Positions 1 to 64,000 of a DNA stretch of 64,000 nt are shown one piece after another (position 1 is the first letter of the stretch; each line of letters opens with the position of its first letter). Below the pieces are notes generated by a model. That model saw only the letters and a list, made by a program, of their open reading frames with translations. It was not told the DNA's origin and ran no database searches. A program made the translations under genes and the position numbers. Source of the stretch: Dickeya lacustris (GTDB lineage: Bacteria > Pseudomonadota > Gammaproteobacteria > Enterobacterales > Enterobacteriaceae); NCBI RefSeq assembly GCF_029635795.1, contig NZ_CP114280.1, positions 4,030,001 through 4,094,000 of the forward strand, read 5' to 3'.

Positions 1-509
1 CGCTGTCGAACGTGGCCGTGAATAATGTATTGGGCATTTCGCGGGATGTGTTCTGGTCGCTTCAGGCCGAAGACAGCGACGCGAATGAACTCAACAATCA
101 GGAGATCACCACGTTGATTAAGCGCAATGGTTTCCGCTTCTGGGGCAACCGCACCACGGACACCCATGATTACCTGTTTGAGGTGTACACCCGTACCGCA
201 CAAATCCTCGCTGACAGTATCGCAGAAGCGCAGTTTGAGGTTGTTGACGAGCCACTGACCCCGGCCAATGTCAAAGACGTGGTGAACGGCATCAACGGCA
301 AGCTGAGTGCCCTGGTTACGGCGGGCAGGCTTATCGGCGGGGAATGCTGGTTCGATATTCAGGACAACCCCACCACCGGCCTGCGACAGGGGCAAGTGCG
401 CGTGCGTTACAAGTACACACCGGTGCCGCCGCTGGAAGACCTGACGTTATACCAGACGTTCACCGATGATTATTTTGACTCCGCGTTCTCATCGCTGGGA
501 GGGGTGTAA
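1..509 (+). CDS. FI: Tail sheath protein FI, C-terminal part
   Basis: C-terminal ~168 residues of the contractile tail sheath, cut by the window start; the open frame runs back to base 3, so the GTG at 12 is not a true start. The sheath surrounds the tail tube and contracts on infection. The stretch with NGFRFWGNRT and a closing section of tyrosine- and aspartate-rich sequence match the conserved sheath C-terminus of P2 FI (about 396 residues in full). The stop TAA is directly followed by the ATG of the tube gene, as in P2. It is the first visible gene of the FI-FII-E-T-U tail operon. Confidence 0.93.
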   Translation, partial: LSNVAVNNVLGISRDVFWSLQAEDSDANELNNQEITTLIKRNGFRFWGNRTTDTHDYLFEVYTRTAQILADSIAEAQFEVVDEPLTPANVKDVVNGINGKLSALVTAGRLIGGECWFDIQDNPTTGLRQGQVRVRYKYTPVPPLEDLTLYQTFTDDYFDSAFSSLGGV

Positions 510-1025
510 ATGGCTGTACCGCATAAATTGCGCCTGTTCACCTGTTTTGTGAACGGCAACAACCAGATAGGCAAGGTTACAGCAGTGACCTTGCCAAAAT
601 TAACCCGCAAGACAGAGGATTTTCAGGGCGCGGGCATGATTGGCTCGGTGGCGGTCGATCTCGGTATGGACTCCGGTGCGCTGGAAGCCCAGATGGTGGT
701 GGGCGGCATGGAGAAAAAACTGTTGCAGGAATACGGCGGCGATATTGATGAAATTCGCCTGCGCTTTGCCGGGGAATACTACACCGACGGCGACAGCCAA
801 CTGGTTGAAGTCGAGATGCGCGGCCGTATTACCGAGATTGATGGCGGCGAATCTAAGCAAGGTGAAGACACGTCAGTCACCTATGCGCTGAAAAATACCT
901 ACTACAAGCTGTCGATTGACGATCAATCGGTGCTTGAAATTGACCTGCTGAATTTCATCTACAAGAAAAACGGCAAAAACATCTACCCGGATCGCATCTC
1001 GTCTGCGCTGGGGTTAAGTAACTGA
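510..1025 (+). CDS. FII: Major tail tube protein FII
   Basis: 171 residues, almost the same length as P2 FII (172). It polymerises into the inner tail tube through which DNA passes. The N-terminus (MAVPHKLRLFTCFVNG) and the central glycine- and methionine-rich section are typical of the family. It starts on the base after the FI stop, which points to translational coupling. I see no defect. Confidence 0.95.
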   Translation: MAVPHKLRLFTCFVNGNNQIGKVTAVTLPKLTRKTEDFQGAGMIGSVAVDLGMDSGALEAQMVVGGMEKKLLQEYGGDIDEIRLRFAGEYYTDGDSQLVEVEMRGRITEIDGGESKQGEDTSVTYALKNTYYKLSIDDQSVLEIDLLNFIYKKNGKNIYPDRISSALGLSN

Positions 1026-1071
1026 ACAACCTGAACAATGGCAGCGATACCCGCGCCCGGAGCCTGTAACC

Positions 1072-1389
1072 ATGAACACACCGAATGAACACACCATCAC
1101 CCTGGCAACCCCGATTGTGCGGGGCGATAGCACTATCAGCCAGGTGGCCATTACCGATGACATTAAACAGGCGGGCTCACTGCGTGGCCTGCGGCTGGTC
1201 AACGTCCTGAATATGGATGTGGATTCCATCACCACGCTGTTGACGCGCGTGACCTCGCCCAAGTTGAAGATGGCCGAAATCAATGCGATGGATACCCGCG
1301 ATTTTATGCGGCTGGCAGAGGCCATCACGCCTTTTTTAGTGCATGCGGAGCCTGGCGAACCGAACGCGGAGGTGACGGAGGAAGCATAA
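1072..1389 (+). CDS. E: Tail protein E (tape-measure chaperone, short form)
   Basis: 105 residues read in frame 0. In P2 the E and E+E' products act as tail assembly chaperones that bind the tape-measure protein. The length is close to P2 E (91), and the gene lies between tube and tape measure as expected. A heptanucleotide slippery site at 1332-1338 near the end of the gene lets some ribosomes shift to the -1 frame and make the longer form, described separately. The start ATG is clear; there is a 46-base gap after FII. Confidence 0.9.
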   Translation: MNTPNEHTITLATPIVRGDSTISQVAITDDIKQAGSLRGLRLVNVLNMDVDSITTLLTRVTSPKLKMAEINAMDTRDFMRLAEAITPFLVHAEPGEPNAEVTEEA

Positions 1390-1553
1390 CCGTCGTGCAG
1401 TTCGACCAGATAGACGATCTGGTCGCTGATATTGCCGTTGTTTTTAACTGGCCGCCCTCTGAACTGTTCAGTATGGATCTGGGCGAGGTGATAGCCTGGC
1501 GCGCGCGGGCGGCTATCCGAAGTGGAGCCAGTGAAGCTGATGAGAAGCCTTGA
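1072..1553 (+). CDS. E': Tail chaperone E+E' (programmed -1 frameshift product)
   Basis: If ribosomes slip back one base on TTTTTTA at 1332-1338, reading continues without stop to TGA at 1551-1553, giving about 160 residues. The extension contains DIAVVFNWPPSELF, which matches P2 E' (a DIAVVFHWPPSELY-like sequence, from memory). This frame has no good start of its own at the junction, so the fusion is the sensible product. It overlaps the start of the tape-measure gene, as in P2. This two-form chaperone is a conserved feature of long-tailed phages. Confidence 0.88.
1332..1338 (+). promoter_or_regulatory. Slippery heptamer for -1 frameshift (T TTT TTA)
   Basis: Zero-frame codons here are CCT TTT TTA GTG, so the heptamer fits the X XXY YYZ rule. 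After slippage the next codon is AGT at 1338, and the -1 frame stays open to 1553 and encodes recognisable E'. Both the site and the conserved product downstream are visible. Confidence 0.85.
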
Positions 1554-4500
1554 TATCCGCGTAGCCTTCAGTGCTATCGACCGGCTGACCCGCCCGGTCA
1601 ACGCCGCCCGCCAGAGTGCGGGCGGGTTATCTGAATCCCTCAAACGTACCCAGGCCGCGATTAAGGATCTGGATAATCAATCCAGAACCTTCAACCGCCT
1701 GCGTGACAGCGTACAAAAAACCTCACGGACAATTGATGAAACCAGCCGCAGCCTGAATGCCCTGAAACAGGCCCAGCAAAGCGGCACCGTGCTGACCGAT
1801 CGGCAACGGGAACATATGGCAGCGCTGGCCGCTAAACTGGAGCGGCTGAACATCACCCGCGATCAGGAAATGGTCAAGCTGCGTGCCGTCTCACAGGCAC
1901 TGCGCGGGCATGGTGTGTCACTGGTTGGCGGCAATGCCACCATTCAGAGTGCCATTCGCCGCACCGAGCAATATAACCAGACACTGGAACGAGAGCGGCA
2001 GCAACTGGCTGCCGTGACCCGCGCGCATGTGCGCTACGAACGCCTGACTGATGCCGCCGGAAAATCAAGGGCTGCGGGTACTGTTGCGGTTGGGGCGACC
2101 ATTGCGGGAGCCTATCTCGGTGCCCGGACAATGGCACCAGGTGTTGAGGCGGATAATAACGGCGCTCGCGTTGCGGCTCAAAACGGTGAGTCAGCGAGCC
2201 GGGGGCAGCAGTATTCAGGCATTATCCAGAAGATTGGCAGTTCGGGTGTGATTGCTGACCTGAATCAAATCGCGGAGGCACTGGGAGCCGTGCGCAGTAC
2301 GCTGGGGGCACTCGGTAATGTCGGCGATGCCGAGCTAACACGTATCACACGTAAAGCACTGGATATGCAGACGGCACTCGGTACTGATACTGCCGAGAGT
2401 ATTCAGATGGCAGCCATCATGATGAAAAACGGGCTGGCGAAGAACAGTGATGACGCATTCGATCTCATGGTTGCCGGTATGCAGCGTGTGTCTACTGAGA
2501 TGCGCGGCGAACTGCCTGAAATTCTACACGAGTATTCCACGCACTTTCGTAACCTCGGCTTTAGCGGCAGCGAAGCGATGTCGTTGCTGGTTGATATGGC
2601 AAAGCAGGGTAAATTTGCCCTCGACAAAACCGGCGATGCAATAAAAGAGTTTTCTATTCGCGGCTCGGACATGTCCAAAAAAAGCATGGAGGCGTACAAA
2701 AAAATCGGGCTGGATGCCGAAAAAATGTCATCAGCTATCGCCAGTGGTGGTCAGCAGGCACGGGAGGCCATGCAGAAAACAGCACGAGGGCTGCTATCGA
2801 TTCAGAAGCCAGCCGAACGTGCCAATGCGGCCATTGCGCTGTTTGGTACGCCGATTGAAGACTTATCTATCGATCAGATCCCGCAATTTCTGGCAGCGCT
2901 GGCCGGCGTATCAAACCAATTGGGGGATATAAACGGCTCTGCTGACCGTATGGGCGCGACATTGCGCGATAACCTGTCTGGTGATATTGCGCAATTGGGC
3001 GGTGCGCTGAACGGACTACGTTTTGGCGTGATAGACGGGCTATCCGTTCGTCTGCGTGGCCTGACACAGGATGCCACAGCCCTGGTGAATCGCGCACGCA
3101 ACTGGGTACAGGAAAACCCGAAACTGACACAGACGATTGTGCTGGTGACGGTTAGCGCACTTGCGCTAACGGGAGCAATCGGCACAGCGGCGTTAACTCT
3201 GGGCCTGCTGATGGTGCCACTGGCAAAGATCCAGCTCGGCTTTTCGCTGCTGCTGGGTGTGCGCGGCGTCGGCGGGGCGGCGTCGATGTTTGCCGGGTTA
3301 AGCAGTCTGCTCGGCGGGCCGATGGCACGCATGGGCGGCTGGCTACAGCTGTTCTCCGGCAGCGCGGGCCGACTGACAATGATACTGGCCCCGCTGCGCG
3401 CCATGTTGCTGGCCGTATTTACCTCGCCTTTATCAGCGCTTGGCTCGTTGGCCAAAGGCATCGGCGGCTTGCTGCTACGCATGACGGGTTTGCCTGCACT
3501 ATGGGGCCTTATCACCGGGGCTGTCTCGGTGTTAGGCGGCGTATTGTCTTTTTTACTGAGCCCAATCGGGCTGATTGGCGCGGCGTTTGTGGCTGCAGGC
3601 TTGCTTATCTGGCGATTTTGGGAGCCCATCAAGGCATTTTTCACCGGCATGTTCGCCGGGATAATGCAGGCGCTGACACCGCTGCGAAGTGCATTTTCCG
3701 GCCTGACGCCGATATTTGACCTTATCTGGCGCGGTATTGAGCAGGTATGGGATTGGTTTAAAAAACTGCTGTCACCAATAGAAACCAGCAAAGACTCACT
3801 GGAGAAATGTGCCAGCGCCGGGGAAACCTTCGGCAAGGTGCTGGGCATCGTGCTTCAGGGGTTAATGTTGCCACTCACCGGGCTGATGAAAGGCATTGGC
3901 TGGATACTTGAAAAGCTGGGACTTATACCAGCCGGACTGGATGCCGCCAGCGCTAAAGCTGAAAGCCTGAAAAAAGATCCTGTTATGTGGGAATGGGATC
4001 CGCAACAGAAAAAGATGGTGCAAAAAGGCTGGAACTGGTCGCCTAAAACCGACGGGAACAAAAACGAAAATACAAAACCAAATACAAAACCCCAAACCAC
4101 CGCCCCAACACAACCGTTAACCGGAGACAGCGGCACGCAGCGCCGTTTACAGAAGATTGCTGACAATACCGGCGGCGTGCTGGAAGAAACCAAAAAGCGC
4201 ATTGGCCCCGGCGATATCGTTTTCAAAAACCTGCCTAAAGCGCTGGCTGTGCGTGGCGAATGGCAGGAATCCAGACTTGCCGGTACACCGCCTACCCCAT
4301 CACAATCCGCCCAGACAATGCAGGCACTGAGCGACCGGCCCGCCGTGGTCGCGGCAACACAGCCCGTCAAACAGGCCGACGCGTCCCCGGTCAGTCGTCC
4401 GGCGGCCAGAACACCCGCAGCGGGTGGTTTCAATGGGGAAATCCATATACACCTGCACGGCGTTGAACGGCAGGACGCCCGCGAGTTGGGCCGTATTGTG

Positions 4501-4572
4501 GCCGATGCGGTCAGTGCCGAACTGGCCCGCCGCGACAGGCTTCAGCGTGGCAGCTTCAGAGACAGAGAGTAA
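1540..4572 (+). CDS. T: Tape-measure protein T
   Basis: About 1010 residues, longer than P2 T (815), so the tail should be longer than that of P2 if length scales in the usual way. The N-terminal third (about residues 10-180) is charged and helical, predicted coiled coil; the centre (about 530-740) has several Gly/Ala/Leu hydrophobic segments like those of other tape measures, thought to reach the host membrane; the C-terminal part has a Pro/Thr/Asn/Lys-rich linker. The ATG at 1540 is chosen because no good ribosome site precedes GTG 1522, while GGAG lies before 1540; GTG at 1522 or 1531 remains possible. The start lies inside E'. Confidence 0.93.
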   Translation: MRSLDIRVAFSAIDRLTRPVNAARQSAGGLSESLKRTQAAIKDLDNQSRTFNRLRDSVQKTSRTIDETSRSLNALKQAQQSGTVLTDRQREHMAALAAKLERLNITRDQEMVKLRAVSQALRGHGVSLVGGNATIQSAIRRTEQYNQTLERERQQLAAVTRAHVRYERLTDAAGKSRAAGTVAVGATIAGAYLGARTMAPGVEADNNGARVAAQNGESASRGQQYSGIIQKIGSSGVIADLNQIAEALGAVRSTLGALGNVGDAELTRITRKALDMQTALGTDTAESIQMAAIMMKNGLAKNSDDAFDLMVAGMQRVSTEMRGELPEILHEYSTHFRNLGFSGSEAMSLLVDMAKQGKFALDKTGDAIKEFSIRGSDMSKKSMEAYKKIGLDAEKMSSAIASGGQQAREAMQKTARGLLSIQKPAERANAAIALFGTPIEDLSIDQIPQFLAALAGVSNQLGDINGSADRMGATLRDNLSGDIAQLGGALNGLRFGVIDGLSVRLRGLTQDATALVNRARNWVQENPKLTQTIVLVTVSALALTGAIGTAALTLGLLMVPLAKIQLGFSLLLGVRGVGGAASMFAGLSSLLGGPMARMGGWLQLFSGSAGRLTMILAPLRAMLLAVFTSPLSALGSLAKGIGGLLLRMTGLPALWGLITGAVSVLGGVLSFLLSPIGLIGAAFVAAGLLIWRFWEPIKAFFTGMFAGIMQALTPLRSAFSGLTPIFDLIWRGIEQVWDWFKKLLSPIETSKDSLEKCASAGETFGKVLGIVLQGLMLPLTGLMKGIGWILEKLGLIPAGLDAASAKAESLKKDPVMWEWDPQQKKMVQKGWNWSPKTDGNKNENTKPNTKPQTTAPTQPLTGDSGTQRRLQKIADNTGGVLEETKKRIGPGDIVFKNLPKALAVRGEWQESRLAGTPPTPSQSAQTMQALSDRPAVVAATQPVKQADASPVSRPAARTPAAGGFNGEIHIHLHGVERQDARELGRIVADAVSAELARRDRLQRGSFRDRE

Positions 4573-4584
4573 GGAGAAAAACTG

Positions 4585-5094
4585 ATGATGATGGTATACG
4601 GGTTGTTTGTGTTTGAGCTGCGCACGTTGCCTTACCAGCAACTGCAACAGTCGCGCGCCTGGCGACATGTCAAGAATGAGCGGATTAATCGTTCGGCTAA
4701 ATGGCAGTATATCGGGGCCGGTGACGACCAGATAACGTTAAGCGGCGTGCTGTACCCCGAAATTACCGGCGGTGAAATATCGTTAACGGTATTAACCACA
4801 CAAGCCTATCTTGGCCGCCCCTGGCCGCTGATTGACGGTACCGGGCAGATTTACGGCATGTATGTATTAACCGGGATGCAAACCACACGGACAGAGCTGA
4901 ATCGCTATGGAAAAGCAAAGAAGATTGAGTTCTCACTGAGCTTTCAGCGCTGTGATGAAGACCTGCGTGAAAAACTGCAATCCGCCTCCTTTAGCGACTT
5001 GATGGACAATGCACGCAAGACGGCAGACAAAGCAGTCAATACCGTCAAAACGGCAGCCACTGATGCGATGAATACCGTGAAAGGCTGGGTCTGA
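4585..5094 (+). CDS. U: Tail protein U (tail completion)
   Basis: 169 residues (P2 U: 159). In P2, U is needed to make functional tails and is grouped with the tail-end/baseplate hub proteins. The N-terminus (VFELRTLPYQQLQQSRAWRH) is the family signature. An AAGGAG ribosome site precedes the run of three ATG codons. In P2, gene D follows U; here the next gene runs the other way and D is not found within the window. Confidence 0.93.
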   Translation: MMMVYGLFVFELRTLPYQQLQQSRAWRHVKNERINRSAKWQYIGAGDDQITLSGVLYPEITGGEISLTVLTTQAYLGRPWPLIDGTGQIYGMYVLTGMQTTRTELNRYGKAKKIEFSLSFQRCDEDLREKLQSASFSDLMDNARKTADKAVNTVKTAATDAMNTVKGWV

Positions 5095-5095
5095 C

Positions 5096-5115
5096 GGCCC
5101 CACTGTCGCGGGGCC
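5096..5115. terminator. Hairpin between convergent tail operons
   Basis: GGCCCC at 5096-5101 pairs with GGGGCC at 5110-5115 with an 8-base loop, just after the stop of U and before the end of the fibre-assembly gene. There is no T run, so it may act as a weak or bidirectional stop. Its place between two convergent operons supports this. Confidence 0.5.
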
Positions 5116-5122
5116 GGGTAGG

Positions 5123-5734
5123 TCAGGTGGAGGGGGTTTCCGGCCAGTCGATATCCGGTGCGGCGGCAGTGTCAATGCGACCTAATTGCACCAGATAGCG
5201 TTTCCACTCTTTCAGTAAGCGCGTTTCCGCCTCTGTTGCCATCGCCAGCTCTTCGGCATAGGTCAGCTCGCTGATGCGCTCACGGGCGGCCTGACGTCGG
5301 CCATCAAGGTCGCACTGTGCCGCCAGTACCGTTGCCGCATGCTGTGCCGCCGCATCCGTCACCCACGCATCGCCTTGCCAGCGGTCGAACTCACCGGATG
5401 GCGGCAACAGCGTCAGGTGCTCTGGCAAATCACCGAGCGTGCCAATTGCCTGCGGCTGGCGGGTGCGGGTGTCATACGCCGTTTGACCGCGAAAATCCGC
5501 CACCACCTCCCAGTGCAACCCATCGGCAGCGCGCCGCACTGCCTGCCCGGTCGCTACATCGGCCGGTGGCACATCGGCGTAGCTATGTGCAGGCACGCCG
5601 GTGCCGGTCATCAGGTACTCTTCACTGCTGCCGCTATACTCGCCGGTTTGTACATCGGCGTGATAAACCCTCAGCCAGCCGGATGTGTGCGCCAGTCCAT
5701 TTTCGCCTAATACAGCGATGTCATTGGTTTGCAT
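5123..5734 (-). CDS. Tail fibre assembly protein (Tfa/gpG type)
   Basis: 203 residues. It helps fold and trimerise the fibre encoded directly upstream. The C-terminal half, with the ELTYAEELAMATEAETRLLKEW-like helix and an aromatic-rich end, is typical of the caudoviral tail-fibre assembly family (PF02413). Its ATG overlaps the stop of the fibre gene by one base (TAATG), so the two are coupled. In P2 this position is gene G, though the sequence is not close to G. Confidence 0.85.
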   Translation of the reverse strand: MQTNDIAVLGENGLAHTSGWLRVYHADVQTGEYSGSSEEYLMTGTGVPAHSYADVPPADVATGQAVRRAADGLHWEVVADFRGQTAYDTRTRQPQAIGTLGDLPEHLTLLPPSGEFDRWQGDAWVTDAAAQHAATVLAAQCDLDGRRQAARERISELTYAEELAMATEAETRLLKEWKRYLVQLGRIDTAAAPDIDWPETPST

Positions 5735-6921
5735 TATGCAGCCCTCACGATGTAGTTAAAGGCGATGTTGCGTGGGCGGGTTTCAGCCGCCACGCGCGGA
5801 GCTCCATTAAATGCCCGATTTGATATCGCGCCAATCAAGTCTCCACCGCCGTTAAATGCCGCGCCGCCGTCAACAATCGGCAGATTCCCACCCCCAGCAC
5901 CTTGACCAGAGTACCGCATGTCGCCGTGCCCGTGGTCTTGCACCGCATCCGACTGCCCCGACAGCAGTGCGCGCCCGGCATCCACCCCGCGCCCATCATC
6001 CCAGCCGCGAATAAACTCGCCGCGCAAATCCGGCAAGGTGCCGGAGGGGTAAACCTGTGCCAGTTTAGGGTAGAGCGTTTTATCAAAGGCCTGACCGTTA
6101 CATTTCAGCCAGCCTGCGGGCGCGCTAGCCTGCGGCCACGGCAGCGGGATACCCGCGATGTCTGCAATATCCAGTTTTTTGGCAAGGTTTGCGGCTGTCA
6201 TCGCCAATACGCTGGCAGAGGTGTTATTGGCCGCCGCCGTCACAAAGGCGGTAGTCGCCAACTGGCTGTTATTGGTTCCCGCCGCCGCTGTTGGCGCGGT
6301 TGGCACACCCGTTAGCGCCGGGCTGGCCAGCGGCGCATATTGTTTGTGTGGATTGACAGCTGCACTATGCGCGGCCAGTGAGTTGTCGGTGTAGGTTTTG
6401 AGGTCAGCTCTGGCGTTATTCACCTGATTGTCAGCATAGGCCTTGGCATCAATAGTTTGCGCATTAGCATATGACCGCGTGGCCAAAACCACAGACGGGT
6501 CTATTTTTAGCGTTACCGCGTCGGTACTGCTGACAATCAAAATCATGCGTACCGTCTGCACCCGGCCGGAGCCTTCCTGTAATTTCGGCTTGTAGGTTTC
6601 TGGGCAGTTGGCGATGGCGATCAGATTGCCGCTGGCGTCATAGAGACCAATCTCTCGGATCCACCAGCCGCCCTCGTCTTCCGGGATCACCTGCTCGGCA
6701 ATAATCTGGTTGGTGTTGGCCGGGTCAACGCTCAGGGAGTTTAGCGGCGCGCGGCGGCACTCATTGACCAGTTTGGTTTGTGCCGGGTCGGGAGTCGGCA
6801 GGGTGCCGCCACCGTCTCCCAGTGCCATCTGGGTAATTTGCAGTTGCCGCCCCAGCGCGGTGGCATTTGCCAGCAACGCCGCGCCGGTAGCCGTCAGCAG
6901 GGCGAAATATTTTGTTGTCAT
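5734..6921 (-). CDS. H: Tail fibre protein H (collar-type)
   Basis: 395 residues, much shorter than P2 H (669). The fibre binds the host surface. The N-terminal ~150 residues match the P2-type fibre attachment domain (GWWIREIGLYD and following). The middle is a low-complexity Ala/Asn/Thr stretch with PLASPALTGVPTAPTA, a repeat type common in fibres. The C-terminal ~140 residues are a tail-collar domain (GTLPDLRGEFIRGWDDG; HGHG). The start overlaps the stop of I by four bases. The short shaft and collar end suggest a fibre swapped by recombination. Confidence 0.88.
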   Translation of the reverse strand: MTTKYFALLTATGAALLANATALGRQLQITQMALGDGGGTLPTPDPAQTKLVNECRRAPLNSLSVDPANTNQIIAEQVIPEDEGGWWIREIGLYDASGNLIAIANCPETYKPKLQEGSGRVQTVRMILIVSSTDAVTLKIDPSVVLATRSYANAQTIDAKAYADNQVNNARADLKTYTDNSLAAHSAAVNPHKQYAPLASPALTGVPTAPTAAAGTNNSQLATTAFVTAAANNTSASVLAMTAANLAKKLDIADIAGIPLPWPQASAPAGWLKCNGQAFDKTLYPKLAQVYPSGTLPDLRGEFIRGWDDGRGVDAGRALLSGQSDAVQDHGHGDMRYSGQGAGGGNLPIVDGGAAFNGGGDLIGAISNRAFNGAPRVAAETRPRNIAFNYIVRAA

Positions 6922-7526
6922 GCGTTCACGCTCACATTGTCAGACAGATGTACCGCCGCTGCGTGTATATCCGCACCGCCGGTGATAATTGTTTCGGGGA
7001 CATACGGGTAAACGGTCAGTGCATCGCCGCTGTACTGCCCTACGCTGACAGGCAGCACGCCCATGCTGTCGAGGTGGATAGCAAGCCCTAGAAGGTGACG
7101 ACTCACCGGTTTTGCATCGGCGATCAGCCGCTCAAGCTCGAGAAAAACCTCTTCGGTAATGCCGCTATCCTGTACGCCGATATCCAGCCGGAAAGTGCCG
7201 GGCGCGTCGCCAGTTTGCCACCACTCAGTGATTCGAATCAGGTAGCCAAACGGCTCGACGACACGGCGCAGCGCCGCGAGGGTGCCTTTCTGGCGGTGCA
7301 CAAGCCAGGCCGCCTTGATCACATAACGTTTGGTCTGTTCCGACCAGCGTTTGTCCCAGCGGTCAACCGACAGCGCCCAGGCGAGGTACGGCAGTAATTG
7401 CGCCGGGCAGCGCTCTGCGCTCCATAACGTATCGAGGTCAACCGCTATCTCACTCAGGCGTTGGGTGGAGCTGGCGACGTTGCGCATAAAGTCACTGGCG
7501 GATGGGGGCAACAGGCTGTTATTCAT
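6918..7526 (-). CDS. I: Tail protein I (baseplate)
   Basis: 202 residues from the ATG at 7526, which overlaps the end of J by eight bases; the frame is open further upstream but that part lies inside J. P2 I (176 residues) is a baseplate wedge component. LLPYLAWALSVDRWDKRW and HRQKGTLAALRRVVEPFG are conserved family sequences. It is part of the V-W-J-I-H block in P2 order. Confidence 0.92.
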   Translation of the reverse strand: MNNSLLPPSASDFMRNVASSTQRLSEIAVDLDTLWSAERCPAQLLPYLAWALSVDRWDKRWSEQTKRYVIKAAWLVHRQKGTLAALRRVVEPFGYLIRITEWWQTGDAPGTFRLDIGVQDSGITEEVFLELERLIADAKPVSRHLLGLAIHLDSMGVLPVSVGQYSGDALTVYPYVPETIITGGADIHAAAVHLSDNVSVNA

Positions 7527-8415
7527 CGCTGCCGCCCTCGGTAACAGTGAACCCGGTGCAGTAGGCTGCCTGCGTGTCGCTGATCGCGATGTCCTGCGAT
7601 GGTTCCAGCAGATCAACACGTTGTACCCCCTGCACATGCAGCGCCGCCATAATCGCCGAGCGAGCCACATCGCGCCCAATGCGCCCCTGCGTACCGAGCC
7701 ATGACGTTAACGCCTGCTGTGCAGCCTGCTGGATAGGCTCTGATTCCGGCCCAGGGTAGCGGTACAGCACGGCCTGAATGGTATAACGCACAATCCCGGC
7801 ACTCTGCACTGTCAGACGGTCGCCTACCGGGCGCTTATCATCGGCGGACAGCGCAGTATCAACCGCAGCCAGCAGGTCAGCCGAGGCGCTGCCGTCCCCC
7901 TCCGTTGATAGCACGGATACCACCACCACCGCTGGCGAGGGGCTGGAGGCTTTGGCATCGGCTACCTTGCCGCTGGCACTCCTGGCGAAATACTCATAGG
8001 CACCGGTTGGCCCGGCCACACTCAACCCCTCAAAGGCGGCCTGCGCCCGTAACCGCAATGCGCTGTCGCTCTCCATCACCGCATCAGCGGTGTCGGTGGC
8101 GTCTGTAATGGTCAGTCGTTGGGTATTCAGGTTGGCCGCCAGATTATCCAGATCGGATGACACTGCATGACTGAGCAGACACGCTTCCGCGCCTTCGTTA
8201 ATCCGCTGGCGTAGCATCATTTCCCGGTACGCGATCACCTGCGCTATTACCGTTAACGGCTCGGACTCCAGCGCCAGCGCAGCACTGACCGATGCACGCT
8301 GAGTGGCCGGGAACGCGGCAATCATCACCGCTTTCACATCCTGAAGGATGGCTTCGAAGTCCAGCACTTCGATTACCTGCGGCTGGGGTAGCTGCGATAA
8401 ATCAACCGTTGCCAT
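7519..8415 (-). CDS. J: Baseplate assembly protein J
   Basis: 298 residues (P2 J: 302). It forms the baseplate wedge with W and I. The start MATVDLSQLP at 8415 matches P2 J and overlaps the end of W by 14 bases; a few extra codons upstream are not needed. The N-terminal DFEAILQDVK region and the C-terminal GRIGRDVARSAIMAALHV-like section are typical of the baseplate J family (PF04865). Confidence 0.94.
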   Translation of the reverse strand: MATVDLSQLPQPQVIEVLDFEAILQDVKAVMIAAFPATQRASVSAALALESEPLTVIAQVIAYREMMLRQRINEGAEACLLSHAVSSDLDNLAANLNTQRLTITDATDTADAVMESDSALRLRAQAAFEGLSVAGPTGAYEYFARSASGKVADAKASSPSPAVVVVSVLSTEGDGSASADLLAAVDTALSADDKRPVGDRLTVQSAGIVRYTIQAVLYRYPGPESEPIQQAAQQALTSWLGTQGRIGRDVARSAIMAALHVQGVQRVDLLEPSQDIAISDTQAAYCTGFTVTEGGSDE

Positions 8416-8770
8416 TACTGTGACTCCCAAGCGTAATGGTGGAGTGAATCTCCTGCATCGTGGTGGTAATCAGCCCCGACAGTTCAGCATCCACCGCCCC
8501 GGATGCTGAATAACGAATGGTCACAGTCGTCAGCGTGATGCGGGGCTCCCAGCGCGCCAGCGCAATAACGGCCGCACTCATTAACTGAAGCCGGGTCACG
8601 TTATTTTGCGGCGCATCCAGCAGGTCGGGGATCAGGCTGCCATAGTCGCGACGCATCACGCGTGAGGCCAGTGGCGTGGTCAGAATGTCACGCACCGACT
8701 GCCAGAGATGATCGGCATCGCTCAGTGTGCCAGCGCCATGCGGATTCATGCCGGTATAGGTCGCGCTCAT
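8402..8770 (-). CDS. W: Baseplate wedge protein W (gp25-like)
   Basis: 122 residues (P2 W: 115). The sequence SVRDILTTPLASRVMRRDYG is the hallmark of the gp25/lysozyme-like baseplate family (PF04965). It lies between the spike gene V and J, and overlaps V by four bases. Confidence 0.94.
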   Translation of the reverse strand: MSATYTGMNPHGAGTLSDADHLWQSVRDILTTPLASRVMRRDYGSLIPDLLDAPQNNVTRLQLMSAAVIALARWEPRITLTTVTIRYSASGAVDAELSGLITTTMQEIHSTITLGSHSNGNG

Positions 8771-9348
8771 TGTGTGCCACTCGTCCAGCTACCACCGGGC
8801 TGAATGCCACCGTGTCGATGGTTATCCACCTGGACGCCGTTAGACGTCAGCGCGCCGCCCGAGTGCGCCACGTTACCGGCCAGGGTACCACCGTGGGTTA
8901 TTTCCACGGTGCGGGCCTTCAGGTGCTGAGTGCATTCCACCACCGGCGTGCTCAGTGTGACGCTGACTGCGGCCACCACGTTGACGGTTTTCACGCCGGT
9001 GACGTCCAGCGCACCGGCTGCCGCGTCATAGCGAAAGCGGGCACCGTCCGGCGCGGTGATGACCATTTCCTTGCGGCTGTTACCCGGTGCCGGATGGGTT
9101 TCACTGAACAGACTGCCGATAATTACGGCGGTTTCTGGATGACCGCCCAGACACCCCAACAACACTTGTTCCCCGACGGCAGGCGGGAACCAGGTGTTAA
9201 ACGCCCCGGCACGGGGCGTGTTCCAGCGCAGCCAGTCGGTAAGCAACTCACCGCTCTTGACGCGTACCCGCCAGTTTTCTGTGTCAACCGCCGTGACAAC
9301 GCCGACACGCAACAGGTTTTCCAGTAATCGCATCAGTTCTGCGCTCAT
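8767..9348 (-). CDS. V: Baseplate spike protein V
   Basis: 193 residues (P2 V: 211). V forms the trimeric membrane-piercing spike. An OB-fold-like N-terminal half (about residues 15-100, with WLRWNTPRAGAFNTW and VLLGCLGGHPETAVIIGSL) is followed by a repetitive beta region with many Val/Thr and a His-containing tip (NHRHGG), fitting the iron-bound apex known for P2 V. It overlaps S upstream and W downstream by four bases each. Confidence 0.93.
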   Translation of the reverse strand: MSAELMRLLENLLRVGVVTAVDTENWRVRVKSGELLTDWLRWNTPRAGAFNTWFPPAVGEQVLLGCLGGHPETAVIIGSLFSETHPAPGNSRKEMVITAPDGARFRYDAAAGALDVTGVKTVNVVAAVSVTLSTPVVECTQHLKARTVEITHGGTLAGNVAHSGGALTSNGVQVDNHRHGGIQPGGSWTSGTQ

Positions 9349-9983
9349 GTGGCGGCACTCCCCAGACTGTTGATGACCGCTTCATGGATCAACCGCTCAT
9401 CAGCCGGGGTGATCCCCAACAGCTCACGCACCGGGTAACGGGCAAAGGTATTTGGCCCGACCTTGTCACGCTCGCCGTACTGATGCACGCGCGCAATACG
9501 GGCAGCCACACCATCAAAGCCGACACTGGCCCCGCCGCTATCCGCCCGCATCCTGAGAAAGCGATAACCGCACAGGCGCTGAAACATCGGGGTTGTCTTG
9601 CGGGTCGAGCGGCGCACTGCCTGCGTATTAATCTCGATATAACGTTCAATGTCACTGCGGTAAAAGGTGCGGATGCCGTTACGATCTTCATCAAAACCGG
9701 TGATGGTACGGCCGTGTTTTCCCTGGCCACTGTGCCAGTTCTTCAGGTGGCGCACCTGGCCCTCCCAGACAAAGACCATGCCTTTCTGCGAGCGCAGCAC
9801 CTTGCGGCGGCGGGTCGCATAGGGCGAGGCATCCGGGTTTTTCTGTGACCGGATGCGTTGCTGCTGGCTGCGGCGCAGTGCCTGCCCGGCCTGACGCGCC
9901 GTTTTCAGCCGCCCGGCGGGCGACAGGCCGGAAAGGATGTCATCAAACACCTGGTCCAGCGCGTGAGCTATTTTTTCCGTCAT
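9345..9983 (-). CDS. S: Tail completion protein S
   Basis: 212 residues, longer than P2 S (150), in the phage virion morphogenesis family (PF05069). It is needed to join tails to heads. The Lys/Arg/Gln-rich N-terminal third (AGQALRRSQQQRIRSQKNPD) and the C-terminal HQYGERDKVGPNTFARYPVR are family features. The extra length is in the middle. Four-base overlaps with R upstream and V downstream indicate translational coupling. Confidence 0.9.
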   Translation of the reverse strand: MTEKIAHALDQVFDDILSGLSPAGRLKTARQAGQALRRSQQQRIRSQKNPDASPYATRRRKVLRSQKGMVFVWEGQVRHLKNWHSGQGKHGRTITGFDEDRNGIRTFYRSDIERYIEINTQAVRRSTRKTTPMFQRLCGYRFLRMRADSGGASVGFDGVAARIARVHQYGERDKVGPNTFARYPVRELLGITPADERLIHEAVINSLGSAAT

Positions 9984-10438
9984 GCCGGTGTCTCCCAGGT
10001 GGCGTCTTCAAGCACCGCATCCCATACCCCGCTGGTGAGACGCGGGCGAGGTTCAGGCAGATGTTCGGCGCGCAGAGTGCCGTTATCGTCCCGCGTGACC
10101 TTAACCCGCTCGCGCACCGGGATTTCAAACAGAATGTCGGCGCTGTCGTCGTTGTTGATAAGCGTGGTGAATGTCATCTCGCGGTTCTTTTGCGGGTTCA
10201 GCAGCAACTCAGGCTGGTTCTGCCACAGCCAGGCCATCAGCGGTAAAGTGAAATCGTCGATATCACCGGTGAAGTTCATCACGAACAGCACCAGCGAGTA
10301 GCGATACAGAAATGACGGCGTTTCCCCGGTGGTTTCAATACCACCTTCTTCCACAAACACCGTGAAGGCTTCCGGGTTGGCCCGGCACCAGGTGTTGGAT
10401 GCCGTCAGTGCATCACGCAGCGAGTTGGTTTTCAGCAT
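9980..10438 (-). CDS. R: Tail completion protein R
   Basis: 152 residues (P2 R: 155). It works with S in tail completion. The start at 10438 is taken because GGGGA lies six bases before it; another ATG two codons upstream sits on top of that site. LVLFVMNFTGDIDDFTLPLMAWLW and the C-terminal LRAEHLPEPRPRL resemble P2 R. It ends in a four-base overlap with S. Confidence 0.9.
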   Translation of the reverse strand: MLKTNSLRDALTASNTWCRANPEAFTVFVEEGGIETTGETPSFLYRYSLVLFVMNFTGDIDDFTLPLMAWLWQNQPELLLNPQKNREMTFTTLINNDDSADILFEIPVRERVKVTRDDNGTLRAEHLPEPRPRLTSGVWDAVLEDATWETPA

Positions 10439-10448
10439 GAGCATTCCC

Positions 10449-10724
10449 CTATGGTGTGGCGGCGGCGTCCTTCAGGCGCTGAAGGCGACGCAGGTACATA
10501 TCGTTGATGGCGGCCTTGTCTGCGTTGCAGGTGTCCAGCGCATCCAAAAGCTGATCACTCCAGAGCGCGACCGCGCCCCATGTCACCGGCGCTTTCAGTA
10601 CGGGCGTCGGTGTCGGTGCCGTCAGGCCGGACGGCACCGTGTCGTGCAGTAACTGCACGCTGGGCGACGGCGGCGCGTTTTTGCAGGCTGTCGCTGACAG
10701 CAGCAGGCACCACAGTGTTAGCAC
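10449..10724 (-). CDS. lysC: Rz1-type spanin lipoprotein LysC (nested in lysB)
   Basis: About 91 residues from the GTG at 10724; the frame is open further upstream, so the start is a judgement. It is the outer-membrane half of the spanin that fuses the membranes at lysis. The signal peptide LTLWCLLLSATAC ends in a lipobox-like Cys at residue 14, followed by a Pro-rich stretch (NAPPSPS and LTAPTPTPV). It lies mostly inside lysB in another frame, the arrangement known for P2 lysB/lysC and lambda Rz/Rz1. Confidence 0.82.
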   Translation of the reverse strand: MLTLWCLLLSATACKNAPPSPSVQLLHDTVPSGLTAPTPTPVLKAPVTWGAVALWSDQLLDALDTCNADKAAINDMYLRRLQRLKDAAATP

Positions 10725-10992
10725 ACGTATCGGGCTGCATCCCCTCGCGCATTTTTTCACGGCGTTCTTCCCCTTCGGCATAACGCTGTTGCTCACGCTC
10801 GCGCACCTGCGCCAGCACGTTTCTGGCATCGTCAGCCAGTGCCCGGACTTCAGTTAACAGCTCGCGCTGTTGCCGGGCGCTGTCAGTCAGTGCCTCGGTA
10901 TGCGCCCGGTCGATGCCGCGCTGGTAGGTTTGCCAGAGCACGCCACTGACGGCCAGCACCAGCAGTACAGCAAGGGTGGCGACCAGCTTCAT
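10555..10992 (-). CDS. lysB: Rz-type inner-membrane spanin LysB
   Basis: 145 residues. One N-terminal membrane helix (LVATLAVLLVLAVSGVLW) is followed by a long charged coiled coil (about residues 25-90), the fold of the inner spanin subunit. The start at 10992 overlaps the lysozyme stop (ATGA); longer readings would extend into the lysozyme gene. It carries the nested lysC. P2 lysA, the antiholin, is not found between lysozyme and lysB. Confidence 0.88.
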   Translation of the reverse strand: MKLVATLAVLLVLAVSGVLWQTYQRGIDRAHTEALTDSARQQRELLTEVRALADDARNVLAQVREREQQRYAEGEERREKMREGMQPDTCANTVVPAAVSDSLQKRAAVAQRAVTARHGAVRPDGTDTDARTESAGDMGRGRALE

Positions 10993-11534
10993 GGCACCCC
11001 CGCCAGATCGCGCAGGCACCAGGCTTTGACATCGTTGCGACGATTGACCAGCCCGGCGGAGCGCTGGCCACCGCTGTTGACAAAATCGGTCAGCCGCTCA
11101 CACATCGCGGGCCATTCGTGCGCCTGCGCGTGTTTCCAGATGGTGGTGCGCTGCTTGCTGCCCTGCCGGTTGGTAAACCACATCAGGCCGCTGCAACCGA
11201 GGTTAAACGCCGTGTCGGTCATGGCTTCAAACGCCGATTGCGGCATGGCTGCGCCGTTAAAATTGCCGTTGACGCAATTCTCTGCCCGCTGCATATCGTT
11301 AACCCAGCGGCGGGCAATCTCGTCCTGGCCATACGGCCGGTTTTGCACGTTGCCGGTAGAGCCAATGCCCACCGTCAGCACCCCGGCGGGGCAGTAATAC
11401 GGCGACGTGCGGCAGTCTTCCCAACTGGCCGTTTTCTGCTGTGCTTCCAGCGAAGTGCGCAAGGTGCCGGGGGACAGCGTGACGCCGAGCGCGACAATCA
11501 GCGCAATCGAACAGCGTTTAATCGCGGTTTTCAT
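10989..11534 (-). CDS. K: Endolysin K, GH24 lysozyme with signal-arrest-release N-terminus
   Basis: 181 residues from ATG 11534. It cleaves peptidoglycan at lysis. The N-terminal segment (CSIALIVALGVTLSPG) is weakly hydrophobic, of the type used for signal-arrest-release export. The catalytic set reads E-x8-C-x5-T in WEDCRTSPYYCPAGVLTVG, with Cys in the usual Asp place, as in P1 Lyz. Further Cys residues are consistent with disulfide control. It overlaps the holin gene upstream by 17 bases and lysB by four. Confidence 0.9.
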   Translation of the reverse strand: MKTAIKRCSIALIVALGVTLSPGTLRTSLEAQQKTASWEDCRTSPYYCPAGVLTVGIGSTGNVQNRPYGQDEIARRWVNDMQRAENCVNGNFNGAAMPQSAFEAMTDTAFNLGCSGLMWFTNRQGSKQRTTIWKHAQAHEWPAMCERLTDFVNSGGQRSAGLVNRRNDVKAWCLRDLAGVP

Positions 11535-11820
11535 CGTCAACATCACCCTGATGCAAAATGGCCACCGCACGGCGTTCCGACACGTTCAGCGTGCGTCGCT
11601 CGGACTGCTGTAAAATCTGTTCAATCAGTTCATTGCGGCGACGTTGTTCGCGCTCGATACGACGCCGGAATAACCAGGCGCGCCACGCAGTGACGACACC
11701 GATAACCAGCCCCGCCAGCGCCACTTTTTCACTGACGGTCATTACCCCGATGCCTGTCACCATGACGGACAGGCCATAGGTCACGCCATCATTGAGGCGC
11801 TGAAGATCGTTTAATCCCAT
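11518..11820 (-). CDS. Y: Holin (HP1-like, P2 Y position)
   Basis: 100 residues from ATG 11820. Two hydrophobic segments (about residues 14-28 and 32-52) are followed by a very basic, Glu/Arg/Gln-rich coiled C-terminus (RRRIEREQRRRNELIEQIL). This is a typical holin layout and it lies between X and the lysozyme as gene Y does in P2. It should form membrane holes that time lysis. The start overlaps the end of X by ten bases. Confidence 0.85.
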   Translation of the reverse strand: MGLNDLQRLNDGVTYGLSVMVTGIGVMTVSEKVALAGLVIGVVTAWRAWLFRRRIEREQRRRNELIEQILQQSERRTLNVSERRAVAILHQGDVDDENRD

Positions 11821-12011
11821 AACTGCACCGTTTCCTGTTTTGTCTGGCGGGGAATGTCGGGCAGCGTGATAGCCTGCCCGGCCGTCAGAAACATCTGGCG
11901 GCTTAACCCCGGATTGGCGGCGATCACCTGCTCGGTGACACCGGCGGATGTGCCGTAATGGCGATAACAGAGCAAGTCCACCGTATCGCCCTGAAGCGCC
12001 CGGACGACCAT
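11811..12011 (-). CDS. X: Tail protein X (LysM-like)
   Basis: 66 residues (P2 X: 67). A small tail component with a LysM-like fold (ALQGDTVDLLCYRHYG and NPGLS). The ATG at 12011 shares bases with the TGA stop of L (TGATG), so it is chosen over a GTG six bases upstream. Gene order L-X-Y-K is as in P2. Confidence 0.92.
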   Translation of the reverse strand: MVVRALQGDTVDLLCYRHYGTSAGVTEQVIAANPGLSRQMFLTAGQAITLPDIPRQTKQETVQLWD

Positions 12012-12502
12012 CAGCACAACTCCGCAAAAAGGCGCTGGGTGCCGCGTATATCGGCGATGCTCCAGCGTGCATCACGCCACAAATCGTCACGCTGGCTGTC
12101 AAAGGTGTCGGTTGCTTTGTCGCCTTTGGCCGTGGTATCCACATCGCGGTATCCCTCCAGCAGCAGCGCCCGGGCAATGGCATAAACCGCACGCTGGAAG
12201 CGGTACACTTTGATGCTTTCGCCGTTGACCTGTCCGGCCGGGACGTCCGCCAGTGCGGCATATCCGGCGGCCTGTTGTGTCTGCTGCCAGCTCGCCAGTT
12301 GGTCAGTCACATGCACCACCGCTTCCGTGGTGACATGCATCAGGCGAGTGGTGGTGATACCGCCGGTGATGCGGGCAGCCAGACGGAGATCGCGCAGGAC
12401 AATCACCGGCCAGAACGCCCCGGCGTTAACCGATGCCGCACCATCGTCAATTTCCGGTACGTCGCCGCTGTCGCTGACACGTTTTGACGCCACCAGGCTC
12501 AT
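12011..12502 (-). CDS. L: Head completion protein L
   Basis: 163 residues (P2 L: 169). It closes the filled head for tail joining. ATG 12502 has a good GGGAG site five bases before it; a TTG twelve bases upstream is less likely. The segment ATDTFDSQRDDLWRDARWSI and the C-terminal IRGTQRLFAELC match the head completion family (PF05926). Confidence 0.92.
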   Translation of the reverse strand: MSLVASKRVSDSGDVPEIDDGAASVNAGAFWPVIVLRDLRLAARITGGITTTRLMHVTTEAVVHVTDQLASWQQTQQAAGYAALADVPAGQVNGESIKVYRFQRAVYAIARALLLEGYRDVDTTAKGDKATDTFDSQRDDLWRDARWSIADIRGTQRLFAELC

Positions 12503-12597
12503 ACTCACTCCCAAAAGTCAGGCGGTGGGCACCGGGCAAAAAGACCGTATACGGGCAGATCACCCGGCGCGCCGCCTGTCGGACGGGGCCGAAGTCG

Positions 12598-13485
12598 TTA
12601 ACGTTTGGCAGACTGACGGGCGGTTTTGCTTTTGCCCGTCGGCCGTGTGGTTTTTCGCGCCGTGGTGTTACGCACGGCGCTCTTTTTTACCGCTGGCTGC
12701 GCGGCATCGGCTGAAGCCGCAGGCGGTGTCTCCCCGGCGGGTGTTGCCGTGCTTGTCTCATCGTCGCCGGGTGCGCCGTCTTCCGGTGCGTTGCGGCTGC
12801 CCGGCATGAGTTTTTTCAGCTCGCGCGTCAGGGTGGCAATCTCCCGTTTCACGCCTGCGTTCGGATTGCGGGCCATCGCTTCCCGGAACAGGGTCAGTGC
12901 CTCGGCTTTGGTTTGTGCATCCACTGCCGCACGGCGTGAGAAGGCACGGGCTTTGCACAGCTTGGCGCGCACTTCATCCGGCATGTCTTTTCCGTCCACA
13001 ATGGCGGCCACGTCATCCAGCACGGCGGTATACCCGCTCAGGTCGGCGTCGGCATCGGTGGTGGCCAGCGTCAGCACCGGGTTACTCACCTCTTCGGCCA
13101 GTACCGTCACCGCATCACGGCGGAACTTGTCGCCAGGCAAAGACAGGCCATGTTTAACGACGTAGCGCCCAAGCTTCAGCGCCAGTGCGCTATCCTGGCA
13201 GTCAATCGCCCACACCATCAGGGTGACGACAACCTCATCCTGTCGGCCGCTGTCGCTTGCCAGCGTGCCATCAATCCAGCCGTCGTATTCCGGCAGCATG
13301 GCTTTTTTCATCTCCGCTTTGGTTGCAGCGGATTGCACCTGTTTCAGTGCGGCCTGATGCAGGCGCAGGCGGTGAAGGATTTGTTCATGGGCGGTACGCG
13401 ACACCTCCGTTTCGGCGTCGGTGTCCGCCTGGCCCCGGCGCTCGGCCATGACCCGCTGAAAGTGTCGCTGTGCCGGTGTCAGCAT
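12598..13485 (-). CDS. M: Terminase small subunit M
   Basis: 295 residues, longer than P2 M (247). M is the endonuclease subunit that cuts at cos with P. The first ~220 residues are the conserved domain (starting LTPAQRHFQRVMAERRG). The last ~70 residues are an Ala/Pro/Thr/Lys-rich tail of low complexity, strongly basic at the end, which accounts for the extra length and may bind DNA. A GGAG ribosome site precedes the ATG. Confidence 0.92.
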   Translation of the reverse strand: MLTPAQRHFQRVMAERRGQADTDAETEVSRTAHEQILHRLRLHQAALKQVQSAATKAEMKKAMLPEYDGWIDGTLASDSGRQDEVVVTLMVWAIDCQDSALALKLGRYVVKHGLSLPGDKFRRDAVTVLAEEVSNPVLTLATTDADADLSGYTAVLDDVAAIVDGKDMPDEVRAKLCKARAFSRRAAVDAQTKAEALTLFREAMARNPNAGVKREIATLTRELKKLMPGSRNAPEDGAPGDDETSTATPAGETPPAASADAAQPAVKKSAVRNTTARKTTRPTGKSKTARQSAKR

Positions 13486-13528
13486 GTTGTGTTCTCCGGT
13501 TGGGGCGGAGTGTTACCCCGCCGGGTTG

Positions 13529-14584
13529 TTACTGGCCGTCACCTGCTGCCTGTGCAAACTGAATCCCGTCGATCAGGGCGACCTTGCCGTAGTCCTCCAC
13601 CACAAAGTCATCATTGGACGACTGGTAGGTCGCTATCCGGTTGTAATGGGGCTCTTCGACGATGCTGCGGCGCAGCGCCCCCAGTTGGTAGTAAACCGAC
13701 AGGTTTTTAAACGAAGTGATCAGCACCGCATTGGATGGGAAGTACGGTGCCAGAAAGGTCGGCAGGCCGCCCACGCGATCCTGACTGACAATCAGCTGAC
13801 CGGCCAGTAATTCGGTATTGGGGTTGCTCTGACTTAGCGCATTGAGGCGTGGAAAGTTGCTGGACGTCAGCAGGTCTGACGCCATGATGACCACCAGATC
13901 CGGTGCCTTGCGATGCCACGGATCTAACAGGCTGTTTTTGGCGTCAAACACGGCAGTGTCGAGGTTGCCGTAGGTGCCTTTGGCGACAATCTTGTTGTCT
14001 TCATCGCGGGCAGTCAGCGTGACGTTTTTGATAATGCGGTGCGCCGCATCGTTGCGGATTTTTTGCAGCCAGCCGACACCGCAATCCTGCAATAGCGGAT
14101 TGACGCTACGGTTGGATGTCTCGGCATAAGTGGTGCCGTTGAAACCAACCATGATGCGATCAAGGCCGATTTGCCGCGCATTGGCCTGGCTTATCAGCGC
14201 CTGAAAGTTCGGCTGTGTCGCCCAGGCATCCAACTGCGGGTAGCTGACCGCCGAGTCATAGTTTACTTTGCGACAGTAATAGCTGTTCGGCTCTTTGGAA
14301 TGGTTGTCCGTTGGGTTACGGCGGGCCGTGCCGTCGCTGCTGTTGTTGGTGCTGGCAATCGGCCCTTTACTGCCGATCAGGATTTTCTGACCTTCCTGCG
14401 CTTTTACACCAAATACGTTAATCTGCTTCAGAAATTCATCGCTTTCCTGTGCCGCCTGTTCCATACGCTGCTGGGCAGCAGGCGTGACACTGTACGCCAT
14501 TGCCACCGCATTCGGTTGCACCCCGTTCAGCTGCGCCTGACGTGAAATGTACTGATCAAAAAGATTACGGGTAGAGTTTTCCAT
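13529..14584 (-). CDS. N: Major capsid protein N
   Basis: 351 residues (P2 N: 357). It builds the head after the N-terminus is processed by O. The start ENSTRNLFDQYISRQAQLNG and the central DLVVIMASDLL section are typical of the P2 capsid family (PF05125). It lies between the scaffold gene O and the terminase subunit M. Confidence 0.95.
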   Translation of the reverse strand: MENSTRNLFDQYISRQAQLNGVQPNAVAMAYSVTPAAQQRMEQAAQESDEFLKQINVFGVKAQEGQKILIGSKGPIASTNNSSDGTARRNPTDNHSKEPNSYYCRKVNYDSAVSYPQLDAWATQPNFQALISQANARQIGLDRIMVGFNGTTYAETSNRSVNPLLQDCGVGWLQKIRNDAAHRIIKNVTLTARDEDNKIVAKGTYGNLDTAVFDAKNSLLDPWHRKAPDLVVIMASDLLTSSNFPRLNALSQSNPNTELLAGQLIVSQDRVGGLPTFLAPYFPSNAVLITSFKNLSVYYQLGALRRSIVEEPHYNRIATYQSSNDDFVVEDYGKVALIDGIQFAQAAGDGQ

Positions 14585-14614
14585 GTTCGCTTGTCTCGTC
14601 TCGCTTAACGGTCG

Positions 14615-15454
14615 TTAAAAGTCAGCCAGTTGTACGCTGCTGTTACCACCGCTGGCCGCCGGGCGCTGGCTGTAACTGTTATCCTGCGTCGCCAGTTTTT
14701 GCGTGAGTGCAGCCAGTTCACCGGTCAGCGTCTGGATAGTGCGGTTGTCCTGCTGCTGTTGGGTTTTCAGCGTGTTGAAACTGTCCAGCAGGTCAGCATG
14801 GGACTGGGCGATGTTCTCCACTGCCTCGTGCACCTGGGTAAACTGTTCACTGTCCGACTTACGGCCTTTGCCGATAATCCCCATCACGCGGGAAAACCAC
14901 TGTTTCCCTGCGTCGCTGTTTTGACTGGCAAGCTCGATGATTTCCGCTTCAATGGCGTCAGAAAACAGCGGCGCGTCGCCTTGCTGCTTGTTGAATGCCT
15001 GGATTTGTGCGCGTTGCTGGGCGGTAAACTTGAGGCGCTCAGTGCCAAGGCTGGCCGGGGTGTCGGTCATGGCCAACCCCACGACATATGCCTTGCCGTT
15101 GAGGGCAAACTGAGGGTGCAACTCAATACTGGAATACACCTTCTTGCCTTCATCAGTCAGTTGCTTCATGCGCGCTGAGGGTTCGATTTCCGCATAGAGT
15201 GCGGTACGTCCGGCGAGCGGCCCTTCAGTAATGTCTTCCGTACTTAATGCGGTCACATCCCCCATCGCGCCAAATTCGCTATTGGGCAGCATGGAAAGGT
15301 AGTGCTCAACGTTGACGCGTGCGCCATACACATCAGTGCGGTAACTGGCGGCGGCGTCGCGCAAGTGTTCAGGGCTGATTTCACGCCCGTCAACGGTGGA
15401 GCCGGAGACAGCAACGCGGAATTTTTTACGGGCGGGCTGGGTTGTTGCGCTCAT
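14615..15454 (-). CDS. O: Capsid scaffold and protease O
   Basis: 279 residues from ATG 15454, which has AGGA upstream; an ATG six codons earlier lacks one. O is both scaffold and the protease that trims N, L and itself. The N-terminal half carries NVEHYL and VYSSIELHPQF, which place His and Ser residues where P2 O has its catalytic His-48 and Ser-107. The C-terminal half (about residues 170-260) is a Gln-rich coiled coil, the scaffolding part. Confidence 0.93.
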   Translation of the reverse strand: MSATTQPARKKFRVAVSGSTVDGREISPEHLRDAAASYRTDVYGARVNVEHYLSMLPNSEFGAMGDVTALSTEDITEGPLAGRTALYAEIEPSARMKQLTDEGKKVYSSIELHPQFALNGKAYVVGLAMTDTPASLGTERLKFTAQQRAQIQAFNKQQGDAPLFSDAIEAEIIELASQNSDAGKQWFSRVMGIIGKGRKSDSEQFTQVHEAVENIAQSHADLLDSFNTLKTQQQQDNRTIQTLTGELAALTQKLATQDNSYSQRPAASGGNSSVQLADF

Positions 15455-15612
15455 GCCTGTTTGTCCTGTCATGTGGTGTCAGTGGCGTCATGATGGCAGA
15501 GCGTAACTCTCTGTCTCAACGCGGTTTTGTTGTCGGCGGAGGGCCAGAGCCGAAAGTGGGCGAAAGGCGGATCGCGCGCGGGTAATCTTCCCGGCAGAGG
15601 GGGAAACCGCGC

Positions 15613-17340
15613 ATGATTCAGGATGCATTTGTACGGCAGCGAGCAAAACAGCTTTACTGGCAGGGCTACCCGCCAGCGGAAATCTCGCGCCTGATGGGGA
15701 TTAATCAAAACACGGTGTACGCCTGGAAAAAGCGCGACGAATGGGACGAAACGCCGCCTATCCAGCGCGTAACGCATTCTATCGATGCACGGTTGTGCCA
15801 GTTGGCCCAGAAGCCGACTAAAACCGGTGGCGACCTGAAGGAAATGGACGCGCTAACCCGGCAGTTGAAAACGCTGAACGACGGCCAGCCGGGCAATGCC
15901 GCAGGCGGCAAGAAACCCCGCCAGCGTAAAGTGAAAAATCACTTCACGGACGAGCAAATCACCGCGCTGCGGGAAAAAATACTGGATTCCCTTTCGTGGC
16001 ATCAACTTGGCTGGTATGAGCAACGTCACCACCGAAACCGCATGATACTGAAATCACGCCAGGTGGGTGCCACCTGGTATTTTGCACGCGAGGCATTGCT
16101 TGATGCACTGCGCGACGATGTGAAATACCCCTATCAGCGCAACCAGATTTTTCTGTCGGCGTCACGTCGGCAGGCACACCAGTTCCGGGGCTTTATCCAG
16201 AAGGTGGCGGAAGAGGTGGACGTTGAACTGAAAGGCGGTGACAAAATCATCCTGAGCAACGGGGCCGAGTTGCATTTCCTCGGCACGTCTGCGGCAACGG
16301 CGCAGTCCTACACCGGCAATCTGAAGTTTGACGAGTTTTTTTGGGTCAGCAATTTCACCAATCTGCGCAGGGTAGCCGGAGCGATGGCGACGCTGAAGGG
16401 GCTGACGCGCACCTACTTTTCCACCCCGTCGAGCGAAACCCATGAAGCCTACCCGTTCTGGACGGGCGCACGCTGGAATGAGAAGCGCAGCAAGGCGAAA
16501 AAAGTTGAGTTTGATGTGTCCTGGAAAGCGCTCAATAGCGGCTTGCTATGCCCGGATAAAACCTGGCGGCAGATTGTGACGTTACAGGATGTTATCGATC
16601 ACGGCTGGGAATACACCGACCTGGAGGAAATTCAGGATGAAAACAGCGGAGATGATTTTCTCAACCTGTATATGTGTGAGTTCGTCCGGGATGGCGAATC
16701 CGCGTTTAATCTTAACGCCCTGATCGGCTGCGGTACCGACGGTTACGACGAGTGGCCGGACTGGAAGCCGTTCGCATCACGCCCGATGGCCGATCGCGGT
16801 GTCTGGATTGGTTATGACGCCAACGGCAGCAGCGGTAACGGCGACAGCGGGGCCATCTCGGTGGTGGTACCCCCCCTGGTGGCAGGCGGCAAGTTCCGCA
16901 CCATCGAAACCCAGCAGATACGCGGCCTGGAGTTCGAAGAGCAGGCGAAGGTTATCGAGGCGCTGACCTTCAAATACAACGTGCAGCACATCGCCATCGA
17001 TGGCACCGGTATCGGTGAAGCAGTCTACCAGATTGTGAAGAAATTCTTCCCGGCGGCAGTGTGCTTCCTGATGTCGGTGTCATCCAAACGCGCCTTAGTG
17101 CTGAAAATGCTTCAGGTCATTCGTGCCGGTCGCTGGGAGTACGACCACAGCGAGCGCGCACTGATTAATGCGTTTAACGCCGTGCGGCGCGTCAAGACAC
17201 CGGGTGGCATCATGACTTACGACACCGACCGCGCACGCGGCTCTAATCATGGCGATCTGGCCTGGGCAACCATGCTGGCCGTCATCAATGAACCACTTGG
17301 CCAGGAACAGGGCGGTGGTGGCTTTGCGATGGAGTTCTGA
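15613..17340 (+). CDS. P: Terminase large subunit P (ATPase)
   Basis: 575 residues (P2 P: 590). It drives DNA packaging. An N-terminal HTH (RQRAKQLYWQGYPPAEISRL, then MGINQNTVYAWKKRDEW) is followed by the ATPase: KSRQVGATWYFAREALL is the Walker A-like motif (about residue 140) and LKFDEFFWV is Walker B-like. The C-terminal nuclease-like half has acidic residues (WIGYDANG; HIAIDGTGIGEAV). It is divergent from O and overlaps Q by one base (TGATG). Confidence 0.95.
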   Translation: MIQDAFVRQRAKQLYWQGYPPAEISRLMGINQNTVYAWKKRDEWDETPPIQRVTHSIDARLCQLAQKPTKTGGDLKEMDALTRQLKTLNDGQPGNAAGGKKPRQRKVKNHFTDEQITALREKILDSLSWHQLGWYEQRHHRNRMILKSRQVGATWYFAREALLDALRDDVKYPYQRNQIFLSASRRQAHQFRGFIQKVAEEVDVELKGGDKIILSNGAELHFLGTSAATAQSYTGNLKFDEFFWVSNFTNLRRVAGAMATLKGLTRTYFSTPSSETHEAYPFWTGARWNEKRSKAKKVEFDVSWKALNSGLLCPDKTWRQIVTLQDVIDHGWEYTDLEEIQDENSGDDFLNLYMCEFVRDGESAFNLNALIGCGTDGYDEWPDWKPFASRPMADRGVWIGYDANGSSGNGDSGAISVVVPPLVAGGKFRTIETQQIRGLEFEEQAKVIEALTFKYNVQHIAIDGTGIGEAVYQIVKKFFPAAVCFLMSVSSKRALVLKMLQVIRAGRWEYDHSERALINAFNAVRRVKTPGGIMTYDTDRARGSNHGDLAWATMLAVINEPLGQEQGGGGFAMEF

Positions 17341-18392
17341 TGAAAAGAAAAAACAAATCCGGCACACATCAGGCGGCTAACGCCAGTCAGCCGGATATGG
17401 CCTCGGCCCTGAAAAGCGATCCGGGGCTGAGTGCGTTTACCTTTGACGGCCCCTATCCGGTCATGGACGGCCATGACCTGCTGGATAACATGTATTGCGC
17501 CGACAATGGCCGTTATTACGATACCCCGGTGGACTGGTACGGGCTGGCTCGCGCATTTGGCAGCGCGTCATGGCACCAGTCGGCGCTGTACTTCAAACGC
17601 AATGCGCTGACCGGGTGCTTTATCCCGCACCCGTTATTGTCGCGTCAGGCGTTCTCCGCCTTCGTGCTCGACTGGTTTGTTTTCGGCAACGGTTATCTTG
17701 AACGACGGGTCAACCGATTGGGCGGCGTGCTTGCCCTGCGCCACGTTCCGGCCAAGTACACCCGGCGCGGCAGCGACCTGAATACCTATTGGTTTATCCG
17801 CCAGTGGAAAGATGAACACACGTTTGATACCGACAGCGTGTGCCATGTCATCAACCCGGATATTCATCAGGAGATCTACGGTATGCCGGAGTACATGGGC
17901 GCGCTGCTGTCGGCAAGCCTGTCACACTCCGCCGATATGTTCCGCAAGCTCTACTATGACAACGGTTCGCACGCCGGGTGCATTATCTACATCGGCGCAT
18001 CGCAGGTGGATAACGAGAGTATGGAGAGCGTGAAGAAAACGCTGAAGGAAGCGCGCGGTAAAGGCGCGTTTAAAAACCTGCTGTTACATGCGCCGGGCGG
18101 CGGTGAAAAAGGGGTGCAGATTATTCCCTTCAGCCAGATATCCGCCAAGGATGAATTCCTGAATATCAAATCGGTGACGCGTGACGACATCCTCGCGGCG
18201 CACCGTGTACCGCCGCAACTGATGGGGGCCATGCCGGAAGGCAACGGTTCTTTTGGCGATGTGGAGAAGGCCGCGCGGGTGTTCGCCATCAACGAATTAA
18301 TGCCGGTAATGGAAGCGCTGAAGCATGTGAATGACTGGCTTGGTATGGAGGTGATCCGCTTCAACCCTTACGCCCTGCTGAAAGCCGAGTGA
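17340..18392 (+). CDS. Q: Portal protein Q
   Basis: 350 residues (P2 Q: 344). It forms the dodecameric portal at the head vertex. FTFDGPYPVMDGHDLLDNM and DILAAHRVPPQLMGAMPEG are conserved in phage portal family PF04860. It is co-transcribed with P. No gene follows for almost 400 bases, and in P2 that side holds cos. Confidence 0.95.
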   Translation: MKRKNKSGTHQAANASQPDMASALKSDPGLSAFTFDGPYPVMDGHDLLDNMYCADNGRYYDTPVDWYGLARAFGSASWHQSALYFKRNALTGCFIPHPLLSRQAFSAFVLDWFVFGNGYLERRVNRLGGVLALRHVPAKYTRRGSDLNTYWFIRQWKDEHTFDTDSVCHVINPDIHQEIYGMPEYMGALLSASLSHSADMFRKLYYDNGSHAGCIIYIGASQVDNESMESVKKTLKEARGKGAFKNLLLHAPGGGEKGVQIIPFSQISAKDEFLNIKSVTRDDILAAHRVPPQLMGAMPEGNGSFGDVEKAARVFAINELMPVMEALKHVNDWLGMEVIRFNPYALLKAE

Positions 18393-18787
18393 TACCCCGC
18401 CGCTGCCGCCGTACTCACACGGCGGTTTTTATTCAAAAACTTTCACGTCACCCACGCGTAATCTCTTTTCAGATCAACGGCTAACGCCACCATTTCCCAC
18501 CCACATAAAACCGCATCAGCGCCACGCCATTGGGCGCTCACACCGGATGCCGCGCCGCGTCTCCCGAAGGGACATACGCACGCAGCAGGCCGGGAAATAG
18601 GTCGGATTTGGCACATCAACGGGGAGCCCTGCCTACCCCCCATCGCGGGGGCTGTTCCCCCGTCACCTGCGCGCTGCTCTCGCTTCATTTTTTGTGCAAG
18701 TGCAGAAACCGGCCCGGCGCGCGTGCGTACCGGGCGGAAAGGGGAAAAATAGCATCAAAAAAGTTGTGCAAAATTGTGCGGATTTGT
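18393..18787. other. Non-coding stretch after portal gene
   Basis: About 395 bases without a convincing gene. It begins with GC-rich sequence and contains the candidate cos site (18629-18647) and a large GC palindrome, ATCGCGGGGGCTGTTCCCCC-like, right of it. It ends with a more AT-rich part with repeated TTGTGCA-type words (TGTGCAAG, TTGTGCAAAATTGTGCG). In P2 the cos region and the variable tin-old locus lie on this side of Q. Confidence 0.6.
18629..18647. other. Candidate cos site
   Basis: The 19 bases align without gaps to the reverse complement of the P2 cohesive end (known 5' extension GGCGAGGCGGGGAAAGCAC) with 13 of 19 identical. It is in the right place, downstream of Q and outside the genes. 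The match was found by eye and the exact nick positions cannot be read; a flanking hairpin supports a functional site. Confidence 0.4.
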
Positions 18788-19009
18788 TCAAGAATCAGTT
18801 GCAGCTTCTTCTATAGCCTGTGCATATGAAGGATTGCTAGTTGGGTTCTGAAGTTCTAACGTCAGCCCACGTTTCCCATTGTGTATATTACATACGAAAT
18901 TTGATTTTGGATCTCTATAGACTGTTCTGTACTGTCCCGGTTCTGCTTTTATTTCCCAAATTCCAAACAGTTTCGCGATTCTTGCCGCGATTTCAGGTGT
19001 AATCTTCAT
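18788..19009 (-). CDS. Small uncharacterised prophage protein
   Basis: 73 residues. I do not recognise it. Start MKITPEIAARIAKLFGIW looks like a helical N-terminus, followed by a beta-rich middle (YRTVYRDPKSNFVCNIHNG). It lies 18 bases downstream of another small gene on the same strand, so they form a pair. Both are more AT-rich than the structural genes, as is common for cargo added next to cos in P2-type phages. Function unknown. Confidence 0.6.
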   Translation of the reverse strand: MKITPEIAARIAKLFGIWEIKAEPGQYRTVYRDPKSNFVCNIHNGKRGLTLELQNPTSNPSYAQAIEEAATDS

Positions 19010-19027
19010 TATCCAATCCTTTTGTAA

Positions 19028-19240
19028 TTATTGATATTTTGTTAAAGCTGCCGGTGATACATCTAACAATTTAGCTATACCTGTTTTACTCATCCCTGCA
19101 TTTCTCAGTATGTAAATTAGATTTTTACCATCGTCAGTAATGCGACCTCCTGAGGTTTTTGCGATGTCAATAATGCTGTCTAGGATTTCAACTTTTTTTT
19201 CTAATTCAGCTAGTTGCTTTTGTATTGGACTGATTGCCAT
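19028..19240 (-). CDS. Small coiled-coil/HTH-like prophage protein
   Basis: 70 residues. The first half (IQKQLAELEKKVEILDSIID) is a short coiled coil; the second half (LRNAGMSKTGIAKLLDVSPA) reads like a resolvase-type helix-turn-helix. It could be a small DNA-binding regulator of itself and its downstream partner. It heads a two-gene AT-rich unit between the cos region and the toxin-antitoxin operon. Confidence 0.6.
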   Translation of the reverse strand: MAISPIQKQLAELEKKVEILDSIIDIAKTSGGRITDDGKNLIYILRNAGMSKTGIAKLLDVSPAALTKYQ

Positions 19241-19423
19241 AGTCTGTTTTCGCTCAATGCAATTAATTATGTTTTAAACTTAACCTAAATATTTAAAACA
19301 TTCAATCATTTTTTTAATTTTTTCATTCAGTGTCTCATGATTTTAAAGCCCACTATCTCTGGTGGGCCATGGCATCATTGATTCTTTTTAAACCATGCGA
19401 ACATAGATATGCACACTCATAAA
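19241..19423. other. AT-rich intergenic region with promoter potential
   Basis: Strongly AT-rich, with TTTAAA-type words (ATGTTTTAAAC, ATATTTAAAAC) that look like -10/-35 elements for the small-gene pair on the minus strand. The hairpin at 19348-19367 is listed separately. Confidence 0.4.
19348..19370 (-). terminator. Terminator after antitoxin gene
   Basis: GCCCAC (19348-19353) pairs with GTGGGC (19362-19367) with an 8-base loop. Read on the minus strand it is followed by TTTAAAA, so it would stop transcription of the toxin-antitoxin operon. Confidence 0.55.
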
Positions 19424-19792
19424 TCACAAAATCATCTGCTCAGGCCGACACCCATACAGTTCAGCCAATTTTTCGCGGGTTTTCTTTTGCGGTCGAGAGT
19501 CTTTTGCTTCCCACTGTGAAACCGCTGATTGTGTCGTCCCCAGCTTTTCAGCCACATCATATTGTGATAATCCACGATGTATGCGCCAGGCAGCAAGCAG
19601 GCTTACATCGTCACGAAACATGATTTCTACCACTTCATTAGGCACGGTTTCGTTATCATGCTCATCAGCAAGATAAGGGATCTCTTCATAGCCTGCGTCG
19701 CTATCAGACATCAGCTTTTCATATTCGCCGATTGGCAGCACTACAAACTGAGGCTTGCCGTTCACGTCATTGATAAATTGTAGTTTTGACAT
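19424..19792 (-). CDS. XRE-family antitoxin
   Basis: 122 residues. The C-terminal ~65 residues form an XRE helix-turn-helix (LSQYDVAEKLGTTQSAVSQW). The N-terminal part (FINDVNGKPQFVVLPIGEYEKL) is similar to Phd/YefM-type starts and probably binds the toxin. It follows a RelE/ParE-type toxin gene by 70 bases in the same operon, the toxin-first order of higBA-like systems. It should neutralise the toxin and repress the operon. Possible target: the repeats at 20172-20229. Confidence 0.85.
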   Translation of the reverse strand: MSKLQFINDVNGKPQFVVLPIGEYEKLMSDSDAGYEEIPYLADEHDNETVPNEVVEIMFRDDVSLLAAWRIHRGLSQYDVAEKLGTTQSAVSQWEAKDSRPQKKTREKLAELYGCRPEQMIL

Positions 19793-19862
19793 AATTTCAT
19801 CCGGGTGTCAGTGAGTCGCGGTGTATGTCATAAGGAAACGGGCGGGTTTCCCCGCCTGATAG

Positions 19863-20123
19863 TCAGTAAGTTGTTGAGGTTCTGCGCTTGACCGCCTGCA
19901 CTTCGCAAACAACAGGCTCACCCTTAATGATCTCGAAAATAACTCTGTAATCTCCCACGCGTAACCTAAATTTACCGGCCTCACCTTTCAACGCGGTAAT
20001 ATCGAGTTTGACTGCGGGAAAATTCTCCAACTCGGCGACTTTCTCACTAATGGTGTCCTGATATCTTCGGTCTATCGTTGAACGTTGTTTCAACGCTTTC
20101 CTTGTCCAGATTACCTTTACCAT
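19863..20123 (-). CDS. RelE/ParE-superfamily toxin
   Basis: 86 residues. The fold signature is clear: KVIWTRKALKQ at the start, LKGEAGKFRLRVGDYRVIFEI in the middle and a basic C-terminus (AVKRRTSTTY). Most such toxins are ribosome-dependent RNases (RelE) or gyrase poisons (ParE); the sequence alone does not say which. It is the first gene of the operon with the XRE antitoxin, a stabilisation or defence unit in the variable region between cos and A. Confidence 0.85.
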   Translation of the reverse strand: MVKVIWTRKALKQRSTIDRRYQDTISEKVAELENFPAVKLDITALKGEAGKFRLRVGDYRVIFEIIKGEPVVCEVQAVKRRTSTTY

Positions 20124-20171
20124 CTGTTTCCTCGGTTTTTAAAGAGCATATCCGCTTGGGATGAACCGACA

Positions 20172-20229
20172 ATAAGATATTTATCTAATTAACGCAACAA
20201 TTATCTAATCTTTAATCTAATTATCTTAT
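20172..20229 (-). promoter_or_regulatory. Iterated operator upstream of toxin-antitoxin operon
   Basis: TTATCTAAT at 20181-20189 and 20201-20209 and TTATCTTAT at 20221-20229 are spaced exactly 20 bases apart (two helical turns). A further related word, TAATCTAAT, lies at 20212-20220, and the inverted form ATAAGATAT is at 20172-20180. They are just upstream of the toxin start. The best reading is a multi-site operator for the XRE antitoxin; iterons are another option. Confidence 0.6.
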
Positions 20230-20325
20230 ATCTCTCCGTCTATTTTCATCATCTCAGCCATTATCGCTAACCATTCGCTGGCAGCTTTGCTTCCCATATA
20301 GCTCATAGATGGCCAGCACAGACAT

Positions 20326-22863
20326 TTATGACTCGCGGCTCAACTCACGCAGCGCCGCGACTCGCTGCATCAAACCAGCTTTATCAACCTGCTGTTTCTC
20401 TGCTTCACGATACAGTTCCCCGTTTCTTCTGGCGTAATAACGATATCCACAAAACTCAATGGGATGACCCGCAGCCAGCCTGCTGGCCTCTCCGATGCTG
20501 ATATCCCAGCCTATTGAGCGGGCGAAATCGGCAATACTCGCGCGCCAGTCGTCCGATCGCTTACGAACAGTCTGTTTTTCTGTTGATTCAGGTAGCTGAG
20601 TTGTAGACGAGTGATGGTTATGCCGCCGATCTGGCGGCTGGGTTCGCAACCGATTGAGCAAGGCGCGCCGTTCTTTGTCGGTCATGTGGTCAAAGTCGGT
20701 GAAGGTTTGAGCGGATGTATCGTCAATTTCTCCATCTGGCGGTTCACGGCCACCATAGCCATCCCCATCTATACCTGCCGGAATGGCTGTTTTTTCATCT
20801 CCCGTAGAGTTATTGACAGAACTCCAAGCGTCGCCGGTTGGCGACGTAACGGCTACACCACTCCCGGTGCCAATGCTGGCACCATCGTCAATGGCCTGTT
20901 TTTTGCGGATTTTCCACTTGATTAACCGGGTGCAGATACGGGATATCGCCCCCATACGTGGGGAGAACACACCGAAGATTTTTTCCGGTGTCTCGCCGTA
21001 GGTGTTTTGTTCGTCAGCGTCTTCATAGGCAATGCGCACGGTGTAGCGCTCGCGTGGGATCAGCACACCGCCTTGCTTTTCGATGTACGTGGCAAAGCAA
21101 CCGGCGTCAGCCGATGCCAACACGGCATCCATTGCCGGGTCAGCAAGCTGCGCGGCCCCGCGTTTAAACGTGCCGTTTTCTTTCTGGGCTGCGGTAAGCT
21201 GGTTTGCCAGGCGACGCAGCTCACGCCATACCGTTACCGGCGGCAACCCGAACGGCTGAAACTGTCGGATGTTATGCTGTGACGCCCAGGCCATCGCAAA
21301 CTTTGCCGTTTCACGTAACGGCTTACCGGTTTCGTTATCCAGCTCGCCATCCAGCGCGTAACCGTCGATATTTTTACTGATGTACTTCGCCACGTACGCC
21401 GTCGCGCTGCCTTTTCTTGGATCGAGCTTTTTAGCCTTGAATCGTGCGCCGGTGTTGCGCCCCAGCTCCGCACGGTCTTCAGCAATAAAATACTCACGCA
21501 AGATATCAGTGATGGCCTTCCTGTCGGCAGGTGGCATAAACAGCAACACATGCCAGTGCGGGGTAGCGTCGTGGTGCGGCTCGGCAACACGGAAACCATA
21601 GGGACGCAGGCCTCGGCGATTTAGTTTTGACATCGCTTTAGCCCAGGTGCGGCACAAATACCGCTGCCCTTGACGAGGAGAAGCATGATCCCATTTAGGG
21701 TTTTGATGACCGTTCTGGATGTTAGCGTGGTAACGCGACGGGCAGGTGATAGTAAGGAAAACACCTTCATCACCCCGCGCGATTGCCACCATTTCAACAC
21801 CGGCCATGCGCGTCATCAGTTCATGGCGGCGAATAACGGGATTACTGATGCTGGCATACACCATGCTCTCTAACGAGGCGACGTTACCATCTTCATCAAC
21901 CAGTTCATGCGCTTTAAAATACTCACGGTTTTTGCGGCGCTGCTCTTGCCACAGGTTAAGCGCATCAAGGCTGACATACGGCATACGCTTTTTATGCACA
22001 ACGCCGATGGCGCGGAACTGGTTTTCCCGCCATTCACAACGCAGTCGCCACAACTTCCGCTCCCACCATTCAGGTGATGTGATGCGCAAAATGGCGGAAT
22101 AGATGCGGTGCCGGGCTTGTTCATCACCGATAACCAACCCCCAGCACGGCGGCGTCACACGTAATGCCAGCAGTTCGCGTCCCAGATGGCGATATAGCCA
22201 CTGCATTTCATCATTGGTCATGTCCTCCGGCGATGTGTTGCCGCACTCGGTTTCAAACATTTCGGCGACGGCGGCCGCCAGAGTGTGCGCGGCATTAATC
22301 ACCTCATGTTTGGTAAACCCGGCCAGATGTGACCAACGCGGCCCCCAATAGGCCGCAAGTTCCGATGCAAAACCATCACGCACACCTTGCTGTGCGCGCA
22401 CGGCATCCAAACGCAACAGGGCTTTTTTCACGGTTCCCATAAAAAAAGCGCTGGTGTGTCGCGGCTCGCGGTTCGCACGTAACCATTCGATTTTTTGGCG
22501 GTAAACATCACGGATAAAAGGCGGCTGCTCGTGTAAGTGTGCGGCCACGCCTTCCGGCGTTTTCATCCAGCCGCTAATCGTTTCCTGATGGCCCTGACGC
22601 TCTATTTCCGCCAGAGCGCGCCGGATACGCAACTGCGTGCTGTTTGGCTCCCTGTGCTCCAACTGCGCCACGGCCTGACTAAGATTCCGGTCATCACCTG
22701 TGGCCAAAGCGCGTTTAACCATCCGGCTCAGATGCCGCGTGACGGCGGGATTCGGTTCCGCATCGGTAACGAGTAGAGAGGGGCGAAGATCAGCCACGCC
22801 CGACGGTGCGGAGATCGCCGGGCGTGGAGCGTTCCAGGGATAGGCCCACTGTTCAGGCATCAC
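20326..22863 (-). CDS. A: Replication endonuclease A (rolling circle)
   Basis: 845 residues (P2 A: 761). It nicks the phage origin, normally located inside A itself, and starts rolling-circle replication. The HUH metal site is PHWHVLLF (about residue 440) and the two catalytic tyrosines are in YVAKYISKN (about residue 510), spaced as in P2 A. The C-terminal ~200 residues (Asp/Gly-rich linker, then DKERRALLNRLRTQPPDRR) are variable. It overlaps the gene upstream by four bases. P2 gene B was not seen. Confidence 0.95.
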   Translation of the reverse strand: MMPEQWAYPWNAPRPAISAPSGVADLRPSLLVTDAEPNPAVTRHLSRMVKRALATGDDRNLSQAVAQLEHREPNSTQLRIRRALAEIERQGHQETISGWMKTPEGVAAHLHEQPPFIRDVYRQKIEWLRANREPRHTSAFFMGTVKKALLRLDAVRAQQGVRDGFASELAAYWGPRWSHLAGFTKHEVINAAHTLAAAVAEMFETECGNTSPEDMTNDEMQWLYRHLGRELLALRVTPPCWGLVIGDEQARHRIYSAILRITSPEWWERKLWRLRCEWRENQFRAIGVVHKKRMPYVSLDALNLWQEQRRKNREYFKAHELVDEDGNVASLESMVYASISNPVIRRHELMTRMAGVEMVAIARGDEGVFLTITCPSRYHANIQNGHQNPKWDHASPRQGQRYLCRTWAKAMSKLNRRGLRPYGFRVAEPHHDATPHWHVLLFMPPADRKAITDILREYFIAEDRAELGRNTGARFKAKKLDPRKGSATAYVAKYISKNIDGYALDGELDNETGKPLRETAKFAMAWASQHNIRQFQPFGLPPVTVWRELRRLANQLTAAQKENGTFKRGAAQLADPAMDAVLASADAGCFATYIEKQGGVLIPRERYTVRIAYEDADEQNTYGETPEKIFGVFSPRMGAISRICTRLIKWKIRKKQAIDDGASIGTGSGVAVTSPTGDAWSSVNNSTGDEKTAIPAGIDGDGYGGREPPDGEIDDTSAQTFTDFDHMTDKERRALLNRLRTQPPDRRHNHHSSTTQLPESTEKQTVRKRSDDWRASIADFARSIGWDISIGEASRLAAGHPIEFCGYRYYARRNGELYREAEKQQVDKAGLMQRVAALRELSRES

Positions 22864-23153
22864 TCACAAACCCCGTCACCTATCCGTATGGCAAAAACGT
22901 TTACCGGTTTATCGCCAAAATGCGGGTGTGTAATCGTCTGCATTTCATAGCCGAGCCAGGGCAGGATCAGGCGGCGTGACATATCAGAACGGGCCGGATA
23001 GCCCCATGTAATCACCAGTTGTTCATAATCCCGACCAACCAGCCGACGCCGCCAGTAAGCATTGTCCAACCGGTATTCAAAGGGCTTCATCCCAGCCTTC
23101 ATTGCAGCGAAATATTCCCCCATCACCGCGAGTTGTAGAATGCTCACAGACAA
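22860..23153 (-). CDS. ASCH-domain-like protein
   Basis: 97 residues. GEYFAAMKAGMKPFEYRLDN followed by YWRRRLVGRDYEQLVITWGY is characteristic of the ASCH fold (RNA-binding, PUA-related), found in many phage early operons. Some ASCH proteins bind or process modified nucleosides, but its reaction is not known here. It overlaps the cytosine methyltransferase by ten bases upstream and A by four, so it belongs to the same operon. Confidence 0.75.
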   Translation of the reverse strand: MSVSILQLAVMGEYFAAMKAGMKPFEYRLDNAYWRRRLVGRDYEQLVITWGYPARSDMSRRLILPWLGYEMQTITHPHFGDKPVNVFAIRIGDGVCE

Positions 23154-24061
23154 CCCCCTATGGCCTCAACAACCCGGCACATGGCAACGGGAGGCACAGC
23201 ATTACCCGCCATATTGACGGTCAGGCGGTGACTTTCTGGCGTGATATACGATGGCGGAAAAGACATTGCGGCCATTACTTCCCGTTTTGTAATCATCCGC
23301 ATACGGTCACCATCCACTATGGCCCACCTGTCTCTGGTTGTGATTGTTCCGATGGGGCGGTTCAGACTGCGGCCTGTTTTTGTATTTCCGTAATAGCTGA
23401 AAATGAATCGCTCACCGAACTGGCGGCGACCACTTTCGATACGCTCTAACGTTGATATCGCACGACCCGGACGATTTATTGGTGACCATTTCCCGTCATC
23501 AAAATCAATTAATGTGGCGGCGGAAACATGACTGATGCGAGGCAGATCGAGTAATAGCGGGGAGCGGCTGAGGGTACATACAAGAAATAGGCGGATGCGA
23601 TTCTGAGGAACCCCTAGATCAGCGCAATCAACAATATGCGGCGATAACGCATAACCCAACGCCGCCATTGCCGCCGCCCATGCCGGATACAACGCCCAAT
23701 TCAGAAATTCAGGCACATTCTCAACAATCACGGCTGACGGCCTGTGATATTCCACGGCCGACACAACAGCCCAAGCGGTTGAGCGGCTCGCATCATGCTG
23801 TGGATTCCCGGCGGCTTTCCCTCGCGCACGGCTATGCCCCTGGCAGCATGGTGACGCCATCATAAGATCGTGCGGGGGAACATTACTCCAGTTGGCCTGA
23901 TGCAAGTCCTGACAAACGTGGATTGCATCAGGATGGTTTAAACGATGATAGTCAACCGCAGCGGGCCAGTGATTAGCGGCCCAGACAACTTGCGCACCGG
24001 CCATCCGTGCGCCGGTTGATGAACCGCCGAATCCGGCGAAGAGATCGATAGCCTTCATCAT
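23144..24061 (-). CDS. DNA (cytosine-5) methyltransferase
   Basis: 305 residues, a compact C5 methyltransferase. Motif I is AIDLFAGFGGSSTG, motif IV with the catalytic Cys is MASPCCQGHS, motif VI is VIVENVPEF and motif VIII is QNRIRLFLV. No restriction enzyme gene is near, so it is an orphan that probably protects phage DNA from host restriction. Its ATG overlaps the Dam stop (ATGA). The target sequence cannot be read from this. Confidence 0.92.
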   Translation of the reverse strand: MMKAIDLFAGFGGSSTGARMAGAQVVWAANHWPAAVDYHRLNHPDAIHVCQDLHQANWSNVPPHDLMMASPCCQGHSRARGKAAGNPQHDASRSTAWAVVSAVEYHRPSAVIVENVPEFLNWALYPAWAAAMAALGYALSPHIVDCADLGVPQNRIRLFLVCTLSRSPLLLDLPRISHVSAATLIDFDDGKWSPINRPGRAISTLERIESGRRQFGERFIFSYYGNTKTGRSLNRPIGTITTRDRWAIVDGDRMRMITKREVMAAMSFPPSYITPESHRLTVNMAGNAVPPVAMCRVVEAIGGCL

Positions 24062-24891
24062 GCCGTACCCCGTTCAGACACCGGCAGACGCTTGGCGATG
24101 ATTTCCCCGGCCTGTTTGCTTTCCCCAGCCGCCACACCGACGCTACGCGGGGCGGTGAAGCGGCAGATATCAAACTGGTGGTACAGGCTGTGAGCGTGGT
24201 GAGTGTCGCTGTTGGAGGCGATGACAGGTATCCCACGTTCGACCAGGCGTGATAACGCGCTGCACAGGTCATACTGATCGTTATGGGTGAAACCATCGGT
24301 GTGATAACTGGTGAAGCTGGCCGTTGGCGTTTGCGGGATGTACGGCGGATCGCAGTACACCACATCGCCGGGGTGGATTAGTTGCAATGTTTCACCAAAC
24401 GCCGCACAGATGAATTTTGCACGGCGGGCTTTTTCGGCAAATGCCCGAATCTCGGCCAGCGGGAAATAAGGCGATGCATAATGCCCGTAGGGGACGTTAA
24501 ATCCACCGGCGCGGTTATAGCGACAAACGCCCCGGTAGCCGTGCCGGTTCAGATAAAGAAACAGCGCCGCAGAGGTAGTGCGATTCTCTTTGCTGCGGTT
24601 AAATACCTGCCGGAAACGGTAATAACTTTCGGCTGTATTCGCCGTGCGAAACAGACCTTCTGCGGTATCAATAAACTCCTTCACATCCTCTTTGATGACC
24701 TGATACAGGTTAATCAGGTCAGGGTTGATATCCGCGATCAGGTATTCCGGGTAATCGGTATTCATCATGACCGAACACGACCCGGCGAACGGCTCAACCA
24801 AACGATCACCAGCCGGTAAATGCTCGCGCAGGATATCCATTATGCGGGCCTTGCTGCCGACCCATTTCAGCGGTGTGGCAATAATGCTCAT
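24058..24891 (-). CDS. dam: DNA adenine methylase (Dam family)
   Basis: 277 residues. D12-class N6-adenine methyltransferase: PLKWVGSKARI and VEPFAGSCSVMMN are the SAM-binding motifs and VVYCDPPYIPQT holds the DPPY catalytic motif. Dam enzymes methylate GATC; host Dam is elsewhere, so this phage copy would keep fast-replicating phage DNA fully methylated. It is four-base coupled both to the small gene upstream and to the cytosine methyltransferase downstream. Confidence 0.93.
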   Translation of the reverse strand: MSIIATPLKWVGSKARIMDILREHLPAGDRLVEPFAGSCSVMMNTDYPEYLIADINPDLINLYQVIKEDVKEFIDTAEGLFRTANTAESYYRFRQVFNRSKENRTTSAALFLYLNRHGYRGVCRYNRAGGFNVPYGHYASPYFPLAEIRAFAEKARRAKFICAAFGETLQLIHPGDVVYCDPPYIPQTPTASFTSYHTDGFTHNDQYDLCSALSRLVERGIPVIASNSDTHHAHSLYHQFDICRFTAPRSVGVAAGESKQAGEIIAKRLPVSERGTA

Positions 24892-25118
24892 AAGGCACTC
24901 CGCGATATCGATACAGAACCAACCTTGTCGCTCAACACCTCCACAGCCCGTTCCAGATCGGCTAATTTCTGCATGTCTCTGGCCGCTGCGGTTCTGAATT
25001 CAATTAATTCACGAGCCATCAATACGACCTCATGACTGAACGCGCCAATGAACGGCGAGCCGTTGCAAATTTCTCGCAGCAGCTCGTCACTGACGTTCTC
25101 CCTGATTCTGTTGGCCAT
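24888..25118 (-). CDS. Small phage protein, unknown
   Basis: 76 residues, helical and charged (LADLERAVEVLSDKVGSV may be a short coiled coil). Similar small proteins sit in P2-type early operons; the function is not known. The one-base contact with the gene upstream and four-base overlap with dam show it is an operon member and real. Confidence 0.7.
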   Translation of the reverse strand: MANRIRENVSDELLREICNGSPFIGAFSHEVVLMARELIEFRTAAARDMQKLADLERAVEVLSDKVGSVSISRSAL

Positions 25119-25348
25119 CAGTGCAACTCCTGAGCGGAGTGCTCAAAACGCTCTGATTCCTGGCGTATCAGTTCCACCACCTCGGCGGCGGAGAGGTCAC
25201 GTTGTTGAGCACGGACAGCCAGTGCCGCGAGGCGCAGTGAGAAAGAAAAATGCTGGTCTTTGCGCTCCTCCAGACGGGCTTTATTCAGCAGCTCGATCAG
25301 TGCGCCATCAGCGGCGACGGTCATGGTTTTTATTTCGGTATTTTTCAT
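25118..25348 (-). CDS. Small phage protein (DUF2732-like)
   Basis: 76 residues. VAADGALIELLNKARLEERKDQHFSFSLRLAALAVRAQQ recalls the DUF2732 family of P2/186-type early operons, mostly helical. No function is known. It is directly followed by the next small gene (ATG touching stop). Confidence 0.7.
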   Translation of the reverse strand: MKNTEIKTMTVAADGALIELLNKARLEERKDQHFSFSLRLAALAVRAQQRDLSAAEVVELIRQESERFEHSAQELH

Positions 25349-25412
25349 TGTGATTTCCTTTTTTCAGGTAATAGAAAGCCCGGCGGGTTTACGCCTAAAA
25401 ATGGGGTTTTTA

Positions 25413-25754
25413 TTACAGTGGAAGAATTAAGTTTTTTGGGAATAAACTCACAACTGCGCGGAGCTTATTCATTGCCCTAATTAGCCGTTCTTTCTCGCCA
25501 GTGGTCAGTTCATTAAATTTCAGGTGATGCCGTTCCTTATCAATATCCGCTAATTCAAATATTGCTGACAGCACGCGCATATTTTTATGGTAATCGTCAT
25601 CAATCTTGTCCCGCATATCGTCAATAAAGCGGCACATCTCTTTCTCACTGTTTGTTCTGAAGTGTTTCCCTCTCAGCATGGCTATGTGGTTTAGCCCCTC
25701 TGTTTTTTCCGCGATACTGAGCGGAATGGCGCGAGCGGGTTCGGTATTAGCCAT
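25413..25754 (-). CDS. Small phage protein (DUF5347-like)
   Basis: 113 residues from ATG 25754, four bases after the rebuilt stop of the fil-type gene; the frame is open five codons further but these lie within the upstream gene. It is helical and charged (KEMCRFIDDMRDKIDDDYHKN). It resembles a domain-of-unknown-function family from P2-like early operons. The IS element just upstream may have separated this and all genes below it from the early promoter. Confidence 0.65.
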   Translation of the reverse strand: MANTEPARAIPLSIAEKTEGLNHIAMLRGKHFRTNSEKEMCRFIDDMRDKIDDDYHKNMRVLSAIFELADIDKERHHLKFNELTTGEKERLIRAMNKLRAVVSLFPKNLILPL

Positions 25755-25804
25755 GACGCTACGCCGCAATACCCATAAGGCGGGAAAACCAGCGGCGCTT
25801 TTTA

Positions 25805-26729
25805 GGCCGTGTCCCTTAACTTAACAACCGCTTCAAAAATAACCTGATCGCTCCCAGTTTTAGCATACTCAGGTAGTTTCTGGCGGTTTTTTCCGAGCGG
25901 GTGGCAATACGGCGATTTTCTTTGAGTATCGCAAAGCAACGCTCCACGACATTGCGTTTTTTTGTACAGGCGCGTGTCGAGGTGACGACGTCCGTCCCGA
26001 CTGGCCTTCTCATTCGATTTTAAACGGAATAACCGCTTTATATTCCTTTCATTTTCAAATGAATGCGAAGGTTTTTACCTGAATAACCCTTATCCGCCAG
26101 CACCGCTTTCGGACGTGATTTCAGGTGCCCGCCTTTTCGGATAATCCCGACCCGGTTGAGCAACGTTTCCGCGTATCGGCTTTCGTGGGCCTGTCCACCG
26201 CTCAGGCAAAAACTCAGCGGTAATCCTGTGCCATCTGTCGCCAGATGGATTTTGGTGCCAAAGCCGCCGCGAGAGCGACCCAGCCCATGGTCCTCGCATT
26301 CATCGGGATGTTTTTTTTCGCACCAGCGGCCGCTTTCAGGGCGCGAACGTTACTGCCATCCAGCGCGATAACATCCCAGTCAATCAGCGCTTTTTCATCC
26401 AGAATCTGGAGTAATTTATTGAAAATGCTGTTCATTATTCCGGCTTTAGACCACCGATTGAAGCGGTTGTAAATGGTTTTCCATTGACCATAACGCTCAG
26501 GTAAATCCCGCCACGGCGCGCCAGAGCAAAGCACCCAAAATATGCCATTCATGACATGTCTGTGCGCAAAGTAAGGACGCCCGCCTCGGGAAGAGCCTCT
26601 TTCAGGCGGCAGCATGGGAGAAATCAGCGCCCAAGCGTCATCGGGAAAATCATAACGAGCCAAATTAAAGCACTTCTTGTGATGAAATCATGTCCCTGAT
26701 TGTACAAAAAACAGTTACGGGACACACCC
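25805..26729 (-). mobile_element. IS5-family insertion sequence (degraded)
   Basis: About 925 bases. The ends form imperfect inverted repeats: left GGCCGTGTCCCTTAAC and right (reverse complement) GGGTGTGTCCCGTAAC, 13 of 16 identical. Both flanks carry TA (25803-25804 and 26730-26731), the short duplication expected for the IS427/IS1031 type of IS5 elements. The transposase reads on the minus strand in broken pieces. It has landed in the early operon of the prophage and split the fil-type gene. Confidence 0.88.
25816..26663 (-). pseudogene. IS5-family transposase, frameshifted
   Basis: N-terminal part 26663-26214 (MARYDFPDDAWALISPMLPP; GSGAPWRDLPERYGQW-like; first catalytic Asp in VIALDGSNVRA) changes frame at the T8 run 26311-26318. 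The middle is readable in another frame (LADKGYSGKNLRIHLK, second Asp), and the end (KKRNVVERCFAILKENRR, catalytic Glu) in a third. Besides the A-run shift, which in this IS group can be programmed, at least three single-base insertions near 25950-26040 break the frame. It is most likely dead. Confidence 0.88.
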
Positions 26730-26890
26730 TAGGTTCTGGCATGTAAGGTTTTTGGCTCCATGGGGCAAAATAGACCTGACTCACGGACGGCTTAACGCGC
26801 TGGCCGTTAGGCAGTTCCAGCCAGCCTTTGCCCTGATTAGGGATTATTGGTGGCTGAGAAATGAATACACGAGCTATGGAAATCATATTC

Positions 26891-27103
26891 TCACCTCGTA
26901 GTGTGAAGGTTATCGATATAACCGGTGGCTAATGCCATTGCATCAAATAAACCGTAAGACTGCCCCGCCTGACTAACACGATATCGGGTAGTCGGGTTTA
27001 ATGTTGTTCGCGGGCATTTAATAATTGAGAAGCCACGATATACGTTTGTGTGTTTACTTAATTGCGTAATGGCGTATTTGTGGCCTGATTTTTTATTCTC
27101 CAT
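26891..27103 (-). CDS. Small phage protein, unknown
   Basis: 70 residues, basic, with no hydrophobic segment; YAITQLSKHTNVYRGFSIIK and the C-terminal GLFDAMALATGYIDNL are visible. I do not know its function. It lies between the Cox-like gene (9 bases upstream) and the split fil-type gene (4 bases downstream), in the early operon. Confidence 0.65.
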   Translation of the reverse strand: MENKKSGHKYAITQLSKHTNVYRGFSIIKCPRTTLNPTTRYRVSQAGQSYGLFDAMALATGYIDNLHTTR

Positions 27104-27112
27104 GTAGCTCCT

Positions 27113-27325
27113 TTATATTTCACTGCTGGCGATGGCATCGCGCAGCATGGCAACGAGATTCACCTCTACTTTCTCGTTTGCTTTTTCTTTTGGCCGGATA
27201 ATGATTTTTCCGCTTTTTACCATGCCCCGACACGTTTCAAAGGGGATACCCGTTAATTCTGAGTATTTCTTGAGAGAAACATACGGCGTCGGGACATTGA
27301 TATTGATGGTTAGTCCTTTACTCAT
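27113..27325 (-). CDS. cox: Cox-like excisionase/regulator
   Basis: 70 residues (P2 Cox: 91). VSLKKYSELTGIPFETCRGM reads as a winged-helix/HTH like that in phage Cox/Apl regulators. In P2, Cox represses the lysogenic promoter and helps excision. Here it is the second gene of the early operon, five bases after a ribbon-helix-helix-like gene that itself is divergent from the repressor. Assignment rests on position and HTH, so is moderate. Confidence 0.7.
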   Translation of the reverse strand: MSKGLTININVPTPYVSLKKYSELTGIPFETCRGMVKSGKIIIRPKEKANEKVEVNLVAMLRDAIASSEI

Positions 27326-27330
27326 ATCGC

Positions 27331-27591
27331 CTATCCTTCAGCGCTAAACGACTCCAGCCCCCGGAGAAAAACCAGTCTCGCCATGCTGGAGAGGGAGCGG
27401 CTTTCTTTTTCAGCCAACGCGGCCAGCCTGGCGCGTTCATCATCAGATAAACGCATAGGCGTTGGGTTTTTTGATGCGATTCCGCGAGGCAAGCGTGAAC
27501 GCTGTTCTGTGATTACGCACATTAATTCAGCATTACCATTAGGCGTTCCAGTATTGACCGGCGCGCCCTGATCATGATTTTCTTGTGTCAT
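27331..27591 (-). CDS. Ribbon-helix-helix-like early regulator
   Basis: 86 residues. The N-terminal half is polar and disordered-looking; the C-terminal half (PTPMRLSDDERARLAALAEK, then SRSLSSMARLVFLRGLESF) has the strand-helix-helix pattern of MetJ/Arc-type DNA-binding proteins. As first gene opposite the repressor it probably takes part in the lysis-lysogeny switch. It has no clear P2 counterpart. Confidence 0.65.
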   Translation of the reverse strand: MTQENHDQGAPVNTGTPNGNAELMCVITEQRSRLPRGIASKNPTPMRLSDDERARLAALAEKESRSLSSMARLVFLRGLESFSAEG

Positions 27592-27668
27592 AATGGTATG
27601 TTGTGATCCACTATTGTTCTATGTAAATCATTATGGGATCAATAGATCTCTTTTGTCAAGGTGTGGAA
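27592..27668. promoter_or_regulatory. Switch region between repressor and early operon
   Basis: Contains TGATCC (27604-27609) and its inverse GGATCA (27636-27641), centres about 32 bases apart, and the related CATAATGG (27589-27596) and CATTATGG (27629-27636). These look like operators for the repressor and/or the early regulators. AT-rich words such as TATTGT and TATGTAAAT may be promoter elements. The pattern is visible; binding is inferred. Confidence 0.55.
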
Positions 27669-28064
27669 GTGACCTTTAGATCTCAATGTGCCGAAAGATT
27701 GAAGTCCGAGCGAAAGCGATTGTCCTTAAATCAGGCCGATGTCGCTGAGTTGTGTGGAGTATCAAGAGAAACATGGGGCAAATACGAGAGAGGCTCCATG
27801 GTGCCCGGGGGAGATGTTTTATTCTCTTTTTCTATGGCAGGAGCGAATATTCAATTTGTTCTAACCGGTGAGGAGTCGGGCGGTTTTGCTCTTTCTCGAG
27901 ATGAAATTGAATTGGTCAAAAGCTTTAGAGCTGCCCCTTTGGCAGTAAAAGCTGCTGCACTTGGCGCATTGGCTGCGGGCAGTTCTGCATCAACAAGCTC
28001 GATAAACGTAACCGGTAGCGGCCAGCGTGTTGCTGGTAGGGATTATTACGAAGGTAAGAAATAA
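27669..28064 (+). CDS. Phage repressor (XRE HTH) with VAGRDYYE tail
   Basis: 131 residues if it starts at GTG 27669, which has AAGG seven bases upstream; an ATG at 27633 lies inside the presumed operator and adds 12 residues. The HTH (LSLNQADVAELCGVSRETWG) spans about residues 20-45. There is no LexA-type peptidase domain, so it is a short non-SOS-type repressor like P2 C (99 residues). The last residues, GSGQRVAGRDYYEGKK, are repeated near the N-terminus of the protein at 28304. It should keep the lysogen silent and heads the lysogeny strand. Confidence 0.82.
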   Translation: MTFRSQCAERLKSERKRLSLNQADVAELCGVSRETWGKYERGSMVPGGDVLFSFSMAGANIQFVLTGEESGGFALSRDEIELVKSFRAAPLAVKAAALGALAAGSSASTSSINVTGSGQRVAGRDYYEGKK

Positions 28065-28091
28065 ATTTCGATATAAGAAAAGGATATTTTT

Positions 28092-28277
28092 ATGAAAAAG
28101 AGTCACACAGCATTCCTGTCACTCGCCATTGCTTTAAGCATCCTGTCTTCATCGGTATACGCAAGAAATACACCATGCTCTAAGTCAAAGGGAGGTATTT
28201 CACATTGCACGCCCGATGGTCGGTTTGTTTGTAATGATGGATCAGTCAGCCAATCAAAAAAAATCTGTAGCAAGTGA
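28092..28277 (+). CDS. Small secreted cysteine-containing protein
   Basis: 61 residues. A clear signal peptide ([20 protein letters not shown] with cleavage likely after VYA) leaves a mature peptide of about 37 residues with four Cys ([36 protein letters not shown] in outline). Two disulfides in the periplasm are likely. Similar peptides are known from enterobacterial mobile elements without assigned function. A GGAT-type ribosome site precedes it. It is 27 bases after the repressor, so is probably expressed in the lysogen. Confidence 0.72.
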
Positions 28278-28303
28278 TATGACCGTGATAAGGGACATAA
28301 TCG

Positions 28304-28915
28304 ATGAATGCAGAAGCTCAAGGTGACAGTAATCGGGTAGCCGGGCGTGACTTTTACGAAAGCAGCATCACAGTCGATCAGCTCAATATTGCCATTCCGG
28401 CGGCCAATGAAGAAAAACGCCCACTGGTTCCCGCGCAGCGTAAGCAGTTAAACCAACTGGTAAAAGAAATTACTGACGGCGGCTATGAAGAGGGGTTTTC
28501 AGTGTGGCAGCGCGTCCATGCTGAGATTGGCGTCAAAAGCATTGAGGATATGACGGTCAACCAGTATCAAACGGCGGTCAGTTATCTTCAGGCATTGCGC
28601 GACAGATACCGGGAAAAGGATGCCAGTAATGCACTGGTTCATCTGCTGTTGAAGAATACCCAGCAGGTAGATCAGCGGCAGCAATTAATTCATTACTGCC
28701 ATATTCATTTCGGTACTGGACGATTAACTGAGCTGACCCGATCGCAGCTCCAGCAGGCGCTTTCATGGTTGGATGACCGCCAGTGTTCGACCGTTCCTGA
28801 ACAAACTGCGCCTAATGCTCGCCAGAGCTGGCAAGAGGTGCTTAAAGCAGAACCATTGGTTTTCAGTGTAGTGTTTACTGCTGGAATAATTATGGGCGCT
28901 ATTTTTTTTCGTTAG
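28304..28915 (+). CDS. C-terminally anchored membrane protein with VAGRDFYE motif
   Basis: 203 residues. The start, GDSNRVAGRDFYE, repeats the tail motif of the repressor two genes upstream. The middle contains GFSVWQRVHAEIGVKSIEDM, resembling C-terminal domains of phage antirepressors (from memory, low certainty). The last ~20 residues (PLVFSVVFTAGIIMGAIFF) form one membrane helix, so the protein is tail-anchored with its bulk in the cytoplasm. Placement in the lysogeny transcript suggests exclusion, sensing or defence. Confidence 0.75.
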   Translation: MNAEAQGDSNRVAGRDFYESSITVDQLNIAIPAANEEKRPLVPAQRKQLNQLVKEITDGGYEEGFSVWQRVHAEIGVKSIEDMTVNQYQTAVSYLQALRDRYREKDASNALVHLLLKNTQQVDQRQQLIHYCHIHFGTGRLTELTRSQLQQALSWLDDRQCSTVPEQTAPNARQSWQEVLKAEPLVFSVVFTAGIIMGAIFFR

Positions 28916-28994
28916 ACGTATCGATAAGTAACATAAAAAATATCTCAACTCTAAAGATAGATAAATCAAATAGCTATTTATAGAAGGGCTTTTT
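28916..28994. other. AT-rich gap before BRCT cargo genes
   Basis: 79 bases, very AT-rich, ending in GAAGGGC-type ribosome site before ATG 28995. The sharp fall in GC marks the start of the cargo that differs from the rest of the prophage. A separate promoter could lie here. Confidence 0.4.
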
Positions 28995-30173
28995 ATGACA
29001 TTTGAAGAATGGATTTCAAAAAACGAGAAAGAAATATTCTTTACTTATACCAATGCTAATAATGAGGTATCTAATAATTACGTTGTCGATGCAGTATATA
29101 AAGATAATTATCTTCAAGGGTATTGCATAAACAAGAAAGGTTTTAGAACCTTCAAACTTGAAAGAATACTGGATGTCTACTCTTCAAATGAAGAAATGGT
29201 TTCTGCCGCTAGTCCTTTAACTATTGTAGATCTCAAGATTGAAAATCGACGTGTGAAAGATACTCCCCGTGGTTTGGAGATTTGTTTTACTGGTTTTGAT
29301 AAAGACATAAAGGATGAGCTAGAATCACTCGCTGAAAAAAAAGGACTGTTAGTCAGAAAAGGTATTACAGCAAAATTATATTTCCTGTGTTGTGGCCCTA
29401 ATGCCGGATGGAAGAAAATAAAACAGGCAAATGAAAAAAACTGTTTCATCCTTTCCAAAGATCAATTTTTTTCATTTGTTGATACAGGTGAGATTCCAAT
29501 AGAACCGACAGAAGTTTATGACTCTGACGAAAAGGATATACATGAAAAAATAGAAATATTGCACAATGAAATAACTTCAACATTTCGTACTATCAGAGAG
29601 CCGCGCAGGAGCACAGCCCTTATTGCACGTTTTGTTGATGGTTATGCTATTGGTTGGCGCTTTGCAATAAGAGAATCTCACCGTAATGCACTAGATATAA
29701 AATTAACTAAATTTGTTTTTAATAAGCATCAATATGAGGATTGGACGCAAGGTAGCTCTTTTTCTTTCGGTAGAGGTGATGTCTTTTATAGTGATAAATT
29801 GGGTTATAGTGAGTGGAGTGAGTTTTTAAAAATACCTGACGCGGTTGTACTACAAGTCAAATATGAGTGTTTTTCTGGTTATGATCCAGTTGCAACTATT
29901 GATGGTTTTTTCTCAGGGGACTTCATTCCAGATAACCAGCTAACGCCTAAAAAACTAACCAATCTACCAATTATGATAAGAAGTGAAAGTTATGACCCTG
30001 GGAAAATAACACTGGATATATTTAAGCCTAGTCTTGATAGAAGTAACCTTGACTTGTTTGATACGATAAAAATAACTCAGGACGAACTTATCTCATTACT
30101 TCAGTCAGGCTACTACTGGAAGAAGGATGAAGGACAAAAACCAGTGCGTATAAATTTATTTGGTGATAATTAG
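28995..30173 (+). CDS. WYL-like/BRCT-domain cargo protein
   Basis: 392 residues, markedly AT-rich. About residues 13-62 (FFTYTNANNEVSNNYVVDAV; KGFRTFKLERI) look like a minimal WYL-type SH3-like ligand domain. About residues 90-170 form a BRCT domain (GLEICFTGFDKDIKDELESL; GWKKIKQANEKNCFILSKDQ). The C-terminal ~220 residues are unknown; IAIGWRFAIRESHRNALDIK-like text and many aromatics suggest an alpha/beta domain. No HTH or nuclease motif is visible. Lies next to a second BRCT protein. Possible role: detecting DNA ends or nicks in phage exclusion. Confidence 0.7.
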   Translation: MTFEEWISKNEKEIFFTYTNANNEVSNNYVVDAVYKDNYLQGYCINKKGFRTFKLERILDVYSSNEEMVSAASPLTIVDLKIENRRVKDTPRGLEICFTGFDKDIKDELESLAEKKGLLVRKGITAKLYFLCCGPNAGWKKIKQANEKNCFILSKDQFFSFVDTGEIPIEPTEVYDSDEKDIHEKIEILHNEITSTFRTIREPRRSTALIARFVDGYAIGWRFAIRESHRNALDIKLTKFVFNKHQYEDWTQGSSFSFGRGDVFYSDKLGYSEWSEFLKIPDAVVLQVKYECFSGYDPVATIDGFFSGDFIPDNQLTPKKLTNLPIMIRSESYDPGKITLDIFKPSLDRSNLDLFDTIKITQDELISLLQSGYYWKKDEGQKPVRINLFGDN

Positions 30174-30265
30174 AAATATTTGTCAATGTTGTTTTTAGTA
30201 AATGATTTCCCGGTTGGAAATGTAGTTATAAGTTGACTTTGAAATTATCACCAAAGGAAAATATC
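30174..30265. other. Gap between the two BRCT genes
   Basis: 92 bases, AT-rich. An open frame continues upstream of ATG 30266 to 30233, but AAAGGA lies at the right distance before 30266, which is chosen as the start. No terminator is seen, so the two genes are probably co-transcribed. Confidence 0.5.
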
Positions 30266-31150
30266 ATGGCAGATGAAAAACTAGATTTTTTTAACTATAA
30301 AAGGAATAAAGATAAATTACTTATTAACCTTATCAATATCATTGAGGGCATAAACTGTGATGGTCATATAGATGAGAAAGAAGTTTTGTTTCTTGATACA
30401 TGGATAAAAGATGCTGATTTAATCAGTAAAAACTATTGTGTGCGGATGATTTCAAATAGACTTTCCGATATATTGTCTGATGGCGTTATTGAGCCGTATG
30501 AATTGAATTATTTGAAAGCTGATTTAATCAAGGTGCAAAAAGAGCTGTCTGATTTACCTGAGCTTGATTTGTACTCTGATGAAGCGGACAAGCATTTATT
30601 GGAAGGCCTATGTAAAGGAATGATGGCGAATCATGAACTTAATGATTCAGAAATAAGATACTTAAATTGGTGGCTATCATCTAATGCTTCGCTCAAAGTT
30701 AATTACCCTGGAAAAGAGTTATACGCATTGGTTAACCGGATTCTTGCCGATGGGATCATTACATCAGAAGAACGTGATGAATTGAAAAAAGCGTTAATCG
30801 CTTTTACCGGAAGTGATGTCTATTCCGGTGTAGTGGATGGGCTGGCAACTCGCTTACCAGTGGATGATATAGAGAGCTTAGTTCTTTCCAATGCAACAGT
30901 TTGTCTGACAGGTGAATTCCTTTATGGAAAAAGATCAGTGTGTAAAAAACTGATTGAAGACGCAGGCGGGAAGGTGATTGATAATATAACAGCAAAACTT
31001 GATTTTCTTATTATTGGTACATTGAGTTGTAAACATTGGAGATATCAGGCTCACGGTCGGAAAATCGAAAAAGCAATAGACTACCGGGATAATCGTGGCA
31101 TTCCACTGAAAATAATCAGTGAAGAACAATGGCAGAGCTTTACTGGATAA
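30266..31150 (+). CDS. TerB-like/BRCT-domain cargo protein
   Basis: 294 residues. The N-terminal ~200 residues hold TerB-type helical repeats with acidic metal-site-like motifs: INCDGHIDEKEVLF, LSDGVIEPYELNYL and ILADGIITSEERDEL. The C-terminal ~80 residues are a DNA-ligase-type BRCT domain (TVCLTGEFLYGKRSVCKKLI; LDFLIIGTLSC; IPLKIISEEQWQSF). It ends six bases before the integrase gene. TerB domains occur in stress and phage-defence gene sets; with the neighbouring BRCT gene it may form a two-protein sensor, but this is inference. Confidence 0.75.
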   Translation: MADEKLDFFNYKRNKDKLLINLINIIEGINCDGHIDEKEVLFLDTWIKDADLISKNYCVRMISNRLSDILSDGVIEPYELNYLKADLIKVQKELSDLPELDLYSDEADKHLLEGLCKGMMANHELNDSEIRYLNWWLSSNASLKVNYPGKELYALVNRILADGIITSEERDELKKALIAFTGSDVYSGVVDGLATRLPVDDIESLVLSNATVCLTGEFLYGKRSVCKKLIEDAGGKVIDNITAKLDFLIIGTLSCKHWRYQAHGRKIEKAIDYRDNRGIPLKIISEEQWQSFTG

Positions 31151-31156
31151 TATTAC

Positions 31157-32164
31157 ATGGCTGTAAGCAAACTTCCATCCGGCAAATGGCTTTGCCAATG
31201 CTTCCCCTATGGGCGTGATGGTCAGCGCGTTCGTAAACAATTTGCTACCAGGGGTGAGGCTCTAGCGTATGAGCGCCGCCTGATGGCGGAGAAAAAAGGG
31301 ATATCGACCGAAACCAACAGTACAACGCTGCAAGACCTGATCCAGCGCTGGTATGACATGCACGGCCAGACGCTGGAGTCAGGTGAAGACCGCTACGCTA
31401 AACTGATGGCAATCTGTGTTCGGCTGGGTAATCCCTTTGCGGTAGACGTTGATAAAAATATGTTCGCTGTTTACCGCGAACGCCGGTTAAAAGGTGAATG
31501 GAACCCAAAAGGGAAGACGGCCATCAAAGAGGCCACAGTTAACCGCGAATATTCCTACCTGCGGGCGGTGTTCTCTGAGCTGAAGCGCATGGGGGAGTGG
31601 GAAAAAGAAAACCCACTGGACGGCATACGCCAGTTTAAGGAAGGCGATCAGGAACTGGCTTTCCTGTACCCGGATGAAATTAAGCGCCTGCTTGCTGCCT
31701 GCGATGAATCAGAGAATAAAGATCTCGGTATCATCGTTCGCTTGTGCCTGGCGACAGGGGCGAGGTGGGGTGAGGCCCAGACCCTGAAACAATCGCAAAT
31801 CCTTCCCGGCAGGATCACATTCGTCAAAACCAAAGGGAAGAAAAACCGAACCATTCCTATTTCTGAAAGAATGCACGCCTTGTTGCCCAAGCGGCGCGGC
31901 CAACTCTTCAAACCAGCGTATGAGGCATTTAAGCACGCCTTAAAGAAAGCGCACATTGAATTACCAGAAGGGCAGTTGACCCACGTTCTCAGACACAGCT
32001 TTGCCAGCCACTTCATGATGCGTGGCGGCAATATTCTGGTGTTGCAGCAGATACTTGGTCATAGCTCTATCACTATGACCATGCGGTATGCACATTTCGC
32101 GCCGGATCATCTGGATGCGGCTGTGACCCTGAACCCGTTTGATTCGTTAACTACAGATGAATAA
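31157..32164 (+). CDS. int: P2-type tyrosine integrase
   Basis: 335 residues (P2 Int: 337). It recombines phage and bacterial attachment sites. An arm-binding N-terminus (AVSKLPSGKWLCQCFPYGRDG) and SAM-like core-binding domain precede the catalytic domain with Arg in ATGARWGEAQTL, the HxxR box THVLRHSFASHF and the nucleophile Tyr in TMRYAHFAPD. It is transcribed towards the attachment site 127 bases away and is last in the repressor strand, as in P2, where C and int share a transcript. Confidence 0.96.
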   Translation: MAVSKLPSGKWLCQCFPYGRDGQRVRKQFATRGEALAYERRLMAEKKGISTETNSTTLQDLIQRWYDMHGQTLESGEDRYAKLMAICVRLGNPFAVDVDKNMFAVYRERRLKGEWNPKGKTAIKEATVNREYSYLRAVFSELKRMGEWEKENPLDGIRQFKEGDQELAFLYPDEIKRLLAACDESENKDLGIIVRLCLATGARWGEAQTLKQSQILPGRITFVKTKGKKNRTIPISERMHALLPKRRGQLFKPAYEAFKHALKKAHIELPEGQLTHVLRHSFASHFMMRGGNILVLQQILGHSSITMTMRYAHFAPDHLDAAVTLNPFDSLTTDE

Positions 32165-32173
32165 TCATGGGGC

Positions 32174-32198
32174 GCTGCCACGTTAAATCGATGGCAGC
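32174..32198 (+). terminator. Hairpin after integrase
   Basis: GCTGCCA (32174-32180) pairs with TGGCAGC (32192-32198) with an 11-base loop, followed by AGATTT. It can end the lysogeny transcript before the attachment site. Confidence 0.5.
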
Positions 32199-32290
32199 AG
32201 ATTTCCGCATTAGCTCGCATTAACCTGAATTGAATACTGCTAATGTATTGAATTAACGTAACTCTATGATATAAAAGGCGGGCACTAACT

Positions 32291-32346
32291 TTTTAAAATC
32301 CCTCGGCGTACGCGCTGTGCGGGTTCAAGTCCCGCTCTGGGCACCA
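32291..32346 (+). tRNA. 3' part of tRNA-Leu(UAA): prophage attachment site
   Basis: The sequence from TTTTAAAATCCCTCGGCG to the CCA end corresponds to the anticodon-loop-to-3'-end part of enterobacterial tRNA-Leu with anticodon UAA (leuZ type): 3' anticodon stem ATCCC, variable arm, T loop GGTTCAAGTCC, acceptor TCTGGGC and ACCA. The 5' half is missing to the left, where phage DNA begins. This is the att duplication left by integration into the tRNA 3' end; the complete tRNA gene should lie at the other end of the prophage, outside the window. Confidence 0.9.
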
Positions 32347-32390
32347 TGCAATAAATGACTGATAAAAATAGAAATAAATAAAAACTCTTC

Positions 32391-32413
32391 ACCGCCTCAA
32401 GGCGGTTTTTTTA
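32391..32413 (+). terminator. Terminator after tRNA-Leu fragment
   Basis: ACCGCC TCAA GGCGGT followed by a T run: a compact intrinsic terminator, probably that of the original tRNA transcript. It now lies on the chromosome side of the attachment site. Confidence 0.85.
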
Positions 32414-32564
32414 TGCCTGTAATTTGGCAAGTGGCGACAAAATGGCGGCAGCACCCGTCGTTTTTCAGGTACAAAAAAGGCGGCCTTTAATCAGCCGCCA
32501 TTGTTAACCGTGGTTGAGTAATTGCATTGGCATATCGTTTTCTGGACAGGATTGTGGCGAACGA

Positions 32565-32972
32565 TCACCGGTTTTTTAATGTTCGACTTCCCCTTGAGAT
32601 CAAGACATCCAGTAGCGTTGAGCCGACGTCATGAACCCGCGTGTCATTGAGCCATTGAAGCCCCTTTTTTTGTTCCGCCTGGCGTAATAGAAATAACGCC
32701 GTCAAGCGAGCTGAAATCGGGATCTTCAACCGAGAGGGGCTGTCACTGGCGGTATTCACAACAAAATTATGATTGCCCTGTGCCTGGTAAACAGAAAACG
32801 AGGCGCTCATCGGTTTATCGCTCTGATGCGCATCACCGAACAGTCGAGACATCATCAGCCCCGTGCTACTGAACGTTGTTTGTGGGGCGGTTGACGACGG
32901 CGTTTGCTGAGAACCCGTTTGTGACAGCGCATTTTGGTCGGCTTTCTGCGGGCTGTCAGCGCGAATTTCCAT
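32565..32972 (-). CDS. Uncharacterised host protein, Ser/Gln-rich N-terminus
   Basis: 135 residues from ATG 32972 with an AGGG-type ribosome site; the frame is open 16 codons upstream. The first ~60 residues are polar and low-complexity (Gln, Ser, Thr), the rest more compact (LPRLKIPISARLTALFLLRQ-like, then LLDVLISRGSRTLKNR). No signal peptide or membrane segment. I do not recognise it. The disordered polar N-terminus is reminiscent of secreted effectors but that is weak. It lies between the tRNA site and modE. Confidence 0.6.
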   Translation of the reverse strand: MEIRADSPQKADQNALSQTGSQQTPSSTAPQTTFSSTGLMMSRLFGDAHQSDKPMSASFSVYQAQGNHNFVVNTASDSPSRLKIPISARLTALFLLRQAEQKKGLQWLNDTRVHDVGSTLLDVLISRGSRTLKNR

Positions 32973-33293
32973 GTTGTCACCCTTTATTCGCCCAAATGTT
33001 GTGATTGGTGAAGTCATCAAGAATGTGCGGAAGATGATTTTGTGATGCTGCCTGTCGCCGCTGGTGGGGGCGGCGTTGCTATCACAGTTGTTATGAGTGC
33101 AGGTATTAAGCGTAATACCTTCTTCATTCTCGCCAATCCTTGGTAATGTTTTGATTTTGATATGGATTATCGATGAATCGATACAGGCCGGAGCAGCCTG
33201 TTTCGTGGCTATAATAAATGGCAGAGTGAATGAAAACTTTAGATATTTTTAATGGTTTGTGGTGGTAAGCCTCATAATTGAACTTGTCTGCCC
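32973..33293. other. Intergenic region between uncharacterised gene and modE
   Basis: 321 bases. AT-rich, with the likely promoter of the minus-strand gene at its left part; the right part is the 3' side of modE. In E. coli the ABC protein gene modF follows modE; nothing like it is present here. I see no RNA gene. Confidence 0.5.
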
Positions 33294-34085
33294 CTAACAT
33301 AGGGTGGCGATAATCACCTGATCGGCATTAAAGCTGGCGTAGACCGCCATCTCAGGCTGAAGGCCTCGCTGTGCTACCTCTTCGTTGGTGAGCGTGGCGC
33401 ATACCACTTCGCCGCCGTCTAGCGTCACTAACACTTCACTGTGAGTCTCGCCCGGTTGCAGGTGGCTGATGTGGCCTGCTAGTACATTATCGTGGGCGGG
33501 CCGAGCGGCGGTTTGTGGGGTGACGATAATCCAGGGGGCTTTAATCAGCGCCAGCACCTCTTTGTGGCTTGCTAATGCCAGACGCGCAACGCTCTGCTGG
33601 GTTAATGCCGCCTGAATGCGCGTCTGACCGTCAGCCAATAACATGGACAGATGTTGCTGCACCTGCTGCTGATCGCAGTCGATAATGGTGCCAAAAAACT
33701 GATTACGCGCGCTGGTTTGCAGTGAGAAGCGGGCGATAGCGCCGAGCAGGCTGTCCAGCGGTATGCCGTCATCTTGCAGAACATCGAAGGCTTTTTGCTG
33801 AATTTGACCCAGTAAATCATACAGCTGTATCAGGCGTTCACCGTAACGGGTCAACATAGCGCCGCCGCCGCCTTTGCCGCCGGTGGTGCGTTCGACCACC
33901 GTCTGCTCTGCCAGTTGATTCATTTCGTTAATGGCATCCCAGGCGCTTTTATAGCTAATGTCGGCCAGGCGTGCGCCTTGGCTGATGGAGCCGGTTAGTT
34001 TTACCTGCTTGAGTAGTGCAATCCGCCTTGGGTCGGCAAACAGGCGTTGCTGAAGTTTTAGGGTGAGAAGAATCTCTGCTTGCAT
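33294..34085 (-). CDS. modE: Molybdate-dependent regulator ModE
   Basis: 263 residues (E. coli 262). A winged-helix N-terminal domain (RIALLKQVKLTGSISQGARL; SYKSAWDAINEMNQL; TTGGKGGGGAMLTRYG) is followed by two MOP molybdate-binding domains from about residue 125 (SARNQFFGTI and the C-terminal NADQVIIATL). Bound to molybdate it represses modABC through the operator at 34555-34582. It is divergent from acrZ and modABC. Confidence 0.96.
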   Translation of the reverse strand: MQAEILLTLKLQQRLFADPRRIALLKQVKLTGSISQGARLADISYKSAWDAINEMNQLAEQTVVERTTGGKGGGGAMLTRYGERLIQLYDLLGQIQQKAFDVLQDDGIPLDSLLGAIARFSLQTSARNQFFGTIIDCDQQQVQQHLSMLLADGQTRIQAALTQQSVARLALASHKEVLALIKAPWIIVTPQTAARPAHDNVLAGHISHLQPGETHSEVLVTLDGGEVVCATLTNEEVAQRGLQPEMAVYASFNADQVIIATLC

Positions 34086-34282
34086 GAGGAGTATCCCTGT
34101 TTGAGTCGAGGTTTTTGGCTATTGTTATCGTTTTGCGCTTAACAGGCAAACCGCACAAATCGCCGCGTCGGTTTTGGCGATTCAGGTAAACTGGTCAGCA
34201 AATCTGAAGATGGCATGCGCCTTCTGAGTTTAATGAGTCGCCGGTCGCGTAAGCGCGAATCGGCATGAAATGCGAGGTGGAT

Positions 34283-34432
34283 ATGTTGGAATTGCTGAAA
34301 AGCCTGCTGTTTGCGGTATGCATGGTACCGGTGATGATGGCGCTGATTTTAGGGGCTATCTACGCTTTGGGAGAGGTATTTAACCTGTTTTCCGCCATCG
34401 GCCATCGCCAGTCTGCGCCAGCGCGCAAATAA
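34283..34432 (+). CDS. acrZ: AcrAB-TolC-associated membrane peptide AcrZ
   Basis: 49 residues, the same length as E. coli AcrZ. Start [20 protein letters not shown], one membrane helix with the Pro that gives the bent helix fitting the AcrB groove, then [17 protein letters not shown] and a short basic tail. AcrZ binds AcrB and changes export of some drugs. The place between modE and modA is the same as in E. coli. A GAGG site precedes the ATG. Confidence 0.93.
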
Positions 34433-34554
34433 TCGCAGTCTGATTTCTGTGATGATGAATCCGGCCAATGGCCGGATTTTTTTGCGCTTAAACATTTCTG
34501 CGCCAAAACATTTTTACGTCAAAACAATGACAACCTCATCGATATTCTGTATTT

Positions 34555-34582
34555 ATCGTTATATTATCAACTACACAACGAT
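34555..34582. promoter_or_regulatory. ModE-binding site (Mo-box) before modA
   Basis: ATCGTTATATT, then ATCAACT, then ACACAACGAT: an imperfect palindrome nearly the same as the E. coli modA operator (CGTTATATT...CTACATAACG, from memory). It lies 17 bases before modA. Molybdate-loaded ModE would block transcription here. Confidence 0.9.
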
Positions 34583-34599
34583 AACGATGGGAGAAAAGA

Positions 34600-35388
34600 A
34601 TGAAAGCTTCATGGACGCATTGGCTTGCTGCCGCCACCTTGACGCTGGGCATGAGCGCCACAACCGTGCAGGCGCAGAGTACCCAGACACAGGGCACCGT
34701 CACGGTGTTCGCTGCCGCCTCACTCACCAATGCCTTGCAGGATATCGCCGCGCTCTATCAAAAAGATAAGCAGGTATCGATTGTCGCGTCTTACGCGTCG
34801 TCATCCACGCTGGCGCGTCAAATTGAGCAAGGCGCTCCGGCAGACGTGTTTATCTCAGCCGATCAGCAATGGATGGATTACGCGCAGGGTAAACAATTAC
34901 TGGAAGAGGGCAGCCGTTATACGCTGCTGGGCAACCAACTGGTGGTCATTGCACCGAAGTCAGCCGATACCAAGGGCTTTAAAGTCGAAGAAAGTACCGA
35001 CTGGAAAAACTTGCTCAAGGGCGGGCGGTTATCCGTCGGCGACCCGGATCATGTCCCTGCCGGGCTCTATGCCAAAGAAGCGCTGCAAAAATTGAATGCC
35101 TGGGATCTCTTGTCACCGCTGATGGCGCGAGCCAACGATGTGCGCGCGGCGATGGCGCTGGTGGAGCGTGAAGAAGCACCGCTTGGGATCGTGTACGGCT
35201 CTGATGCTGTTGCCAGCACCAAAGTCAAAGTGGTTGGCATTTTCCCTGAGAACACGCACAAACCGGTGGAGTATCCGCTGGCGGTTATCAAAGGGCGTAA
35301 CACCCCGGTGGTGAATGCCTTTGTTGAATATCTGAAAACGCCGCAGGCCGCCGCCGTATTTAAACAATATGGATTTACACCGCGCTAA
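34600..35388 (+). CDS. modA: Molybdate-binding periplasmic protein ModA
   Basis: 262 residues. A signal peptide (to about VQA-Q, residue 25) leads to a type II binding fold: TVFAAASLTNALQDIAALYQ, SYASSSTLARQIEQGAPADV and FISADQQWMD contain Ser residues that bind molybdate or tungstate. A GGGAG ribosome site precedes the ATG. First gene of modABC. Confidence 0.96.
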   Translation: MKASWTHWLAAATLTLGMSATTVQAQSTQTQGTVTVFAAASLTNALQDIAALYQKDKQVSIVASYASSSTLARQIEQGAPADVFISADQQWMDYAQGKQLLEEGSRYTLLGNQLVVIAPKSADTKGFKVEESTDWKNLLKGGRLSVGDPDHVPAGLYAKEALQKLNAWDLLSPLMARANDVRAAMALVEREEAPLGIVYGSDAVASTKVKVVGIFPENTHKPVEYPLAVIKGRNTPVVNAFVEYLKTPQAAAVFKQYGFTPR

Positions 35389-35424
35389 TGCTGTTTTGTG
35401 TTGATGCTATTAGGTGGCAAGACG

Positions 35425-36114
35425 ATGTTTCTCACGGACTATGAGTGGCAGGCGGTTGCGTTAAGCCTGAAAGTGTCGCTGGTAGCGGTCACACTCAGCC
35501 TGCCATTGGGTATTGTGATGGCCTGGGTATTGGCGCGCTGCCAGTTTGTCGGCAAATCCCTGGTAGACAGCATTATCCATCTGCCGCTGGTGCTGCCGCC
35601 TGTTGTGATCGGTTACTTGTTGTTACTCGTCATGGGGCGAAAAGGCGTGGTGGGGGCGTGGCTGTACCAGTGGTTCGGTTTTAGCTTCAGTTTTAGCTGG
35701 CACGGCGCGGCGCTGGCGGCGGCTGTGGTGGCGTTCCCGCTTATGGTGCGCGCTATCCGGCTGGCGCTGGAGGCGGTGGATACCCGGCTGGAACTGGCGG
35801 CGCGCACGCTGGGAGCCGGGCGCTGGCGAGTCTTCTTTACCATTACGCTACCGTTGACGTTACCGGGTATTATCGTCGGCACGGTGCTGGCGTTTGCCCG
35901 CTCGCTGGGCGAGTTTGGCGCAACGATTACCTTCGTGTCGAATATTCCTGGGGAAACGCGCACCATTCCTAATGCCATGTACACCTTGATAGAAACGCCG
36001 GGGGCTGAAATGCAGGCTGCCCGGCTATGTGCGATAGCCATCGGCTTGTCACTGATTTCCCTGCTGCTGTCGGAATGGCTGACGCGCTGGAGCCGCAGGA
36101 AGCTGGGGGGATAA
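35425..36114 (+). CDS. modB: Molybdate ABC permease ModB
   Basis: 229 residues from ATG 35425 ([18 protein letters not shown]), which matches the start of E. coli ModB and has an AGGTGG site; the frame is open nine codons upstream. Five or six membrane segments; the EAA-type loop [20 protein letters not shown] contacts ModC. It overlaps modC by one base (TAATG). Confidence 0.95.
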
Positions 36115-37172
36115 TGCTGCAACTGGACTTCACACAGCAATTGGGTGATTTACAACTCAACATTACCAGTGAACTGCCCGCCAGCGGCATCAGCGCGGTG
36201 TTTGGCGTGTCTGGTGCCGGTAAAACCTCGCTGATTAATGCCATTGTAGGGTTAAGTCGCCCGGATAAGGGGCGCATCCAGCTCAATGACCGGGTGCTGG
36301 TCGATACCGGGCGCAAGCTGTTTCTGCCGCCGGAAAAACGGCGCATCGGGTATGTATTTCAGGATGCCCGCCTGTTTCCGCACTATCGGGTGCGCGGCAA
36401 TCTTTGTTACGGCATGGCTGCGCCGATGCGCGCGCAGTTTGATGACATCGTGCAGTTGCTTGGCATCGAACCACTGCTTAAGCGGTATCCGCTCACGCTG
36501 TCCGGCGGTGAAAAGCAGCGGGTGGCAATTGGCCGGGCGCTGCTCACCGCCCCGGAGCTATTGCTGATGGATGAGCCGTTAGCCTCGCTGGATACGCCAC
36601 GTAAGCGCGAGTTACTGCCGTATCTGGAGCGGCTGGCGCGCGAAGTGAACACGCCGATTCTTTATGTCAGCCACAGTCTGGAAGAGGTCGTCAGGCTGGC
36701 GGACAGGGTGCTGGTGCTGGACAAAGGGCAGGTGAAAGCGCAAGGCACGCTGGAGGCCGTTTGGTCAAGCAATGCGCTGCGTGCCTGGCTGCCGCGCGAG
36801 GAGCAAAGCAGTATTCTGACGGTGACGGTAATGGCGCAGCATTCGCATTATGCGATGACGGCGCTGTCATTGGGCGAACAGCATCTGTGGGTGGGGCGTG
36901 TTGATGCGCCGTCAGGCACGCGATTGCGTATTCGTATCAATGCCGCCGATGTCTCGCTGGTGACGCAGCGCCCAACTGCGAGCAGTATTCGCAATGTGCT
37001 GGCGGTGTTTGTTATCGAATGCCTGGATGTTGAGGATCAGGTGGAGGTGAAGCTCGATATCGGCGGTCAGGTGCTGTGGGCGCGCATTACGCCCTGGGCG
37101 CGCGACGAGCTGGCGCTCAAACCGCGCCAGTGGTTGTATGCCCAGATTAAAAGCGTGTCTATTACGCCGTAA
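36114..37172 (+). CDS. modC: Molybdate ABC ATPase ModC
   Basis: 352 residues (E. coli 352). Walker A is [12 protein letters not shown], signature [15 protein letters not shown], Walker [10 protein letters not shown], switch His in YVSHSLEEV. The C-terminal ~70 residues hold the MOP domain ([20 protein letters not shown]) that senses molybdate and inhibits transport. The frame extends upstream within modB but the true start is the ATG at 36114. Confidence 0.95.
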
Positions 37173-37202
37173 ATAGCGTCGTACCGAAAACCCAGTAATG
37201 AA

Positions 37203-37229
37203 ACCGGGCCACCGTACTGACGGCCCGGT
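37203..37229. terminator. Hairpin between modC and ybhA
   Basis: ACCGGGCC (37203-37210) pairs with GGCCCGGT (37222-37229) across an 11-base loop between two convergent genes; no T run. Probably a shared stop. Confidence 0.6.
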
Positions 37230-37245
37230 GACACGAGCGGCCGGC

Positions 37246-38067
37246 TTAGGCCAGAATGCGCTGGCGGATAACCTCGGCAATCCCCGGCGATTCGTTATTC
37301 CCGATCACCATATTCGCGTGCGCTTTAACCTCATCGGCGCTGTTGCCCATGGCAACGCCTAAGCCTGCCGAAGACAACATACTAATATCATTAAAATTAT
37401 CGCCAAAGGCCACCACCTGACTCATGCTCATGCCCTGGGATTCGACCCAGCGTTGCAGCAGCCGCCCTTTGCTGTTGCCGGTTTGGGCGATATCGACCTG
37501 ATCCATCCATGACCATTCACACGACAATCCCAGTTCATGCTCCAACTGCCTGGCTGCGTCATTGAGTACGGCGGTGTCACCGTGATGCGTGGCAAACTTC
37601 CAGATAGCCGTTGCCTCATCCGCCGCATCCATCAGGCTCGATACCTGACGAAATACCGGGCGTTGTGCGTGCGGCAGATTCTGCGCCCAGGTTTGGGTTC
37701 GGGTAATGTGCCCGGTTTCCTGCTGGTAGTACATGGCATCGTCTGCATACATCAGGGCGTGAATGTCATACTGCTGGAGTCGGTGCAGCACCTGTTTGGC
37801 CTGCCCGGTACTCAGTGGGTTGGCATGCAGCGCCTGCGCCTGTGCATAGTCGTACAAATAGGTGCCGTTACAGCAGATAACCGGCGTATCCAGCGCCAGC
37901 GCCTGATAAAACGGGTGAATGGCCGAGTGGTGACGGCCAGTGACGATAATCACGCGAATACCCGCTTCTCTGGCCTCGGCCAGTGCGTGTAGCGAGTCCG
38001 GTAAGATGGTTTTTTTGGCGGTTAACAGGGTGCCGTCGAGGTCGAGGGCAATGATGCGATAGCTCAT
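37246..38067 (-). CDS. ybhA: HAD-family sugar/pyridoxal phosphatase YbhA
   Basis: 273 residues (E. coli YbhA 272). HAD type IIB (Cof-like): motif I LDLDGTLL with nucleophile Asp, motif [10 protein letters not shown], motif III Lys in SKGRLLQRW and motif [13 protein letters not shown]. In E. coli YbhA acts on pyridoxal phosphate and some sugar phosphates. Neighbours (modC, pgl) are as in E. coli. Confidence 0.93.
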
Positions 38068-38207
38068 GGTATGCTCATCAGATTATCAGGTTCATATCAT
38101 TGGGATGGTACACTGGAAGCCATCGCGATCAACAGGCTCTTTTGCGGGCCGTACCGGTTAAGGCGGTGTTGCCGTCGTGCGTGACCGGGTTTAACAAGGA
38201 GAATGCA

Positions 38208-39204
38208 ATGCAGCAAGTGGTGTATGTCGCCAGTCCTGACAGCCAGCAGATCCATGTCTGGCAACTGGGGGAGAGCGGAGAACTGAGCCTGCTACAGGTG
38301 GTGGCGGTTCCCGGTCAGGTGCAACCGATGGTGGTCGCGCCGGATAAGCGCCATCTGTATGTCGGTGTGCGCCCGGAATTTCGTGTTATCAGCTATCGTA
38401 TTGATGCAGAAGGTAAACTCAGTCAGGCTGGCGTAGCACCGTTGCCGGGCAGCCCGACGCATCTCTCTACCGATAAGCAAGGTCGCGTTCTGTTCAGCGC
38501 GTCTTACAGTAACGCATGCCTGAGTGTCAGCCCGATTGGTGAGGATGGGGTGGTTGCTGCACCTGTTCAGCAATTTGACGGTCTGGAAGGGTGTCATTCC
38601 AGCAATATCGACCCGGATGACCAGATTCTGTGGGCTCCTTGCCTGAAAGAAGACCGCATTCGGTTGTATAAGGTGGGCGATGAGGGACGCTTGAGCGAAC
38701 ATCAGCCAGACAGCTATGCCAGCGCCACCGGAGCCGGGCCGCGCCATATGGCGTATCACCCGAGCCTGCGCGTGGGCTATTGCCTGAATGAGCTGGATAG
38801 CACTGTGGATGTGTTTGCGCTGGATGCACAAGGCGAAGGACAACGGGTGCAGACGATAAACGCCATGCCTGCGGATTTCTTCCGCCACCTGCTGGGCGGC
38901 GGATGTTCACATCACGCCGGATGGCCGCCATCTGTATATCACCGATCGCACCGCCAGCCTGCTCGGTATTTTCCAGGTCTCGGCACAGGACGGCACCTTG
39001 ACGCTGACCGGCCATCAGCCCACCGAAACCCAGCCGCGCGGCTTTAACATCGATAACAGCGGCCGCTTCCTGATAGCCGCCGGGCAAAAATCCCATCACA
39101 TTGAGGTTTATCGCATTGCGCCGGATAACGGCAGCCTGACGCCGCTGGCGCGCTATCCGGTGGGACAGGGGCCGATGTGGGTCTCGGTGCTGGCGCTGGC
39201 ATAA
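38208..39204 (+). CDS. pgl: 6-phosphogluconolactonase Pgl, one-base frameshift
   Basis: Beta-propeller lactonase of the pentose phosphate pathway (lactonase to 6-phosphogluconate); about 331 residues when repaired. Start [20 protein letters not shown] at ATG 38208 has AAGGAG. The frame is lost at about 38876-38881, where one extra T turns GATTTCTCC into GATTTCTTCC; the second frame resumes with [20 protein letters not shown] and [11 protein letters not shown]. Both halves are otherwise fully conserved, so the break is recent or a sequence error. The product feeds Gnd, encoded at 54826. Confidence 0.9.
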
Positions 39205-39226
39205 AGCGCTAAACCAGCCATCATGC

Positions 39227-39262
39227 AAAAAAGATGAACCCCGCAGGGTTCATCTTTTTTTT
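39227..39262. terminator. Bidirectional terminator after pgl
   Basis: GATGAACCC (39233-39241) pairs perfectly with GGGTTCATC (39246-39254), with an A run on the left and a T8 run on the right, so it works on both strands between two convergent genes. Confidence 0.92.
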
Positions 39263-39282
39263 GTCTGTGTTTTGTCTGCCGG

Positions 39283-40533
39283 TCAGCCACGGTATTCGAT
39301 AATCGACAACCCGGCGTTGTAGTCGGTGCTGTAGATAATGCCCTGGGCATCGACAAACACATCACAGGACTGGATCACGCGCGGGCGGCCCGGGCGCTTA
39401 TCCATCATGCGCTCCGGCGCAGCAGGCACCAGCGCACCGGTCTCTTTCGGGCGGTACGGATTGCTGATGTCATAAGCGCGTACCCCGGCGTTTTGGTAGG
39501 TGGCGAAAATCAGTGTGGAACTGATGAAGCTGCCTGGCCGGTTTTCATGCAAATTATGCGGGCCAAAATGTGCCCCTTTTTTCACATAGTCGGTTTCATT
39601 GGGCTGCGGGAAGGTGGCGATACTCACCGGATTGGCGGGCTCGCGGATATCAAATACCCAAATCAGCTTTTCGCCGTCTTCCTGATTATCGAGTACGGCT
39701 TCATCGAGCACGATAAGCAGGTTGCGGTCTGGCAGCGGCAGGGCTGTGTGGGTGCCGCCGCCAAACGGCGGGCTCCAGTTGCGATGGCTGATGAGCTTCG
39801 GCTGGGCACGGTCACTGACATCCAGCAGCGTCAGGCCGCCGTCACGCCAGCTACCGTAGGCGGTATCGCCGCTGACAATCGCGTGGTGGAGTGCGTAGCG
39901 TTTACCTTGCGGCCAGTCGGGTTGCTCACCGCCCGCCGTGTGCATGCCGGGAAGGCAATAGCGCCCGGCGATTTCGGGCTTACGCGGGTCAGCCAAATCG
40001 ATGGTCAGAAAAATGTAGTCGCTATAACCGTCCAGCAGTGCAGAGACATAAGCCCAGCGTCCGCCGACATACCAGATGCGGTGAATCCCGATGCCGTTCA
40101 GTGGCAGGAAGCTGATTTCACGCGGTTTATCTGGCGTTGAAATGTCAAAAATACGCAGCCCCGCGCTCCAGTGTTTGTCCTGTGAGCCGGTAGCGACGGT
40201 CTCAGCGACTGAGCGGGTGTAATAGACTTTCTCTTCGGCGAAGCGCGCGTCGGCGAACAGATCGCGCGCGTTGACCACCAGCAGCAGGTCATCATGGGTT
40301 TGCAGATGAATATTCCAGGTGCCCGGCGGCGCGGCGATAAACCCGGCGGCGCGCGGGTTTTTCGGGTCACGCACATCGACAATCGACACACCTTGCGACA
40401 CCATGTGGCCAATGTAAGCGTAACCACGATGCACCATGACTTGTACGCCATCAGGACGCCCGCCCTGATCGCTGTGTCCAATCAGCCGCATATTGCGGCT
40501 GTACTCCGGCATGGGCAGGGGCATTGATGCCAT
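39283..40533 (-). CDS. LVIVD-repeat beta-propeller protein
   Basis: 416 residues. Repeats such as GVSIVDVRDPKNPRAAGFIA, GLRIFDISTPDKPREISFLP, GLTLLDVSDRAQPKLISH and GVRAYDISNPYRPKETGALV are LVIVD motifs, which fold as a propeller. No signal peptide, so it appears cytosolic. A GGAGG site precedes the ATG. It is the second gene after a periplasmic sugar-binding protein (24-base gap), which suggests a link to uptake or use of a plant-derived compound; the reaction is unknown. Confidence 0.85.
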   Translation of the reverse strand: MASMPLPMPEYSRNMRLIGHSDQGGRPDGVQVMVHRGYAYIGHMVSQGVSIVDVRDPKNPRAAGFIAAPPGTWNIHLQTHDDLLLVVNARDLFADARFAEEKVYYTRSVAETVATGSQDKHWSAGLRIFDISTPDKPREISFLPLNGIGIHRIWYVGGRWAYVSALLDGYSDYIFLTIDLADPRKPEIAGRYCLPGMHTAGGEQPDWPQGKRYALHHAIVSGDTAYGSWRDGGLTLLDVSDRAQPKLISHRNWSPPFGGGTHTALPLPDRNLLIVLDEAVLDNQEDGEKLIWVFDIREPANPVSIATFPQPNETDYVKKGAHFGPHNLHENRPGSFISSTLIFATYQNAGVRAYDISNPYRPKETGALVPAAPERMMDKRPGRPRVIQSCDVFVDAQGIIYSTDYNAGLSIIEYRG

Positions 40534-40557
40534 AGAAGCCTCCGTGATAACAGACGG

Positions 40558-41637
40558 TTATTTGCTCTTGGCTTCCAGTGTAGCAAACCACGGCGCGACA
40601 AAGTCACTGGTCTGCCCCCAGCCGGGAATGATTTTTGCCAACCCCGTCACGTTAACCGGGCCTGGCTGGCTGGCCAGCAGCGCCTGCGGAATACTGGCGG
40701 CACGAAACTCGTAGCTGGCAGGCGTCGGCTCGCCAGCGATTTTATTGGCCACCAGCCGCAAATTAACCTTGCCGATGAGTTTCGGGTCAACCGCCACACT
40801 GACCTTCCACGGGCTGTTGGCTTCACGCATCAGTTGCAAGTCCTGATTGGAAATATCGATGCTATAGAGTTTGATTTCCGTGCGGCCATTCTCTTTCAAG
40901 GCTTTATAGGCTCCCTGGCTGAATGCATCCCAGGCCCCCCAGATAGCATCAATTTTCCCTTTCGGGTATTTCGCCAGTACGGCACCGACTTTATTGGCGG
41001 TATCGCCCTGCACATCAGAAGACACCGCACCAATAGATTCCAGCTCCTTGATACCGGGGTTATCTTTGAGGATTTGCTGATAGGCGACCTGACGGCGCTC
41101 CATCGGCGGGAAACCGGCGACCCACAGTTTGATGATATTGGCTTTACCGTTGAAGTCTTTAACCAGTTGCCCCAGGGATTCATTCGCCAGTGAGGCATCA
41201 TCCTGCTGGGTGACGGTGACGCCGGGAATCGCACGATCGACGGCGGTATCGAACACCGCAACTTTAATTCCGCTGTCAACAATGCGCTGAATCAGGTCGG
41301 TAGAGTAGGGCGCGCGGCCTTGCGACAGGATAATGCCGTCATATTTCTGGCTGATGGCCTGATTGACGAAATCCTGAAACTTGGCGTCGTCACCGTTACT
41401 GAGAAAGGTGCTGACTTTAAAGCCCAACTTTTTGCCTTCTTCCAGCACGCCGGAAACGAACTGGGTGGTGTTGTCATCCGAGCCGAGATTACGAATGACG
41501 GCGATACGCACCTGTCCTTGATGGCTGGCGAGAGCTGCCGGAATTGGCACAGCGGTAGCCGGCGTGTCGGTTGCAAAGGTAGCGAAAGAGGTGCTCAGAC
41601 TCAGTGCCAGTAAAGCGACAGGGAATGTTTTCATCAT
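40558..41637 (-). CDS. Periplasmic sugar-binding protein (Peripla_BP_4), orphan
   Basis: 359 residues from ATG 41637 with GAGG five bases upstream. Signal peptide MMKTFPVALLALSLSTSFAT-type with cleavage near FATFA. The type I fold is visible: VRIAVIRNLGSDDNTTQFVS, YDGIILSQGRAPYSTDLIQR, IDAIWGAWDAFSQGAYKAL. Related to RbsB-like ABC-binding proteins, but no permease or ATPase gene is next to it. It may work with a distant transporter or a sensor. It forms an operon with the LVIVD protein. Confidence 0.88.
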   Translation of the reverse strand: MMKTFPVALLALSLSTSFATFATDTPATAVPIPAALASHQGQVRIAVIRNLGSDDNTTQFVSGVLEEGKKLGFKVSTFLSNGDDAKFQDFVNQAISQKYDGIILSQGRAPYSTDLIQRIVDSGIKVAVFDTAVDRAIPGVTVTQQDDASLANESLGQLVKDFNGKANIIKLWVAGFPPMERRQVAYQQILKDNPGIKELESIGAVSSDVQGDTANKVGAVLAKYPKGKIDAIWGAWDAFSQGAYKALKENGRTEIKLYSIDISNQDLQLMREANSPWKVSVAVDPKLIGKVNLRLVANKIAGEPTPASYEFRAASIPQALLASQPGPVNVTGLAKIIPGWGQTSDFVAPWFATLEAKSK

Positions 41638-42013
41638 CAATCCTCGGTGTTGTGAAAAGTGTTGCCGGTATGGGGGCTATCTTTTGTTGATATCTTTTGT
41701 GGATGTGTTTTCGGATATCTTTATGTCTGGATGTCTATTTTAAGTGTGGCAGAAATCATAACGGGTAACGTTGCAGGCTGCAAAGAGGCGGCATTATGCC
41801 GTTTGGCTTTACCTTATAACGTTTTGTTTAAAAGGGCGGATGTGGCGTAGAAGCGCTAGCGTCAGGCAAAGTAAAACCAAGAGGGTCAGAAATGAGGTCG
41901 GATAAGATCGGAAAAGTCGGATGAAGGCTGGAATAGAGGGAAGGTAACACGGCGGCTATGCGCCGAGAACGGATTGCCTCTCAGGTCGGCAGGCCGACCT
42001 GAGAGGCGCGCGA
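41638..42013. other. Intergenic region between sugar-binding gene and metG
   Basis: 376 bases. The left part is AT-rich and carries the promoter side of the minus-strand operon (TATCTTTTGT repeated at about 41681 and 41691). The centre has no gene. The right end holds the palindrome at 41976-42007. Confidence 0.5.
41976..42007. terminator. Perfect palindrome downstream of metG
   Basis: GCCTCTCAGGTCGGC (41976-41990) and GCCGACCTGAGAGGC (41993-42007) are fully complementary, separated by AG. It lies seven bases from the metG stop, so most likely ends metG transcription, though it lacks a T run. Confidence 0.65.
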
Positions 42014-44045
42014 TTACTTAATCTGCATCCCTGGTTGGGCACCGCTATCCGGGCTTAACAGGAAGATGTCTTTGCCGCCGGGGCCTGCGGCCATCACCAT
42101 CCCTTCAGACACGCCAAAGCGCATTTTGCGTGGTGCCAGGTTGGCCACCAGCACGGTCAGGCGGCCTTCCAGCGCGGACGGCTCTGGGTAGGCGGCGCGA
42201 ATACCGGAGAACACCTGACGGGTTTGGCCGCCCAGATCCAGCGTCAGCCGTAACAGCTTGTCGGAGCCCTCGACCAACTCGGCCTTCTGAATCAAGGCCA
42301 CGCGCATATCGACTTTGTCGAAATCGGCAAAATCGATAGTGTCCTGAATCGGGTTGTCGGCCAGCGGGCCGGATACCGGTTTTAGCCGCTGCTGCCGCGT
42401 CTTCTTTGGATGACTCCACCATGCCTTGAACCTGTGCGATGTCGATGCGGTTAAATAGCGCTTTAAACGTACCGACTTGATGATCCAACAACGGCTGTGC
42501 CAGCGAGTCCCAGCCAAGCTCGGTGCGCAGGAAAGCTTCGGCCCGTTCTGCCAGCGAAGGCAATACCGGCTTCAGGTAGGTCATCAGCACGCGGAACAGG
42601 TTGATGCCCATTGAGCAAATCGCTTGCAGGTCGGCATCGCGGCCTTCCTGTTTGGCGACCACCCATGGTGCCTGTTCATCGACATAACGGTTGGCGAGAT
42701 CGGCCAGCGCCATGATTTCACGAATCGCCTTGCCGGACTCACGGCTGCTGTAAGCGTCAGCAATGGTCTGTGCGGCATCGATAAAGGTTTGATATAAGGC
42801 GCTGTCTGCCAGAGTAGCGGCCAGCTTGCCATCAAAACGTTTGTTGATAAATCCGGCGTTGCGCGAGGCGAGATTGACCACTTTGTTGACGATATCGGCG
42901 TTGACGCGCTGGATAAAATCTTCCAGATTCAAGTCGATGTCATCAATGCGTGACGACAGTTTGGCGGCGTAGTAATAGCGCAGGCAGTCGGCATCCAGAT
43001 GTTTCAGATACGTCTCTGCTTTGATGAAGGTGCCGCGAGATTTTGACATTTTCGCGCCGTTTACCGTCACATAGCCGTGTACGAACAGGTTGGTCGGCTT
43101 GCGAAAACCGCTGCCTTCCAGCATCGCTGGCCAGAACAGGCTGTGGAAATAAACGATGTCTTTACCGATGAAATGATACAGCTCGGTGCTGGCGTCTTTG
43201 CGCCAGAATTCGTCAAAACTGAGGTCGCCGCGTTTATCACACAGGTTTTTGAACGACCCCATGTAACCTATCGGCGCGTCCAGCCAGACATAGAAGTATT
43301 TACCCGGCGCATCCGGCACTTCAAAGCCGAAATAGGGCGCATCACGGGTGATATCCCACTGCTGCAACCCGGCATCGAACCACTCCTGCATCTTATTGGC
43401 GACCTGTTCCTGCAACGCGCCAGAGCGAGTCCAGCTTTGCAGCATGTCGCTAAATGCGGGTAAGTCGAAGAAGAAGTGCTCGGATTCACGCATCACCGGT
43501 GTCGCGCCGGAGATGGCTGACTTCGGCTCGATAAGCTCGGTCGGGCTGTAGGTTGCGCCGCACACTTCGCAGTTATCGCCATACTGATCCGCTGCCTTAC
43601 ATTTCGGGCAGGTGCCTTTTACAAAGCGATCCGGCAGGAACATGCTTTTTTCCGGGTCGAACAGCTGGGAAATGGTGCGGTTCTTGATAAAACCGTTTTC
43701 CTTCAGGCGGCGGTAAATCAGCCCGGACAACTCACGGTTCTCTTCGCTGTGCGTGGAGTGGTAATTGTCATAGCTGATGTTAAAACCGGCGAAATCCTGC
43801 TGATGTTCCTGACTCACTGCCGCAATCATCTGCTCAGGCTCCAGCCCCATCTGCTGTGCTTTGAGCATAATAGGCGTACCGTGGGCGTCATCTGCACAGA
43901 TGAAATGCACCTGATGGCCGCGCATTCGCTGGTAACGAACCCAAATATCTGCCTGAATGTGTTCAAGCATGTGGCCTAAGTGAATCGGGCCGTTAGCATA
44001 CGGCAGCGCGCACGTTACCAAAATTTTCTTTGCGACTTGAGTCAT
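42014..44045 (-). CDS. metG: Methionyl-tRNA synthetase MetG, one-base frameshift in sequence
   Basis: 676 residues when repaired (E. coli 677). HIGH motif in [11 protein letters not shown], a zinc-type Cys set (CPKC and CEVCG), KMSKS in [11 protein letters not shown] and the C-terminal tRNA-binding/dimer domain ([20 protein letters not shown]). The frame breaks at the T4 run 42380-42383: removing one T rejoins EDAAAAAK to [17 protein letters not shown]. As MetG is essential, this is probably a sequencing error, or the domain would be made separately. The open frame upstream of 44045 is not conserved. Divergent from mrp. Confidence 0.93.
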
Positions 44046-44309
44046 AGTGGGGAACTTGCTTTGGTTGGTGGAAAAATTAAGAAGGAGCGATGATGTTACC
44101 CCATCGCGCCTTGATGCGTAAACCATGCGGCGCAACCACCTGCCATAAAACCGCGATGGGGGTGAATATTGTGCCGATACCCGCGCGGCGGTGATGGTGA
44201 TACAGCCGGATTTTTTCACGGCAGATACCGCGCGATGATACACCCCGTGACAATCGTTCTGCTATGCTAGAACGCTTTTATAATAGCCTCATTAAATCAA
44301 GGAGCCGGG
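44046..44309. other. Divergent promoter region metG/mrp
   Basis: 264 bases between two divergent housekeeping genes. TATAAT-like TTATAAT (44277-44283) lies before mrp and the side towards metG is also AT-rich. No RNA gene recognised. Confidence 0.5.
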
Positions 44310-45419
44310 ATGAACGATAAACTCCCTGCGCAGAACCCCGAGATGTTGCGCGCCATGGTCAATGGTGTGCTGTCCTCTTTTCAGCACCCGACGCTAAAAA
44401 ATAATCTGACGGCACTTAATGCCCTGCATCACTGTGCATTGCTTGATGGGGTATTGCATATTGAGCTGACAATGCCGTTTGCCTGGCTCAGTGGACTTGC
44501 CTATCTAAAAGATACCGTCAGTGAGGAGTTGCTGCGTTTGTCCGGCGCGCATGAAGTCGAGTGGCGCTTGACGCATCAGATTGCCACCCTGCGCCGGGTG
44601 AATAATCAGGCTGGCATTAATGGCGTCAAGAACATTATTGCCGTCAGCTCGGGTAAAGGCGGTGTGGGTAAATCCAGTACGGCGGTGAATTTGGCCTTGG
44701 CGTTGGCGGCAGAAGGGGCCAGCGTCGGTATTCTGGATGCGGATATTTACGGCCCTTCTATTCCGACCATGCTCGGCGCAGCCAATGAGCGGCCGACGTC
44801 ACCCGATGGGCAACACATGGCGCCGATTATGGCGCACGGACTTGCCACCAATTCCATTGGTTATCTGGTGACTGACGATAATGCCATGGTGTGGCGTGGG
44901 CCGATGGCCAGCAAAGCGTTACTACAGTTATTGCAAGACACCTTATGGCCTGAACTGGACTATCTGGTACTCGATATGCCGCCGGGCACCGGAGATATTC
45001 AGCTGACGCTTTCGCAAAACGTGCCGGTGACTGGCGCGGTGGTGGTGACCACGCCGCAGGATATTGCGCTGGTGGATGCAATGAAAGGCATTGTGATGTT
45101 TGAGAAGGTGAAAGTGCCGGTATTGGGCATCATCGAGAACATGAGCGTGCATATTTGCAGCAACTGCGGTCATCTGGAGCCGATTTTTGGCACCGGCGGT
45201 GCCCAGAAGCTGGCGGAAAAATATCACTGCTCACTGTTAGGTCAGTTGCCATTGCACATTTCGTTACGTGAAGATCTTGACCGGGGCGAGCCGACGGTGG
45301 TCAGCCAGCCTGATAGCGAATTTACCCAGCTTTACCGCGAACTGGCAGGAAAAGTTGCCTCGCAACTTTACTGGCAGGGCGAGGTTATCCCGACGGAAAT
45401 TGCTTTTCGCGCGCTATAA
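44310..45419 (+). CDS. mrp: Iron-sulfur cluster carrier Mrp/ApbC
   Basis: 369 residues (E. coli 369). An N-terminal MIP18-like domain is followed by the P-loop ATPase: deviant Walker A SSGKGGVGKSSTAVNLALAL, VLDMPPGTGDIQLTL, and the cluster-binding CxxC in SVHICSNCGHLEP. It transfers Fe-S clusters to client proteins. GGAG ribosome site. Position next to metG is as in E. coli. Confidence 0.96.
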   Translation: MNDKLPAQNPEMLRAMVNGVLSSFQHPTLKNNLTALNALHHCALLDGVLHIELTMPFAWLSGLAYLKDTVSEELLRLSGAHEVEWRLTHQIATLRRVNNQAGINGVKNIIAVSSGKGGVGKSSTAVNLALALAAEGASVGILDADIYGPSIPTMLGAANERPTSPDGQHMAPIMAHGLATNSIGYLVTDDNAMVWRGPMASKALLQLLQDTLWPELDYLVLDMPPGTGDIQLTLSQNVPVTGAVVVTTPQDIALVDAMKGIVMFEKVKVPVLGIIENMSVHICSNCGHLEPIFGTGGAQKLAEKYHCSLLGQLPLHISLREDLDRGEPTVVSQPDSEFTQLYRELAGKVASQLYWQGEVIPTEIAFRAL

Positions 45420-45734
45420 TTGCTGTCGCTGGAACGACTGTTGCTGGATGCCACGTTGGGTGGCATCCATAACAGGCGGTATTGGCAGTAAAAATTCCAC
45501 ACATGAGTCATTGAACCCGATTATTACGAGGGTTTCGCGGAGATGCGGGTCGTAATGCTGGCGTGAACCCGCCTTACTCCCTATAATTGCCGCGTCCATG
45601 CACTTCTGGCTGAATCCCCTGTTTTATCAATGAGGCCGATGGCGATGCCCCGGAGCCTACCCGGTGAATCCCTGTCCAGCCAGTTCGGTGTGCATCCCTC
45701 CTTTTATTTATTTTTTAATCAGGTCTTTATTATC
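45420..45734. other. Intergenic region mrp-udk with hairpin
   Basis: 315 bases. GGATGCCAC (45446-45454) pairs with GTGGCATCC (45460-45468), a likely stop after mrp without a T run. The rest carries the udk leader: TATAATTGC at about 45580 may be its -10. A long open frame leads into udk from 45630 but its first 35 codons look non-coding. Confidence 0.55.
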
Positions 45735-46376
45735 ATGACTGATAAGTCTCGTCAGTGTGTCATTATCGGAATTGCCGGTGCATCTGCCTCAGGGAAAAGT
45801 CTTATTGCCAGTACGCTCTACCGTGAGTTGCGCGAGCAGGTGGGTGATGAACATATTGGTGTTATTCCTGAAGACAGTTACTACAAGGATCAATCGCACC
45901 TGACTATGGAGGAGCGGGTTAAAACTAACTACGACCACCCGAGCGCCATGGATCACAGCTTACTGTTGCAACATCTTCAGATGCTCAAAGCCGGTGAATC
46001 GATAGCGTTACCGAAATACAGTTATGTTGAACACACCCGTCTTCACGACACCGTGCAACTGGCGCCGAAAAAAGTGATCATTCTGGAAGGGATCTTGTTA
46101 CTGACGGATGCGCGCTTACGTGGCGAGATGAATTTCTCGATTTTTGTTGATACCCCGCTGGATATTTGCCTGATGCGCCGTATGCGTCGCGACGTTAACG
46201 AGCGCGGCCGCTCGATGGATTCCGTCATGGAGCAATACAAGAAGACGGTGCGTCCGATGTTTTTACAATTCATTGAGCCCTCTAAGCAATATGCGGACAT
46301 CATCGTGCCGCGAGGCGGGAAAAACCGTATTGCTATTGACATATTGAAGGCAAAAATCAGCCAGTTCTTCGAGTGA
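45735..46376 (+). CDS. udk: Uridine kinase Udk
   Basis: 213 residues (E. coli 213). It phosphorylates uridine and cytidine in pyrimidine salvage. Walker [36 protein letters not shown] and LEGILLLTD are conserved. The start at 45735 ([15 protein letters not shown]) fits E. coli. Next genes dcd and asmA are in the E. coli order. Confidence 0.96.
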
Positions 46377-46547
46377 CCGGCGGTTAGACAAAATGATTTG
46401 AGGTACAGCCAGAGTACCAACACGGCCAGACGGCGGTTTTTGACAGGTGCGTTCTGGAATGTGCCTCCCGAAATCTATGAGTAGAATGGTATTTCTGGCT
46501 GTGCTGTGGCAGTTTGGCTGCCTGCACGAATGTGACTGGAGAACAAA

Positions 46548-47129
46548 ATGAGACTGTGTGACCGCGATATTGAGGCCTGGCTGGATGATGGGCGACTGAC
46601 GATTACACCTCGTCCACCGGTTGAGCGTATTAACGGCGCGACGGTGGATGTGCGTCTGGGCAATCAATTTCGGGTGTTTAGTGGTCATACTGCACCATTT
46701 ATTGACCTCAGCGGGCCGAAAGATGAAGTCAGCGCCGCGCTGGATCGCGTGATGAGTGACGAAATTAATTTGGCGGAACATGAGGCCTTTTTTCTGCATC
46801 CAGGGGAGCTGGCGCTGGCTGTGACGCTGGAGTCGGTGACGCTGCCTGACGACCTTGTCGGCTGGCTCGATGGGCGCTCGTCGCTGGCTCGTCTCGGGTT
46901 GATGGTGCATGTGACTGCACACCGTATAGATCCCGGCTGGCAGGGGTGCATTGTGCTGGAGTTCTATAATTCCGGCAAACTGCCACTGGCGCTGCGTCCT
47001 GGCATGGTTATCGGCGCGTTGAGTTTCGAACCGCTCTCAGGCCCGGCGGCTCGTCCTTATAATCGTCGCGAGGATGCCAAGTACAAAGATCAGCAAGGCG
47101 CGGTGGCAAGCCGAATTGACAAAGATTAG
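46548..47129 (+). CDS. dcd: dCTP deaminase Dcd
   Basis: 193 residues (E. coli 193). It converts dCTP to dUTP on the way to d[37 protein letters not shown] (active-site region with SSLAR) and the C-terminal [13 protein letters not shown] are the family's conserved parts. It forms trimers. A GGAGA site precedes it. Confidence 0.97.
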
Positions 47130-47161
47130 CTGACGGCAGATTTCGGTACAATGAGGATGGC

Positions 47162-48958
47162 ATGAGAAGACTGTTTACCACGCTGATCATTCTGCTGGTT
47201 GTGCTGGCGGCTGGAATGTCGGCGCTGGTGCTACTGATTAATCCTAATGATTTCCGTGCTTATATGGTGCGTCAGGTGGAAGCGCGCACAGGGTATAAGC
47301 TCACGCTGGATGGCGAGTTGCGCTGGCATGTCTGGCCGCAACTGAGCATCCTTTCGGATAGCCTGGCATTAAGCGCGCCCGGAGCGGCTTTGCCGGTGGT
47401 TAGCGCGGAGAACATGCGGCTGGATGTCAAACTTTGGCCGCTGCTGTCTCACCGTCTGGAAGTAAAGCAAGTCATGCTAAAGGGGGCCGTCATTCGTTTG
47501 ACGCCGGAAAGCGAGGCGCGCATCGCTGGCCCTGTGCCGATTGCCCCGGCAAAGTCGTCGCTGCCGGAGCCGGAAGGATCGTGGCGTTTTGATATCAACC
47601 AGCTCGATGTGGCGGACAGCTTGTTGGTGTTTCAACGCGGCAATGCGCCGGCGCTGAATGTCCGTGATATCCAATTTAGTATGCAAAGAGATACTGACCG
47701 CCAGGTATCGGTGTCATTATCCAGCCGCGTGAACCGCGATCAGCGTGACTTACAGCTCACGCTGCATGCGCTGTTGGAGATGCAAAATTATCCACAGCAA
47801 ATTGCCGCGACCATTGATAACGTGAGCTACCAGTTGCAAGGTGCCGGATTGCCTGCGGAGGGCATCAGCGGCAAAGGTTCGCTGCGGGGAAAATATCAGC
47901 GGCAGCCGGAAAAGCTTACGGTTAGCCAGTTTGCGCTCAGTGCCAACAATAGCCAGTTGAGCGGCGCGCTATCTGCAACCTTTGAAAACTCGCCTGATTA
48001 TGTGTTATCGCTCACCTCGGAAAAGCTGGATTTGGATGCGCTGCTAGGATGGGTCAAACCTTCTCAGCATCATGCCAATAGCGATAAACCGCTGGTGATG
48101 CCGCCGGTGTTTTCACAAGAGCAGGCACCTGCCTCTTACCAAAACATTCGTGATTCGATAGCTCAGGTGTCGGTTGTGGCAAAATCAATGATTTATCAAG
48201 GCATTGTGATAAATCAGTTTAGTCTTGAAGGCCATAACTGGCATGGGAAGATGTCTATTGACACGCTGAGTGGGCAAATCGGTAGCGGCGCGTTTTCTCT
48301 ACCGGGAAGTATTAATATTGACGCCACTCCGGCAATCACGTTGCAGCCGACATTGACGTCAATGGAGATGTCCAGCCTGCTGCCGTTGTTTGGCTTGCCT
48401 GCGCTGGACGGGAAAATCAGCCTGAGCGGTAAATTGCGCGGTGATGAGCTCTCGCGAGCCGCGCTGCTTTCACAGTGGCAGGGCGAAGCACAGGTCTCAT
48501 TTGCGTCATTACGGTTGCCCGGATTAAACCTTCAGCAACTGATCCAGCAGGCCGTTGCGCGCAGTACGAATAATTCGGCGATGCCTGACACGTTTACGCG
48601 TTACACCGATATTCAGCAGATGAGCGCAGCCGCTACGCTGGATGCGGGTAATTTGACACTGCAATCGCTATCCGGTCGCTCACAGGCGCTAACGCTTGAA
48701 GGCGAGGGGGATTTCGATTTATCGGCGCAACGTTGCGATATTCATGTTGATATTCGTCCCAATGAAACGGAAGGGGACAGTTTGGTGCGCCAATTGTTGC
48801 AAGACAATGCAATCCCCTTTCGGCTATATGGTCAGTTTGACAACCTGAATTATCAATTCCCGATAGAGCAGTTGCTGCGTAAGCGTTTGCAGGATGAGGT
48901 GAAAAAACGCCTCAATGACTGGAGTGAAAAAATCACCCCTGCGCCGAAAGCAGATTAA
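47162..48958 (+). CDS. asmA: AsmA envelope protein
   Basis: 598 residues (E. coli 617). One N-terminal membrane helix (FTTLIILLVVLAAGMSALVL) then a large periplasmic beta-rich domain; NPNDFRAYMVRQVEARTGYK is the AsmA family N-terminal signature and the C-terminal part has the AsmA_2 fold. AsmA-like proteins are bridge-type lipid-transport proteins and affect outer membrane assembly. It follows dcd by 32 bases. Confidence 0.94.
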   Translation: MRRLFTTLIILLVVLAAGMSALVLLINPNDFRAYMVRQVEARTGYKLTLDGELRWHVWPQLSILSDSLALSAPGAALPVVSAENMRLDVKLWPLLSHRLEVKQVMLKGAVIRLTPESEARIAGPVPIAPAKSSLPEPEGSWRFDINQLDVADSLLVFQRGNAPALNVRDIQFSMQRDTDRQVSVSLSSRVNRDQRDLQLTLHALLEMQNYPQQIAATIDNVSYQLQGAGLPAEGISGKGSLRGKYQRQPEKLTVSQFALSANNSQLSGALSATFENSPDYVLSLTSEKLDLDALLGWVKPSQHHANSDKPLVMPPVFSQEQAPASYQNIRDSIAQVSVVAKSMIYQGIVINQFSLEGHNWHGKMSIDTLSGQIGSGAFSLPGSINIDATPAITLQPTLTSMEMSSLLPLFGLPALDGKISLSGKLRGDELSRAALLSQWQGEAQVSFASLRLPGLNLQQLIQQAVARSTNNSAMPDTFTRYTDIQQMSAAATLDAGNLTLQSLSGRSQALTLEGEGDFDLSAQRCDIHVDIRPNETEGDSLVRQLLQDNAIPFRLYGQFDNLNYQFPIEQLLRKRLQDEVKKRLNDWSEKITPAPKAD

Positions 48959-49026
48959 CGGTTGGGTTAAGCGCGCCCGTATCTCGGTAATTCGTAGGGT
49001 ACGGGCGCGTGTTTTCGACACAGTGC

Positions 49027-49066
49027 ATTCACACATTCACACATTCACACATTCACACATTCACAC
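49027..49066. repeat. Octanucleotide tandem repeat at the 3' end of yegH
   Basis: Five perfect copies of ATTCACAC (49027-49066). The final copy contains the TGA stop of yegH on the minus strand (49061-49063), so copy number does not change the protein. It lies between two convergent genes. Confidence 0.97.
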
Positions 49067-50650
49067 TTCGTAGTCGGTCGGTGATTCGGCAATATGTGTG
49101 ATCAGTACCTTCGTGATACGGTGACTCTCTACGCTCAATACCCTGAACAAGGTATTGTCAATGCGCACTTCGTCCCCCTTTTGCGGGATTTTCTGCGCCA
49201 ACTCCATGATTAAACCCGCTAACGTGTGATATTCGCGCTTTTCGCTCAGTTGTAGCGGTACATACATGAGTAAATCTTCTACGGGAAGATAGCCATTCGC
49301 GATAAACGCGCCATCTGCCGTTTCCTGAATATCGTGACGGGCATCGAGCTCTTCACCTTCGAGCGGCAGATTTCCTGCAATGGTTTCCATGACATCGCTC
49401 AGGGTGACAATGCCTTCTATTGAGCCGAATTCATCTGCGACAAAGGCAAAATGCGTATGGGCTTCACGGAATTGCTCCAGTGCAGAAAGCAAAGAGAGTT
49501 GTTCTGGAAAGACCAGTGGCTGGCGGATGAGCGCCCGTAAATCCAGCGGCAGCCCTTGTAGCTGTTGGCGTAAAAGGTCAATGACATGCACGACGCCTAG
49601 TGGTTCATCTGATACCGGGTTATCGACAATCACCAATCGGGTGTGCTGATTTTTTTCAATAAGCGAATAGAATTGCGCCGCTGGAAGGTTGACGTCTACA
49701 TGCTCGATGTCGTGGCGTGTTGTCATAATACTGCTCACGGATCGCTGTGACATACCAAGCACCCGCTCTATCATGCGCTGTTCCTGACGATTAAAGACCG
49801 GCTGGGTGTGATTATCGAAAGACGTCGCCGCGCGGTGGCTGGCTTCATGCTCTGATTCGGTTTTCTCATGCTCCCCCCGAAGTAGCCGCAGCACGGCTTC
49901 AGCCGTACGCTGACGCAGGGGCATCACGGAGGAGAGGAATCGACGGCGGTTGAATTGCGCGGTTTGATTGAGCATTTCTATCATGATGGAGAAACCGATA
50001 GCGGCGTAGAGATACCCCTTGGGTATGGGGTAGCCGAAGGCGTCAGCCACCAGGCTGAAACCTATCATCAGTAGAAAGCTGAGGCATAAAATAACAATGG
50101 TTGGGTGAGCGCTAACGAAACGTGTCAGTGGTTTGCTGGCCAATAACATCAGGCTTATAGCCACTGTGACAGCCGCCATCATCACCGGCAGGTGTTCCGT
50201 CATGCCAACAGCCGTTATCACCGAGTCGAGTGAAAAGATGGCATCCAATACGACAATCTGGGCGACAACCGGCCAGAAGCGTGCCCCTTTGCGCTGTGCG
50301 TGTTGCGGCTCGTCTTTACCTTCGAGCCGTTCATTCAATTCTACCGTGGCTTTGAAGAGTAGAAAAACACCGCCAATCAGTATTATCACATCCCTGGCAC
50401 TGAATGGGTGGTGATGAAAAATGAACAGCGGGTGGGTGAGCGACACCAGCCATGAAATCGATGAAAGTAAAACAAAACGCATCAATAATGCCAGTAGCAG
50501 GCCAACTACCCGAGCCCGGTCTCTGGATTGCGGCGGCAGTTTTTCAGCCAAAATAGCGATGAAAACCAGATTATCAATGCCTAAAACCAGCTCCAACACC
50601 ACCAGTGTTGCCAAACCGGCCCAGATGGTTGGATCGGCAATCCATTCCAT
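49061..50650 (-). CDS. yegH: YegH: TerC/CBS/transporter-associated membrane protein
   Basis: 529 residues (E. coli 527). A TerC-type domain with about seven membrane helices ([34 protein letters not shown], acidic residues in the membrane) is followed by two CBS domains (about residues 300-430) and a CorC_HlyC domain at the end. Probably a metal (Mn2+-type) exporter by family. Neighbour of asmA as in E. coli. Confidence 0.94.
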
Positions 50651-51110
50651 ACGCAGAACTCACCCATATCTTCAGATTAAGAACGCTATAGCCTATCAGG
50701 GGCGATGGCGTTCAACCATAACGCGCCTCAGTGGGATTGATGGATATCAAGTTGAGCGCCGTTTTTGCGGGAGACGGCATAACTTCGCCTGACAATGGCG
50801 CTTTATCCGTCATCAATATGTCTATCCTCGTCATACTTCACGTTGCAGGTGTGTGGGCGGCGTGACAAGGCTTGCCAAAGGGCCAACGCATGGCGTTGTT
50901 CAACGCGCGAGCGTGTTGTCCTGCAACTCGCATTATTTGGGGTATATCTCCTTATTGCCAGAGAAGAAAATAGCGTAAAGATGGTATTTGTTGTCTTAGA
51001 ATTGAGGATAGTTCTGTCACCCTTGGCATGTTTTCGATGCTTTGCGGGTGCTGAATTCCTATCGTGAATGGTATCATCTGCGCCATTGACGTCACATGAA
51101 GAGTTGCTGA
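50651..51110. other. Intergenic region with MITE-like repeat
   Basis: 460 bases between yegH and the epimerase gene. It contains the inverted-repeat element at 50823-50947 and the promoter side of both divergent genes. An open frame at 50795-51067 has no coding character. Confidence 0.6.
50823..50947. repeat. MITE/ERIC-like element
   Basis: The ends are inverted: TATCCTCGTCATACTTCACG, then TTGCAGG on the left, and CCTGCAACTCGCATTATTTG, then GGGTATA on the right. Ends of this kind (TACCCCAAATAATTCGAGTT and ACTTGAAGTATGACG, from memory) mark a common repeat in Pectobacteriaceae, Serratia and Yersinia intergenic regions. About 125 bases, with divergent inner sequence. Confidence 0.65.
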
Positions 51111-52119
51111 ATGAAAGTTCTTGTTACCGGCGCGGTCGGCTTTATCGGTTTCTATGCCTGTCAGTCGCTTTGTGCGGCCGGACATACCGTGGTGGGGATC
51201 GATAACCTCAATAGTTATTATGAGGTATCCCTCAAGGAGGCGCGTCTGGCCCGGCTGCGTGAGTTGCCTGGTTTTCGTTTCGAACGCATCGATATTGCGG
51301 ATAGCCAGGTGATGGGAGCGCTGTTTGCGGCGGAAAAATTTGACCGCGTGATTCATCTGGCCGCTCAGGCCGGGGTGCGTTTACTCACTGGAAAATCCGA
51401 TGGTGTATGCCGAAGGCAACCTGATAGGGCACTTAAATGTGCTGGAAGGCTGCCGTCATCACGGTGTTGGGCATCTGATTTATGCGTCATCAAGCTCGGT
51501 GTATGGCCTGAATAGTAAAACGCCATTCGCGCCGACTGATTCAACCGATCACCCAATCTCACTGTATGCCGCGACTAAAAAATCCAATGAACTGATGGCG
51601 CATGCGTATTCGCATCTTTATGGGCTGCCAACCACCGGACTACGTTTTTTCACGGTGTACGGCCCTTGGGGGCGGCCAGATATGGCGCTGTTTAAGTTCA
51701 CCCGGCGGATGTTAGCCGGTGAGCCGATTGATATTTATAATCAAGGCGATATGTGGCGTGACTTTACTTATGTCACCGATATTGTCGAAGGCGTATTACG
51801 CGTGATGGATAGACTGCCTGAACCGGTTGCAGGATGGACGGTAGAGTCTGGCTCGCCGGCCACCAGCTCCGCGCCTTATCGCCTTTACAATATCGGTCAT
51901 GGCAGCCCTGTGAGGCTAATGGATTTTGTGACGGCGCTTGAGAATGCGCTTGGTATAGAAGCAATCAAGAACTTTATGCCAATGCAGGCCGGTGATGTTT
52001 ACCAGACATATGCAGATACTCAGGATCTGTTTACGCTAACGGGTTATCGTCCGCGAGTTGGGGTTGAGCAAGGCGTGCGCGCTTTTGTTGACTGGTATCG
52101 GGACTTTTATCAGGTGTAA
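51111..52119 (+). CDS. NAD-dependent UDP-glucuronate epimerase, one-base frameshift
   Basis: About 335 residues when repaired. Extended SDR: MKVLVTGAVGFIGFYACQSL (NAD loop, with Ala for the usual Gly), HLAAQAGVRYSLENP, catalytic Ser in YASSSSVYGLN and YxxxK in YAATKKSNEL. One extra T in the TTT run at 51380-51382 breaks the frame. The closest type converts UDP-glucuronate to UDP-galacturonate, which fits ugd next to it; a UDP-Glc/GalNAc epimerase is possible. Precursor for LPS core or capsule. Confidence 0.88.
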
Positions 52120-52272
52120 ATATTCAGGTATCAGGTGTGAATATAATGTGCCGACCATGTGCGCATGGCGGACATACAACGGCCAGATGGCACGCGCAGC
52201 GCATATTCCTGCGTTTCTGCCATTGTTCTGTGACGGGTACGACAGGGTACCTCGTAGGATAAATGTGAACAG

Positions 52273-53442
52273 ATGATGAAAATTGCAATTGCGGGTACGG
52301 GGTATGTTGGGTTATCCAACGCGATGCTGTTAGCACAGCATAATGAAGTGGTTGCGGTGGATATCATCGCGGAAAAGGTGGAACGGCTCAACCAAGGCGT
52401 GTCGCCGATTGTCGATAAGGAAATTGAGGAGTACCTGCGCAATCCGGCGCTGAATTTTCGCGCTACGCTGGATGCAGATGCTGCCTATCGTGACGCAGAT
52501 TTTGTCATTATTGCCACACCGACAGATTACGATCCGAAAAACAATTACTTTAATACCCGCTCGGTAGAGGCTGTTATCGCCAAGGTGTTGGCGGTAAACC
52601 CGAATGCGGTGATGATCATCAAATCCACGATTCCCGTAGGCTATACCCAGCAGGTGAGAGAGCAATTCAATTGCCAGAATATTATTTTCTCGCCCGAGTT
52701 TCTGCGTGAGGGCCGCGCCCTTTATGACAATCTCTACCCGTCGCGTATCGTGGTCGGCGAGCGTTCAGAACGCGCCGAATGCTTTGCTAATTTGTTGATT
52801 GAAGGCGCGATTAAAACATCGATTCCGGTGCTGTTTACGGACTCAACAGAGGCTGAGGCAATCAAACTGTTTGCGAATACCTATCTGGCGATGCGGGTGG
52901 CGTATTTCAACGAGCTGGATACGTATGCACAAACGTTAGGCCTTGACAGTAAACAAATTATTGAAGGCGTAGGGCTCGACCCACGCATCGGCCAACACTA
53001 TAACAACCCATCATTTGGCTATGGTGGTTACTGTTTACCTAAGGATACCAAGCAACTGTTGGCGAATTATGAGTCGGTGCCCAATAACCTGATTCGCGCG
53101 ATTGTTGATGCGAACACTACACGCAAAGATTTCATCGCAGATTCGGTGATTAAGCGAAACCCTAAAGTGGTCGGCATTTACCGGCTGGTCATGAAAACCG
53201 GTTCCGATAATTTCCGTGCTTCTGCTATTCAGGGGGTAATGAAACGCATCAAAGCCAAAGGGATTGATGTGGTGGTTTATGAACCTGCGCTGAACGAGTC
53301 TGAATTTTTCCGTTCACGGGTAATCCATGATTTAGACACCTTTAAACAGACGTCTGATGTGATTTTGTCGAACCGTATGGCACCAGAATTGTCTGATGTA
53401 ATGGAAAAAGTCTATACCCGCGATCTCTTTGGGGCCGATTAA
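52273..53442 (+). CDS. ugd: UDP-glucose 6-dehydrogenase Ugd
   Basis: 389 residues (E. coli 388). It oxidises UDP-glucose to UDP-glucuronate with two NAD+. [20 protein letters not shown] is the Rossmann N-terminus and [14 protein letters not shown] holds the catalytic Cys; the C-terminal UDP-binding domain is complete. Start could also be the second ATG. Upstream epimerase and downstream galF form a UDP-sugar unit. Confidence 0.96.
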
Positions 53443-53583
53443 GTGTAATCTAGTCGCTATGGTGATATACGCTATGGCGACATAACCATCGTGACATATT
53501 AAAGGCCGTCTGCATCCGAAGCATCATTGGTAAGGCGCACTCTTTACCTTGATGATAAGTAGCATGTTTTTGAGAGAATACAC

Positions 53584-54489
53584 ATGACAGCATTAAAAGC
53601 GATTATTCCCGTTGCCGGTTTAGGGATGAATTTATTACCGGTTACTAAAGCGATCCCTAAAGAGATGCTTCCGTTGGTTGATCGCCCGGTAATTGAAAAA
53701 ATCGTCAACGAGTGTGTCAGCGCTGGAATTAAAGAAATTGTGTTGGTAACACATGCCTCTAAAAACGCGATTGAAAACCACTTCGATACGTCATTTGAAT
53801 TGGAGTCGTTGCTGGAAGAGCGTGCCAAGCGTCAATTGCTGGCGGAAGTGCAGTCTATTTGTCCGCCGGGGGTGACGATAATGAACGTTCGCCAGGGGCA
53901 GACGCTTGGATTAGGGCATGCAGTATCGTGCGCGCGTCCGATTATTGGCGATGCGCCGTTTGTCGTCGTGTTACCGGATGTGGTCATCGACGAGCATTCA
54001 GCCGATCCGTCAAAAGCCAATCTGGCCCAGTTGATTGCCCGTTTTGAGGCAACCGGCCACAGCCAGGTGCTGGTCAAACATCGTCCATACGAAGTGTTGC
54101 CGGAGTATTCCATTGTTGAATGCGAAAAACCGTTGACGCAAGAAGGGGATGCAGCGGCGATTGTCTCAATGATTGAGAAACCCGAACTGGCCCCTGTCGA
54201 AGGTTCGGACCTCTCTGCGGTAGGGCGTTACGTGCTCTCGGCAGATGCCTGGCCAATTTTGGACAAAATTCTACCGGGTGCCTGGGGCCGTATTCAGCTG
54301 ACAGATGCGATTGCTGAACTGATCAAAACCCAGCCGGTTGATGCGGTGCAAATGGCCGGGCGCAGCTTTAACTGTGGCCGTAAGATGGGCTATGTGCAGG
54401 CGTTCGTGTCTTACGGGCTGCGTAACCCGGAATTCGGTGGCGCGTTCAAAACCAAGATAGCCTCGCTCTTGCAGAAGTACCACGCTTAA
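53584..54489 (+). CDS. galF: UTP-glucose-1-phosphate uridylyltransferase-like GalF
   Basis: 301 residues. Nucleotidyltransferase fold with [24 protein letters not shown] instead of GxGTR at the catalytic loop marks GalF rather than GalU, as does [13 protein letters not shown]. GalF is a weakly active homologue thought to modulate GalU and UDP-glucose supply. It lies directly before gnd; in E. coli the O-antigen genes lie between them. Confidence 0.9.
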
Positions 54490-54825
54490 ATGTGACCATT
54501 TAGTGCATTGAGATTGCTGTTTTTATCATTCTATCGGCCTGCCTGTTCGCTACAGTCAGGCCGATAGTTTATGGGTTTCTGTTCTTTTCTGGTTTGAGCG
54601 ATTTTCCCTGCTCGTCTTTCTGCTCCTGTGCGATAAAGAGTGTCTGCTGTTACCGGTAAAACGATCGGTTACGGCGGCTATCATCGTTTATAAACTCCGA
54701 CCTGTGCGCCTGTTGCACCAATCACTATTCACCCAGCGTTAGCTGAGTTACCATGTCAGCCTGCTTTTTATGGCCTGTGGCGAACATAGCCTCGGGCGGA
54801 TAACCTTCAGACAGGAGTTGCTTTA
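54490..54825. other. galF-gnd intergenic region
   Basis: 336 bases: galF terminator, then AT-rich promoter-like sequence (TTATAAACT near 54688; TTTTTATGG) and the gnd leader with AGGAG. No JUMPstart/ops element (GGCGGTAGC) and no O-antigen genes are seen in this usual O-antigen site. Confidence 0.7.
54531..54570 (+). terminator. Terminator after galF
   Basis: CTATCGGCCTG (54531-54541) and CAGGCCGATAG (54557-54567) form an 11-base stem, followed by TTT. It separates galF from gnd. Confidence 0.85.
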
Positions 54826-56232
54826 ATGTCCAAACAGCAAATTGGCGTTGTCGGTATGGCGGTGATGGGCCGCAATCTGGCCCTGAACATTGAAAGCCGT
54901 GGTTATACGGTTTCCATCTTTAACCGTTCTGCAGATAAAACGGATGAGGTGGTTGCAGAGAATCCGGGCAAAAAATTGGTGCCATGCTATAGCGTCGAGG
55001 AGTTCGTAAACTCGCTGGAAAAACCACGCCGTATTCTGCTGATGGTAAAAGCTGGGGAAGCGACAGATAAGACCATTGAATCCCTGAAGCCCTATCTGGA
55101 GAAGGGCGACATCCTGATCGATGGCGGTAATACATTCTACAAAGATACCATTCGCCGTAACCGCGAATTGTCGGCTGAAGGGTTTAACTTCATTGGTACT
55201 GGGGTTTCAGGCGGTGAAGAGGGCGCATTGAAAGGCCCATCAATTATGCCGGGCGGACAGAAAGAAGCCTATGAACTGGTTGCGCCGATTCTGGAGAAAA
55301 TTGCCGCTCGCGCTGAAGGTGAACCTTGCGTGGCCTACATTGGCGCTGATGGTGCCGGCCACTATGTGAAAATGGTTCACAACGGTATTGAGTACGGCGA
55401 CATGCAGCTAATTGCAGAAGCGTATGCACTGCTCAAGCAGGCGCTGGGCTTCTCCAACGAAGAGCTGGCAAGCACCTTTGCTGAGTGGAACAAAGGCGAA
55501 CTCAGTAGCTATCTGATTGAGATTACTGCCGATATCTTCACCAAGAAGGATGAGGAAGGCAAATTCCTGGTTGATGTGATTCTGGATGAGGCCGCCAACA
55601 AAGGCACCGGTAAGTGGACAAGCCAGAGCTCACTGGACTTGGGTGAACCGTTATCACTGATCACGGAATCCGTGTTTGCACGTTACCTCTCCTCGCTTAA
55701 AAGCCAGCGCGTTGCCGCCTCTGGCGTATTGAGCGGCCCGGTAGCGCAGGCGTTCGGTGGTGATAAAGCTGAGTTCGTTGAGAAGGTTCGTCGTGCGTTG
55801 TATCTGGGGAAAATTGTTTCCTATGCGCAAGGCTTCTCTCAGTTAAAAGCGGCGTCTGATGAAAATAACTGGAGCCTGAACTACGGCGAAATTGCCAGAA
55901 TTTTCCGCGCAGGCTGTATCATTCGTGCTCAATTCTTGCAGAAAATTACTGATGCCTACACCGAGAATGCAGAGATAGCCAATCTGCTGCTGGCGCCGTA
56001 TTTCCGCCAGATAGCCGATGAATATCAACAGGCACTGCGCGATGTGGTTTCTTACGCGGTGCAACAAGGTATTCCTACGCCGACGTTCTCTGCGGCGATT
56101 GCCTACTACGACAGCTACCGTTCTGCTGTGTTGCCCGCTAACCTTATCCAGGCCCAGCGCGATTACTTTGGTGCGCACACGTATAAGCGTATCGATAAAG
56201 AAGGCGTATTCCATACGGAATGGTTGGAATAA
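54826..56232 (+). CDS. gnd: 6-phosphogluconate dehydrogenase Gnd
   Basis: 468 residues (E. coli 468). Oxidative decarboxylation of 6-phosphogluconate to ribulose-5-phosphate with NADP+. Rossmann [20 protein letters not shown], substrate loop [20 protein letters not shown], catalytic Lys in [17 protein letters not shown], and the C-terminal helical domain all intact. AGGAG before the ATG. Confidence 0.97.
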
Positions 56233-56290
56233 TCGCTCTGAAGCTGATACAAGCAAGCCGTTTGGGCTAATCAGATGACTTGCACGCTTC

Positions 56291-56317
56291 GCCGCTTGGC
56301 TCTGCCAGGCGGCTTTT
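56291..56317 (+). terminator. Terminator after gnd
   Basis: GCCGCTTGGC TCT GCCAGGCGGC followed by TTTT: a 10-base stem with one G-T pair. Confidence 0.88.
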
Positions 56318-56558
56318 CCTCCAGACATTCCCGCCTTTATATTTGTGCTATGTATGCATGCCGTTGTGTGATGCGTTGTGGCGATATCCCTTGGGTAAAC
56401 CGAAGAAAACATCAGGCCGTAAAGAAACCGAAAGCCAACCGAAAACGCCATGTAATGAATATAATTCTATGTAAATAAAGGTTTTTTTATTTTTCAGCCT
56501 CTTGTTGTCAGCTGGCGGCTTTTTTATGATGCCGCATATATTGATATCGAGGTAAAAG

Positions 56559-56732
56559 ATGAAAAAAAGTATACGGCTGGCCTGTGTCGTGGCACTGATA
56601 ACCACCCTGAATGGGTGTCTCTTTCCTCCGCCGTTTGGCGGGCCAGGGGGAGGACATGGTGGTCACGGCGCGGCTCCGGGAGGATTGCATTATGGCGAGC
56701 AGAAAACCCCCGGTATTCAGGAACATCCTTAA
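56559..56732 (+). CDS. Small Gly/His/Pro-rich lipoprotein
   Basis: 57 residues. Signal peptide MKKSIRLACVVALITTLNGC with lipobox LNGC (Cys 20), then a Gly/Pro/His-rich mature part (LFPPPFGGPGGGHGGHG). It would be a ~38-residue outer-membrane or periplasmic lipopeptide; the His-rich part may bind metal. The GAGG ribosome site is well placed. It lies alone between gnd and the diguanylate cyclase gene. I do not recognise a named family. Confidence 0.75.
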   Translation: MKKSIRLACVVALITTLNGCLFPPPFGGPGGGHGGHGAAPGGLHYGEQKTPGIQEHP

Positions 56733-56960
56733 GCGGCCAAAACCGCAACATCCGCAACATTTCTTGTTTGGTTCCCTCCCGCTATTTGGCCCGAGCGATG
56801 GCTCTTATTCGGTTCAAGCGCTGTTGATGATGAGTGGCGGCACTATGACGCCACCTTGCTATCAACGAGAAAAATCTCATCTTTATAAGGCTATCAGGCT
56901 AATTATTTGGAATAATAAACGCACGTTCCTTAAATAAGAATTATTAAAAAGGAGAATGGC

Positions 56961-58052
56961 GTGCCTTTTTCACCTGCACTCAATATTGATAAGCGTCGCT
57001 CTGGTCTGGCATTTGCCCGACGGGTTTATGTACCAAGAACGATTGGCCTTGGGTTAGGTTTCTTTTATGTTGCAGCAGCATTGAACACACACGCCTTGCC
57101 GTTATGGCTATGGGGCGTGCTGTTTTTTAACGGTTTTATTTGGCCCCATCTCGCGTTTTACTTATCCTGCCGTGCCCGTGACCCTAAACGATTTGAGTTT
57201 GGTAATCTGCGTTTGGATGCCTGCATGGGCGGCGTGTGGATAGGTATGATGGGGTTTAATGCTCTGCCATCGGTTTTGATTGTATCGATGATGGGAATGA
57301 ACAATATTGCCGCAGGCGGCGTGCGGCTTTTCTCACACGGTCTGCTGATTCAGGGGGCGAGTGCCTGGGTCGCGTTCTGGTTAAGAGGGGGGCATCCTTT
57401 GTTTGCCACCACGCCAGAACAGGTCTATTTCTGCCTGCCAATGCTATTTATTTACCCCATATCGGTTGGGCTGGTGACGTATCGTACCGCTATCAAACTT
57501 GCCGAACATAAACAGCAACTGCGTGAGATGAGTATTCATGATGGCATGACGCGGCTGTACAACCGCCTCCATTGGGAACAACGTCTGAAGGATCAGTTTG
57601 AACAGTGTGTAAAACATCAACATGTGGCTTCGCTCGCGCTGTTGGATGTCGATCATTTTAAGGGCATTAATGACAGTTTTGGCCACCGTGTGGGTGATGA
57701 TGTCATTTTAATGCTGAGTGACGGGATGAAATCGGTGCTGCGTCAATCCGATATTATCGGGCGTTTTGGCGGTGATGAGTTTGGTATGGTGTTGCCGCAG
57801 ACATCCGCCCTTGAGGCCGAGCGCATCATCCAGCGCTTACGTGAGCATGTGATTAGCATGCAGTTGCAGCAGGCTCCGCTATTGCGCGTGGGGATAAGTG
57901 TAGGCATTGTGCAATTCCAGCCAGGGTTTGCCGATTATCAGGGGTGGCTGAAAGCCGCTGATGTGGCGTTGTATCAGGCCAAGGCGCGCGGACGAGGGTG
58001 TACGGTATGCCAGCCAACGCCGGACAGACAGCCAATTTTAGCCGGGGGTTAA
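56961..58052 (+). CDS. Diguanylate cyclase with MASE2 membrane domain
   Basis: 363 residues from GTG 56961 after AAGGAG. The N-terminal ~170 residues have five or six membrane helices with the MASE2 signature (RRVYVPRTIGLGLGFFYVAA; WPHLAFYLSCRARDP). The GGDEF domain (about 190-350) has an intact GRFGGDEFGM active site and an inhibitory RQSD five residues before it, so activity should be feedback-controlled. It resembles AdrA/DgcC. Makes c-di-GMP, which favours adhesion over flagellar motility. Confidence 0.94.
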   Translation: MPFSPALNIDKRRSGLAFARRVYVPRTIGLGLGFFYVAAALNTHALPLWLWGVLFFNGFIWPHLAFYLSCRARDPKRFEFGNLRLDACMGGVWIGMMGFNALPSVLIVSMMGMNNIAAGGVRLFSHGLLIQGASAWVAFWLRGGHPLFATTPEQVYFCLPMLFIYPISVGLVTYRTAIKLAEHKQQLREMSIHDGMTRLYNRLHWEQRLKDQFEQCVKHQHVASLALLDVDHFKGINDSFGHRVGDDVILMLSDGMKSVLRQSDIIGRFGGDEFGMVLPQTSALEAERIIQRLREHVISMQLQQAPLLRVGISVGIVQFQPGFADYQGWLKAADVALYQAKARGRGCTVCQPTPDRQPILAGG

Positions 58053-58067
58053 CCCCGGCCTGGTGAG

Positions 58068-59048
58068 TCAACTTGCCAGTCGGTGCAACATCGTGCTGGC
58101 GGTTGTTGGTGCTGGCAAGGTATCGCTAGTAGTGGCATGGCCGAGCGTTTGTTGGATCTGCTGGCCGATTTCATCAAGTAACTGATAGCGACGCTGGTAT
58201 TGTGCGCGTTTGCGGCTTGGGAGTTCCTCAGGTGTTTTTCGAGGGATATGGGTTGGGATTTGATACAGCCCACATTCGCGTTTATTGGCGCTGACGGACA
58301 ACCAGAATTCGCTGTAACTGGAAAAGCGAACGTTATGCTTGCGATGGCAATAGCGTAGATTTTGATAAACGTGGTTTTCATCGCCGACCGCTAACACGGT
58401 GTTGATACCATTCAGGTTAGCAAGCGTCAGCAAACTTTCTAGTAATAACCGTTTGGGAAATAAACCAAAGCAGGCTTTTGACGCCTCTTTAATTAATTCC
58501 CGCGTTTGGTCGTTGCCCTTTCCTTGCAGGCCGCCGATGATAATTGTGCGAATATTTTGATAGTTCAGTACGGAAAAAGTGAGTGAGGCTAACACCATAT
58601 CATTGAAGCGAATACGTAATGTGGCTTCACCTTCTTTATCGTAACGAGAGGTGCTGCAAATAATCGAGAAATTCTCATTATTCTTACCACTAAAACGCGC
58701 AAGACAATATTCATCCTGACTGAGTAGCGCCTGTTTAAGAAATGGGTTAGCCAATGAATCGACAAAGTGGTAATGAGCGCAAATGGCATCAGCCCGGCTA
58801 TGCGCGCGCAAACTGGCATAGAGATAAGGGCGATGAATCTTGCTCGGTAGTACCGGCTGAACCAGAACGGCTCTGCGCATCGATGGGCTATTGATCAGAT
58901 GGCGCAAATACGTCAGGGTCACTGATGGCATGAACAACGATCGTAAAAAAAATTTGGCTTTAATATCAGTTTTATACCAGATTTTCTTGCCAAGGAAATT
59001 CCCGTTTAATAAGTGATAAAAAACTGATAGTGCAGATGTGTTTTCCAT
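58068..59048 (-). CDS. VirK/YbjX family protein (DUF535)
   Basis: 326 residues. YASLRAHSRADAICAHYHFV, IIIGGLQGKGNDQTRELI and PKRLLLESLLTLANLNGINT are typical of the VirK/YbjX family, linked in other enterobacteria to virulence and resistance to host peptides. The reaction is unknown. Convergent to the diguanylate cyclase gene, 15 bases apart. Confidence 0.9.
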   Translation of the reverse strand: MENTSALSVFYHLLNGNFLGKKIWYKTDIKAKFFLRSLFMPSVTLTYLRHLINSPSMRRAVLVQPVLPSKIHRPYLYASLRAHSRADAICAHYHFVDSLANPFLKQALLSQDEYCLARFSGKNNENFSIICSTSRYDKEGEATLRIRFNDMVLASLTFSVLNYQNIRTIIIGGLQGKGNDQTRELIKEASKACFGLFPKRLLLESLLTLANLNGINTVLAVGDENHVYQNLRYCHRKHNVRFSSYSEFWLSVSANKRECGLYQIPTHIPRKTPEELPSRKRAQYQRRYQLLDEIGQQIQQTLGHATTSDTLPAPTTASTMLHRLAS

Positions 59049-59481
59049 TTTTCTCTTACCATATATCTTTAGCCATAAAATAAGAAATATATTTAATATA
59101 TTTCCTCGTTCGGATAAGTCTCAATTCTCTCAGAGGGAAGCGATGTTTTCGCTATGTTCTCACCCCGGCTGTTTGTATCAATTGCCGCGATTATAGAGAC
59201 GGGAAATAAAAGTAAAACCGCAACGGGTTTTTTGTTGAGTATTGATTTAGTGAAAATATAAAAGAGTAAAAATAAAAACTTTGTTTGGTGTTTATTTAAA
59301 CTTCGCGGTGGGATAATAAGTATTATGGTGTGTAAGTCTGTTACTGATGGCGCTAACTAGGTTATCAGCACCTGCAAGTTACATTGGATGAGAACAACAG
59401 GCGTTATTAGTGATGGAAACGTTAGTGGTGAAAGAGTAGCGGGGCCGGCTCTACTCCACAGAGAGAGCCGGAGCGTGAGGG
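59049..59481. other. AT-rich intergenic region virK-dps
   Basis: 433 bases. The left third is highly AT-rich (ATATTTAATATATTT at about 59089), consistent with a regulated and H-NS-type promoter for the virK gene. The right end before dps holds CTCTCTGTGGAGTAG-type inverted sequence (GGCTCTACTCCACAG, AGAGAGCC), a possible dps terminator. No gene seen. Confidence 0.55.
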
Positions 59482-59967
59482 TTATTTCAGATAAGCGTTA
59501 AACATCCAAATCTGTTTTTCTTGTTCCTTGATGTAGTCCGTCATCAGGGACGCCGTACCTTCATCGCTGGCTTCTGCAGCAAGTGGCAGGAGTTCTCGCT
59601 GTTGTTGCAGTAATATGGCGTAACCTGCCAGCAACCCTTCCAGTGTTTTTTTACCCTCAGTGGCATTTACATCTTCCTGAATGTCAGCGACCTTCAGGTA
59701 GTCGCTATAGGCATGCAGTGGCTGCCCGCCAAGCGCCAGAATGCGTTCTGCCAGTTCGTCAATCTTCAACAGTAACTCGTTGTAGATTTCCTCAAACTTC
59801 GCGTGCAATTCGAAAAATGCCGCGCCGGAAATATTCCAGTGATACCCGCGTACGTTCATATACAGAATCTGGTAGTTGGCCAACAATGTATTCAATTTGG
59901 CGGCAATCTTCTCAGATTGCTGTACATCCAGGCCAATCGGGCTTTTTTTCTTTTTACTGCCTGCCAT
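59482..59967 (-). CDS. dps: DNA-protecting ferritin Dps
   Basis: 161 residues from ATG 59967 with AGGAGAT upstream. Lys-rich N-terminus (MAGSKKKK), then the four-helix core with the ferroxidase residues in MNVRGYHWNISGAAFFELHAKFEEIYNELLLKIDELAER (His, His, Asp/Glu pattern). It oxidises and stores iron and compacts DNA in stationary phase and oxidative stress. Slightly shorter than E. coli Dps (167). Confidence 0.93.
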   Translation of the reverse strand: MAGSKKKKSPIGLDVQQSEKIAAKLNTLLANYQILYMNVRGYHWNISGAAFFELHAKFEEIYNELLLKIDELAERILALGGQPLHAYSDYLKVADIQEDVNATEGKKTLEGLLAGYAILLQQQRELLPLAAEASDEGTASLMTDYIKEQEKQIWMFNAYLK

Positions 59968-60583
59968 ATCGCGATCTCCTTTGTCTATGGGTGACACATC
60001 GATGCTGATGAGCCGTCCTCACATTACCTTGTTAAAGCGCGCGGATGTGCTGCCGGTAAACGACTCGCCGGTAAAGGGTGCTGACCCGCGTGACGGCACT
60101 TTCATCATAGGCTAATTTGCGCTCTTTTACTGCCATAGTGGATTTTTCTTATTGTTTGAAAATGATAGGAGACTGTGCAGGACATTACGCTTCGCAATAT
60201 GTTGTTTAGGATGATGCCCAATACCTAAATAGCAGCAATAGCCGCGTGAAATCATGCCCCCATTTTTAGCGAACCTCTGTGCCATAGCAGAAAATGCATA
60301 TTTTTTGTTAGTGTCGTTGGCATCGTGCTCACCATGCGTTGCTCTGGTATGTCTACCTTGCGTCATAAAAGACAGGTGTAGCAGTATCACCGTGCAGCTG
60401 TTTCGTCTAAGTAAAATCGAGAGAGCATTGGGTTGGCGTCGTTATTGTATGTCAATGTTTGGGCTGCGGTTGACACAAAAAACAGTTACGGTGCGTGCGC
60501 TAAAGCGATATCATCGGAAGAGGTGGCGGTGGTAGTGCGTTACCTTGGCTACGGGTAAACAGGCTGATTCCATCATTTTACGC
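59968..60583. other. Intergenic region dps-fliD
   Basis: 616 bases. An open frame at 60127-60390 on the minus strand shows no coding character. The dps side has its promoter; the fliD side leads to the sigma-28 promoter at 60584-60610. No RNA gene recognised. Confidence 0.55.
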
Positions 60584-60610
60584 TAAACTTTTTACTCGTC
60601 GTGCCGATAA
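60584..60610 (+). promoter_or_regulatory. Sigma-28 (FliA) flagellar promoter of fliDST
   Basis: TAAACTTT (60584-60591), an 11-base spacer and GCCGATAA (60603-60610): a close match to the FliA consensus TAAAGTTT-N11-GCCGATAA. It lies 36 bases before fliD, so the cap gene and chaperones are late-class flagellar genes. Confidence 0.95.
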
Positions 60611-60645
60611 GTGAGTTATCTTGCAAATTAGATGAAGGGTTCACC

Positions 60646-62091
60646 ATGGCTACTCTCGTTAGTAATACCACGTCGCTCTTGGGGTTAAGCTTTGCAAATA
60701 CGCTAAACGGCAGTAGCCTCAACCTGACGACGTTATTAACCAATTTACAGACATCAGAACAAGCTCGTTTAACGCCTTATACCAACAAGCAGAATACGTT
60801 GACTGCTCAGTCGCGCGGTCTTAGCGCGGTAGAGGCTGCCTTAAATAGCCTTAACACAGCAACAACGACGCTGAAAAATTTTAAAACTATTTCGTCCACT
60901 ACAGTCAATAGCACCAATACCTCTTTCGGTGTAACTACAGACAGTTCCGCTGTTGCTGGTGTCTATAGCTTATCGGTTAGTAAATTGGCTCAGGCCCAGG
61001 CCCAAATATCCGGTGGGTTTAGTAGTGCGTCAACGGCTTTAGTCACTGGAGGTACATCCAGTACGTCGAGTGTTATTACTATCAATCAAGCCAGCCAGTC
61101 AAAACCACTCACCGTCACTTTGACTGATGATAAAACGTCGTTGAATGATATTCGTGATGCTATCAATAATGCTGGTGGCAGCGTTAGTGCAACTGTTGTT
61201 AATAACGGCTCACAAAGTTACCTGATGTTGACAGCGAAAGATACTGGTACGAAGTCTGCTATGAGTGTCTCTGTTTCTGGTGCGTTAGCAACGCCCTTGG
61301 GCTCATTCACTGAAAACGTTGCCGCACAGGACGCCGCATTCAAACTGAATGGTATGGATGTAACCAGCCAGAGCAACACCGTATCGACAGCAATATCTGG
61401 CGTTACATTGACTCTAAAATCCACATCATCAAGCGCCACCCCTGAAACTTTGACGATTGGTTCTGATACGTCCAGCACTAAGAAAGCGATACAAGACTGG
61501 GTGTCTGCTTATAACAATGTCTTAGATGTTATTAAAACGCAGACCAACTATTCAGCTCCATCGTCGACTGAAAAAGCAAGCGGTTCACAGTCATCAAGTA
61601 ACGGTGCATTGATGGGTAATAGTACCGTTAGTCAGATACAGGCAAGATTGCAGGGGCAATTAACTAATGTACAAACAGGCAATGACTCCCTGAGAATTTT
61701 GGCCGATTTGGGAATTACTCAAGATCCATTGAATAATGGGAAATTGAAAGTAGATTCAGCCAAGCTTGATAGCGCACTAAAAACGAATTCCAGCGCTGTT
61801 GGTGCATTTTTTGCCGGTGATGGTTCTACTACGGGATTTGCTACACAGGCGTCAAAATATCTTGATAGTGTATTAAATACGACGAATGGTGTGTTGAAAT
61901 CTGTCAAAGATGGTCTGGCATCCAGCCAAACATCGGTAGCTAATCAGATTCAGAAAATTAATGATAGCATTGATAACAATATGGCACGTTATCAAAAACA
62001 ATTTGCCCAGCTGTCTTCGCTGATGTCAAAACTTAGTTCGCAGAATAACTACTTGACCCAACAATTCAAAACAAATAGCAGTTCAAGTTAA
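60646..62091 (+). CDS. fliD: Flagellar cap protein FliD
   Basis: 481 residues. FliD caps the growing filament and guides flagellin folding. Ser/Thr/Ala-rich without Cys, with helical ends: N-terminal GLSFANTLNG and LTPYTNKQNTLTAQSRGLSA, and the C-terminal helix MARYQKQFAQLSSLMSKLSS. Start at ATG 60646 (GAAGGG upstream); the frame opens 15 codons earlier. First gene of fliDST. Confidence 0.95.
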   Translation: MATLVSNTTSLLGLSFANTLNGSSLNLTTLLTNLQTSEQARLTPYTNKQNTLTAQSRGLSAVEAALNSLNTATTTLKNFKTISSTTVNSTNTSFGVTTDSSAVAGVYSLSVSKLAQAQAQISGGFSSASTALVTGGTSSTSSVITINQASQSKPLTVTLTDDKTSLNDIRDAINNAGGSVSATVVNNGSQSYLMLTAKDTGTKSAMSVSVSGALATPLGSFTENVAAQDAAFKLNGMDVTSQSNTVSTAISGVTLTLKSTSSSATPETLTIGSDTSSTKKAIQDWVSAYNNVLDVIKTQTNYSAPSSTEKASGSQSSSNGALMGNSTVSQIQARLQGQLTNVQTGNDSLRILADLGITQDPLNNGKLKVDSAKLDSALKTNSSAVGAFFAGDGSTTGFATQASKYLDSVLNTTNGVLKSVKDGLASSQTSVANQIQKINDSIDNNMARYQKQFAQLSSLMSKLSSQNNYLTQQFKTNSSSS

Positions 62092-62178
62092 TCTGAATAT
62101 AGCAGGTTGAGTGTTTAAATATTAAGCGCTCTTCCTGTTTATTTTTCCATTGCTAGTCGAGTTGATTCATGTATGGTC

Positions 62179-62589
62179 ATGTATAGAAAAAATGCGTCTC
62201 AGGCTTACTCTCAGATTGGTTTAGAGAGTGCTGTAATGAGTGCGAGCCCTCATCAATTAATTGTTATGTTGTTTGATGGCGCTAAAAGTGCGCTGGTAAG
62301 AGCTCGCATACTCATAGAGCAGGGAGATATTATTAATAAAGGAAACTCCCTGTCTAAAGCTATTGATATTATTAGCAATGGACTGCAGTTAGGTTTGGAT
62401 ATGCAGAACGGAGGGGAGTTGGCAGAGAATCTTTCTGACCTTTATGATTACATGATTCGTCGGCTCTTGTATGCAAACATTCATAATGATATCAATGCAA
62501 TTGCAGAAGTTGAAGTTTTGCTTGATAATATTGCGGATGCGTGGAAAAAAATTGGTCCAGGCTATCAATCAACAACGGAAATGCGCTAA
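62179..62589 (+). CDS. fliS: Flagellin export chaperone FliS
   Basis: 136 residues (E. coli 136). Helical chaperone that keeps flagellin unfolded before export. MYRKNASQAYSQIGLESAVM, SPHQLIVMLFDGA and the C-terminal NIADAWKKIGPGY are conserved. ATG 62179 matches the E. coli start; an ATG two codons earlier is possible. Overlaps fliT by one base (TAATG). Confidence 0.96.
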   Translation: MYRKNASQAYSQIGLESAVMSASPHQLIVMLFDGAKSALVRARILIEQGDIINKGNSLSKAIDIISNGLQLGLDMQNGGELAENLSDLYDYMIRRLLYANIHNDINAIAEVEVLLDNIADAWKKIGPGYQSTTEMR

Positions 62590-62951
62590 TGGAAAATGTC
62601 TCTCCATTATTAACTGAGTATCAGGGGCTGCTTAAACTCATTCAGAGTATTAAGCTCATGGCGTTAAATGGGGCATGGGATGACGTTGTTGAGCAGGAGA
62701 TTATCTATATTCAGGCAATAGAGAGAATCAGTCAGATATCTGCACCTGTCAATATGCCAAGTGTTATTCAGTTACAATTTAGGCAACTTCTTCAGGAGAT
62801 TCTTGATACAGAAGCTCAGGTAAAAGAGTTGCTACAAAAAAGAATGGAAGAGTTGGCAATGCTGATTCAGCAAGGGCAGAATCAAAAAACTATCAATAAT
62901 GCCTATGCTGAATTTTCGAATGATTTACTGGTTGGTAAATCAACACCCTAA
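62589..62951 (+). CDS. fliT: FliD chaperone and FlhDC regulator FliT
   Basis: 120 residues (E. coli 121). Helical; binds FliD before export and, when free, FlhDC to reduce class II flagellar genes. MENVSPLLTEYQGLLKLIQS and QEILDTEAQVKELLQKRMEE. The ATG at 62589 shares a base with the fliS stop; upstream codons belong to fliS. Confidence 0.92.
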   Translation: MENVSPLLTEYQGLLKLIQSIKLMALNGAWDDVVEQEIIYIQAIERISQISAPVNMPSVIQLQFRQLLQEILDTEAQVKELLQKRMEELAMLIQQGQNQKTINNAYAEFSNDLLVGKSTP

Positions 62952-62960
62952 ACTATCATC

Positions 62961-62995
62961 GAGCCCGCCCGATATCAGGCGATTCGGGCCTTTCC
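62961..62995 (+). terminator. Possible terminator after fliT
   Basis: GCCCG...CGGGC around 62963-62989 with extra pairing CCGAT/ATTCGG-like, followed by CTTTCC. A weak hairpin after fliT. Confidence 0.5.
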
Positions 62996-63257
62996 TGGTT
63001 TTCCTCCACGGTATTGCATTTCTAATTTTTTATATATGAGCGGAAATTCTTTCCTCTGGTGAGCCTATACAGCTGAGAGGAAAGCGCATATTGTAAATTT
63101 TCTTCAACTACCCACTTTTAAATATTTTTCACTGAAGTCTCGCCTGTTAACTCCGAATGCGTAAATAAGAAACTGAATACTTCGATTATCGGTTGATTGT
63201 TCAATGATTTATTTATATATAATGGGTTTATTTTTAAGAGTGTAAAAGGAACGTTTT

Positions 63258-64000
63258 GTGATAATGTCAAATGTGCAGTCGTCAGATATTCCTGCAAAAA
63301 AAAACGTGATCAGCCCTCCAATTGTGCACACTGCTCCATATTATTTGCAGGCTATGGCTTATCTTTACGGCATAAAGTCTGCTGCACCTGAAACAGCCCG
63401 CATTTTAGAGATTGGGACACAAGATGGTGGTAATCTTTTTCCCTTTGCAATCGCAAATCCGAAATCCCATTCACTAGGTATTGATATTGATACAGATAAA
63501 ATTGAGAAAGGTAATGCACTGATAAGAAAGTTAAATATCAATAATATTGAGTTATTTTCATTAGATCTTGACTCTCTTCTATCTAGTGAACCAGGAGATT
63601 TTGATTATATTATTGTTCATGGTGTTTTTAGCCTCTTGGGTGGAGAGGTTCGTGATAATTTGTTGCAGTTCTGTAAAAAACATCTAACACCTGATGGGTT
63701 GATTTGCTATGGATATAATACGTTTCCCGGGTGGAAAACAGGTGAGGTATTACGTGATGCTATTCAATTACATAGTAGTTTAGCTAGTGATGAAAAAACG
63801 GCACAAGAAAGTGCACGGGCTATGCTAACCTATTTATCACTAGGAATGTCATCAGGTAATACGCAGTATGCATCTTTAAATGAATTAATTGGTCAGGCTG
63901 AAAAATTATCAGACACTGAGTTAGCCTTATATTATATGCAAGGTTTTAATCAACCTTGTTATTTTGTTGATTTCTATGCTCAAGCTAATAATGCAGGTTT
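63258..64000 (+). CDS. SAM-dependent methyltransferase, partial (cut by window end)
   Basis: At least 247 residues, open to the window end. GTG 63258 has AAAGGA seven bases upstream; ATG 63264 is the alternative. Motif I is ARILEIGTQDGGNLFPFAIA, then LGIDIDTDKIEKGNALIRKL (motif II) and DFDYIIVHGVFSLL (motif IV), followed by CYGYNTFPGWKTGEVLRDAI, which marks class I methyltransferases with the MethyTransf_Reg domain. Located after fliDST, AT-rich; probably part of a flagellin-modification island. Confidence 0.85.
   Translation, partial: MIMSNVQSSDIPAKKNVISPPIVHTAPYYLQAMAYLYGIKSAAPETARILEIGTQDGGNLFPFAIANPKSHSLGIDIDTDKIEKGNALIRKLNINNIELFSLDLDSLLSSEPGDFDYIIVHGVFSLLGGEVRDNLLQFCKKHLTPDGLICYGYNTFPGWKTGEVLRDAIQLHSSLASDEKTAQESARAMLTYLSLGMSSGNTQYASLNELIGQAEKLSDTELALYYMQGFNQPCYFVDFYAQANNAG

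Follow-up and report, generated by a model that had tools for sequence, protein, structure and literature searches.

Matched sequence tags on the repressor and a downstream membrane protein, and candidate defence cargo, in the lysogeny operon of a P2-like Dickeya lacustris prophage

The lysogeny repressor of a P2-like prophage in Dickeya lacustris ends in a short tail (QRVAGRDY) that recurs, as NRVAGRDF, at the N-terminus of a membrane protein encoded in the same operon, and in related prophages this match is locus-specific, is held through many different tag sequences, and involves partners that usually contain a hydrophobic helix. The prophage lies in the window, here meaning the whole stretch of 64,000 nucleotides that was analyzed. 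Taken jointly, we give roughly even chances to the reading that the region is a lysogeny operon of two layers, in which the repressor and the membrane protein form a homotypically paired core and the genes in front of the integrase are cargo of a hotspot.

Organization of the lysogeny operon

Four open reading frames lie between the repressor and integrase genes of the prophage, all on the + strand (Table 1), and their contents bear out the initial annotation: a four-Cys peptide, a C-terminally anchored membrane protein, a WYL-BRCT protein and a TerB-like/BRCT protein. The prophage occupies the 3' end of the tRNA-Leu(taa) gene, with an identical 55-bp attL at genome C1:4027276. The description of the last two genes as AT-rich compared to the phage core was likewise correct, as their GC contents are 34.6% (WYL-BRCT) and 36.2% (TerB-BRCT) against 60.7% for 5–14 kb of the window; the repressor and membrane genes have 47.0% and 49.0%, respectively. 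When the membrane, WYL and TerB genes were compared with those of four related viral contigs, dN/dS values were 0.06–0.27 (12 comparisons).

The gaps along the operon are 27, 26, 79 and 92 bp, and no terminator-like site was found on the + strand between 27650 and 32391. A promoter scan was uninformative (11 found vs 11.3 expected); in the record of phage K139, a lysogenic promoter and start site are annotated upstream of cI-orf2-glo-int. The K139 annotation and the uninterrupted operon make the earlier suggestion of expression in the lysogen plausible, and the cargo genes are probably transcribed together with int. The TerB-BRCT gene likely starts at ATG 30266 rather than TTG 30233, since two relatives from the genus have a stop between both starts and the listed homologues are, as a rule, about 291–299 aa long. 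Besides its HTH, the repressor gave no further domain in a Pfam search, and no oligomerization domain.

Table 1 Features of the lysogeny region, with positions in the window.
Feature	Position	Strand	Basis
Cox-like excisionase/repressor	27113..27325	-	phrog_575 4.8e-27
Arc-like repressor, divergent from lysogeny operon	27331..27591	-	phrog_3431 4.9e-21
Lysogeny repressor, N-terminal HTH and C-terminal tag tail	27633..28064	+	HTH_31 6.6e-8, HTH_3 2e-6; tail read in sequence
Repressor C-terminal tag, residues 126-143 (...TGSGQRVAGRDYYEGKK)	28008..28061	+	motif scan, cognate/non-cognate test
Predicted secreted four-Cys peptide, 61 aa, separate optional moron	28092..28277	+	phrog_6000 5.8e-23
C-terminally anchored membrane protein, 203 aa, proposed repressor partner	28304..28915	+	phrog_5825 5.2e-81
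Membrane-protein N-terminal tag, residues 7-19 (GDSNRVAGRDFYE), matching repressor tail	28322..28360	+	local score 51
C-terminal hydrophobic anchor of membrane protein	28853..28909	+	maximum Kyte-Doolittle window at residue 184
WYL-BRCT protein, 392 aa	28995..30173	+	Pfam; phrog_36782, phrog_2561; alignment A2 (20 sequences)
TerB-BRCT protein, relative of K139 Orf2	30266..31150 (listed ORF 30233-31150, 305 aa)	+	phrog_3989 8.8e-99; alignments A1, A4
Tyrosine integrase, last operon gene	31157..32164	+	Int_N 9.3e-33, Phage_integrase 5.5e-25
attR, 55 bp, identical to tRNA-Leu(taa) 3' end at attL	32292..32346	+	attL outside window

Tag match between repressor and membrane protein

The tags are short and rich in G, N and V, and sit at the C-terminus of the repressor and the N-terminus of the membrane protein. 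Loci for comparison were collected with queries for the membrane gene (A3) and the repressor (A5 and A6), at most 80 for each, and supplemented with those from earlier cargo queries. Twelve of the 13 rows of A5 came from AGRDY-tagged loci, and the 13 rows of A6 were picked by eye among repressor loci, most of them with a visible match. Three of the 263 loci had less than 1 kb downstream and were dropped; the 260 usable ones came down to 52 once near-duplicates, judged by tail identity, and loci lacking an ORF downstream had been removed.

The tails of these 52 non-redundant repressors scored 38.2 against the N-terminus encoded downstream at their own locus and 23.2 against those of other loci (z 13.6, 0/5000 permutations). 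The controls were null, both with ORFs 1–2 kb downstream (z 0.5, n=46) or divergent upstream ORFs (z -0.2, n=49) as partners and with the repressor HTH in place of the tail (z -1.5, n=52). The signal was retained when AGRDY-type tails were left out (n=42, 33.7 vs 22.5, z 11.4, 0/5000) and when loci from the second repressor query were left out (n=42, z 11.5). An earlier run on 45 loci, which predates query A6 but not A3 and A5, gave 1712 vs 1067 (sd 53, maximum 1289 of 2000). The window tail has a local score of 51 with its own partner and a median of 26.5 with those of other loci; its partner ranks only 5/45 because other AGRDY-type partners score equally high.

A match with a score of at least 33 was present in 28/52 loci, a number that does not represent prevalence because the sampling was biased by queries A3, A5 and A6. 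A hydrophobic helix was found in 23 of these 28 partners, the other five being below the helix threshold of 1.6, three of them narrowly (1.47–1.58). Scores were below 30 in 22/52 loci and exactly 30 in two. The cognate partner came first among all loci for 14/52 repressors and within the top three for 23/52, partly because many loci share a tag type, and only 9/52 cognate scores exceeded the 99th percentile of the non-cognate ones. In a class-wide genome sample, 3/29 repressor loci were matched, one of them being the window and the other two having partners without a hydrophobic helix.

Within the A3 membrane-domain family the tags vary, each following its own repressor (14 members above 50 bits, 53.8 vs 35.5, z 5.1); a first test (n=19, z 6.4) had included five weak matches below 50 bits, which the repeat left out. 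Among 72 distinct repressor tails, an AGRDY tag and an A3 protein occurred together in 19, A3 without AGRDY in 10, AGRDY without A3 in two and neither in 41. Another matched tag was visible in most of the 10 A3 loci without AGRDY, with a variant in L320. The AGRDY tag is therefore not confined to neighbours of the A3 family: two tagged loci (L254 and L301) lack A3, and their next genes are similarly tagged. A search of isolated phages with four other tag partners gave no match, and literature searches found no paper on amyloid signaling with prophage repressors and, for the tag letters, nothing relevant among the matches listed.

Membrane protein and four-Cys peptide

The Kyte-Doolittle profile of the membrane protein reaches its maximum (2.25) near the C-terminus, and the listed homologues carry a precomputed PF27202 assignment. 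The protein matches the N-terminal half of phrog_6521 (9.3e-11), and in its middle region it is similar to a segment of phage antirepressors (phrog_245 1.1e-7, phrog_2127 8.1e-7). The similarity to the Flk family NF007987 is remote (1.3e-14), and orthology was rejected, as the 54.2 bits obtained fail the NCBIfam equivalog cut-off of 353. A PDB profile search returned nothing below E 0.2, and ten partner proteins searched against Pfam gave nothing above cut-off. Among 50,697 phage records, a relative was found in only one phage (two records), where it is broken. A stretch of repressor gene, membrane gene and DUF2511 gene is present in 499/5426 complete E. coli genomes, which makes the proposed pairing testable in laboratory E. 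coli.

The peptide has, as read from the sequence, a hydrophobic N-terminus followed by four Cys, and scores 4.1e-21 with the NCBIfam family PRK10040, below the family cut-off. In six other loci its gene lies downstream of a TerB-BRCT gene.

WYL-BRCT and TerB-BRCT proteins

The WYL-BRCT protein comprises a WYL domain (residues 10–61), a BRCT domain (93–159) and a conserved C-terminal domain (about 180–392), and matches phrog_36782 over residues 14–378 of 392 (6.5e-76). Both Pfam assignments are just above the cut-offs (BRCT 22.9 bits vs 21.3; WYL 22.7 bits vs 21.8). The TerB-BRCT protein matches phrog_3989 over residues 18–302 of 305 and consists of TerB-like helical repeats (residues about 10–205) and a BRCT domain (about 206–290; Pfam 22.4 bits vs cut-off 21.3). 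Its designation as TerB-like, carried over from the initial annotation, is backed by recurring D-x6-E elements (D32/E39 and D162/E169 conserved in 62/62 sequences, D72 in 57/62 and E79 in 59/62) but not by Pfam, where no TerB match appears at E<=1 and the nearest lead is DUF533 (0.032). Most low-scoring BRCT matches were set aside, since the open frame had the length of a DNA ligase and the match was confined to the ligase BRCT.

DNA-end-binding BRCT domains of the LigA/RFC1 type have a conserved triad: a T-G, an R at position +8, and the lysine in GxK[IL]xKA. The nearest solved BRCT domains include those of LigA (5.4e-4) and RFC1 (4.7e-3) for the WYL-BRCT protein, and for the TerB-BRCT protein the first match is yeast Rad4 (1e-5), followed by RFC1 (3.8e-4) and ligases. 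In the TerB-BRCT protein, T215, R223 and K266 are invariant (62/62), and we read K266 as the triad lysine, a reading of our own as the RFC1 alignment does not pair the two. The WYL-BRCT protein has T99 and K141 in 20/20 sequences and no R at +8, but K or R at 106 in 19/20. The BRCT domain of RFC1 binds 5'-phosphate DNA (PMC9293009), and fusions of WYL to BRCT and TerB domains have been mentioned (PMC4012209). The initial proposal that the two proteins sense DNA ends or nicks is compatible with the type of BRCT domain.

Neither protein matched a validated defence family; PADLOC PDC-S48 was matched only over the C-terminal part of the profile (positions 330–406 of 411 for WYL-BRCT, 274–384 for TerB-BRCT). 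Literature searches returned nothing relevant on WYL with BRCT in prophages or on BRCT in an anti-phage prophage context, and the accessible text of the K139 papers does not discuss the function of Orf2.

Variable content of the slot before the integrase

Both the membrane gene and a downstream int were present in 82/87 loci examined, with slots of 333–2652 bp in between. In relatives, the slot holds Abi_alpha, an AAA_15 ATPase, secreted-looking proteins and other WYL/BRCT proteins. The Abi_alpha protein of L172 matches PF14337 (1.9e-50) and PADLOC PDC-S47 (5e-60), and the ATPase of L177 matches PADLOC NsnB (2.3e-51) and AriA (4.9e-26); these are the two strong PADLOC matches among ten slot proteins submitted, the other eight being weak or absent. 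Twenty clusters of slot ORFs were obtained by mechanical picking, of which three on the minus strand are probably spurious, and many of the loci are near-duplicates. This content supports the slot as a moron hotspot and agrees with the earlier claim of a variable site for defence genes; a defence hotspot at the cI-int position is published for K139-like phages (PMC9122126).

The two BRCT genes are adjacent in 3/9 genomes of the genus and in four related viral contigs, but elsewhere are mostly apart. TerB-BRCT occurs without WYL-BRCT in 76/80 viral loci (the best 80 of 183, some on short contigs) and WYL-BRCT without TerB-BRCT in six loci (L006, L008, L009, L011, L012 and L017). The BRCT cargo genes are swappable extras and independently mobile. 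A role in defence is plausible for them, by analogy with the company they keep in the slot.

Proposed mechanism and alternative explanations

In the first layer, the repressor tail and the membrane-protein tag would bind homotypically and join the DNA-bound repressor to an inner-membrane protein, an arrangement organized like amyloid-signaling pairs. It would most likely serve as a sensor-effector unit of the RexAB kind: an altered state or assembly of the repressor would nucleate the membrane protein, which would then change the membrane and lead to superinfection exclusion or altruistic death; alternatively, the membrane protein may tune repressor availability. The second layer would be the WYL-BRCT and TerB-BRCT hotspot cargo, which the lysogen probably expresses along with int. 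As their BRCT domains are related to those of ligases and RFC1, each may recognize incoming phage DNA at its ends or at nicks, the WYL or TerB parts possibly acting as regulators.

The tag match might be a by-product, with the repressor end duplicated into the start of the membrane gene or a DNA operator shared, and no role for the proteins. Identical residues in 24 matched pairs use the same codon in 113/242 cases (47%), above an expectation of roughly 36%, itself a rough mean for typical tag residues instead of the exact ones, so an old duplication may contribute. By this codon test, tag conservation nevertheless lies mostly at the protein level, and DNA-level duplication is rejected as the main cause; since there are also many tag types, amino acids are kept more than codons, and A3-domain proteins switch tag along with their repressor, we find this account improbable. 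A larger, though still minor, chance goes to a purely regulatory pair, in which the membrane protein is an antirepressor-like anchor or decoy that holds and releases the repressor by tag co-assembly and tunes induction without exclusion. The antirepressor- and Flk-like middle region fits this, as does the repressor, in which no oligomerization domain besides the HTH was found, but matched tags also occur on partners with other middle parts, such as that of L301 (a weak zinc-ribbon lead, below cut-off) and that of L255 (phrog_6521).

The two BRCT proteins could instead serve the phage's own DNA, in end protection, repair or as integration accessories, which we consider unlikely. Ligase and clamp-loader BRCTs are among their nearest solved relatives, and a relative of the window integrase follows TerB-BRCT within 1.5 kb in 47/80 viral loci (best 80 of 183), but none does in the other 33; in E. 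coli L010 the gene is not near int but next to the repressor gene in a left arm of lambda type, and unrelated genes fill the slot in many sister phages. The original proposal that all four genes form one lysogen-expressed exclusion or defence system has become very improbable. The genes are adjacent and co-oriented, with small gaps and no + strand terminator-like site between them, and the three longer ones are kept together in near relatives (L013–L016); however, the peptide gene is missing from these same closest relatives and from L241, related prophages carry each gene in the absence of the others, and the tag of the membrane protein matches that of the repressor.

Extending the homotypic pairing beyond the window, we suggest, as a doubtful generalization, that P2-type prophages commonly run such a pair: the repressor tail would template, in an amyloid-like manner, a membrane effector from the next gene, so that the repressor serves as both immunity switch and receptor for exclusion or death, and tag diversification would prevent cross-talk between the pairs of co-resident or invading phages. 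If true, direct coupling of repressor and membrane protein by a shared, diversifying tag would be a protein-level link between lysogenic immunity and exclusion, in a phage group that is common. Short-motif signaling between neighbouring genes is described for NLR immune pairs, and its presence on phage repressors would carry this organization over to viruses. With the cargo, two uncharacterized BRCT families join a known type of hotspot as concrete defence candidates.

Comparison with known systems

In lambda, the repressor operon of the lysogen also encodes a cytoplasmic protein, RexA, and a membrane protein, RexB. The present pair resembles this in organization, but in the window the repressor itself carries the link. 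Flk, a flagella biosynthesis regulator after which several homologues are named, has the middle region in common with the membrane protein, which has another N-terminus and a prophage context. The moron membrane proteins of phrog_6521 include tag-matched partners from L247 (5.8e-17), L255 (1.7e-14), L277 (6.5e-72) and L385 (3.2e-28); the window protein belongs to a different family, phrog_5825, and PHROG gives no mechanism.

K139 Orf2 (phrog_3989) shares TerB-like repeats and BRCT with the window TerB-BRCT protein over 94% of the length, at only 34.5% identity, and its gene likewise lies beside cI, glo and int in a lysogenic operon; no full relative of the WYL-BRCT or membrane protein was found in the K139 stretch. 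According to Rousset et al. (2022, PMC9122126), a defence hotspot lies between cI and the integrase of K139-like P2-related phages. The window slot corresponds to it in position, in the relatedness of the phages and in its variable content including defence genes, and K139 holds its TerB-BRCT relative there; the window differs in the repressor-matched membrane gene interposed on the repressor side and in that neither cargo gene has a match to a validated defence family.

The closest parallel to the tags is found in BASS pairs, in which motifs of 20–40 aa are located at the C-terminus of a Bell effector and the N-terminus of an NLR (PMC7889193, PMC8086366). The motifs here are shorter (about 15–20 aa), and the partners are a phage HTH repressor and mostly C-anchored membrane proteins; no NLR or Bell effector was detected when ten partner proteins were compared with Pfam, where nothing exceeded the cut-off. 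Both arrangements have in common a short motif shared by the products of adjacent genes, at the C-terminus of one and the N-terminus of the other, many motif families, and a presumed action of one partner on the membrane.

Gene organization of the lysogeny region

The window carries a P2-like prophage inserted at the 3' end of tRNA-Leu(taa), and an identical 55-bp repeat occurs at genome position C1:4027276 and at window positions 32292-32346. Four cargo genes separate the repressor and integrase genes. Their initial annotation was right apart from two amendments: TerB-BRCT probably starts at ATG 30266, and its TerB label is based on repeated D-x6-E elements and not on a Pfam match. The reported AT-richness of both BRCT genes was likewise borne out (GC 34.6% and 36.2%, vs 60.7% at 5-14 kb of the window). 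No terminator-like site was found on the + strand in 27650-32391. The three longer cargo genes gave dN/dS values of 0.06-0.27 (12 comparisons with four related viral contigs), and the closest named relatives of the membrane protein and of TerB-BRCT were from Dickeya zeae (90%) and Pectobacterium (79%), respectively.

Lysogeny-strand genes from repressor to integrase, in window coordinates
Feature	Position	Strand	Product length
Repressor	27633-28064	lysogeny	
Predicted secreted four-Cys peptide	28092-28277	lysogeny	61 aa
C-anchored membrane protein	28304-28915	lysogeny	203 aa
WYL-BRCT	28995-30173	lysogeny	
TerB-like/BRCT (TerB-BRCT)	30266-31150	lysogeny	
Integrase	31157-32164	lysogeny	

Elsewhere in the prophage, transposase pieces in several frames, which we take to be IS5-like, lie amid the early genes (25816-26663, - strand), and two adjoining putative DNA-methyltransferase ORFs of cytosine and Dam type are on the early strand (23144-24891, - strand); the early regions of phages K139 and PV94 each have one annotated methyltransferase. 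Outside the prophage, GC falls to 35-46% at the right end of the window (59000-64000), possibly another island.

Matches between repressor tails and the downstream protein

The C-terminal tail of the repressor reads TGSGQRVAGRDYYEGKK, and the N-terminus of the membrane protein MNAEAQGDSNRVAGRDFYES. When the loci were scanned for these motifs, 51 distinct combinations had both tags. Further repressors were collected from viral contigs by searches with the repressor HTH alone (queries A5 and A6). Many had other tails, and the N-terminus of the next gene's product resembled the tail of its own repressor, as in L246 (KQVFHGNVGQVVEGSITN / MSQDFHGDVGQVAAGDINN), L247, L282, L290 and L367. Local scores over 52 non-redundant loci averaged 38.2 for same-locus (cognate) pairs vs 23.2 for non-cognate ones (z 13.6; reached by 0/5000 permutations), while controls using ORFs 1-2 kb downstream, divergent upstream ORFs and the repressor HTH gave z 0.5, -0.2 and -1.5, respectively. 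The match persisted without A6-fetched loci (z 11.5, n=42) and without AGRDY-type tails, the type found in the window (z 11.4, n=42).

Scores were at least 33 in 28 of the 52 loci, 30 in two and lower in 22; as the query sets favour matched loci, this fraction is not a prevalence. A hydrophobic helix (19-residue window, hydropathy at least 1.6) was present in 23 of the 28 matched partners, five falling under the threshold. The strongest match, in L290 (4472-4891; score 75, SHHSSGxGAVHIG, the tag lying some 23 residues in), involves a partner without such a helix, and thus not all partners are membrane proteins. Within the A3 membrane-domain family, to which the window's protein belongs, different tags each followed their own repressor (53.8 vs 35.5, z 5.1; 14 loci above 50 bits), and one tag type occurs on different partner domains (L301 vs the window); non-A3 partners were often phrog_6521, 'membrane protein, moron'. 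The same codon was used at 113 of 242 identical residues (24 pairs) vs roughly 36% expected, so the tags are conserved mainly at the protein level.

Several results weigh against the pairing. Only 14 of the 52 repressors had their cognate protein as top-scoring partner, and 23 had it within the best three. The window's own pair ranked 4 of 52, because AGRDY-type tags are alike. In a class-wide genome set, the match was seen in 3 of 29 loci, the window among them (z 3.5, 3/5000 permutations; upstream control z 0.7), and the partners in the other two (L401, L406) have no hydrophobic helix.

Of 5426 complete E. coli genomes, 499 cover at least 80% of a stretch made up of repressor, membrane and DUF2511 genes, and identity is 99% or more in 477 of the 516 matching records. 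In the one whose annotation was read, an integrase gene comes next. The tag pairing is therefore open to test in laboratory strains.

Cargo genes are separable and occupy a hotspot

At E<=0.001, TerB-BRCT had 232 homologues and WYL-BRCT 20. The two are adjacent in L001-L003 and present together in three of nine genomes of the genus (own included), but only 4 of the best 80 of 183 viral TerB-BRCT loci also contain WYL-BRCT. An integrase relative lay within 1.5 kb in 47 of these 80 and was not found within that distance in 33; some contigs are short, so absence is not always certain. WYL-BRCT occurs without TerB-BRCT in Yersinia proxima (L011), Serratia rubidaea (L012), viral contig L017, Vibrio phage PV94 (short form, L006) and E. 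coli P2-like prophages (L008, L009), and short forms of both lie in order ahead of int in one distant genome (G273; L111/L144). In the E. coli prophage L010, whose annotation shows a lambda-type layout, TerB-BRCT (5720-6610) adjoins the repressor gene; it is convergent with that gene, overlaps it by 18 bases and is not next to int, and near-identical viral loci were taken to be alike. Another genome (G009; L103/L142) has a TerB-BRCT frame followed by a separate frame that corresponds to the C-terminal domain of WYL-BRCT alone, which suggests modular exchange around BRCT. The four-Cys peptide is missing in L013-L016 and L241; six other loci (L033, L035, L036, L039-L041) have it on the downstream side of TerB-BRCT, and in L276 it is close to another repressor.

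The cargo genes are thus separable. That all four form one system, as first proposed, fits poorly with BRCT genes that often occur singly, and the peptide's absence from the closest relatives led us to lower this reading from improbable to very improbable.

Membrane gene and downstream integrase were both present in 82 of 87 loci examined, and the slot between them is a hotspot, 333 to 2652 bp long. Its contents formed 20 mechanically chosen ORF clusters, three of them minus-strand and probably spurious, with many loci near-duplicates. Among ten slot proteins scanned with PADLOC, Abi_alpha (PDC-S47 5e-60) and an AAA_15 ATPase (NsnB 2.3e-51) were strongest, the others having weak WYL, BRCT or coiled-coil matches, or none. 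Slot proteins of L193, L196, L197, L201, L224 and L228 are of a type with the reversed order BRCT-WYL and a different C-terminal part, as judged from the four of these six sequences that were read. K139 Orf2, a TerB-BRCT relative (34.5% over 94%), is encoded in the cI-int interval downstream of the annotated lysogenic promoter, and Rousset et al. 2022 (PMC9122126) place a defence hotspot in this interval in K139-like phages. Defence or exclusion would thus be a reasonable starting expectation for the BRCT genes.

BRCT type

The best solved relative of TerB-BRCT was yeast Rad4 (1e-5), followed by RFC1 (3.8e-4) and ligases, and the best of WYL-BRCT were LigA (5.4e-4) and RFC1 (4.7e-3). All 62 TerB-BRCT sequences compared have T-G, the R eight residues on and the GRKIEKA lysine; we take these to correspond to RFC1's phosphate-binding residues, a correspondence that is our reading, since the printed alignment does not pair the GRKIEKA lysine in this way. 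WYL-BRCT keeps T-G and K (20/20) and not the R at +8. The RFC1 BRCT domain prefers 5'-phosphate ends (PMC9293009). DNA-end binding is plausible.

Possible function of the tag pair

Repressor and membrane protein would bind each other homotypically through their tags, which we regard as somewhat better than an even prospect. What such binding would serve is less sure: a Rex-like exclusion or death response and a tuning of the repressor are both tentative suggestions, each rather doubtful. In the open-access papers searched, no report was found combining amyloid signaling, prophage and repressor. In bacterial amyloid-signalling (BASS) pairs (PMC7889193, PMC8086366), a short motif is shared by one protein's C-terminus and its neighbour's N-terminus, motif families are many and one partner is thought to act on membranes. 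The tags at the repressor C-terminus and the membrane-protein N-terminus are organised alike and may, more speculatively, form amyloid.
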